This document shows positions 1 through 32,401 of a stretch of 32,401 nucleotides of DNA, piece after piece. A program made the position numbers and the translations under genes. Below the pieces are notes generated by a model. The model was given only the letters and a program-made list of their open reading frames with translations, was not told the DNA's origin and made no database searches. The stretch lies in NCBI GenBank assembly GCA_023663285.1, contig JAMPHT010000036.1, positions 1 through 32,401 of the forward strand, in the 5' to 3' direction. The first letter of the stretch is position 1, and the number at the start of each line of letters is the position of its first letter. The stretch is from Bacillota bacterium. Lineage in GTDB: Bacteria; Bacillota; Clostridia; Lachnospirales; Lachnospiraceae.

Positions 1-231
1 CCCGTCAGTTTTGAACTGGAAGTGAAGAAATCAATTCCTATGGGAGACGGATCAGACATATTTCTCTGTTTGATCCGCAATGTGACTAAGGATGAAAAAC
101 TGCTGGATACAGCGGTTCCCTTTACGGAAAGACTGATGCAGGCTGCTCCGGTATTAGTTCCGGGCGAAGAGACGTATGCTTCCATCGATGGAAGATATCT
201 TGGAAAATGGGGAGAGCCTATGAAAAAGTAA
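1..231 (+). CDS. Flavin reductase-like protein, C-terminal fragment (gene runs off the left edge)
   Basis: The frame is open from base 1 and ends with TAA at 229-231, so only about 76 C-terminal residues are seen. They read like the end of a flavin reductase/flavoredoxin domain (FMN-binding split barrel): a beta strand FELEVKKSIPMGDG, then FLCLIRNVTKDEKLLD, and the ending DGRYLGKWGEPMKK, which is typical of this family in Clostridia. Such proteins bind FMN in the cytoplasm and pass electrons to a partner. The internal GTG at 22 is not the true start because the conserved strand begins before it. The stop overlaps the next frame by 25 bases. The family call rests on remembered motifs from the last third only, so the substrate cannot be stated. 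Confidence 0.6.
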   Translation, partial: PVSFELEVKKSIPMGDGSDIFLCLIRNVTKDEKLLDTAVPFTERLMQAAPVLVPGEETYASIDGRYLGKWGEPMKK

Positions 232-893
232 AAGCGTATATTTCGGATGACAGGATCTTTGGTTGGGATCAGGACAACTATTGCGTTATTGAAGTTGCAG
301 ATGCAAATCTTACGCAAGAGGAGGTAGCAGGTTATTTAGGGATCACATCACAAAGCGTTTCCAAATGGGAACGTGGCGAGTCTTATCCGGATATTACACT
401 CTTACCGGCGCTGGCAAACATATTTGAAACAAGTATCGACCTGTTAGTAGGAATGGATGCGATTCGTGCGGAATCAGCACAATATAATATCCATAAAAAG
501 GCTGTTGATCTTCAGCGAAAGGGAGAGTATGATTCTGCTGAAAAAACCTATCGGGACGCACTGCTGATCTATCCCAATAAGCCTGGGATGATTCTTGGAT
601 TAGCAAGTACATTGGCGTTAAAGGGCAATACAGATGAAGCTATTGAATCAATGGAGAGAGGATTGGCTATATCGAACAATGAGAAGCAAAAGGCTACTAT
701 GCGTGCAACCCTGTGTTTCTTGTATTTGAAGGCGGGACATGAGGATAAAGCTGACAGACTTGCATCCGAGCTTCCCCATACAAGAGAAAGCCGTGAAGTG
801 ATTCAACCGCTGATTCAACAGGGTTTAACTGAAAGCGAGATAAATGAAAACATAAAGAACATTTTATTCGGTGATGGAAAGGATATTTGGTAA
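207..893 (+). CDS. XRE-type HTH regulator with TPR tail, atypical (probably replaced) N-terminus
   Basis: Residues about 34-82 are a clear Cro/C1-type helix-turn-helix: LTQEEVAGYLG, then SQSVSKWERGESYPD and ALANIFETSIDLLVG. Residues about 95-190 form TPR-like helical hairpins (AVDLQRKGEYDSAEKTYRDALLIYP and similar), a layout common in Lachnospiraceae XRE-TPR transcription factors. What is odd is the start. Normal members begin about 13 residues before LTQEEV with a basic first helix. Here that helix is missing and is replaced by about 30 unrelated residues read from 207-303. The ATG at 207 has only a weak purine-rich site before it and lies inside the flavin reductase gene. I infer a deletion or recombination joint near 297-303. 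The protein may be non-functional in DNA binding, or translated from an unrecognised start. Confidence 0.6.
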   Translation: MGRAYEKVKAYISDDRIFGWDQDNYCVIEVADANLTQEEVAGYLGITSQSVSKWERGESYPDITLLPALANIFETSIDLLVGMDAIRAESAQYNIHKKAVDLQRKGEYDSAEKTYRDALLIYPNKPGMILGLASTLALKGNTDEAIESMERGLAISNNEKQKATMRATLCFLYLKAGHEDKADRLASELPHTRESREVIQPLIQQGLTESEINENIKNILFGDGKDIW

Positions 894-1013
894 AAAAGAA
901 TAATTTAGAAGAAAGATATCAGATTCTGGAAGCTTCCTTGCAGGATGATCCGGAGGATGTAGGTCTTTGAAACTATATATAAAAGTGATTATCGAGAGGC
1001 GGCGAAAAATTGA
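887..1013 (+). pseudogene. Small hypothetical ORF remnant with a frameshift near 967
   Basis: A TTG at 887 is preceded by GGAAAGGA (875-882) and overlaps the stop of the XRE gene. It opens a frame reading VKKNNLEERYQILEASLQDD and PEDVGL before TGA at 968-970. The frame starting at 969 continues ETIYKSDYREAAKN to a stop at 1011-1013, as if one reading frame had lost bases at 967-968. I do not recognise a family. This is a composition-based suggestion only: the two pieces have a natural amphipathic protein character and fit end to end. It could equally be non-coding spacer. Confidence 0.25.
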
Positions 1014-1021
1014 ATAAAGGC

Positions 1022-1050
1022 TTTACACCTCAGGTATAGATTGCTATAAT
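1022..1050 (+). promoter_or_regulatory. Sigma-A-type promoter for the 63-residue protein
   Basis: TTTACA at 1022-1027 and TATAAT at 1045-1050 are separated by exactly 17 bases. The predicted start of transcription is near 1057, about 50 bases before the ATG at 1107. No operator-like repeat is obvious around it, so expression may be constitutive. Confidence 0.75.
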
Positions 1051-1106
1051 GAGTATGCAGGGGACAGTAACTAATCGTTAACCATTCATAGAAAGCAGGT
1101 GATCAT

Positions 1107-1298
1107 ATGCCAACGGGTATTGAAGTAACAAAAGCTGCTCTTGATGATTTTAAGAAGATTCAGAGATATATGCTATTAGCTAAAAAAGAAAACGCTACCG
1201 AAACATATGCCGAATTAAAAGAGGAATACCTGACAATAAAAGCATTACTTAATGTGTCGGGCGTAAATCTCACAGATATTGATAAAATCAAGGAATAA
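1107..1298 (+). CDS. Small hypothetical protein (63 residues)
   Basis: Unrecognised. The ATG follows AGCAGGTG with good spacing, and the gene sits between a near-consensus promoter (1022-1050) and a strong hairpin terminator (1329-1368), so it is a stand-alone transcription unit. The protein is soluble, about half helical by eye, rich in Lys and Glu, with no signal peptide, membrane segment or Cys. Its N-terminal half (residues 8-40) looks like one or two charged helices, followed by a short tail LNVSGVNLTDIDKIKE. The charge pattern would fit a small helical bundle or an adaptor-like protein, but no function can be assigned. Confidence 0.65.
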   Translation: MPTGIEVTKAALDDFKKIQRYMLLAKKENATETYAELKEEYLTIKALLNVSGVNLTDIDKIKE

Positions 1299-1328
1299 TT
1301 TTTCCGGTACCTTAGCAACAGCGGCCCA

Positions 1329-1376
1329 GGGTGCAAAGCCTTTATGGAATCATGAAGGCTTTGCACCCTTTGAATA
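1329..1376 (+). terminator. Strong hairpin terminator after the 63-residue gene
   Basis: GGGTGCAAAGCCTT at 1329-1342 pairs perfectly with AAGGCTTTGCACCC at 1355-1368 (14 bp, 12-base loop), followed by only a short TTT at 1369-1371. It separates the small gene from the beta-glucan operon promoter. The weak U-run means termination may be incomplete in vivo. Confidence 0.7.
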
Positions 1377-1460
1377 ACTGCAAAATCGGGAAAAACCACA
1401 AAAGCAAAATACACAAATTGTATAACTTGCACAAAACTCAAAAAAACCAAAAGGTTTTAG

Positions 1461-1489
1461 TTGACAAATTGACCTACCGGTACTATGAT
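1461..1489 (+). promoter_or_regulatory. Main promoter of the beta-glucan operon
   Basis: TTGACA (1461-1466), a 17-base spacer, and TATGAT (1484-1489) give a near-consensus sigma-A promoter. Transcription would begin near 1496, leaving a leader of about 220 bases before the first ATG at 1720. This is the only strong promoter I see before the operon. The stretch 1369-1719 otherwise holds two palindromic operator-like sites and no convincing gene; a 101-codon open frame there (1331-1636) runs across the terminator and promoter and is judged spurious. Confidence 0.8.
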
Positions 1490-1515
1490 AAGCTTGTAGT
1501 TGAGGTGAGCAACAC

Positions 1516-1527
1516 AAAAACGTTTTT
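1516..1527 (+). promoter_or_regulatory. Operator-like palindrome 1 (AAAAACGTTTTT)
   Basis: A perfect 12-base palindrome centred about 25 bases after the predicted transcription start. The central AACGTT with A/T arms is the typical core of LacI/GalR-family operators, so binding here would block the promoter. No LacI-family gene is present in the window, so the repressor would be encoded elsewhere. Confidence 0.5.
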
Positions 1528-1643
1528 CTTGATAAGTATGTCCGCATCGGATGTACATAGGACAAAGGAGCTGCAGAAGATAGGATGTCCGGTGTTCCGG
1601 GGAGAAAGCATTAGATTGAAAGCAGCTGAATTTTAGGCCAAGA

Positions 1644-1653
1644 AAAACGTTTT
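1644..1653 (+). promoter_or_regulatory. Operator-like palindrome 2 (AAAACGTTTT)
   Basis: A second copy of the same palindromic core, in the context AGAAAAACGTTTTGG. The two centres are 127 bases apart, close to 12 helical turns, so both copies would lie on the same DNA face and could support looping by a tetrameric repressor or a downstream roadblock. Confidence 0.45.
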
Positions 1654-1719
1654 GGTAAATTCTGGCACAAATATAAAGGCAGTGCCGGAAGCTCGATCAA
1701 AAAGAAACGGAGGATATTT

Positions 1720-3480
1720 ATGAAAGCAAAGAAAGTATTGGGACTGCTTCTCTCTGTTGCCATGGTAGCCGGAATGATGACCGGATGCGGCAGCGGCGAT
1801 AACGGCGACTCCTCGAATGGGGGGGGTAATGTGCAGGACAGCCAGCAGACAAACAACGGCGGCTCTACCGGGGGATCGACCGGCGGGGATTCTGCGGGCG
1901 GAGAAAACAGCGGCGGAGAAACCGCTAACACCGCGCCCTTTTACCTTACGCTGGACCCGGCGGTATCCGGAGAGATCGACGTTATGTGCTGGTCAGGCGA
2001 CAGTGTTTATCATGAAGACATTGGCCATCAGGACATTGCGCCTGAAGATCTGACCACACAGAATTACGCTATGCTCTATGCTATGGCAAAGAAGTTCAAT
2101 GAGATCTATCCTAATATCAAGATCAATCTGTATGCGAAGGCTGACGACCCCAACGGCAATGATACCACATGGGATCAGGAATTGGAGAATTATAAGGCTG
2201 AGCATGGTAAGTATCCAGACATTTATGCGTCCACTATGCTGTCAGATGATACAGCTAAGGGCATGGTGGCTGACCTGTCCGTATATTCGGACGATCCGCT
2301 GTATCAGTCCTTCAATACTTCCCTGATGGAAAAGATGAACTACTACGGCTTCCAGGCAGGACTGCCTCAGTTCATGCAGCCCTGGGGCGTATATGTGAAC
2401 AAGGAACTGGCTGAGGATAACAATATCGATGTTCCCGATCCCGACTGGGACATTGATGAGTATACGGATTTTGTGACCTCTGCTGATAATACCAATTTCT
2501 GGGGACTGATTTACGGCAGCGCGACCCAGTTTATCCAGACAGGAACGGATACTGTGGTGAAGGCTATGAACGACGGGACCGAGGTCAATATGGCGTCCGA
2601 TCAGGTAATGAGTCTGTTGGATTATATCCCCAGGTGGTCCGAGTATGAAATCTGGACCAAGAACGGCGAAGGCGCTGTGGATGCAGCTATTATGGATGAC
2701 GGCTGGTGGTGGGGGTATCGCTTCTTCTGCCGCAACTATTGTCTGGCCTATGACGGAGACCCCTGGATGATGAATACGGCGGCAATGCCTCAGAATGCGG
2801 ACGGCACATGGCCTACCAACGCAGTTGAGTCCGGTGACTGGGACATTTATCCCAGACCTGCAACAGACTACAAGGGCAATACCGTAGGCATCTGTATCGA
2901 CCCCATGGCGATCCACAACTATGCTATGGACGACGGTGATCCCGCATGGAGCGACGCGGAGAAGTCACAGATGGATCTGGCTTATGCCTTCGGCTCCTAC
3001 TGGTGCGGCGCTACCGAGGCTATGCAGGCGAGAGCTGACCAGCAGTGGAACAATGCAGGCGTTATGCAGAGCTGCCTGAACGACTCCTTCCCTCTGGTGA
3101 CAGGCGATGCCTTCGACGAGCAGATGAAGATATGGTATTCCGTGGAGACACACACTCGCTACGGTGACGCGGATAAGATGCCCGGCTTCCAGTATGTGGT
3201 ACAGCTCTGGGAGGATGGTCAGATCTGGGATGTATCCGACAAGTGCTACCCCTGGTATGTATATGAGGACGGCGCCAGAAAAGAGTGCGTCTATGAGTGG
3301 CTGAACCTGACAAATGTAGATGTTGTGGGCGTTTCCGTGACGGATGCAAGCTGGCTGGATACCGTAAAGGCAAATCTGCCTGAGTGGAACAAGAAGATGA
3401 ATGAGAGACTCGCGGAGGCACAGAACTCTCTGAAGGAAGGCTTAAAGACCTACTATGGATTTACCGACGCTGATTTTTGA
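1720..3480 (+). CDS. Extracellular solute-binding lipoprotein (family 1 SBP) of a sugar ABC importer
   Basis: A lipoprotein signal (basic MKAKK, hydrophobic core, lipobox MTGC with Cys23) is followed by a Gly/Ser/Asn-rich tether of about 45 residues and then a large sugar-type binding domain (residues about 80-586). The domain is rich in Trp, Tyr and Asp (for example DGWWWGYRFF near residues 327-336), as expected for binding carbohydrate chains through stacking. At 586 residues it is longer than usual family 1 SBPs (about 420-450), which fits a long oligosaccharide ligand. The start is set by GGAGGA a few bases before ATG. It is the first gene of the operon and is separated from the rest by a hairpin that probably lets it be made in excess. 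The beta-glucan ligand is inferred from the downstream enzymes. Confidence 0.85.
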   Translation: MKAKKVLGLLLSVAMVAGMMTGCGSGDNGDSSNGGGNVQDSQQTNNGGSTGGSTGGDSAGGENSGGETANTAPFYLTLDPAVSGEIDVMCWSGDSVYHEDIGHQDIAPEDLTTQNYAMLYAMAKKFNEIYPNIKINLYAKADDPNGNDTTWDQELENYKAEHGKYPDIYASTMLSDDTAKGMVADLSVYSDDPLYQSFNTSLMEKMNYYGFQAGLPQFMQPWGVYVNKELAEDNNIDVPDPDWDIDEYTDFVTSADNTNFWGLIYGSATQFIQTGTDTVVKAMNDGTEVNMASDQVMSLLDYIPRWSEYEIWTKNGEGAVDAAIMDDGWWWGYRFFCRNYCLAYDGDPWMMNTAAMPQNADGTWPTNAVESGDWDIYPRPATDYKGNTVGICIDPMAIHNYAMDDGDPAWSDAEKSQMDLAYAFGSYWCGATEAMQARADQQWNNAGVMQSCLNDSFPLVTGDAFDEQMKIWYSVETHTRYGDADKMPGFQYVVQLWEDGQIWDVSDKCYPWYVYEDGARKECVYEWLNLTNVDVVGVSVTDASWLDTVKANLPEWNKKMNERLAEAQNSLKEGLKTYYGFTDADF

Positions 3481-3506
3481 CCCGGTAGTCTGATGATATA
3501 ACAGGA

Positions 3507-3557
3507 AGGGCTTATTATTGGCGACACAGGGTGTTTGAAATAATAAGCCCTCTTTTT
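3507..3557 (+). terminator. Intercistronic hairpin (partial terminator or mRNA stabiliser)
   Basis: AGGGCTTATTATT (3507-3519) pairs with AATAATAAGCCCT (3539-3551), 13 bp. The loop can pair further (ACAC/GTGT), and CTTTTT follows at 3552-3557. It lies between the first binding-protein gene and the rest of the operon, without a new promoter that I can see. This is the usual place for a leaky terminator or 3' stabiliser that raises binding-protein mRNA above permease mRNA. Confidence 0.75.
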
Positions 3558-3574
3558 GAAAGAGGAGCACGCTC

Positions 3575-6500
3575 ATGAAGTCGAAAAAGACAGGGATTTT
3601 CAGAAAAATTATCATAACCGCTGCCGCGGCGGCAGTGTGCGTCGGCGGCGTCTATCTGATCTTCAATATGAACCATGCGGAGTACGTGGAGGATGTCAGC
3701 CCTGAGGAGTTGAGGCAGGCTTATGAGCTTTTGTCCGGTTCTCTCGTCTCCTCGGATTATATGTATACGGATTATCTGAAATATCTTGACGTGGGATATG
3801 GCGAGGGAAGCTATACCGCTTCTCCAGAGCAGGGAGAAGTAAAGGGCTTCGAGGCCGGGCAGGAGCTGCCCGCCTATGAGGGAGATGCGGTGGTGCTGGA
3901 TTATGAGCAGACTGCGGAATATAGAGTAAATGTGGATAAAACGGGAGTGTATTACCTGGCGGTGGATTATCTCTCCGCAGGCAATTCCTACCTTGATTAT
4001 ACAGTGGATGTGGCCTTGAACGGGGAAGCGCAGTACCAGGAGTGGAAAACGGTGGAGCTCTCCCTGTACTGGAAGGACGCAGTGGAGGAATACATGGTGG
4101 ACAGATACGGGGACGAGATCGCGCCCACCCAGGAGCGGCTGAACCGGTGGAGCCATACATACCTTTACAATAATACCTATTCATCCACCCACCCCCTGTA
4201 CATGACGCTGGAGGCGGGGGAGAATGTGATCACCCTGACCAACCGTTCCAATGACGGTCTGGCCCTGGGGGCTCTTTATGTGGAAACGCCTGTGGAGGAC
4301 TGCCCTTCCTATGAGGAATATGCCGCCCGGTATGCGGGCGCGGCGGTGGCAGGCAGGGGCGGTATGATAGCGATCGGGGCCACGGACTACACGGTGAAAA
4401 ATTCGGCGGAGATCATCTACCAGTCCACGGCCAATCCGGCTATGACGCCCTATGACGCAGAATATAAGAAGCTGAACACTCTTTCCTGGACCAAACCGGG
4501 AAATGAGATCACCTATGAATTCGGCGTACAGAAGGAAGGGCTTTATAAGCTGGGCTTCCATTATATGAACGATAAAGAAGAATTCAACTCCTATGAGAGC
4601 ATAGCCATTGACGGCAAGGTGCCTTTTCAGGAGCTTAAGTGTTATGCTTTTCCCTACAGTGACGGGGGCTGGGCCAATGAAGTGCTCTCTGACGCAGGCG
4701 GCGATCCCTATTATATTTATCTGACTGCGGGACCTCATACGCTCACCATCAAGGCGGAGATGGAGCCGGTGATCGAGGCATGGCGCTATGGACAGCTGAT
4801 TGCGGAGCACGCCACACAGTTTTCCCTGGACATCAAGAAGATATCGGGGCAGGATGCGGATAAATACAGGACCTGGAAAATGACCCAGTACATACCTGAG
4901 ATCCCCGAATACCTGGACGCTTATATGACCCTGATCCAACATATCCGCTATCTGCTGCAGCATGAGTCGGAGTACGGCATCAACGGCGCGCTGCTTTCCT
5001 ATCTGGATAAGGCGGAGGCGTTTATTGAGGAGATGGCGGAGTATCCTGATGAGATCGCTCTTTATACCAACAGCCTTACCGGTGCGGACAATTCCGTGCT
5101 GGTGGCGGTGAGCAAGTTCACTTCCTCCATTATGAACATAAATTTTTCCCTGGATATGATCTACGCATTCGGGGAGGATGAACTGCCGAAGGCGAAGGCA
5201 GGGCTTTTTGAGAGCATAGGAAACGGATTTGCCACGGTTTACTATTCCTTCACCTCGGAGAAGTACCGGACCGATTCCCCGGACGATGAGGAACTGACCA
5301 TATGGGTGTCCAGGGCGCTGACCCACGTGGATCTGCTGCAGAAGCTTGCGGATACGGAATTCACGCCAAAGACAGGCATCAAGGTCAAGATCTCGGTGAT
5401 GCCGGACGCTAACAAGCTGACCCTGGCCTCGGCGGCGGATCAGACGCCGGACATTGCCCTGGGACTGATTTCCCATATGCCCTTCGACTTAGCCTGCCGT
5501 GACGCCCTGTATGATCTGACCCAATTTGACGATTTCTGGGAGACTGCAAACCGTTTTGTGGCGGGCGCGCTGGTACCCTATACCTACAATGAGGGTGTTT
5601 ACGCCATACCGGAGACTCTGGATTTTGACGCGGTGATCTACCGCACGGATATTTTTGAAAGCTTAGGGCTGGAGGTGCCGGACACCTGGGAGGAGCTGAT
5701 CGATCTGCTTCCCAGCCTGCAGCGCTACGGGATGAACTTTTACCACAATATTTCCTCCGGTGTGGGCTATAAGTGGTTTTACCAGACCACGCCTCTGATA
5801 TTCCAGAACGGCGGCAGCCTGTATCTGGAGAACGGCACGGCCACAGCCATTGATTCGCCGGAATCCGTGAAGGGCTTAAAGCAGCTGGGAGATCTGTTTG
5901 TGGCATATTCGCTGGATACCCAGGTGCAGGAATTTTTCAACTCCTTCCGGTATTCCGTACTGCCCATAGGCATTGTGGACTCCAACAACTACGTGCTGAT
6001 CAAGAACGGCGCAACGGAGCTGGAGGGACAATGGGCGCTGGCTCCTTACCTGGGGACGGTGCAGGAGGACGGGACCATCAACCGGAACTTTATTGCCAAC
6101 GGTACGGGCGGGGTCATCTTCGCGGACACACAGATGCCTGAGGAGGCGTGGGAGTTCATGAAGTGGTGGACGGACACGGAGACCCAGGTGGAATACACCT
6201 ACACCCTGCGTTCTACCTACGGCGATACCTACTTCTGGCTGCCCTCCAATGTGGAGGCGCTGGAGCAGGCGCCCATCGACCAGGACGATAAGGAGATCAT
6301 TCTGGACATGGTGCAGTGGCTCAGGGATGTGCCCAGGACGCCGGGACAGTATCTGCTGGAGCGCTCCATCTCGGATATCTGGAACACTATGGTGTTCGAC
6401 GGCACCTCGGCACAGGTGGCGGCGGATGAGAAGGTGATCGCCATCAACCGCGAGATCAAAAAGAAGATGCAGGAGCTTGGCTTCTATGACGAAGACGGAA

Positions 6501-6595
6501 ATATGATGAAGAGCTATATTATCCGGGATGCGGACTGGATACAGGAGCAGATGGATAAAGCGAGGGAAGGAGGTGAGCATGCGTGCAGCAGGTGA
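3575..6595 (+). CDS. Membrane-anchored fusion of two beta-sandwich (CBM-like) domains and a solute-binding domain
   Basis: The 1006-residue protein starts after AAAGAGGAGC with a basic end and one hydrophobic helix (residues about 9-31). No good lipobox is present, so an uncleaved anchor is likely. Residues about 100-240 and 270-425 look like two beta-sandwich modules, with alternating strands and phrases such as [22 protein letters not shown] and [20 protein letters not shown]-like turns and [11 protein letters not shown], as in CBM-type lectin domains. A helical linker follows (about 430-565). From about 572 ([20 protein letters not shown]) to 960 it is a family 1 sugar-binding SBP domain, including [10 protein letters not shown] and the usual [19 protein letters not shown]. 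It sits directly before two permeases and overlaps the first by 13 bases. I infer a surface receptor that grips a glucan chain and hands it to a permease. The CBM label is from fold character, not a family match. Confidence 0.75.
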
Positions 6596-7494
6596 AGAAG
6601 AGGAAAAAATTCAATAAAGAGGACGGAAGAGCTTATCTGATGCTGCTGCCTTACATCCTTCTGTTCTCCACATTTATTCTGGTGCCGGTGCTGATCGCGG
6701 TGTATCTGTCCTTTACCTATTTTGACGTGATCAACGCGCCCACCTTTACGGGACTGCTGAACTATATCACCCTGTTTACCCAGGATGAGGTGTTTTTGAA
6801 ATATGTACTGCCAAACACCTTCCTGTACGCCCTGGTCGTGGGACCGGGGGGATATGTGCTGTCCTTCCTGCTGGCATGGATGCTGGCCCAGATACAGCCC
6901 ATACCCAGGACCATACTGGCGCTGTGTATCTACACCCCCTCCATGCTGGGTCAGGTGTTTATCGGCGTTATCTGGAAAACTATTTTCTCCGGCGACCAGT
7001 CCGGCTGGGTGAACAGTCTGCTGCTGCAGTGGGGGCTCATCGACACACCCATTCAGTTCCTGCTGACAAAGGATTATTTCATGCTGATCATGATCGTCGT
7101 CTCCCTGTGGTCCGCCATGGGCATCGGATTCCTGGCCATGATCTCAGGTATCCTGAATATCGATCAGGAGCTGTATGAGGCGGCCTATGTGGATGGCTTA
7201 AGGAACCGTTTTCAGGAGATCATTTACATCACCGTGCCCTCCATGAAGCCCCAGATGCTGTTCGGAGCGGTCATGGCTATCGTAAACGCCTTTAATATGG
7301 GCTGGATCGGCGTTACCCTAAGCGGCGCCAATCCCACGCCGGAGTACTCCGGCCAGCTGATCACCAACCATATAGACGACTACGGCTTTATCCGGTATGA
7401 GATGGGATACGCCGCCGCTGTCTCCGTGGTGCTTCTGCTGATCGTGTATGCCTTTAACGTAGTGGCTCACCGGCTGTTCGGTGAGAAGGATTGA
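6583..7494 (+). CDS. ABC sugar importer permease A (MalF/LacF type)
   Basis: A GTG start at 6583 is placed by AAGGAGGTGA at 6567-6576 and overlaps the preceding stop. The 303-residue protein has a short basic N-terminus (QQVKKRKKF) and six hydrophobic segments beginning with [20 protein letters not shown]. The EAA loop reads [19 protein letters not shown], the site that contacts the ATPase. It forms the inner membrane channel with the next gene. Members of this class typically pair with a shared MsmK/MsmX-type ATPase, and none is encoded here. The substrate is inferred from context to be beta-glucan oligosaccharides. Confidence 0.9.
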
Positions 7495-7508
7495 GAGGAG
7501 GGAGCGAA

Positions 7509-8402
7509 ATGAGTAAGAAGAGAAAACAGAAACGCGGCAACTTTCAGGGCTCCCGCATCAATCCCAGGCATTTTTCAAAGGGGCAGATCAAATTTTACAT
7601 CATCCTGGTGCCCCTGTCCCTTTTCATGATCCTGCCTGTCATTATGCTGGTGAACCGGGCGTTCATGCCTTTAGGCGAGCTGTTTGCCTTCCCGCCCCAT
7701 ATTATTGCCCGCAACCCTACCACCAACAACTTCAAGAGTCTGTTCGCCCTGTCCAGCACCACAGGGGTGCCCATGCTGCGATACCTGTTGAACTCGGTCA
7801 TCGTGACGGTGCTGACGGTGCTGCTGAACCTGGTGATCACCATATTGGGGGCCTATACCTTTGCCAAAAAGAATTTTAAGGGCAAGGCGGTGCTGTTTGA
7901 GATCAACCAGCTGGCGCTGATGTTTGTGCCTACCGCAGTAGCCATTTCCAGATACCTGGTGATCGTGAAGCTGAACCTGACGGATACCTGGCTGGTACAC
8001 GTGCTGCCGCTGGCGGCTATGCCTGTAGGCTTGTTCCTGGTAAAGCAGTTTACGGATCAGATACCGGACGCGCTGATCGAAGCGGCGGTCATGGACGGCG
8101 CAAGGGAGCTGACCATTGTGCGCAAGATCATTGTGCCCCTGATCAGGCCGGCGCTGGCTACCTCTATCGTGCTGACCTTCCAGCAGGTCTGGATGGCGGT
8201 GGAGGCGTCCAACAATTATGTGAACAATGACACCATGCGGACGCTGGCATATTACCTGAACTCCCTGTCCACCAACAATACCGTTGCGGCGGCAGGCATG
8301 ACGGCGGCGGCTTCGGTGCTCTTATTCATACCGAACCTGCTGATCTTTATCTGTATGCAGTCTCAGGTCATGAATACCATGAGCCATTCCGGAATCAAGT
8401 AG
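7509..8402 (+). CDS. ABC sugar importer permease B (MalG/LacG type)
   Basis: ATG at 7509 follows GAGGAGGGAG, so I prefer it to the in-frame TTG at 7491. The 297-residue protein has a long basic N-terminal tail, six membrane segments and an EAA loop (EAAVMDGARELTIVRKIIV). It pairs with permease A, whose stop is 12 bases upstream. The RINPRHFSKGQIKFY stretch before the first membrane helix is the usual cytosolic entry of the MalG class. Confidence 0.9.
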   Translation: MSKKRKQKRGNFQGSRINPRHFSKGQIKFYIILVPLSLFMILPVIMLVNRAFMPLGELFAFPPHIIARNPTTNNFKSLFALSSTTGVPMLRYLLNSVIVTVLTVLLNLVITILGAYTFAKKNFKGKAVLFEINQLALMFVPTAVAISRYLVIVKLNLTDTWLVHVLPLAAMPVGLFLVKQFTDQIPDALIEAAVMDGARELTIVRKIIVPLIRPALATSIVLTFQQVWMAVEASNNYVNNDTMRTLAYYLNSLSTNNTVAAAGMTAAASVLLFIPNLLIFICMQSQVMNTMSHSGIK

Positions 8403-8414
8403 GGAGGACGAGTG

Positions 8415-10457
8415 ATGAGAAAACACGGAAAAATAAGGCGGGGCTTTTTTCTACTGGCTGTTGCCTGCCTGGTACTGCAGCTTCCCATGCAGGCGAGCGC
8501 AAACCAGGCCACATCCTACACCTATGCGGCGGATGAAAACGGTTACTGGGTGCGGACTCAGGACGCTTATCTGCCGGATAAGACGGTGACGGAGCTGGGG
8601 CTTTCCAGCCCGGAGGATCTGTTCATCGACGAGAACAATATGCTCTACATAGCGGACACGGGCAACCGGCGTATCCTGAAATATGACATTGCCAGGGGAG
8701 AAGTGGCGGCGGAGCTGACCAGCAGCGAGTTCACGGCCCCCAGAGGCGTCTATGTGACGGAGGAAGGGGATATTTATGTGGCGGACTCCGGCGCAAAGGC
8801 GGTTCTGATATTTGATAAGGAGTTTGAGCTGACAGGTAAGCTGGGAAGGCCCGATTCGCCGATCTTTGCAGATACCAATTACGAGCCAAAGCGCGTGGCG
8901 GTGGACGGCGGCGGGAATGTATACCTTATCGGAGAGGGCGTTTACAACGGTGTGATCCAGCTGGCAAAGACAGGGGAGTTTCTGGGGTACTTTGCGGTAA
9001 ACGACGCGGACCTGACCTTCTCCCAGAGACTGCAGCAGCTGCTGTTTACCAGGGCCCAGCTGGCGAACCTGGTAGACATCAATCCCACGGTATTCACCAA
9101 TGTATTCGTGGACAGAAGCGGGATCGTGTATACGGCTACCAGCGGCACCAACAGGAACGGTATGAAAAAGCACAGCACCAACGGCGGCAATATGTTCAAG
9201 TCCGACGTGTGGTCCTACGATAGTCTGACAGATCTGTATGTGGATGGCAGCGGGCTGATCTACACCTGCTCCTCAGAGGGGTATGTGAATATTTACTCCA
9301 AGAGCGGCGAGGAAATATTCAGCTTTGGCTCCTATGTCACTACCGTTGATATTTCGGGACTGTTTACCAGCCTGCCCTCCATTGCGGTGGATATGGACGG
9401 CAATATCTGGGCGGTGGACGGCAGCAAGGGCTATCTGCAGTCTTTCAAGCCTACGGAATACGCGCAGATGGTTTACGGCGCAATGGAGCTGTATGAGGAA
9501 GGCCGCTATGAGGAGGCCATGGAGCAGTGGAACCAGGTGCTGAAGCTGAACCAGATGTCCATTCTGGCCCATAACGGTGTGGGCAAGGCATATCTGCACG
9601 CGGAGGATTACGCGGCGTCTCTGGAGCATTTTGAGGTGGCCAACAATAAGGACTTTTATTCCCAGGCATACTGGGAGGTGCGCAACAAGTGGCTTCAAAG
9701 ATGGCTGGGCCCTATCCTGGGCGTTGTGATCGCTCTGCTTGTGATAAGAAAGCTGGTGCAGGTCATTGACCGGAAAAAGGGCGGACGCCTGGCGGCGGCA
9801 AAAAAGCGGACAAACGAGAAGGCGAAGAGTCTGCCGGTGCTCAAGGACCTTATCTATGCCCTGAAAACGCCCAGGCGCCCCATTGATCATTATTATGAGA
9901 TCCGTAAGTACAGGCAGGGATCCGTGGTGGCGGCCACGGTGATATATGCGCTGTTCTTCCTGGATTTCATGGCGTTTAAGACCCTGAAAGGATTTATCTA
10001 CCAGACCATGAAGGTGGAGGACATGGATATCGGTTCCATTGTGCTGGGCTTCTTCATTCTGCTGGGGCTGTTCATTATCTGCAATTACCTGGTGACCAGC
10101 ATCAACGACGGCGACGGAACCTTTAAGCAGATCTATATGATCCCGGCCTACGGATTGATGCCCGCCATGATCTCGCTGCTTATCGTGACCCTGGTTTCCT
10201 ATGTATTGACCTACAATGAGTCGTTCCTGCTGACCATCGTGCTTATCATCGGGATCACCTGGAGCGTGATCACCATATTCATGGGATTGCAGACGGTACA
10301 TGATTATACCTTTGGTGAGACGGTGAAAAGTATTGTCCTCACAGTGGTGTTTATGATTATCGTGGCGGTCATCGGAATCATTATCTCCATTATGTGGGAT
10401 AGCCTGTATTCCTTCCTCGCCGCAGTCGGAAAGGAGATGATCCAGAATGTCATATAA
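8415..10457 (+). CDS. NHL beta-propeller / TPR / Yip1-type membrane protein
   Basis: A signal peptide (residues 1-29, ending QASA) precedes a segment of NHL-type repeats (about 60-345) with recurring phrases such as FIDENNMLYIADTGNRRILKY, VYVTEEGDIYVADSG, and AVDMDGNIWAVDGSKGYL. Residues about 350-420 make TPR-like helices (AMELYEEGRYEEAMEQWNQV). One membrane helix follows (about 431-450), then a basic cytosolic stretch, then a Yip1-like domain with about five membrane segments (about 490-680). ATG at 8415 follows GGGAGG; GTG at 8412 is an alternative. The propeller and TPR are predicted outside, the Yip1 part in the membrane. It is flanked by permeases and a DUF5696 gene and overlaps the latter by 11 bases, so it likely serves the importers as a scaffold or sensor. 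The function is not established. Confidence 0.8.
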   Translation: MRKHGKIRRGFFLLAVACLVLQLPMQASANQATSYTYAADENGYWVRTQDAYLPDKTVTELGLSSPEDLFIDENNMLYIADTGNRRILKYDIARGEVAAELTSSEFTAPRGVYVTEEGDIYVADSGAKAVLIFDKEFELTGKLGRPDSPIFADTNYEPKRVAVDGGGNVYLIGEGVYNGVIQLAKTGEFLGYFAVNDADLTFSQRLQQLLFTRAQLANLVDINPTVFTNVFVDRSGIVYTATSGTNRNGMKKHSTNGGNMFKSDVWSYDSLTDLYVDGSGLIYTCSSEGYVNIYSKSGEEIFSFGSYVTTVDISGLFTSLPSIAVDMDGNIWAVDGSKGYLQSFKPTEYAQMVYGAMELYEEGRYEEAMEQWNQVLKLNQMSILAHNGVGKAYLHAEDYAASLEHFEVANNKDFYSQAYWEVRNKWLQRWLGPILGVVIALLVIRKLVQVIDRKKGGRLAAAKKRTNEKAKSLPVLKDLIYALKTPRRPIDHYYEIRKYRQGSVVAATVIYALFFLDFMAFKTLKGFIYQTMKVEDMDIGSIVLGFFILLGLFIICNYLVTSINDGDGTFKQIYMIPAYGLMPAMISLLIVTLVSYVLTYNESFLLTIVLIIGITWSVITIFMGLQTVHDYTFGETVKSIVLTVVFMIIVAVIGIIISIMWDSLYSFLAAVGKEMIQNVI

Positions 10458-12870
10458 GAAAGGAAAGAGAACGCTTCAAAGCCTGACCGCGCTTGCCCTT
10501 GCGTTAGGTCTCGGATCGACTTCCATCAGCGCTTTAGCTTATGTGCCCACCAACAGAGATACAAAGACAGCTCCCGAAAAGGCGGAATACACGCCGGAGG
10601 AGTACTCGGATTATGAGCTCCTCTCAGAGACGGGAACAGTGAAATATTACTGGCGGGAGGACCGGGACATTCTGGCTATCGTTGACAAGGAGACCGGCTT
10701 CTGTATCAAGACCGGTGCGGATCTGCCCTTTTCCGGCGCTGTCAAGGATGCGGTGAAGGATCTGGAGAAGGCGGGCGCGGGAGCAGAGGAGATCCTTGCG
10801 GCGGCGGAAAGCTACGCGGACGACCTGAACACCACCTATGTGGGGATCGCCAACTCTCTGATCACCATAGAGTACTATGAAAGCGACAAGATCAAATATC
10901 TGTCCTCCGCTTCCGAGGAGGACGTGGAATCTGTTCTTACCAGGGTGGAGGATGGAAAATACTGTCTGGATATCGACTTTACCGGGATCGATGTTCAAAT
11001 GAAGGTATATCTCATTCTGAAGGAGGACAGCATCGACTATTACATTCCCTGCGGCGAAATGGGCGGAACCGGCCTGAACAAGCTGGCAGCGGTGGACATT
11101 TCTCCCTTTCTGGGAGCCAGCGGCGGCCGGATGAATGTGATGGACCCGGATACCCTGGAGTGGGAGACGGTAGACAGCTACCGGGTCCCCGGTTATGTGC
11201 TGGTGCCGGATGGCAGCGGCAGCCTGATCCGGTTTGCGGACAATACCTCCACCTTCAATTCTTATGTGGGGGATGTGTACGGCAAGGACTATGCCACCGA
11301 GACTTATTATAACTTCTCTTATTACGACGACGTGCCTGTGAAGGATCCTGTGATGCCGGTGTTCGGCATTGCCCACGGCAGCGGTCAGATGGCCTTTGCA
11401 GCCTGGGCCAACCAGGGAGCGGAGTATATGGAGATCATCGTCAATCCCGACGGTACCAGAGGGACCACCTACACCTGGGCATATCCCCGCTTTGAGTTGA
11501 ACATCAACTATTACCAGCTGTATGACGAAAAGGGCAGCGGCTTCTTCAAGCAGATGGATGAGATCTATCAGTACGATATCGACATGACCTACGCTTTCCT
11601 GTTCGGAGACGGCAGCGACGGCACGCCTTCGGCGGATTACGTGGGTATGGCGAGAGTCTACAGGGAGTATCTGATCGCGGAGGGAGAGCTGACGCCCCTG
11701 GAAAATGTGACGGGAGATATTCCCATACGTCTGGATTTCATCATGGCGGACTCCAAGAGCGGCATTGTGGGCAATGACCAGGTGGAGGTGACCACCGTGG
11801 AGGACGTGGAGGAGATCCTGAACCAGGTGACGGCAGGCGGCATCACCAATGTGAACTCCGGCCTCATCGGCTGGCAGAAGAAGGGAGAAAGCCTTGCCAA
11901 GCCCTATAAAATGTCCTTTTCCGGCTCCATAGGAAGCAAGGCAGAGTTTAAAAAGCTGATCGAGAGCTTCGGGGAGCGGGGGATAGACATTTCCCTTTCC
12001 AGAGATGTGATCACCATCAATAAAAGCATGATGGGCTACTATAACACGGCGGTGAGATGTATCAGCAACTGGTACTTGAGCATCGACAAGGAGGCGATCC
12101 TGCCGGAGAATGTGCCCACCAGCCTGTTCAGCTATGCCACGCCGGTGAAGTCCGCCGGCTGGATCGGCACCCTGGCAGACAAGACGTCAGGCTTTTCGAC
12201 AAGTCTGACCCTGGCGGAGATGCCCCATGTGCTGACCTCCAACTGGAACAGGGACGGTGTGGTGACCAGCCTGACGGATGCGGTGGAGCTGTACCGGAAT
12301 ACCTTGAGCGGGATAAATCAGGAAATGCTGCTGAACCTGGAGAATCCACATATGTATCTCTGGAAATATACAGACAGGTATCTGCAGATCCCCGTAGGCA
12401 GTTCTCAGTATATTTTTGAGACGGATACGGTGCCCTTTCTGGAGATGGTGCTTCACGGGACCATGGAGCTGTACGCGCCCTATGCCAACTTCTCCTTCTA
12501 CACCCAGGACAGTATCCTGCGGATGATAGATTACAATATCTCACCCTCCTTTATCCTGTCAAAGGAGCCGTCCTACAAGCTGGCGGACACCTTTTCAGCC
12601 AACTTCTACTCCACGGAGTATTCTCTGTATGAGGAGCTGATCCGGCAGGTGTACGGGACCATCAACGAGGTGTTGAGCCAGGTACAGGGTTTTGAATGGA
12701 CATACAGATATGTGCCTGAGGACGGAGTGGTGATCAACACCTATGAAAAGGGCGGTGAGACCCGATATGTGATCGTCAACTATACAGAGAATGAAGTGAC
12801 TTATCAGGGAACTGCCGTTGCGCCGGAAAGCGCGGCGGTGGTGAGAAAAGGAGGTGTGAACGATGGCTGA
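10447..12870 (+). CDS. DUF5696-type exported protein
   Basis: An 807-residue protein with a signal peptide (residues 1-31, cleavage after SALA) and no other obvious membrane helix. The family signature, as I remember it, is YVLVPDGSGSLIRF (residues 250-263) followed by an aromatic-rich stretch with VMPVFGIAHGSGQMAFAAW. The second half has features of a barrel-like glycosidase-related fold (for example GLIGWQKKG, NLENPHMYLWKYTDRYLQIP), but I cannot point to catalytic residues. Start: AAAGGAGATGATCCAGA before ATG, overlapping the Yip1 gene. In Firmicutes such genes commonly sit beside sugar ABC permeases. I infer a glycan-handling partner on the outer face of the membrane, possibly an enzyme. 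Confidence 0.7.
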   Translation: MSYKKGKRTLQSLTALALALGLGSTSISALAYVPTNRDTKTAPEKAEYTPEEYSDYELLSETGTVKYYWREDRDILAIVDKETGFCIKTGADLPFSGAVKDAVKDLEKAGAGAEEILAAAESYADDLNTTYVGIANSLITIEYYESDKIKYLSSASEEDVESVLTRVEDGKYCLDIDFTGIDVQMKVYLILKEDSIDYYIPCGEMGGTGLNKLAAVDISPFLGASGGRMNVMDPDTLEWETVDSYRVPGYVLVPDGSGSLIRFADNTSTFNSYVGDVYGKDYATETYYNFSYYDDVPVKDPVMPVFGIAHGSGQMAFAAWANQGAEYMEIIVNPDGTRGTTYTWAYPRFELNINYYQLYDEKGSGFFKQMDEIYQYDIDMTYAFLFGDGSDGTPSADYVGMARVYREYLIAEGELTPLENVTGDIPIRLDFIMADSKSGIVGNDQVEVTTVEDVEEILNQVTAGGITNVNSGLIGWQKKGESLAKPYKMSFSGSIGSKAEFKKLIESFGERGIDISLSRDVITINKSMMGYYNTAVRCISNWYLSIDKEAILPENVPTSLFSYATPVKSAGWIGTLADKTSGFSTSLTLAEMPHVLTSNWNRDGVVTSLTDAVELYRNTLSGINQEMLLNLENPHMYLWKYTDRYLQIPVGSSQYIFETDTVPFLEMVLHGTMELYAPYANFSFYTQDSILRMIDYNISPSFILSKEPSYKLADTFSANFYSTEYSLYEELIRQVYGTINEVLSQVQGFEWTYRYVPEDGVVINTYEKGGETRYVIVNYTENEVTYQGTAVAPESAAVVRKGGVNDG

Positions 12871-13822
12871 AAAGACGGTGAAGAAAACAGCTTCGACAAA
12901 GGCAGTCAGGGAAAAGAAGCCCCGTAAAAGCGGGCGCACCAAAAGCTATGAGAAGCGTCAGAATCGCTTAGGCTACGGGTTCATGCTTCCCTGGATCATA
13001 GGGTTCGTGATTTTTACGCTGATTCCCTTTGTAGCCACCATTGTCTTAAGCTTTTGCAATGTGAGCACCAATGTCACGGGTTATGACATCTCCTTTGCAG
13101 GGTGGAGCAATTATTATACGGCTTTCTTCCGAAATACGGAGTTTGTTCCCGCGCTGCTGGCGTTTATCGCCATGGTGGTGCCTTATACCTTTGTGATCAT
13201 TATCGTGTCCTTCTTTCTGGCGTATCTGCTCAATAAGATACAGGTGGGGAAAGGGCTTATGAGGACCATTTATTTCCTGCCGGTCATCATTATGTCCGGC
13301 CCGGTCATGAGTCAGATCCTGGACCAGGCGGATGAGGCGGTACAGATGGCCCAGGGGACAGGCAGCGGATACGAGGGGGTCTTTATCCTGGAGATGATCC
13401 GCAGCTACTCCCCGCAGATCGCAAGGTTCATGGGGGATATATTTGACCAGCTGACTATGATCCTGTGGTTTACCGGCATCCCCATCGTGTTGTTTGTCAG
13501 CGGGCTGCAGCGTATCAACGCCTCGCTGTATGAGGCGGCAAAGATCGATATGGCCAATGAGTGGCAGATCCTCTGGAAGATCACCATACCCATGATCAAG
13601 CCCACGGCGCTGGTGGCTACCATCTTTACCATCGCCCAGCTGGGAACCTATGATACCAGCGCAATCTATTCGCTGATCAAGACGGCTACGGGCAATACCA
13701 ACGGAGGATTCGGGTTTGCAGCCACCTATTCCTGGATCTACTGTATCATTGTTCTGATCATCATCGGGCTGGGATGTCTGATATTTAAGGAGAGGCAGCC
13801 AAGGAGGCGTGACATATGGTAA
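12863..13822 (+). CDS. ABC sugar importer permease C (MalF type), second pair
   Basis: ATG at 12863 lies just inside the DUF5696 gene end and follows GGAGGTGTG. The 319-residue protein has a Lys/Arg-rich cytosolic tail of about 45 residues, then six membrane segments (first: YGFMLPWIIGFVIFTLIPFV), and the EAA loop EAAKIDMANEWQILWKITI. An extra loop near residues 150-180 (QADEAVQMAQGTGSGYEG) is a longer periplasmic-side segment than in permease A. It forms a second importer with the next gene. Which of the two binding proteins it pairs with cannot be told from sequence alone. Confidence 0.88.
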   Translation: MAEKTVKKTASTKAVREKKPRKSGRTKSYEKRQNRLGYGFMLPWIIGFVIFTLIPFVATIVLSFCNVSTNVTGYDISFAGWSNYYTAFFRNTEFVPALLAFIAMVVPYTFVIIIVSFFLAYLLNKIQVGKGLMRTIYFLPVIIMSGPVMSQILDQADEAVQMAQGTGSGYEGVFILEMIRSYSPQIARFMGDIFDQLTMILWFTGIPIVLFVSGLQRINASLYEAAKIDMANEWQILWKITIPMIKPTALVATIFTIAQLGTYDTSAIYSLIKTATGNTNGGFGFAATYSWIYCIIVLIIIGLGCLIFKERQPRRRDIW

Positions 13823-14760
13823 AAACGGCAAAAAATAAAAACAGGGTAAAGGTAAAGCGCGACTTTAAGTGGTGGCGTAACCGGATCGCGAAAATTGCTA
13901 TTTACTTTGTGTTGATCTGCGTGGGATTTGTGTATCTGGAGCCTATTTTTGAGATCATTGCGAAAACCTTTATGTCTGCGGAAGATATTATTGATCCTTC
14001 CGTCAACTGGCTGCCCAGGAGCCTTTCCTTAAACAATCTGAAGGTGGCGTCCAATGTGCTTAAGGTTGGTCCTACCCTGCGGAACACTATTCTCTGGTCG
14101 GGAGGCATGGCGGTGGCGCAGACCATTGTGTCCGCTCTTACGGGCTTTGCCCTGTCCAGATATGATTTTAAATTCAAGAGGTTCTGGTTCGTCATGATCG
14201 TGCTGGCATTTATCATTCCCACGCCGGTGACCATGGTTCCCAGGCTGATGATGTTCGTCACCGCCCAGGAGGCTACGGCGATCCAGCTCATCGGGACGGC
14301 TCTTCCACAGGCGTTGATGGCGTTGCTGGGACAGGGAGTGTACTCCACGGTGCTGATCCTGGTGTTCTACACCTCCTTTAACATGATTCCCAGAGTGCTG
14401 GACGAGGCGGCTCAGATCGACGGCGCATCCGCCATGAAGGTATTCTGGTTCATCGTGGTGAAGATGTCGGCCACCACTATGCTGGTGGTGTTCCTGTTCT
14501 CCTTTGTGTGGAACTGGAACGAGACCTATATCACAGGTACGTTGATGAGAAACAATATCGAGCTGCTGCCTGCAAAGCTGAATATGTTCAACAGTGAGTT
14601 TGACAGCCTGGTATCCGCCCAGGGCGGGGCGTTTAAGCTGAATGAGGCATATAAGATGGCGGCTACCCTGATCTCCATCTCGCCGCTGCTGATCCTGTAT
14701 GCTTTCGTGCAGAAGCAGTTCATTCAGGGCATTGAAAATACGGGAATCACAGGCGAATAG
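13816..14760 (+). CDS. ABC sugar importer permease D (MalG type), second pair
   Basis: ATG at 13816 overlaps the previous stop by 7 bases and follows AAGGAGGCG. The 314-residue protein has a basic tail (KTAKNKNRVKVKRDFKWWRNR), six membrane segments and the EAA loop EAAQIDGASAMKVFWFIVV. It closes the transport block. The next gene lies almost 300 bases away behind a hairpin-rich spacer. Overlapping starts and stops throughout 10447-14760 argue for one translated unit with the DUF5696 gene. Confidence 0.88.
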   Translation: MVKTAKNKNRVKVKRDFKWWRNRIAKIAIYFVLICVGFVYLEPIFEIIAKTFMSAEDIIDPSVNWLPRSLSLNNLKVASNVLKVGPTLRNTILWSGGMAVAQTIVSALTGFALSRYDFKFKRFWFVMIVLAFIIPTPVTMVPRLMMFVTAQEATAIQLIGTALPQALMALLGQGVYSTVLILVFYTSFNMIPRVLDEAAQIDGASAMKVFWFIVVKMSATTMLVVFLFSFVWNWNETYITGTLMRNNIELLPAKLNMFNSEFDSLVSAQGGAFKLNEAYKMAATLISISPLLILYAFVQKQFIQGIENTGITGE

Positions 14761-14965
14761 GGCGAGAAGAGTTTCTAATTGCCTTCGGCAATTTCCGCTC
14801 ACAACAAGGGTTGTTTCGCGGAGAAACTCTACGGTTCGCACAGCGAACCTTTCTCGCCCCGGAGAATGCCCAAGCGAACAAGTTCGCTTTAGTGCGGGCA
14901 TTCTCCATACAGATTTAAGATTCCGCAGAGCGGATTCTTCCAGCCTTGTGCAGGCATGACTGGAA
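14761..14965 (+). repeat. Hairpin-rich intergenic island 1
   Basis: Directly after the permease stop lie at least four stacked inverted repeats. (a) GGCGAGAA (14761) pairs with TTCTCGCC (14851-14858) and GAGTTTCT with AGAAACTC (14823-14830), enclosing three smaller hairpins: AATTGCC/GGCAATT (14777-14793), ACAAC/GTTGT inside CCGC/GCGG (14795-14821), and GGTTCGC/GCGAACC (14833-14849). (b) GGAGAATGCCC/GGGCATTCTCC (14861-14906) encloses AAGCGAAC/GTTCGCTT. (c) AAGATTCCGC/GCGGATTCTT (14917-14939, one mismatch). (d) TTCCAG/CTGGAA (14938-14965). No clean U-run follows, so this is more than one terminator. From 14966 to 15040 I see nothing. Confidence 0.75.
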
Positions 14966-15052
14966 GTTTGGCGGCGGCTTATTGATTGTTTGTGCTGCCA
15001 GACAAAGAATTTGTGCGGTATCAGCGGTATAGATGGCTTGAGAGGAGAGGGC

Positions 15053-16150
15053 ATGAGAAAGAGAAGGACGGGAATAGGGGCTTCAACGGTGGCAGTGCTG
15101 GCGCTGGCGGTCGTGCTTGCAGGCTGCGGCGCACCCGCAGGATCAGGGACGGAGAGTGGGCAGGCGTCCGGCGGGAGCGAGCAGAGCGGAGAAAGTGTTC
15201 AAAACGGCGAAGCAGCCCAGGGCGATGGGATCGCCCAGGGCGTTGGAACACAGGACCCGGAGGACGGAGCGGCCGGAGACGGTATAGAGAAGAACGAAAG
15301 CGGCTATCGTGTGGGCAGTTCACTGTCCGGCGCTTATGTCGATCCCAGTGAAAAGCCCCCGGAGAAAGAGCTGAAGGCGGTGGGCTTTGAGTATGACAGG
15401 GACAGCCTGACCTATGAGCTGGTCTGGTCCGACGAGTTTGACTATGAGGGGGAACCGGATCCGGAGAAGTGGAGCTATGAGACCGGTGCAGGCGGCTGGG
15501 GCAACCATGAGCTGCAGAATTACACCAAAGGCGATAATGTGACGGTGGCGGAGGGCGTGATGACCATTGAACTGCGGACAGAGGCGGACGGGCAGTATAC
15601 CTCCACCAGGCTGGTCAGCCGGAATAAGGGTGACTGGACCTACTGTAAGGTGGAAGCGTCCTTAAAGCTGCCGTCCGGGCTGGGCACCTGGCCCGCATTC
15701 TGGATGATGCCCACGGATTCCGTATACGGCGCCTGGCCAAAATCCGGTGAGATCGACATTATGGAGCACGTGGGCTACGATCAGGATGTGATCGTGGAGA
15801 CGGTACACACGGAAAAGTACCATGGAGGCCAGGGAAAGGGAAAGAGCTTTCCCACGGAGGGCGTCAGCGAGGAGTTCCATACCTATGGGGTGGAATGGCT
15901 GCCTGACAAAATGATCTTCAGCATCGACGGGGCGGAGAAGTTTACCTACGATCCCTTCAGCTACAGCGGCAGCCCTACCAGTGAGATCTGGCCCTTTGAC
16001 AGGGATTTTTACCTGATATTCAACCTTGCCTTCGGCGGGGACTGGGGCGGTGCAAGAGGAACGGACGATTCTTATTTTCCGGTGGAATATGAGGTGGATT
16101 ATGTGCGGGTATACCAGAGCCCGGAGATCGCAGCGCTGGCAGAAGAATAG
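15053..16150 (+). CDS. Exported GH16 endo-beta-1,3-glucanase (laminarinase-like) lipoprotein
   Basis: I take ATG at 15053, preceded by GAGGAGAGG, over an upstream TTG-type frame. The 365-residue product has a lipoprotein signal with lipobox LAGC (Cys25), a low-complexity Gly/Ser/Glu/Gln tether (about 26-95), and a GH16 domain (about 115-360). The catalytic motif GEIDIMEH carries nucleophile Glu233, Asp235 and acid/base Glu238. The extra Met in ExDxxE is the bulged form seen in laminarinase-type GH16 enzymes rather than lichenases. The domain opening VWSDEFDYEGEPDPEKW and closing VDYVRVYQS are typical. It is attached to the cell surface and would make oligosaccharides for the importers encoded upstream. 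Polymer specificity (beta-1,3 versus mixed-linkage) is inferred. Confidence 0.9.
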   Translation: MRKRRTGIGASTVAVLALAVVLAGCGAPAGSGTESGQASGGSEQSGESVQNGEAAQGDGIAQGVGTQDPEDGAAGDGIEKNESGYRVGSSLSGAYVDPSEKPPEKELKAVGFEYDRDSLTYELVWSDEFDYEGEPDPEKWSYETGAGGWGNHELQNYTKGDNVTVAEGVMTIELRTEADGQYTSTRLVSRNKGDWTYCKVEASLKLPSGLGTWPAFWMMPTDSVYGAWPKSGEIDIMEHVGYDQDVIVETVHTEKYHGGQGKGKSFPTEGVSEEFHTYGVEWLPDKMIFSIDGAEKFTYDPFSYSGSPTSEIWPFDRDFYLIFNLAFGGDWGGARGTDDSYFPVEYEVDYVRVYQSPEIAALAEE

Positions 16151-16167
16151 TAAGTGCGGAAAGTTTC

Positions 16168-16184
16168 GGCTCCTTTAAGGAGCC
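16168..16184 (+). repeat. Short hairpin between GH16 and phosphorylase genes
   Basis: GGCTCC pairs with GGAGCC across a TTTAA loop, 17 bases after the GH16 stop and before the AAGGAGGT ribosome site of the next gene. There is no following T-run, so it is more likely an RNA processing or stability element than a terminator. Confidence 0.5.
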
Positions 16185-16206
16185 ATGGGCATAAAAGGAG
16201 GTCAAG

Positions 16207-19200
16207 GTGAGCAATTACACATTAGAGGGCGATAAGTTTATTATTGAAAATTATACAGAGGTTCCGGCGTTTTCCAGCTTTCTGCCCGGACTTTCCGGGG
16301 TGAAGGGCATTCCGGTGTGGTCCTTCTACACCAACAGGGGACAGGGGATCAACAGCTTCGGCATCCATCATAAGGGGAATGCCATGATGGAGTTCAATCC
16401 TGCCAACACGGCATATGAGAGTACGCCCATAAAGGGCTTTCGCACCTTTGTCAGGGCGGACGGGGAATATTTTGAACCCTTCTGTACCTATGATCCCGGA
16501 GCAAAGCGCCGGATGGAGATCGAAAAGAATGTGCTGACCATTTCCGAGGAAAGCCACGGACTGAAAATAACAGTGTGTTATATCATTCTGCCGGGAGAAA
16601 ATATCGGCGCTCTGGTGCGCAGGGTGCAGGTGGAGAACCTGGCGGGCGGCCCGCGGGAGCTGGAGCTTCTGGACGGTATGCCCCAGATCATTCCCTACGG
16701 GATACAGAACGGCCAGTATAAGGAAATGTCCAATCTGTTCAAAAGCTGGGCGGACATCAAAAACATTGAAAACAGAGCGCCTCTGTACACTATGAGGGCG
16801 TCCAGCGACGATTCCGCGGAGGTCTCGGAGATAGAGGGCGGCTATTTCTATCTTGCCGTGGCAGGCGGAAAGCTGCAGCAGGTCATCTATGACAAAAATG
16901 TGATTTTTGACTATGACGATTCCATGGTGAACCCGGTGACCTTCAGAGAACAGGGATTGGAGGGTGTGCTGGCAAGACGGCAGTGCTTTGCCAACAAGGT
17001 GCCCTGTGGGTTTATTCCTGTGAAGATCCTTCTTAAGGGCGGGGAGAAGTATGAGCTTGCGGCATATGCGGGATTTGCTTCTTCCATAGATCTGCTGAAC
17101 GAAAAGGCGAAAAGCTTTTGCGCAGAAGGGTACGCAGAGCGTAAGACGAAGGAAGCAAGGGATCTGGTAGATTCCTTTACAAAGGACGTGTGGACCAGAT
17201 CCGCCGATCCTCTGTTTGACAAGTACATGGAGCAGTGCTATCTGGACAATTTCCTCAGGGGAGGCATTCCCTTTGTCATGGGTAAAGGGGACCACAAGGC
17301 CGTGGTGCATTTATTCAGCCGGAAACACGGAGACCCGGAGCGGGATTACAATTTCTTTTCCATTGCGGGAGAGTATTATTCCCAGGGCAACGGCAACTAT
17401 CGGGACGTCTGCCAGAACCGCAGGAACGACGTGTTCTTCAAGCCTGCCATCGAGGATTTCAATGTGCGGCATTTTTACAGCCTGGTGCAGATGGACGGCT
17501 ACAATCCGTTGGAGATCAGGCCCTGTACCTTTGTTATCCCGGCGGAGAACAGCAGGGCGGCCGCAGAGCTTACGGCGGAGTATGTGGAAGATCCGGAAGG
17601 CAGGATCGCCGCTATTTTGAATAAACCTTTTACCCCCGGACAGATCACCAATGTCATTGCAGCCCATCAGCTGAAGGTGACGGGGGATGAGGAAGAACTG
17701 GTAAACGGTCTCATCGGACTCAGCGCGGAGCAGATAGAAGCAGGATTCGGGGAAGGCTACTGGAGCGACCACTGGGATTATGATTTGGATCTGGTGGAAA
17801 ATTATCTGCTGATATACCCGGATAAACGGGAGGAGCTTCTGTTCGGAGAGGAAAGTTACGGATTTTATGACAGCCCAGGCATTGTAAGGCCAAGATGTGA
17901 CACATATGTCATAAGCAAAGGAAAGGTACGGCAGTATGGCTCCATGTATCATTGCAAGGAGAAGGAAGCCAGACCGGGCTTTGTGGGAAACGGCACCAAC
18001 TGGCTGAAGGACAGGCAGGGAAATAAGGTGACCACCACTCTGTTCGGAAAGATGATGACCCTGGCGGTGAATAAGTTTGCCCTGCTGGATTCCTTTGGTA
18101 TGGGAATCGAGATGGAGGGCGGAAAGCCGGGCTGGAATGACGCTATGAACGGTCTGCCGGGATTGTTCGGCAGCGGGATGCCGGAGACGTTGGAGCTGAA
18201 GCGTCTGGTTGATTTCCTGCTGGAAGAGGCAGCAGTTCATTCTCCGGCGGAGGAGGTCAGGCTGCCCAGGGAGCTTGCCGCTTTCATGCGAGACATCTAT
18301 GGGCTTTTGCAGGAGCAGCTTTCCGACTTTGACTATTGGGATAAGACGGCGGCGCGCAGGGAGAGCTTCCGGGAGGAGATCAAATTTGAAGTAAGCGGAA
18401 ACCTGACGGCTCTTTCTTTCAGGGAGATCAGAGAGACTTTAAGCGCATTTTCCGAGAAGCTGGACAGAGCGGTTGCAAAAGCCATGGAATACGGCAGGGG
18501 AATCATGCCCACCTATTTCACCTTTGAGGTGTCGGAATTCGAGGAGGTGCTAAATGGGGACGGAACGCCCAGGATCAGCCCTTACGGACTGCCCAGCGCC
18601 AGGGTGAAAAGGTTCAGCCTTGTACAGGTGCCTTATTTTCTGGAGGGGCCGGCCAGGATGCTTTCCGCCTGCGGCAGACAGGACCGGGAGCAGGCGGCGG
18701 AAATGTGTGCCAGGATCAAAGAGACGGATATGTATGACAGAAAGCTGAAGATGTATAAGACCTCTGAGTCCATTGAGGGAATCTCCATGGAGAACGGCAG
18801 AGTCCGGGCATTTACGCCCGGCTGGCTGGAGAGGGAGAGCGTTTTCCTGCACATGGAGTACAAATACTTCCTGGGTATGCTGAAGGCCGGCCTGTACGAC
18901 AGGTTTTACGAGGCTGTGAATGATGCGCTGATTCCCTATCAGAAGCCGGAGGTCTACGGACGGAGTATCCTGGAGAATTCCTCCTTCCTTGCTTCCAGCG
19001 CCAATCCGGACCCTGCTGTCCACGGACAGGGCTTTGTGGCCAGGCTTTCCGGCTCCACCGTGGAGATGCTCTCCATGTGGCTGGGGATGTTCCTGGGAGA
19101 AGGAGGCTTTACCTGTGAGGAAGAGAAGCTTAAGTTTACTCTTGCGCCCAGGCTGTCCTGCGAAATGTTTGACGATAAGAAAGAGGCGTCCTTCATGCTG

Positions 19201-19398
19201 CTGGGAAGCTGCCGGGTGACCTACCATAATCAGACCGGAAAGAATACATACGGCGAGGACGGAGCAAAGGTCTGCCGCATGGAGCTGCATGAGGCGGACG
19301 GCAGCAGCCATAAGGCGGAGGGCTGCGCACTGGATGAGAAGTGGGCGTTAAGGCTAAGAGAGGGCGGAATCTGCAGGATCGACGCATATCTTGTCTAA
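16207..19398 (+). CDS. Clan GH-Q beta-glucan phosphorylase, GH161-like (beta-1,3-oligoglucan phosphorylase candidate)
   Basis: GTG at 16207 is fixed by AAAAGGAGGTCAAG. The 1063-residue protein lacks a signal peptide and is cytoplasmic. It has an N-terminal beta-sandwich region (about 1-320) and a large helical barrel. The candidate catalytic Asp is Asp645 in GKPGWNDAMNGLPG, which corresponds in position and style to the Asp of inverting GH94/GH149/GH161 phosphorylases. Other signatures include YLDNFLRGGIPF, GSMYHCKEKEARPGF and SRKHGDPERDYNFF. Length and motifs fit the long phosphorylases GH149/GH161 better than GH94. It would split oligomers with phosphate to alpha-glucose 1-phosphate. Being next to GH16, GH94 and GH30 genes favours beta-1,3-glucan. 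The family number is my inference, since I could not compare sequences. Confidence 0.75.
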   Translation: MSNYTLEGDKFIIENYTEVPAFSSFLPGLSGVKGIPVWSFYTNRGQGINSFGIHHKGNAMMEFNPANTAYESTPIKGFRTFVRADGEYFEPFCTYDPGAKRRMEIEKNVLTISEESHGLKITVCYIILPGENIGALVRRVQVENLAGGPRELELLDGMPQIIPYGIQNGQYKEMSNLFKSWADIKNIENRAPLYTMRASSDDSAEVSEIEGGYFYLAVAGGKLQQVIYDKNVIFDYDDSMVNPVTFREQGLEGVLARRQCFANKVPCGFIPVKILLKGGEKYELAAYAGFASSIDLLNEKAKSFCAEGYAERKTKEARDLVDSFTKDVWTRSADPLFDKYMEQCYLDNFLRGGIPFVMGKGDHKAVVHLFSRKHGDPERDYNFFSIAGEYYSQGNGNYRDVCQNRRNDVFFKPAIEDFNVRHFYSLVQMDGYNPLEIRPCTFVIPAENSRAAAELTAEYVEDPEGRIAAILNKPFTPGQITNVIAAHQLKVTGDEEELVNGLIGLSAEQIEAGFGEGYWSDHWDYDLDLVENYLLIYPDKREELLFGEESYGFYDSPGIVRPRCDTYVISKGKVRQYGSMYHCKEKEARPGFVGNGTNWLKDRQGNKVTTTLFGKMMTLAVNKFALLDSFGMGIEMEGGKPGWNDAMNGLPGLFGSGMPETLELKRLVDFLLEEAAVHSPAEEVRLPRELAAFMRDIYGLLQEQLSDFDYWDKTAARRESFREEIKFEVSGNLTALSFREIRETLSAFSEKLDRAVAKAMEYGRGIMPTYFTFEVSEFEEVLNGDGTPRISPYGLPSARVKRFSLVQVPYFLEGPARMLSACGRQDREQAAEMCARIKETDMYDRKLKMYKTSESIEGISMENGRVRAFTPGWLERESVFLHMEYKYFLGMLKAGLYDRFYEAVNDALIPYQKPEVYGRSILENSSFLASSANPDPAVHGQGFVARLSGSTVEMLSMWLGMFLGEGGFTCEEEKLKFTLAPRLSCEMFDDKKEASFMLLGSCRVTYHNQTGKNTYGEDGAKVCRMELHEADGSSHKAEGCALDEKWALRLREGGICRIDAYLV

Positions 19399-19426
19399 AA
19401 AAGTGCGTGGCTCCATGGAATCGTTT

Positions 19427-19589
19427 GTGCCATATTTAATGGCACTGACATCGAAGCTGGCACTGATGCCGCAGGCGGCATGATGACAAGCTGCTAAAGC
19501 AGCTCGAAGAATCGCAGGAGAAGCGGTTCTTCGTACGTATTACAGGTGTATGTCCCGGTACGTTCAGAGGCGGCGGAATCGCCTGTACC
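19427..19589 (+). repeat. Hairpin-rich intergenic island 2
   Basis: The 217-base gap between the two phosphorylase genes contains serial inverted repeats: GTGCCAT/ATGGCAC (19427-19445), ATGCCG/CGGCAT (19466-19481), AGCTGCT/AGCAGCT (19489-19504), CGAAGAATCGC/GCGGTTCTTCG (19505-19533, one G-T pair), and GGTAC..GTACC (19557-19589) enclosing AGGCG/CGCCT. It resembles island 1 in build but I could find no long shared sequence. No promoter was seen. Confidence 0.7.
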
Positions 19590-19615
19590 GCCCGAAGGGC
19601 ATCATGGAGGGGAAA

Positions 19616-22405
19616 ATGAAAGGATATTCATATACTGACCGGTACGGCTCATTTCATATGGAGAATCCGGAGCGGAGCAGCTATCTGTACTTTCCGCTGG
19701 CAGGAGAGTCCGGCCTGAAAGCAAGCGTTACGCCCCTGCTGGGGGGTGACTGCAAGATAGACCAGAACACATTCCTGCTGGAGCCGGTGAGCGTGGAAGA
19801 TCTGCATAATTCAAAGAGCAGCCGGAATTTCTGGTGCGTTCTGGAAGGACAAAGGGCCTGGTCCGCCACGGGGGCTTCCGCGGAGACGGAGGCTCTCAAG
19901 GGCACGCCGGAGGAAGAGAAAAGTGCGCTGGACGCCGGTGTGATGTGGCATCGTATGGAGAGGCAGTCGGGGAAATATGCCATGGCTTCCGAAGTCACTT
20001 CCTTTGTGCCCTGTGACAGGCGTACCTTTGAGGTCATGTCCGTAAAAATAAGAAATTCGGGAGAAACACCGGTCAGCTTTATTCCGGTGGCGGCTATTCC
20101 CCTGTATGCCCGTTCGGCAGACAATATCAGGGATCACCGTCATGTCACATCCCTGCTGCACAGGATAAATGTGAATGAATGGGGCGTGGAGGTGACGCCC
20201 ACACTTACCTTTGATGAAAGAGGACATAAGAAAAACGATTTGTCCTATTTCGTGTACGGAGCGGACGAAGAAGGCCGGGGACCGGAGCTGTGCTGTCCCA
20301 GGACGGAAGATTTCATCGGGGAAGGCGGCAGCCTTGCCAGGCCGGGGAGTCTCTGGGAATTTGAAGGCGGCGGCTGGGTGAGGGCGTCCCGTGGGGCAGG
20401 CGCAGCCAGAGCAGCCGTGGCAGCGGATTGGGAGATTGGCGCGGACGAAGGGGCGCATGATGCAGAGGCAGCCGCAGCCGTGACAGCGGTCTACGAGACG
20501 GCAGGAGGCGAGGCTATGGGCGCTCTTGCTTTCCGCAGACGGACCCTGGGACCGGGTGAGGAGACCTCATTTTGCATCTGTATGGGGATCACGCCCAGGG
20601 AAGAGCGGAAGGCTCTGCGGGAAACTCTGATGGAGGAATATGGGACGCCCGCCGGGGTGGAAAGGGCGCTGGAAAAGGTGCGAAAAGACTGGCGGGAGAA
20701 GGTAAATGTCCGGTTTGAAACAGGAAATCAGGATTTGGATGGATACCTTTACTGGGTGGCGTTCCAGCCCATCCTGCGCAGGATGTACGGCTGCTCCTTC
20801 CTGCCCTACCACGATTACGGCAAGGGCGGCAGAGGCTGGCGGGATCTGTGGCAGGACTGCCTCGCTCTGCTGATCATGGAGCCGGAGGGCGTGAGAAGGA
20901 TGCTGCTGGAAAGCTACGGCGGCGTGCGTATGGATGGCACCAATGCCACCATTATCGGGCAGGGGCCGGGAGAGTTTCTGGCGGACAGGAACAATATTGT
21001 CCGGGTCTGGATGGATCACGGCGTCTGGCCCTTTATCACCACTTTATTTTATATCATGCAGACCGGAGATCTGTCTGTGCTGCACCAGCAGGTGTCCTAT
21101 TTTAAGGACAGCCAGATATGCCGGGGAGAGGACAGGGATGCACTGTGGGAGCCGGAGCAGGGGACCCGGCAGAAAAGTTCGGCGGGGGTGGTGACAGGTA
21201 CGGTGTTGGAGCATATCCTATTGCAGAATATCACCGCCTTTTATGATGTGGGGGAGCATAACCATATCAGACTGCGGGGAGCGGACTGGAACGACGCCTA
21301 TGATATGGCAGTGGAAAACGGAGAGAGCGTGGCATTTACGGCGGCTTATGCAGGGAATCTGGAACAGCTTGCAGAGCTGACGGAGCGTTACGCCGCCACG
21401 GTGTCGGAAACCATGGAATTTCAGCAGGAGATTCTGTGTCTGCTGCAGGCGCGGCCTGAGATCTATGATTCCGCGGCAAAAAAGCAGGAATTTTCAAAAG
21501 AGTATTATGACTCCTGCAGGCACGAACTGACGGGGGAAAAGCAGCGGGTCTGTCTGGCGCAGGTGGCGGAGACCCTGCGCGGTATGGCGGAATGGCTGAA
21601 GGAGCATATCCGAAATACAGAGTGGGTGGAAACGCCGGAGGGCGGGTTTTACAACGGTTATTATGACAATCATAAAAACAGGCTGGAGGGAAGCTTTCCG
21701 GGGGGGACCCGCATGACCCTGACCAGCCAGGTGTTTCCCATTATGTCAGGAACCGCTACGGAGGAACAGATAGGAAAGATCCTGGAGGCGGCTGACCGGC
21801 TGCTGTATGAGCCGAAGCTGGGAGGCTATAAGCTGAACACGGACTTTGGCGAGCTTAAGGACGATATGGGGCGGGCCTTTGGCTTTGCCTATGGACACAA
21901 GGAGAACGGGGCGGTATTTTCCCATATGGCGGTCATGTACGCCAACGCGCTGCTGCAAAGAGGCTTTGTGCGGGAGGGCTATCAGGCCCTGGATGCTCTG
22001 TACAGGCAGGCGTCCGACTTTGAGCGCAGCCGCATTTATCCCGGACTGCCGGAGTATTTTGACGACAGAGGAAGGGGGATGTATCCGTACCTTACAGGCT
22101 CTGCCAGCTGGCTGCTGATGACTATGGTGACGGAGGTATGCGGGGTAAAGGGCCTTTACGGGGATCTGAGCATACAGCCTAAGCTGGTAAGGGAGCTGCT
22201 GGATGAAAACCGCAGGCTTAAGGTGGATCTGCAATTTGCGGGAGTGCCCTTGCACATTTGTTTCCAGGCAGAGCAGGAGCAGGATGTTTATACCGAGGTA
22301 AAAAGCCTGACTCTGGACGGAAAGCTGATACAGGGGAACCTGATCCCCAGGGAGACGCTGCAGGCAGTAAACGGAGGAGAAAGGAAAATTTTTGTGTATG
22401 TTTGA
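19616..22405 (+). CDS. GH94 disaccharide phosphorylase, laminaribiose phosphorylase candidate
   Basis: I choose ATG at 19616, preceded by GGAGGGG, over an earlier frame start at 19550 that lies in the hairpin spacer. The 929-residue protein has no signal peptide. It shows the GH94 order: N-terminal beta-sandwich (about 1-270), linker helices, catalytic (alpha/alpha)6 barrel (about 350-820) and a C-terminal cap. Diagnostic motifs are GGRGWRDLWQD, GGVRMDGTNATIIG and GADWNDAYD with DWND at 557-560 (general acid Asp in this family), and PGLPEYFDDRGRGMYPYL near the end. It releases alpha-glucose 1-phosphate and glucose from a disaccharide, saving ATP. The laminaribiose assignment rests on the operon and a resemblance to Paenibacillus-type laminaribiose phosphorylase motifs. 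Cellobiose is the main alternative. Confidence 0.8.
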   Translation: MKGYSYTDRYGSFHMENPERSSYLYFPLAGESGLKASVTPLLGGDCKIDQNTFLLEPVSVEDLHNSKSSRNFWCVLEGQRAWSATGASAETEALKGTPEEEKSALDAGVMWHRMERQSGKYAMASEVTSFVPCDRRTFEVMSVKIRNSGETPVSFIPVAAIPLYARSADNIRDHRHVTSLLHRINVNEWGVEVTPTLTFDERGHKKNDLSYFVYGADEEGRGPELCCPRTEDFIGEGGSLARPGSLWEFEGGGWVRASRGAGAARAAVAADWEIGADEGAHDAEAAAAVTAVYETAGGEAMGALAFRRRTLGPGEETSFCICMGITPREERKALRETLMEEYGTPAGVERALEKVRKDWREKVNVRFETGNQDLDGYLYWVAFQPILRRMYGCSFLPYHDYGKGGRGWRDLWQDCLALLIMEPEGVRRMLLESYGGVRMDGTNATIIGQGPGEFLADRNNIVRVWMDHGVWPFITTLFYIMQTGDLSVLHQQVSYFKDSQICRGEDRDALWEPEQGTRQKSSAGVVTGTVLEHILLQNITAFYDVGEHNHIRLRGADWNDAYDMAVENGESVAFTAAYAGNLEQLAELTERYAATVSETMEFQQEILCLLQARPEIYDSAAKKQEFSKEYYDSCRHELTGEKQRVCLAQVAETLRGMAEWLKEHIRNTEWVETPEGGFYNGYYDNHKNRLEGSFPGGTRMTLTSQVFPIMSGTATEEQIGKILEAADRLLYEPKLGGYKLNTDFGELKDDMGRAFGFAYGHKENGAVFSHMAVMYANALLQRGFVREGYQALDALYRQASDFERSRIYPGLPEYFDDRGRGMYPYLTGSASWLLMTMVTEVCGVKGLYGDLSIQPKLVRELLDENRRLKVDLQFAGVPLHICFQAEQEQDVYTEVKSLTLDGKLIQGNLIPRETLQAVNGGERKIFVYV

Positions 22406-23141
22406 CAGAATGAAGGAGTATCACCTGGTCTGGGCGGATGAATTTGACTACGAGGGAAAACCGGACCCGGAGAAGTGGAATTACGACACAGGTGAAAAAT
22501 GGTTCAATAATGAGTCCCAGGGCTATACCGACCGGTTGGAGAATGCTTTTGTAAAGGACGGCAGGCTGACCATACGGGCATTGAAGGAAAGGTACGGCAG
22601 CGCGGAGTACACTTCCGCAAGGCTGACTACCTGGGAGCGGCAGTCCTGGCAGTACGGGTATTTTGAGATCCGGGCAAAGCTGCCGGAGGGGGCGGGGGCC
22701 TGGCCTGCGTTCTGGTTCATGCCGGACGCCCACAGGCAGGGGGTACGCTGGCCCCTCTGCGGAGAGATCGACATGATGGAGCATACTCATGTGCATAAGG
22801 GGGATCTGGTGTACAGCCTTCATTCCCTGAATCACAATCACACCAGACGGGATACGAAACAGTACAGCACCAGCGTACACAGAGAGGGGCTGTTTGACGA
22901 ATTTCATCTGTACGGGCTGGAATGGACGCCGGAATATGTGGAGTATTTCTTTGACGGGATAAGCGTCTGCAAATATTGCAAAACCGATGATGAGGACAGG
23001 ACAGAGAAGTCCTGGCCCTATGACCAGCCCTTTTATATGATTTTGAATATTGCGGCAGGGGGCTTTATGGGCGGACCCATCCGGGAGGAGGATATGCCCT
23101 ATACCATGGAGATCGACTATGTGCGGGTCTACCAGAAATAG
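22398..23141 (+). CDS. Cytoplasmic GH16 beta-glucanase
   Basis: A second GH16 domain (247 residues) without signal peptide. The start is ATG 22398, which overlaps the preceding stop; ATG at 22410 is possible. It opens HLVWADEFDYEGKPDPEKW, close to the exported GH16, and has the bulged catalytic motif GEIDMMEH with Glu123, Asp125 and Glu128. It ends IDYVRVYQK. Lacking a tether and signal, it should act on imported oligosaccharides, trimming longer chains to sizes used by the phosphorylases. It could also work as a transglycosylase. It is compact, with no carbohydrate-binding module. Confidence 0.85.
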   Translation: MFDRMKEYHLVWADEFDYEGKPDPEKWNYDTGEKWFNNESQGYTDRLENAFVKDGRLTIRALKERYGSAEYTSARLTTWERQSWQYGYFEIRAKLPEGAGAWPAFWFMPDAHRQGVRWPLCGEIDMMEHTHVHKGDLVYSLHSLNHNHTRRDTKQYSTSVHREGLFDEFHLYGLEWTPEYVEYFFDGISVCKYCKTDDEDRTEKSWPYDQPFYMILNIAAGGFMGGPIREEDMPYTMEIDYVRVYQK

Positions 23142-23177
23142 AAGAAAGCAAAAAATAAAAGAAAGAGAGACGGCGGC

Positions 23178-24515
23178 ATGAAAGATATCAAAGTGTTTGT
23201 CACGGATAAGGAAAAAGAGAAATATTGGGAGGAGCAGTCCGGGGCGACACGTCCCCAGGAGGATTTTATCCATGTCATAAAGGTGTATCCGGAGCTGCAG
23301 GAGCAGACCATGGAGGGCTTTGGCGGCGCATTCACCGAGGCGGCGGCCGTGTCCTGGGATGGTCTGGAGGAAGGGGCAAAACAGGAATTTCTGGAGGGCT
23401 GCTTCGGAGAGAGTGGTCTGAAATACAACCTGGGGCGGATCCACATGAACAGCTGTGATTTTGCTCTGGGGAATTATACCTACATAGAGGCGGGGGACAC
23501 AGACTTAAGAACCTTTGACATCTCCCATGACAGAAAGCAGATCATTCCACTGATAAAGAAAGCTATGGAATGTCATGGCGGGGAGGAGTTATCCCTGCTT
23601 GTTTCACCCTGGTCCCCTCCGGCATTTATGAAAACCAACGGGGAGATGAACCACGGCGGTAAGCTGAAAGAGGAATATTACGGGCTCTGGGCGGATTATT
23701 ATGTGAGATTTTTACAGGAGGTCAGAAAGGAAGGGCTGCCTGTCCGGTATCTCACTGTCCAGAATGAGCCGGAGGCGGTACAGACCTGGGATTCCTGTAT
23801 CTACACTGCGGAGGAAGAAGGAAAATTTGCGGCGGAATACCTGATTCCCGCATTGCAGAAGGCGGGGCTTGGCGACATAGAGGTGTTTATCTGGGACCAC
23901 AATAAGGAAAATATGTATGACCGGGCAAGGGGAAGCTTTCAGGTTCCGGGATGCAGAGAGAAAGCAAGCGGCGTAGCCATGCACTGGTACACGGGAGATC
24001 ACTTTGACGGCATCCGGGCGGTGAAAAAGGTATTTCCGGAAAAGAAGGTGTTCTTCACGGAGGGCTGTGTGGAGTATTCCCGGTTCGCGGATTCCGGCGA
24101 GGTACAGAAGGCGGAGATGTACGCCCATGATATGCTGGGGAATTTCAAGGCGGGGACAGAGGCGTTTTTTGACTGGAATCTGCTGTTGAATGCGGAGGGC
24201 GGCCCTAACCATGTGGGGAATTTCTGCGCCGCGCCCATTATGTGCGACGGAAAGGGCGGTATTGAGAAGCGGCTTTCCTATTACTACATCGGTCATTTCA
24301 GCAGATATATCCAACGGGGAGCCAGGCAGGTCATGAATACCTGTTATTCGGATGCCCTGGAGACGGTGGCCTTTGTAAATCCGGACGAAAGCCGTGTGGT
24401 GGTCATCTTGAACAGAGGCGGGAAGGATATGCCCGTGTATCTGTGCGAGAACGGGCAGGGGATGGCGCTGCAGGCGGAGGCTCACAGCATCAGGACGGTG
24501 GTGTATGGCGGGTAA
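23178..24515 (+). CDS. Cytoplasmic GH30 family glycosidase
   Basis: A 445-residue protein with a complete GH30 (beta/alpha)8 domain plus the small beta side domain. Seen are MEGFGGAFTEAAA (43-55), SPWSPPAFMKTNG (143-155), acid/base Glu197 in VQNEPEA, and nucleophile Glu295 in VFFTEGC. The C-terminal strands carry AFVNPDESRVVVILNR. No signal peptide is present, so it is cytoplasmic and retaining. GH30 members include beta-glucosidases and beta-1,6-glucanases, and here removal of beta-1,6 branches from laminarin fragments is a reasonable guess. It is the last gene of the run, 36 bases after the GH16 gene. No clear U-tract terminator follows. Confidence 0.85.
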   Translation: MKDIKVFVTDKEKEKYWEEQSGATRPQEDFIHVIKVYPELQEQTMEGFGGAFTEAAAVSWDGLEEGAKQEFLEGCFGESGLKYNLGRIHMNSCDFALGNYTYIEAGDTDLRTFDISHDRKQIIPLIKKAMECHGGEELSLLVSPWSPPAFMKTNGEMNHGGKLKEEYYGLWADYYVRFLQEVRKEGLPVRYLTVQNEPEAVQTWDSCIYTAEEEGKFAAEYLIPALQKAGLGDIEVFIWDHNKENMYDRARGSFQVPGCREKASGVAMHWYTGDHFDGIRAVKKVFPEKKVFFTEGCVEYSRFADSGEVQKAEMYAHDMLGNFKAGTEAFFDWNLLLNAEGGPNHVGNFCAAPIMCDGKGGIEKRLSYYYIGHFSRYIQRGARQVMNTCYSDALETVAFVNPDESRVVVILNRGGKDMPVYLCENGQGMALQAEAHSIRTVVYGG

Positions 24516-24625
24516 GACCGTATATTCGCGGTATTCGCTGATCTGTCCAAGCTGACTGAAAGGTGGTTTTAAGCATCGGCTTGTGAAAATAAAATAAGAA
24601 CAGGTTATATAAGATATAAAATATA

Positions 24626-24654
24626 TTGATTTTACTTATATGGCAGAGTATGAT
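24626..24654 (+). promoter_or_regulatory. Promoter for the purA-lysR operon
   Basis: TTGATT (24626-24631), 17 bases, TATGAT (24649-24654). It lies in a very AT-rich stretch (24590-24660) and predicts a start near 24661, giving a leader of about 165 bases. The rest of the 310-base gap before it (24516-24600) holds only a short repeat TATTCGCGGTATTCGC and a weak hairpin (24549-24583). Confidence 0.7.
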
Positions 24655-24674
24655 ATGCTATGTAAGAAGGCAGC

Positions 24675-24705
24675 GGGTTGTTGCTTCGTGCGACAGCCCT
24701 GTTTT
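24675..24705 (+). promoter_or_regulatory. Attenuator-like hairpin in the purA leader
   Basis: GGGTTGTTGC (24675-24684) pairs with GCGACAGCCC (24690-24699) across a TTCGT loop, followed by TGTTTT at 24700-24705, which is the form of an intrinsic terminator. It lies only about 15 bases after the predicted transcription start. Downstream, CACCCCG (24727-24733) can pair with CGGGGTG (24793-24799), enclosing a small CTTC-GAAG hairpin. This could be a leader regulating purA, but I recognise no known riboswitch class. Confidence 0.45.
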
Positions 24706-24826
24706 AGAATGAGAAATACAGAGGCTCACCCCGGAACATATCTGAAATGCAGCATCCTTCGTGAGAAGCGAAAAGTCTGCGGACAGGGAGGGCGGGGTGT
24801 ATGAAAGAAGAGGATGGAGGAGAACT

Positions 24827-26128
24827 ATGGTCAAAGCAATTGTGGGCGCCAACTGGGGCGACGAGGGTAAGGGTAAGATCACGGATATGATGGCCCAGGA
24901 GGCGGACATTGTGGTGCGCTTTCAGGGCGGCGCCAACGCGGGTCATACCATTGTAAATAATTACGGGAAGTTTGCGCTGCATACCCTTCCTTCCGGTGTG
25001 TTTTACAGCCATATCACCAGTGTGATAGGAAACGGTGTGGCGCTGAATATTCCCCTGCTGTTCAAAGAACTGCAGTCCATTGTGGAGCGGGGCGTTCCCG
25101 CGCCGAAGCTGCTGGTGTCCAACCGGGCCCAGATAGTGATGCCCTATCATATTCTATTTGACCAGTATGAGGAGGAACGGCTGGGGGGCAAGTCCTTTGG
25201 CTCCACCAAATCGGGAATTGCTCCCTTTTATTCCGATAAATATGCAAAGATCGGGTTTCAGGTCAGCGAGCTTTTTGATGAAGAACTGCTCCGGGAGAAG
25301 GTGGAGCGGGTCTGTGAGATGAAGAACGTGCTGCTGGAGCATCTGTACCACAAGCCTCTCATCGACCCTGATGAACTTCTGGAAACACTGCACGGATACA
25401 GGGATATGGCAGCGCCCTACGTGGGAGATGTGTCCTTATTTTTGGACAGGGCACTGAAGGAGGGAAAGACTGTGCTGCTGGAGGGCCAGCTGGGCACCTT
25501 AAAGGATCCGGATCACGGTATTTATCCCATGGTGACGTCCTCTTCCACCCTTGCCGCCTACGGGGCAGTGGGGGCGGGACTGCCCCCCTATGAGATCAAA
25601 CAGATCGTCACGGTCTGCAAGGCATATTCTTCCGCCGTGGGAGCAGGCGCTTTTGTCTCCGAGCTGTTCGGTGATGAGGCGGAGGAGCTGCGCCGCAGAG
25701 GCGGCGACGGAGGCGAGTATGGCGCAACCACCGGCAGGCCCAGACGTGTGGGCTGGTTCGACTGTGTGGCTTCCAGGTACGGGTGCCGCCTTCAGGGCAC
25801 GACGGACGTGGCCTTTACGGTCCTGGACGTGCTGGGATATCTGGATGAGATCCCTGTCTGCGTGGGCTATGAGATCGACGGTCAGGTGACCACGGAGTTT
25901 CCTGTGACTGCAAAGCTTAACAAAGCAAAGCCTGTGTTTGAAAAGCTGCCTGGCTGGAAGTGCGAGATACGCGGTATCCGAAAATATGAGGAGCTTCCGG
26001 AGAAATGCAGAAGTTATATAGAGTTTATTGAGGAAAGGATCGGCTATCCCATCACCATGGTCAGCAACGGCCCCGGCAGGGATGATATTATCTACAGGGA
26101 GAGCACATTGCGGAGCGAAAAAGCATGA
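24827..26128 (+). CDS. purA: Adenylosuccinate synthetase, divergent paralogue
   Basis: ATG 24827 with GGAGGAG upstream gives 433 residues, the normal length. It joins IMP and aspartate using GTP to form adenylosuccinate, the first step toward AMP. The P-loop NWGDEGKGK (catalytic Asp12), RFQGGANAGHT (catalytic His40), and TTGRPRR near 301 are conserved. Other blocks differ from the usual enzyme: GSTKSGIAPFY (125-135) replaces GTTGRGIGPAY, and EGQLGTLKDPDHG replaces EGAQGTLLDVDHG. So this looks like a second, divergent PurA type, possibly for a modified substrate or condition. The 3' end overlaps the LysR start (ATGA). Confidence 0.85.
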   Translation: MVKAIVGANWGDEGKGKITDMMAQEADIVVRFQGGANAGHTIVNNYGKFALHTLPSGVFYSHITSVIGNGVALNIPLLFKELQSIVERGVPAPKLLVSNRAQIVMPYHILFDQYEEERLGGKSFGSTKSGIAPFYSDKYAKIGFQVSELFDEELLREKVERVCEMKNVLLEHLYHKPLIDPDELLETLHGYRDMAAPYVGDVSLFLDRALKEGKTVLLEGQLGTLKDPDHGIYPMVTSSSTLAAYGAVGAGLPPYEIKQIVTVCKAYSSAVGAGAFVSELFGDEAEELRRRGGDGGEYGATTGRPRRVGWFDCVASRYGCRLQGTTDVAFTVLDVLGYLDEIPVCVGYEIDGQVTTEFPVTAKLNKAKPVFEKLPGWKCEIRGIRKYEELPEKCRSYIEFIEERIGYPITMVSNGPGRDDIIYRESTLRSEKA

Positions 26129-27015
26129 TAAGTAATCTGGAGTATTACAAGGTGTTTTATTATACGGCAAAATGCGGCAGCGTCACGGGGGCTGCCGCTT
26201 TGCTTTCCATCTCTCAGCCCGCTGTGAGCCAGTCCCTAAGGCAGCTGGAAAAGAGCCTGGGAGTCTCCCTTTTTGGCAGGGCGTCCAAAGGCGTGAAGCT
26301 CACTGCCGAGGGAGAGCTTTTGTACTCCTATGTGTCAAAGGGCTATGAGCAGATCGAGATCGGAGTGGAGAAGGTGCGGCAGATGCGGAACCTTGAGCTG
26401 GGAGAGGTGCGCATCGGAGCAAGTGACATGACGTTAAAGTTCTATCTGCTGCCCTTTCTGGAGAAATTCCATGAGCGGTATCCTGACATCAAGGTCTATG
26501 TCACCAACGGACCCACGCCGGAGACATTGAACGCCTTGAGAGAAGGCAGGATCGACTTCGGGGTGGTCAGCACGCCCTTTGAGGCTTCGGATGACATACA
26601 GGCTGTGCCGGTGCGTGAGATCGAGGATGTGTTTGTGGCGGGGAGACGGTTTCTGCCCTATAAAAACAGGATGCTGGACTTTAAGGAGCTGGAAAAGCTG
26701 CCTATGATCTTTCTGGAAAATAACACCAGCAGCAGGAGTTATATGGATGATTTCCTGCGGGAGAGCGGGGTGGTGCTGCAGCCGGAATTCGAGCTTGCCA
26801 CCAGTGACATGATCGTGCAGTTTGCCTTAAGAAGCTTGGGTATAGGATGTGTGGTAAGGGAGTTTGCGCGGGAGGCGCTGGAATCCGGTCTGCTGTTTGA
26901 ACTGCGGTTCAACAAGCTGATCCCGAAGCGAAGTTTTTGTGTGGTACAGAGCCGTAAGACGGCCCTGCCGGCAGCGGCGGGGAAGCTGCTGGAGATCATG
27001 GAGGAGCGTAAATAG
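26125..27015 (+). CDS. LysR-family regulator coupled to purA
   Basis: The ATG sits inside the purA stop (ATGA), so the two are translationally coupled. The 296-residue protein has an N-terminal winged HTH (residues about 3-60: GSVTGAAALLSISQPAVSQSLRQLEKSLGV), a linker helix, and a LysR co-inducer domain (about 90-290: LGEVRIGASDMTLKFYLLPFL, EGRIDFGVVSTP, FALRSLGIGCVVREFA). It probably controls its own operon through a small ligand, maybe a purine or an amino acid, but this is inference from position. LysR genes are often divergent from their targets; being downstream of and coupled to purA is less usual. Confidence 0.88.
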   Translation: MISNLEYYKVFYYTAKCGSVTGAAALLSISQPAVSQSLRQLEKSLGVSLFGRASKGVKLTAEGELLYSYVSKGYEQIEIGVEKVRQMRNLELGEVRIGASDMTLKFYLLPFLEKFHERYPDIKVYVTNGPTPETLNALREGRIDFGVVSTPFEASDDIQAVPVREIEDVFVAGRRFLPYKNRMLDFKELEKLPMIFLENNTSSRSYMDDFLRESGVVLQPEFELATSDMIVQFALRSLGIGCVVREFAREALESGLLFELRFNKLIPKRSFCVVQSRKTALPAAAGKLLEIMEERK

Positions 27016-27046
27016 CGGGATTTAGATAAGCTAAAAGGTGGTATAA

Positions 27047-27361
27047 TTATTCCTTCTCCCCGCTTTCCTTCGTGTCTCCGCTGATATCAAAATCCGCAAA
27101 GGTGTGCTTCTGCGTCAGCTTGCCGTACATCCAGGTGTAGACCCAGATGAGGATGGGAATGACCACAGTGGCATAAAGGCAGACCCAGAACAGGCGTCCG
27201 GAGACGGAACTGTCCACAATGGCGGCAATCAGTGTGACAATATACATAAGGACCAGCAGAATCACGCCCACAATGGCAACTATCTGCTTGGAGGTCACCT
27301 TTTTCCCGGAGCTTGGGGCTTCGCCGCCTTCTACTATTTTCTTTTCCCTTATATCCTTCAT
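27047..27361 (-). CDS. Small two-TM membrane protein
   Basis: I prefer the Met at 27361 (104 residues) because AAGGGG lies 8 bases before it. An earlier Met at 27382 lies within that site. The protein has a charged N-terminus, two hydrophobic helices (roughly VAIVGVILLVLMYIVTLIAAIV and LFWVCLYATVVIPILIWVYTWM) joined by a short turn, and a charged C-terminal tail ending GDTKESGEKE. It is convergent with the LysR gene (31-base gap) and divergent from the metallopeptidase gene. I do not recognise a family; a small membrane-associated accessory is all that can be said. Confidence 0.75.
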   Translation of the reverse strand: MKDIREKKIVEGGEAPSSGKKVTSKQIVAIVGVILLVLMYIVTLIAAIVDSSVSGRLFWVCLYATVVIPILIWVYTWMYGKLTQKHTFADFDISGDTKESGEKE

Positions 27362-27404
27362 AAAACATACCCCTTCTGACATCTCTGGTCGTCATTTTGC
27401 TTCC

Positions 27405-27433
27405 ATTATACTGATCAGGTCTACCTGCGTCAA
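27405..27433 (-). promoter_or_regulatory. Promoter for the small membrane protein
   Basis: Read on the minus strand, TTGACG (27433-27428), 17 bases, TATAAT (27410-27405). It drives the gene at 27361 with a leader of about 35 bases. Confidence 0.75.
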
Positions 27434-27475
27434 GGCCGGCTTTCCGGCGTCCTGTCAATATCGGTGCAGGAGAGA

Positions 27476-27507
27476 TTGATTTCCGATTATTCGTATGCTA
27501 TAATCGG
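27476..27507 (+). promoter_or_regulatory. Promoter with overlapping inverted repeat for the metallopeptidase
   Basis: TTGATT (27476-27481), 17 bases, TATAAT (27499-27504). An inverted repeat CCGATTAT (27483-27490) / ATAATCGG (27500-27507) covers the spacer and the -10, and ATAATCGG recurs at 27514-27521, next to the start. This looks like an operator site, so the gene is probably repressed by an unidentified dimeric regulator. Confidence 0.65.
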
Positions 27508-27532
27508 TTCAATATAATCGGAGGCAGGCAAA

Positions 27533-28972
27533 ATGGACGGTAAAATCAGGTCCTTGAGAATCATCTCGATCATACTGTCAGTATGTGTTTTTTTATTTGC
27601 AGGTATGGTATTCTGCAATTCTATGCGTCCCTTAAAAATTTACGTTCCCGAAGAGATGGATTTTTCGTCAGAGGATTCTCAATGGTCATTCCAACGATCC
27701 AAAGAGAGCGAACATTTCATTCTGTTTTGGGAAGCAGATTTTGGCGCGGATACCAATAGCAGGCAGCTTCCGGAAGCTATGCGCGTGGATTCGGACAAGC
27801 TATTGGAAAATGCAGAAAGGTGTTATGCAACAAATACTGCATCCCTTGGTTTTGGTCCCGAAAAAGGTAAAAAAAGCTATCTCAAGGAATATAAAATGAT
27901 GATTTTTCTTCATTATCAGGAGGAGTGGCTTGCCGCTGGATCCGGTTATGATGATGTGATCGGTGCGCTTTGGATCAACCCGGCGGCCTGCCGTTCCGGT
28001 TCAACTATTGCCCATGAAATAGGACATTGTTTCCAATATCAGGTGTACTGCGATCATTTACTGAACGGCGGAGAAGAGGATATGGGCAGCGGTTTTCGGT
28101 ATTCTTATGATAATGGGTTCGGCAATACTTTTTGGGAACAGTCCGCGCAGTGGCAGGCATATCAGGATTACCCGGAGGAAGCCTTTAACTGGTATGACAT
28201 GGAAGAATGGGCAGAACATTGTAATCTGTCTTTTGAACATGAATGGGTGCGTTATCAGAGTTATTGGCTGTTTTATGCACTACAACAGCGCCATGGGCAG
28301 GATACCGTAAGCAGGATATGGAAAAACAGCCGTCTGCCGGAGGATGCGCTGGGGACATATCTGCGTCTTTATTGCAATGATGAAGTGGAGAAGCTGAATG
28401 AATTTTTATATTATTATGCGAGTCATGCCGCCACATATGATTTTGACGGAGTGCGCGCCTATGCTGATGAATGGATCGGCAGCTATGTTCCTGTATTTTA
28501 TCAAACGGATGAAAACGTTTGGCAGATATCTTATCATGATTGTCCGGAGGAAGGAGGATATAACGTAGTTCCGCTGCCGATAGAAGAGGATCAGACGGAG
28601 ATTTCCGTGACATTGGAGAGCTTGTCCCCCGGCACACGTCTGGCAGAGGGAGATCCGGGTATTTATATGGTGGGGGAGGACGGACAGTTGGTTGGCGGCA
28701 ATGCGGCAGACTATAACTCACATATTTCGGGGGCGGAAGAATTTGCAAGCGGCCATCGATTTGGATTTGTTGCCCTGACTCAACGCGGAGAGCGTATATA
28801 CAGCGAAATGTACACACAGGGTACAGCCGTGTTTTCGATACCGGACAATACAAGTCGGCTATTTCTGACGGTGGTAGGAGCTGCACCGCAATATTCAGTC
28901 CACATATGGGATGAGGATGAATCCACGGATCATAAATTACCATACAGGATCTCCTTTGGGGCTGATGAGTAA
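27533..28972 (+). CDS. Membrane-anchored HExxH zinc metallopeptidase-like protein (DUF6055-like)
   Basis: A 479-residue protein with an N-terminal hydrophobic helix (about 9-28) acting as signal or anchor. The zinc site is HEIGH (161-165) within TIAHEIGHCFQYQ, with a candidate third ligand Glu202 in FWEQSAQWQ, giving a gluzincin-like HExxH plus downstream Glu. The first third has RSKESEHFILFWE and ends LGF, which recalls DUF6055-type domains. The C-terminal third (about 330-479) is beta-rich, with PISE-like strands and GTRLAEGDPGIYMVG. It is secreted or membrane bound. Likely a protease or a zinc-dependent cell-surface enzyme; target unknown. GGAGGC precedes the ATG. Confidence 0.75.
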   Translation: MDGKIRSLRIISIILSVCVFLFAGMVFCNSMRPLKIYVPEEMDFSSEDSQWSFQRSKESEHFILFWEADFGADTNSRQLPEAMRVDSDKLLENAERCYATNTASLGFGPEKGKKSYLKEYKMMIFLHYQEEWLAAGSGYDDVIGALWINPAACRSGSTIAHEIGHCFQYQVYCDHLLNGGEEDMGSGFRYSYDNGFGNTFWEQSAQWQAYQDYPEEAFNWYDMEEWAEHCNLSFEHEWVRYQSYWLFYALQQRHGQDTVSRIWKNSRLPEDALGTYLRLYCNDEVEKLNEFLYYYASHAATYDFDGVRAYADEWIGSYVPVFYQTDENVWQISYHDCPEEGGYNVVPLPIEEDQTEISVTLESLSPGTRLAEGDPGIYMVGEDGQLVGGNAADYNSHISGAEEFASGHRFGFVALTQRGERIYSEMYTQGTAVFSIPDNTSRLFLTVVGAAPQYSVHIWDEDESTDHKLPYRISFGADE

Positions 28973-29001
28973 AGACTTTGTCGAAGGAAGGAGGTAAAAG
29001 T

Positions 29002-29912
29002 TTGACACTGCAACAGTTAGTTTATGTTACGACCGTAGCAGAAACAGGCACAATAACAGAGGCAACTGCAAAATTGTATATATCACAGCCAAGCCTTACA
29101 AACGCCATCCATGAGTTGGAAAAGGAAATGAATGTTCAGATTTTCAACAGGACAAACAAGGGGATCACTCTTTCAAAAGAGGGGGAGGATTTTCTTGGAT
29201 ATGCCAGACAGGTATTGGAACAGGCGGCGATCCTTGAAGATAAGTATAAGGGCGATGCCGGTGGAAAAAACAGTTTTGCGTATCCACGCAGCATTATTCT
29301 TTTGCTGTCAATGCTTTCGTAGACTTGATCAAGGAATATGGACAGGAGGAGTATGATTTCTGCCTTCGGGAAACGCAGACATATGAGATCATAGAAGATG
29401 TGGCACGAATGAAAAGCGAAATAGGGATCTTGTTCCTGAATGATTTCAATGAAGCTGTCATTAAAAAGCTGCTGAGATCTCACGATTTGGAATTTCATCA
29501 GATGTTCATTGCAAAACCTCATGTATTTATCAGCAGAAAGCATCCGCTTGCAGAGAGATCCATGATAACCAACGAGGAACTGACGCCATATCTGTACCTG
29601 TCATTTGAGCAGGGAGAACACAACTCCTTTTATTTTTCGGAGGAAATATTTTCCGTATCGGAACGGAAGAAAAATATCAGGGTACGGGACAGGGCAACCT
29701 TGTTTAATCTCTTGATTGGATTGAACGGATATACGGTATGCAGCGGTGTGATCGACAGGAAGCTAAACGGAAAAGATATTATCGCCGTTCCGCTGGCAGA
29801 AGAAAGTAATATGCGCATTGGCTATATTACCCATCGGAAGGGCTCGGCCAGCAGATTGGGAAACAGTTATCTGGAAGCATTGGAAAAATACATAAGTGCT
29901 GGTCGCCCATAG
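29002..29912 (+). pseudogene. LysR-family regulator interrupted by a -1 frameshift (MetR-like position)
   Basis: Start TTG 29002 follows AAGGAGGT (28988-28995) and gives the normal opening LQQLVYVTTVAETGTITEAT (TTG read as Met at this start). The HTH (residues about 2-60) is intact. The 0 frame runs to a stop at 29320-29322. A switch to the -1 frame at 29265-29271 restores KQFCVSTQHYSFAVNAFVDL followed by IKEYGQEEYDF and a complete effector domain to 29912, so the two halves together make a full 303-residue LysR. The cause is an A6 run where A7 is expected, either a true mutation, a sequencing error, or programmed slippage. It precedes metE by 144 bases in the same direction and may regulate it. 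Confidence 0.85.
29265..29271 (+). other. Slippery heptamer A AAA AAC at the LysR frameshift
   Basis: In the 0 frame the codons are GGA AAA AAC. The heptamer A AAA AAC is in the X XXY YYZ register needed for -1 slippage, and the -1 frame entered here is exactly the one that continues the protein. A downstream stimulatory hairpin is not obvious by eye. Confidence 0.6.
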
Positions 29913-29945
29913 CTTAAAACTATGGACAACCCATATTTATATATA

Positions 29946-29975
29946 TTATGCAGGATGTACCGAACCAATTATAAT
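29946..29975 (+). promoter_or_regulatory. metE promoter, weak -35
   Basis: A good TATAAT lies at 29970-29975. No consensus -35 is seen; the best is TTATGC near 29946-29951. Weak -35 and AT-rich upstream DNA fit an activator-dependent promoter such as a LysR target, but this is inference. Confidence 0.45.
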
Positions 29976-30007
29976 GATTTTTGTAAACGAAAATCTATTA
30001 TTCAAGA

Positions 30008-30040
30008 CACCGGAATTTTCGCGAAGCGTGAACTCCGGTG
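30008..30040 (+). promoter_or_regulatory. Inverted repeat in the metE leader
   Basis: CACCGGA (30008-30014) pairs with TCCGGTG (30034-30040), 7 bp, enclosing a TTCGCGAA self-complementary core. It ends only 5 bases before the GGGAGG ribosome site (30046-30051), so it could affect translation or be a regulator binding site. It does not look like a SAM riboswitch. Confidence 0.45.
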
Positions 30041-30056
30041 CATTTGGGAGGACATT

Positions 30057-32339
30057 ATGCAGACGTCAGTGATCGGATTCCCCAGAATCGGGGCTTTAAG
30101 GGAATTAAAGTTTGCTTCTGAGAAGTATTTCAGGAAAGAAATCACCGCAGAGGAGCTTTTACAGACCGCAGAGGTCTTACGCCGCACACATTGGAGCATA
30201 CAGAAGGAAGCAGGGATTGACTATATCTCCAGCAATGATTTTTCACACTATGACACGATGCTGGATACCGTCGTGTTGTTTGGAATGATCCCGAAACGGT
30301 ACAGAGAATTAAAGCTGTCGAAATTGGATACATATTTTGCAATGGCTCGCGGCTATCAGGGGACTTCAGGAGATGTCAAGGCCCTTGCCATGAAAAAATG
30401 GTTTAATACAAATTACCACTATATTGTCCCGGAAATAGAAAGCGATATGGTCATAAGGCTTTCCGATAATAAGCTGTGGGAGGAATATGGGCAGGCATTA
30501 GATCTGGAAATTGAAACAAAGCCTGTTGTGGTGGGGGCGTACACACTGTTAAAGCTTTGTCGTTACACAAAAGACGACGCCTCCCGGACAAAGCCTTTTG
30601 AAAACTGCATAAACGAGGTCATCCACGCTTATCAGGACCTGCTTAAAAAATGTGAGGAATACAAGATCTCATGGATACAGTTTGACGAACCGGCTCTTGT
30701 ACAGGATATGGAGCAGGAGGATCTGGAGCTGTTCCGTAAAATCTACGAAGCAGTTCTTCCGGTCAAAAGACAATGTCATGTATTAATGCAGACTTATTTT
30801 GGAGACGTCAGGGATGTTTATGCCGATTTGATAAAAATGCCGTTTGACGGGATCGGGCTTGATTTTATAGAGGGAAAAGAGACATACGACCTGATAGAAA
30901 AAAATGGTTTTCCCAAGGACAAGCTGTTGTTTGCGGGATTGGTCAATGGGAAAAATATATGGAGGAACCATTATAAAAAGACCCTGCAGACACTGGATGC
31001 CCTAAAGAACAAAGGCATTCAGACGGTATTATCGACCTCATGCTCCCTGCTGCACGTTCCTTATACCTTAAAACATGAGAAAGCGCTGTCGCCGGATCAT
31101 TTATCATATTTTTCCTTTGCAGAGGAAAAGCTGGCGGAATTGAAGGAATTGAAAATGCTTACGGAATGCAGTGACTACCAGGCGGAAGCGGCATATCAGG
31201 AGAACGAAAGGCTTTTTAAAGGGAAAAGGGATTGTGAGAATGAAAGCGTTAAAAAAAGGCTTTCCCTTGTGGCGGATGATGATTACATAAGGCGGCCCAA
31301 AAGAAGTGAGCGCCAGAAATTGCAAAAAAAGGCGCTTGACCTCCCGGCGCTTCCGACAACGACTATAGGCTCTTTCCCGCAGACAAAGGATGTAAAGGCA
31401 AACCGTTCTGCCTTCCGAAAAGGAGAAATATCGGAAAAAGAGTATGTAGCATTTAACCGGAAGAAAATTGCAGAATGTGTCAAATGGCAGGAAGAGATCG
31501 GATTGGACATACTCGTTCATGGGGAATGTGAAAGAAATGATATGGTGGAATACTTCGGCGAGTCATTAGGCGGTTTCCTGTTTACGGAAAAAGCATGGGT
31601 GCAGTCCTATGGCGCAAGATGCGTAAAACCGCCGATCATCTGGGGCGATATGTACCGTGAAAAGCCAATTACCGTAGATTGGTCCGTCTATGCACAATCA
31701 CTGACAAAGAAGGTTGTGAAGGGAATGCTCACCGGGCCTGTGACTATTTTAAATTGGTCATTTCCAAGAGAAGATATTTCCATAAAAGAATCTATTTCTC
31801 AAATTGCCCTGGCGATCAGGGACGAGGTGCTGGATCTGGAAAAAGGCGGAATCCGTATCATACAGATAGATGAAGCGGCATTGCGGGAAAAGCTTCCGCT
31901 CAGAAAATCGGATTGGTATAAGGAATATCTTGATTTTGCAATTCCCGCTTTCCGGCTGACGCACAGTGGCGTAAAGCCCGAAACACAAGTTCATACACAT
32001 ATGTGTTACAGTGAATTTACAGATATTATTCCGGCGATCGACGATATGGATGCGGACGTGATCACCTTTGAGGCGTCTCGTTCTGACCTCCAAATATTGG
32101 ATTCACTGCGGGAGCATCATTTTGAAACGGAGGTCGGACCGGGTGTATATGACATTCATTCTCCCAGAGTGCCATCAGTGGAGGAAATCGTAGCTGCACT
32201 GAACACTATGCTTACCAGGATCGACAGGGAAAAGCTGTGGGTAAACCCTGACTGCGGATTAAAGACAAGAGCCATGCCAGAGACAGAGGCAAGTCTTAAA
32301 AACATGGTAGAAGCAGCGAGACAGCTCAGAAAGCAGTAG
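30057..32339 (+). CDS. metE: Cobalamin-independent methionine synthase
   Basis: ATG 30057, set by GGGAGG (30046-30051), gives 760 residues, close to the usual length, and the opening SVIGFPRIGALRELKFASEK is diagnostic. The earlier in-frame start at 29922 only adds leader sequence. Zinc ligands are His648 and Cys650 in HTHMCYSEF, and Cys733 in NPDCGLKTR. The middle carries LPTTTIGSFPQTKDV, and ILVHGECERNDMVEYFGE holds the conserved glutamate region. It transfers a methyl group from methyltetrahydrofolate polyglutamate to homocysteine to make methionine in the cytosol. N- and C-terminal barrels are both complete. Confidence 0.97.
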   Translation: MQTSVIGFPRIGALRELKFASEKYFRKEITAEELLQTAEVLRRTHWSIQKEAGIDYISSNDFSHYDTMLDTVVLFGMIPKRYRELKLSKLDTYFAMARGYQGTSGDVKALAMKKWFNTNYHYIVPEIESDMVIRLSDNKLWEEYGQALDLEIETKPVVVGAYTLLKLCRYTKDDASRTKPFENCINEVIHAYQDLLKKCEEYKISWIQFDEPALVQDMEQEDLELFRKIYEAVLPVKRQCHVLMQTYFGDVRDVYADLIKMPFDGIGLDFIEGKETYDLIEKNGFPKDKLLFAGLVNGKNIWRNHYKKTLQTLDALKNKGIQTVLSTSCSLLHVPYTLKHEKALSPDHLSYFSFAEEKLAELKELKMLTECSDYQAEAAYQENERLFKGKRDCENESVKKRLSLVADDDYIRRPKRSERQKLQKKALDLPALPTTTIGSFPQTKDVKANRSAFRKGEISEKEYVAFNRKKIAECVKWQEEIGLDILVHGECERNDMVEYFGESLGGFLFTEKAWVQSYGARCVKPPIIWGDMYREKPITVDWSVYAQSLTKKVVKGMLTGPVTILNWSFPREDISIKESISQIALAIRDEVLDLEKGGIRIIQIDEAALREKLPLRKSDWYKEYLDFAIPAFRLTHSGVKPETQVHTHMCYSEFTDIIPAIDDMDADVITFEASRSDLQILDSLREHHFETEVGPGVYDIHSPRVPSVEEIVAALNTMLTRIDREKLWVNPDCGLKTRAMPETEASLKNMVEAARQLRKQ

Positions 32340-32362
32340 AAGGACGAGTTACTTTTCACACA

Positions 32363-32401
32363 GTAGCCACCGAAGCGGCATCTTTGATGCCGCTTCGCTA
32401 C
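32363..32401 (+). terminator. Hairpin after metE at the window edge
   Basis: CGAAGCGGCATC (32371-32382) pairs with GATGCCGCTTCG (32386-32397) across TTT, 12 bp. The outer GTAGC (32363-32367) and GCTAC (32397-32401) also complement, the first G of the right arm being shared with the inner stem. No T-run is visible before the window ends, so terminator function is likely but unconfirmed. Confidence 0.6.

Follow-up and report, generated by a model that had tools for sequence, protein, structure and literature searches.

A conserved two-module cassette, probably for glycan uptake, in Bacillota

Introduction

What are two pairs of sugar-type permeases doing side by side in one run of genes, together with two large proteins that are not transporters? 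Large-glycan uptake in Gram-positives is usually explained by one solute-binding protein (SBP) and one permease pair, and in Bacteroidota the Sus-type systems capture and feed large glycans at the surface. The window, i.e., the whole stretch of 32,401 nucleotides analysed here, holds such a run, which a preliminary description took to be two importers with three large non-transporter proteins and no ATPase, specialised for beta-glucan. As a whole that observation is real, its open reading frames (ORFs) being found at their positions from 1720 to 14760, and the ORF list, Pfam and phmmer bear out two SBPs, four permeases, an NHL-TPR-Yip1 protein and a DUF5696 protein, tightly packed and without an ATPase gene. 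The large non-transporter proteins are only two, as the CBM-SBP had been counted twice.

The locus and its parts

Table 1. Features of the cassette and of the adjoining genes in the window
Position	Strand	Feature	Basis or remark
1461..1489	+	sigma-70-like promoter match, TTGACA-17-TATGAT	ahead of operon; 11/12 matches; consensus match only; the region has 23 promoter-like matches, against 13.6 expected
1720..3480	+	solute-binding protein, 586 aa	lipoprotein-like N-terminus; phmmer
3507..3551	+	RNA stem of 13 bp, then CUUUUUG	possible partial terminator
3575..6595	+	CBM-SBP	hydrophobic N-terminal stretch; CBM35-like-related region by family; C-terminal SBP domain
6583..7494	+	permease A1	Pfam BPD_transp_1
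7491..8402	+	permease A2	Pfam BPD_transp_1
8412..10457	+	fused form of NHL propeller, TPR, one TM and a Yip1 domain that has five hydrophobic stretches	Pfam NHL, TPR and Yip1
10447..12870	+	DUF5696 protein, signal-like N-terminus, putative distant GH129 relative	Pfam
12863..13822	+	permease B1	Pfam BPD_transp_1
13816..14760	+	permease B2	Pfam BPD_transp_1
14990..16150	+	GH16 lipoprotein, likely surface endo-beta-1,3-glucanase	probably starts inside the ORF
16207..19398	+	GH161 beta-1,3-oligoglucan phosphorylase	9qqk, GH161, 2.2e-241
19550..22405	+	GH94 laminaribiose phosphorylase	6ggy, 6.7e-289
23178..24515	+	GH30 glycosidase, presumed cytoplasmic	without hydrophobic stretch

From 3575 onward the genes overlap by 4–13 bases or are 9 bases apart, and the gap after the first SBP is 94 bases. 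Folding of that gap yields −26.6 kcal/mol (z −2.26; matched by 4 of 200 shuffles), and its stem, absent from the list of a terminator scan that allows loops of 3–8 only, is a possible partial terminator allowing the SBP to be produced in excess. Rfam gave no match at gathering scores.

The binding protein expected of an importer is present twice. The first SBP has no Pfam match at E 0.01 and no NCBIfam match; phmmer pairs it with a solved SBP, 22hh (E 4.5e-9), its N-terminus resembles a lipoprotein signal by eye, though it escaped a strict lipobox pattern, and the protein is presumed to be the partner of one permease pair. For the other, the SBP part of the name CBM-SBP holds good (Pfam SBP_bac_1 at residues 586–871), whereas the CBM part has weak backing in the window copy, in which Pfam calls no CBM; among 33 family members Pfam finds CBM_35 in 6, CBM_6 in 1 and Golvesin_C in 13. 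The Yip1 domain (PF04893, 56.3 bits, cut-off 28.6) and DUF5696 (PF18952, 458.6 bits, curated cut-off 25.6) both score above their cut-offs. Elsewhere NHL-TPR and Yip1 are fused in 47 ORFs and split in others (92 Yip1-only ORFs), and this coexistence of fused and split forms is a Rosetta-stone hint of contact between the two. It is convenient to speak of two modules: module A would be a membrane-tethered CBM-SBP with permeases A1/A2, and module B the NHL-propeller/TPR protein joined to the Yip1 membrane protein, with the GH129-like DUF5696, B1/B2 and often a separate SBP.

Conservation of the order

Is the arrangement peculiar to this genome? Gene order was scored from all ORFs of at least 100 aa at 140 loci, all selected for holding DUF5696; 80 of these are the best 80 among 567 or more relatives, most of them Paenibacillus, with some overlap with loci from the phylum genomes. 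The full order CBM-SBP, A1, A2, NHL-TPR(-)Yip1, DUF5696, B1, B2 occurs at 109 of the 140 (108 exactly, one with an extra A2 call), with median gaps between neighbours of about −20 to +20 bases. At 6 others the halves are swapped, at 14 just the second half is present in the fetched DNA, and 11 are otherwise incomplete. The phylum sample alone gives 60 loci in 37 genomes: 34 full, 6 swapped, 14 with module B only (one, L166, stops at a contig edge beside NHL and others reach just 1.4–3 kb on one side) and 6 other. Of the 15 families in that sample that bear DUF5696, 13 have the full order and the other two the swapped one, which is not what chance would give; a chance neighbourhood is thereby ruled out. 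The preliminary description had looked for DUF5696, NHL-TPR-Yip1 and paired permeases to keep their order across Firmicutes with different glycosidases attached, and had regarded confinement to close relatives as telling against its proposal; the order is conserved, and it is not so confined.

Removal of copies more than 62% identical left 71, and in 51 of these the fetched DNA contains all eight parts. For these 51 complete loci, in which all parts are linked, the tree distances of the two halves are correlated (0.90 for DUF5696 and A1, 0.90 for DUF5696 and CBM-SBP), a correlation that also reflects species history. In a four-point test all eight genes group the window copy and the C31 copy against the other three copies of the host genome.

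A generic cassette beside different enzymes

Four of the five cassette copies in the host genome adjoin recognisably different carbohydrate enzymes, which argues that the cassette is generic, and the window copy is its beta-1,3-glucan version. Around the loci 253 neighbouring ORFs were picked and the nearest 177 kept; 173 of these were scanned, leaving aside a single long ORF and three that run off the end of a locus. The families among same-strand neighbours, taken as the best 25 of 72 and the best 25 of 64, include SBPs, GH26, GH10, GH43, GH30, GH2, GH38, GH130, GH35, GH28, GH53, and alginate and pectate lyases. Judged by Pfam names, therefore, the enzymes beside the cassette are of families that act on mannan, galactan, xylan, pectin and alginate. 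Specificity for beta-glucan, as was earlier proposed, is not supported by this variety and was rejected for the cassette. Nor may glycans be the sole cargo, since one plasmid copy lies among flavin-dependent oxidoreductases and not glycosidases.

DUF5696: enzyme or binding partner?

The DUF5696 profile matches GH129 chains (8rzk, 1.7e-10; 5opq, 2.1e-10; 5wzn, 3.5e-8), and on this profile evidence DUF5696 is a distant relative of GH129. With glycosidases such as NagBb (5wzn) and 5opq the similarity involves part of DUF5696, it is weak over full length, and the likeness is one of sequence profile, the alignment stopping before what we take to be the positions of the GH129 catalytic residues. The GH129 Pfam family itself, PF11308, had no match in 16 DUF5696 members scanned at E 0.1, where 10 other families matched; a search for GH129 sequences was silent in 149 genomes and in its controls alike, so it has no bearing on absence.

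Could DUF5696 then be an active enzyme, an extracytoplasmic glycosidase from a GH129-like family as yet undescribed, that trims chains before import, with the rest simply an importer? Besides the profile matches, three conserved acidic columns, D/D/E in 58 of 71 members, speak for this, and the copy at locus L052 is of that type and lies beside GH53. The window protein, however, has N599/T659/D695 there, the sole N/T/D row among the 71; this one family serves loci with different glycosidases; and the known GH129 enzymes, in the literature extracts drawn on, act on alpha linkages, whereas the window enzymes act on beta-glucan. We consider an enzymatic DUF5696 of this kind rather doubtful.

One machine or two importers?

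A survey of 398 phylum genomes, with up to three DUF5696 candidates scored per genome, found DUF5696 in 37, CBM-SBP in 40, Yip1 in 39 and all three in 37, across 15 families. The 37 leave out G302 and G325, whose scores of about 26 bits lie above the Pfam cut-off, and 7 genomes with hits below it; the CBM-SBP count leaves out five genomes matching just the SBP part and includes G080 and G103, though partial at a contig end. Fisher tests of the co-occurrence give 4.9e-49 and 3.7e-50, values that treat genomes as unrelated, with kinship uncorrected.

These counts bear on the plainest alternative, that two ordinary, independent sugar importers share an operon, each for its own chain length or product, and that NHL-Yip1 and DUF5696 do separate jobs such as glycan hydrolysis and wall binding. 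All four permeases do look like ordinary ATPase-coupled sugar permeases, and the two modules, which co-occur in genomes, are sometimes unlinked: in G062, G135, G101 and G240 the 14–16 kb fetched show a module A but no module B. Yet independent importers should occur apart, and CBM-SBP is present in 37 of 37 DUF5696 genomes, while just 3 of 40 CBM-SBP genomes are without DUF5696, in each of which the CBM-SBP is on a contig of 3.1–4.3 kb. Independence is thus unlikely. Copy number reaches 17 in one genome (by Yip1 count). Module B can outnumber module A, as with 10 Yip1 against 4 CBM-SBP in G062; since the modules can be unlinked and unequal in number, a complex with a constant 1:1 ratio does not hold in general. 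The earlier formula of two importers plus extras accordingly stands as regards a conserved cassette and needs refining as regards linkage and number.

Permeases and their motor

The four window permeases all keep E-A-A at the coupling loop, and the loops are conserved in all four permease families by column counts of aligned sequences, with patterns such as E[AVC][AS]..[ED]G for B1 and EA[GA]..[DE]G for A1. String searches had hinted at degenerate A1/B1 loops, but the aligned counts refuted a family-wide dead loop in either pair. The window copy deviates in its own module B: B1 has M instead of a G present in 136 of 137, and B2 has K, found in 1 of 136, instead of a P present in 128 of 136. 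Divergence of the A pair (A1/A2, 0.95/1.07) is about half that of B1/B2 (1.83/1.76), as a generic motor would show. That module B is mainly a sensor, its permease-like pair, Yip1 and propeller reporting substrate or flux to a regulator while module A imports, is very improbable, for though B is the more variable half, its window loops deviate and a histidine kinase and response regulator lie near the Butyrivibrio cassette, the B1/B2 loops are conserved family-wide and, among the best 25 families of each list, no regulator family occurs in more than 7 of the 173 same-strand neighbours.

What powers the permeases? Of 19 window ORFs searched with Pfam none matched ABC_tran, a genome search with it at E≤1e-20 found nothing on the window's contig, and at the 140 loci no ORF in or beside the cassette carries Walker A and LSGGQ strings. 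The absence of an ATPase gene claimed at the outset is so confirmed. In one Paenibacillus cellulosilyticus record ugpC is directly upstream of the cassette, which suggests a single ATPase serving both permease pairs, and a UgpC-type ATPase elsewhere in the host genome (C39, 502 bits, cut-off 432) is, by its sequence, a candidate motor.

A proposed mode of working

How might the parts act together? The reading we favour, and hold to be probable by a modest degree, is of a generic, conserved two-module glycan-uptake cassette working by tether, capture and shared ATPase. Beta-1,3-glucan would first meet an enzyme at the cell surface, in this copy the GH16 lipoprotein, that cuts it, and the chain would be kept near the membrane by CBM-SBP and DUF5696. 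NHL-TPR-Yip1 would link both permease pairs and aid their assembly, as the Yip1 protein YknW, in extracts of PMC4887032, modulates assembly of YknXYZ. A shared MsmX/UgpC-type ATPase, encoded elsewhere, would power both pairs, and imported oligosaccharides would be phosphorolysed by GH161, then GH94. We infer a physical surface complex of the cassette proteins, in which DUF5696 and Yip1 would have the roles just given and the cargo would be long chains. With changed B1 and B2 loops and an N/T/D triad, the window copy may work differently or less well.

A bolder version is a tentative possibility: a two-motor polysaccharide importer, in which NHL-TPR-Yip1 would bridge both pairs into a supercomplex, the slow-evolving generic A pair with CBM-SBP would pull or thread the chain, and the substrate-tuned B pair with DUF5696 would finish import, all on one shared ATPase.

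Comparison with known systems

The cassette resembles CUT1 importers that share an MsmX/UgpC-type ATPase, of the LplABC and YtcQ-YteP-YtcP kind, in having an SBP and two permeases with coupling loops, the ATPase gene being elsewhere; it differs in its CBM-SBP fusion and its two co-inherited permease pairs, with NHL-TPR-Yip1 and DUF5696 as constant partners. In Bacillus, YknWXYZ also has a Yip1-family membrane protein acting with an ABC transporter, but the extracts of PMC4887032 present it as a MacB-type efflux pump, and propeller, TPR and glycan context do not belong to it. Beta-1,3-glucan loci with a GH161-GH94 tandem are reported in PMC6484121. According to its extracts they share GH161, GH94, GH16/GH30 and ABC permeases, and most lack ATPase genes; those extracts do not name the paired-importer cassette, and 'Yip1' and 'NHL' have 0 occurrences in the main text.

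No description of the cassette, and no paper on DUF5696, was found in the open-licence PMC literature, and the cassette is apparently undescribed. Annotation reduces its proteins to 'YIP1 family protein' and 'DUF5696 domain-containing protein', while two co-occurring permease pairs in 37 of 37 DUF5696 genomes, with two dedicated accessory proteins, point to a widespread uptake machine and may give an unnamed Pfam family a function. With Sus-type systems the comparison is of working only, no homology being claimed: the cassette is without a TonB-dependent transporter or SusD, and no such Pfam family occurs among the 19 window ORFs scanned. If the two-motor proposal were true, the cassette would nonetheless be a Gram-positive answer to the Sus problem, reused for many glycans in one genome.

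Conservation of the cassette

Is the arrangement in the window peculiar to it? All ORFs of >=100 aa in 140 DUF5696-containing loci were labelled with profiles from the window proteins, and in 108 of these loci the order is exactly CBM-SBP, A1, A2, NHL-TPR, Yip1, DUF5696, B1, B2, i.e., module A (CBM-SBP, where SBP is solute-binding protein, with permeases A1 and A2) followed by module B (NHL-TPR, Yip1 and DUF5696 with permeases B1 and B2). NHL-TPR and Yip1 exist both as fused and as separate genes, Yip1 being its own gene in 86 of the 108 and fused in 22. One locus, L174, has the cassette order plus an additional A2 call; module B is ahead of module A in 6 of the 140, is alone within the fetched DNA in 14 (L166 among them is truncated by a contig edge), and 11 are incomplete or otherwise arranged. 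L186 is a cassette without B2, L160 has module B with A2 ~6.5 kb distant, and the incomplete loci L098, L118, L140-L142, L153, L161, L163 and L191 mostly reflect contig or fetch ends. The subset from a 398-genome phylum sample (60 loci, 37 genomes), which is without the Paenibacillus bias of the relatives-based set, comprises 34 loci with full order, 6 swapped, 14 with module B only and 6 others; by family, full order is found in 13 of 15 and swapped order in the other two. NCBI-annotated plasmid records of Butyrivibrio fibrisolvens (pNP243) and Paenibacillus cellulosilyticus have the same order, the CBM-SBP there being recognised solely by length and solute-binding-protein annotation. The system that the preliminary description picked out, two importers with their accessory proteins, is real and recurrent.

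Strong DUF5696 occurs in 37 of the 398 genomes, CBM-SBP in 40 (counting G080 and G103, where it is partial at contig ends) and the Yip1 family in 39, and all 37 DUF5696 genomes have both of the others. Where CBM-SBP is present without strong DUF5696 (G080, G104, G154) its contigs are 3.1-4.3 kb, and where Yip1 is (G211, G307) its matches are weak, near 1e-11. Fisher tests of co-occurrence give 4.9e-49 and 3.7e-50, values too small owing to kinship of the genomes. The modules are inherited together, yet they need not be neighbours. Module A without B is present in DNA fetched from G062, G135, G101 and G240, with flanking genes alike in the first three. Lone module A at L193, L195 and L197 (three genomes, one family) has similar surroundings, with genes that by eye look peptidase-like and patatin-like. 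Yip1 copies outnumber CBM-SBP copies in five of nine genomes counted (10/4, 10/4, 8/4, 10/6 and 17/10, the ten CBM-SBP copies of G082 including fragments) and equal them in four; apparently, then, some B modules have an A module in common or do without one. A large expansion of module B (17 Yip1 copies in G082 and 10 each in G062, G135 and G040) is seen in genomes of 2.2-3.0 Mb.

For 51 complete, dereplicated loci, patristic distances per gene correlate at 0.80 to 0.94 within halves and 0.77 to 0.91 between them, of which shared species history will explain part. By the four-point criterion, the window copy goes with C31, another cassette copy in the host genome, rather than with the three remaining copies, in each of the eight gene trees. 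Mean distances are least for A1 (0.95) and A2 (1.07), with B1 at 1.83, B2 at 1.76 and DUF5696 at 2.23, which suggests a constant A pair and a more cargo-adapted B half.

Gene content and energy supply

Features of the window
Feature	Position	Remark
SBP	1720-3480	
Stem-loop	3507-3551	strong, short U-rich tail
CBM-SBP fusion	3575-6595	1006 aa
Permeases A1 + A2	6583-8402	
NHL-TPR-Yip1 protein	8412-10457	
DUF5696 protein	10447-12870	
Permeases B1 + B2	12863-14760	
DUF6055 protein	27533-28972	399.8 bits
LysR-type HTH ORF	28978-29322	
LysR-type ligand-part ORF	29325-29912	

All cassette and GH genes share one direction, those downstream of B2 being GH16, GH161, GH94 and GH30. The stem-loop separates the first SBP gene from the remaining operon and is possibly a partial terminator yielding excess SBP. 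The apparent split of the LysR-type regulator over two frames reflects gene disruption or else an error in the sequencing.

No ABC ATPase is among the 19 ORFs of the window that were scanned, and in the 140 loci no ORF with both Walker A and LSGGQ strings is within or adjoining the cassette, three such ORFs being elsewhere in the fetched DNA. By column counts in alignments of 117 (A1), 119 (A2), 137 (B1) and 136 (B2) permeases, the cytoplasmic coupling loop is kept in all four families. A UgpC-type protein is encoded on a different contig of the host genome (502 bits against a cut-off of 432), and ugpC is immediately upstream of the P. cellulosilyticus cassette. The simplest reading is that one shared MsmX/UgpC-type ATPase drives both permease pairs.

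The DUF5696 protein

Since its profile matches GH129 chains (8rzk 1.7e-10, 5opq 2.1e-10, 5wzn 3.5e-8), DUF5696 is likely a GH129-like barrel; at E 0.1 the Pfam GH129 model had no match in the 16 members scanned. Conserved acidic columns (window numbering) are D599 (66 of 71), D659 (62) and E695 (69), with the complete triad in 58 of 71 rows. The GH129 catalytic residues presumably fall outside the aligned part. Only the window protein, among the 71, has N, T and D at the triad positions; judged from its sequence, catalysis by these columns is unlikely and a putative binding role more likely. Window module B (10447-14760) also departs from the family in its coupling loops, M replacing a glycine present in 136 of 137 B1 and K a proline present in 128 of 136 B2 proteins, and is perhaps a diverging or failing copy.

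Cargo

As the window phosphorylases match GH161 (9qqk) and laminaribiose phosphorylase (6ggy), both with E <1e-240, the cargo here is most likely beta-1,3-glucan. Three other host-genome copies adjoin CBM65/GH130, GH53 and GH35/GH30_2 proteins, respectively; the two C31 neighbours scanned are one SBP and one unmatched protein. Among 173 neighbouring ORFs, with counts from the best 25 of 72 and best 25 of 64 families, SBP_bac_1 is the top family listed (26 + 18) and GH26 the next commonest (8 + 2), LacI-type binding domains (3 + 4), GH10 and GH43 (4 each) and others also being listed. Downstream of the P. cellulosilyticus plasmid cassette (NZ_CP054609.1 79378-105198) are two SBPs and four LLM flavin-dependent oxidoreductases, and because of the latter a cargo other than glycans is possible there.

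Relation to known systems

A targeted search of open-licence PMC papers found no description of the fixed combination of cassette parts; the parts themselves are of known kinds. That the cassette proteins form a surface complex, as first proposed from the window, is a hypothesis with good circumstantial support: tight order, co-occurrence, the existence of NHL-TPR and Yip1 both as one gene and as two, and the precedent, going by an account in PMC4887032, of a Yip1-family protein with a part in assembling an ABC transporter, namely YknW of Bacillus YknWXYZ.
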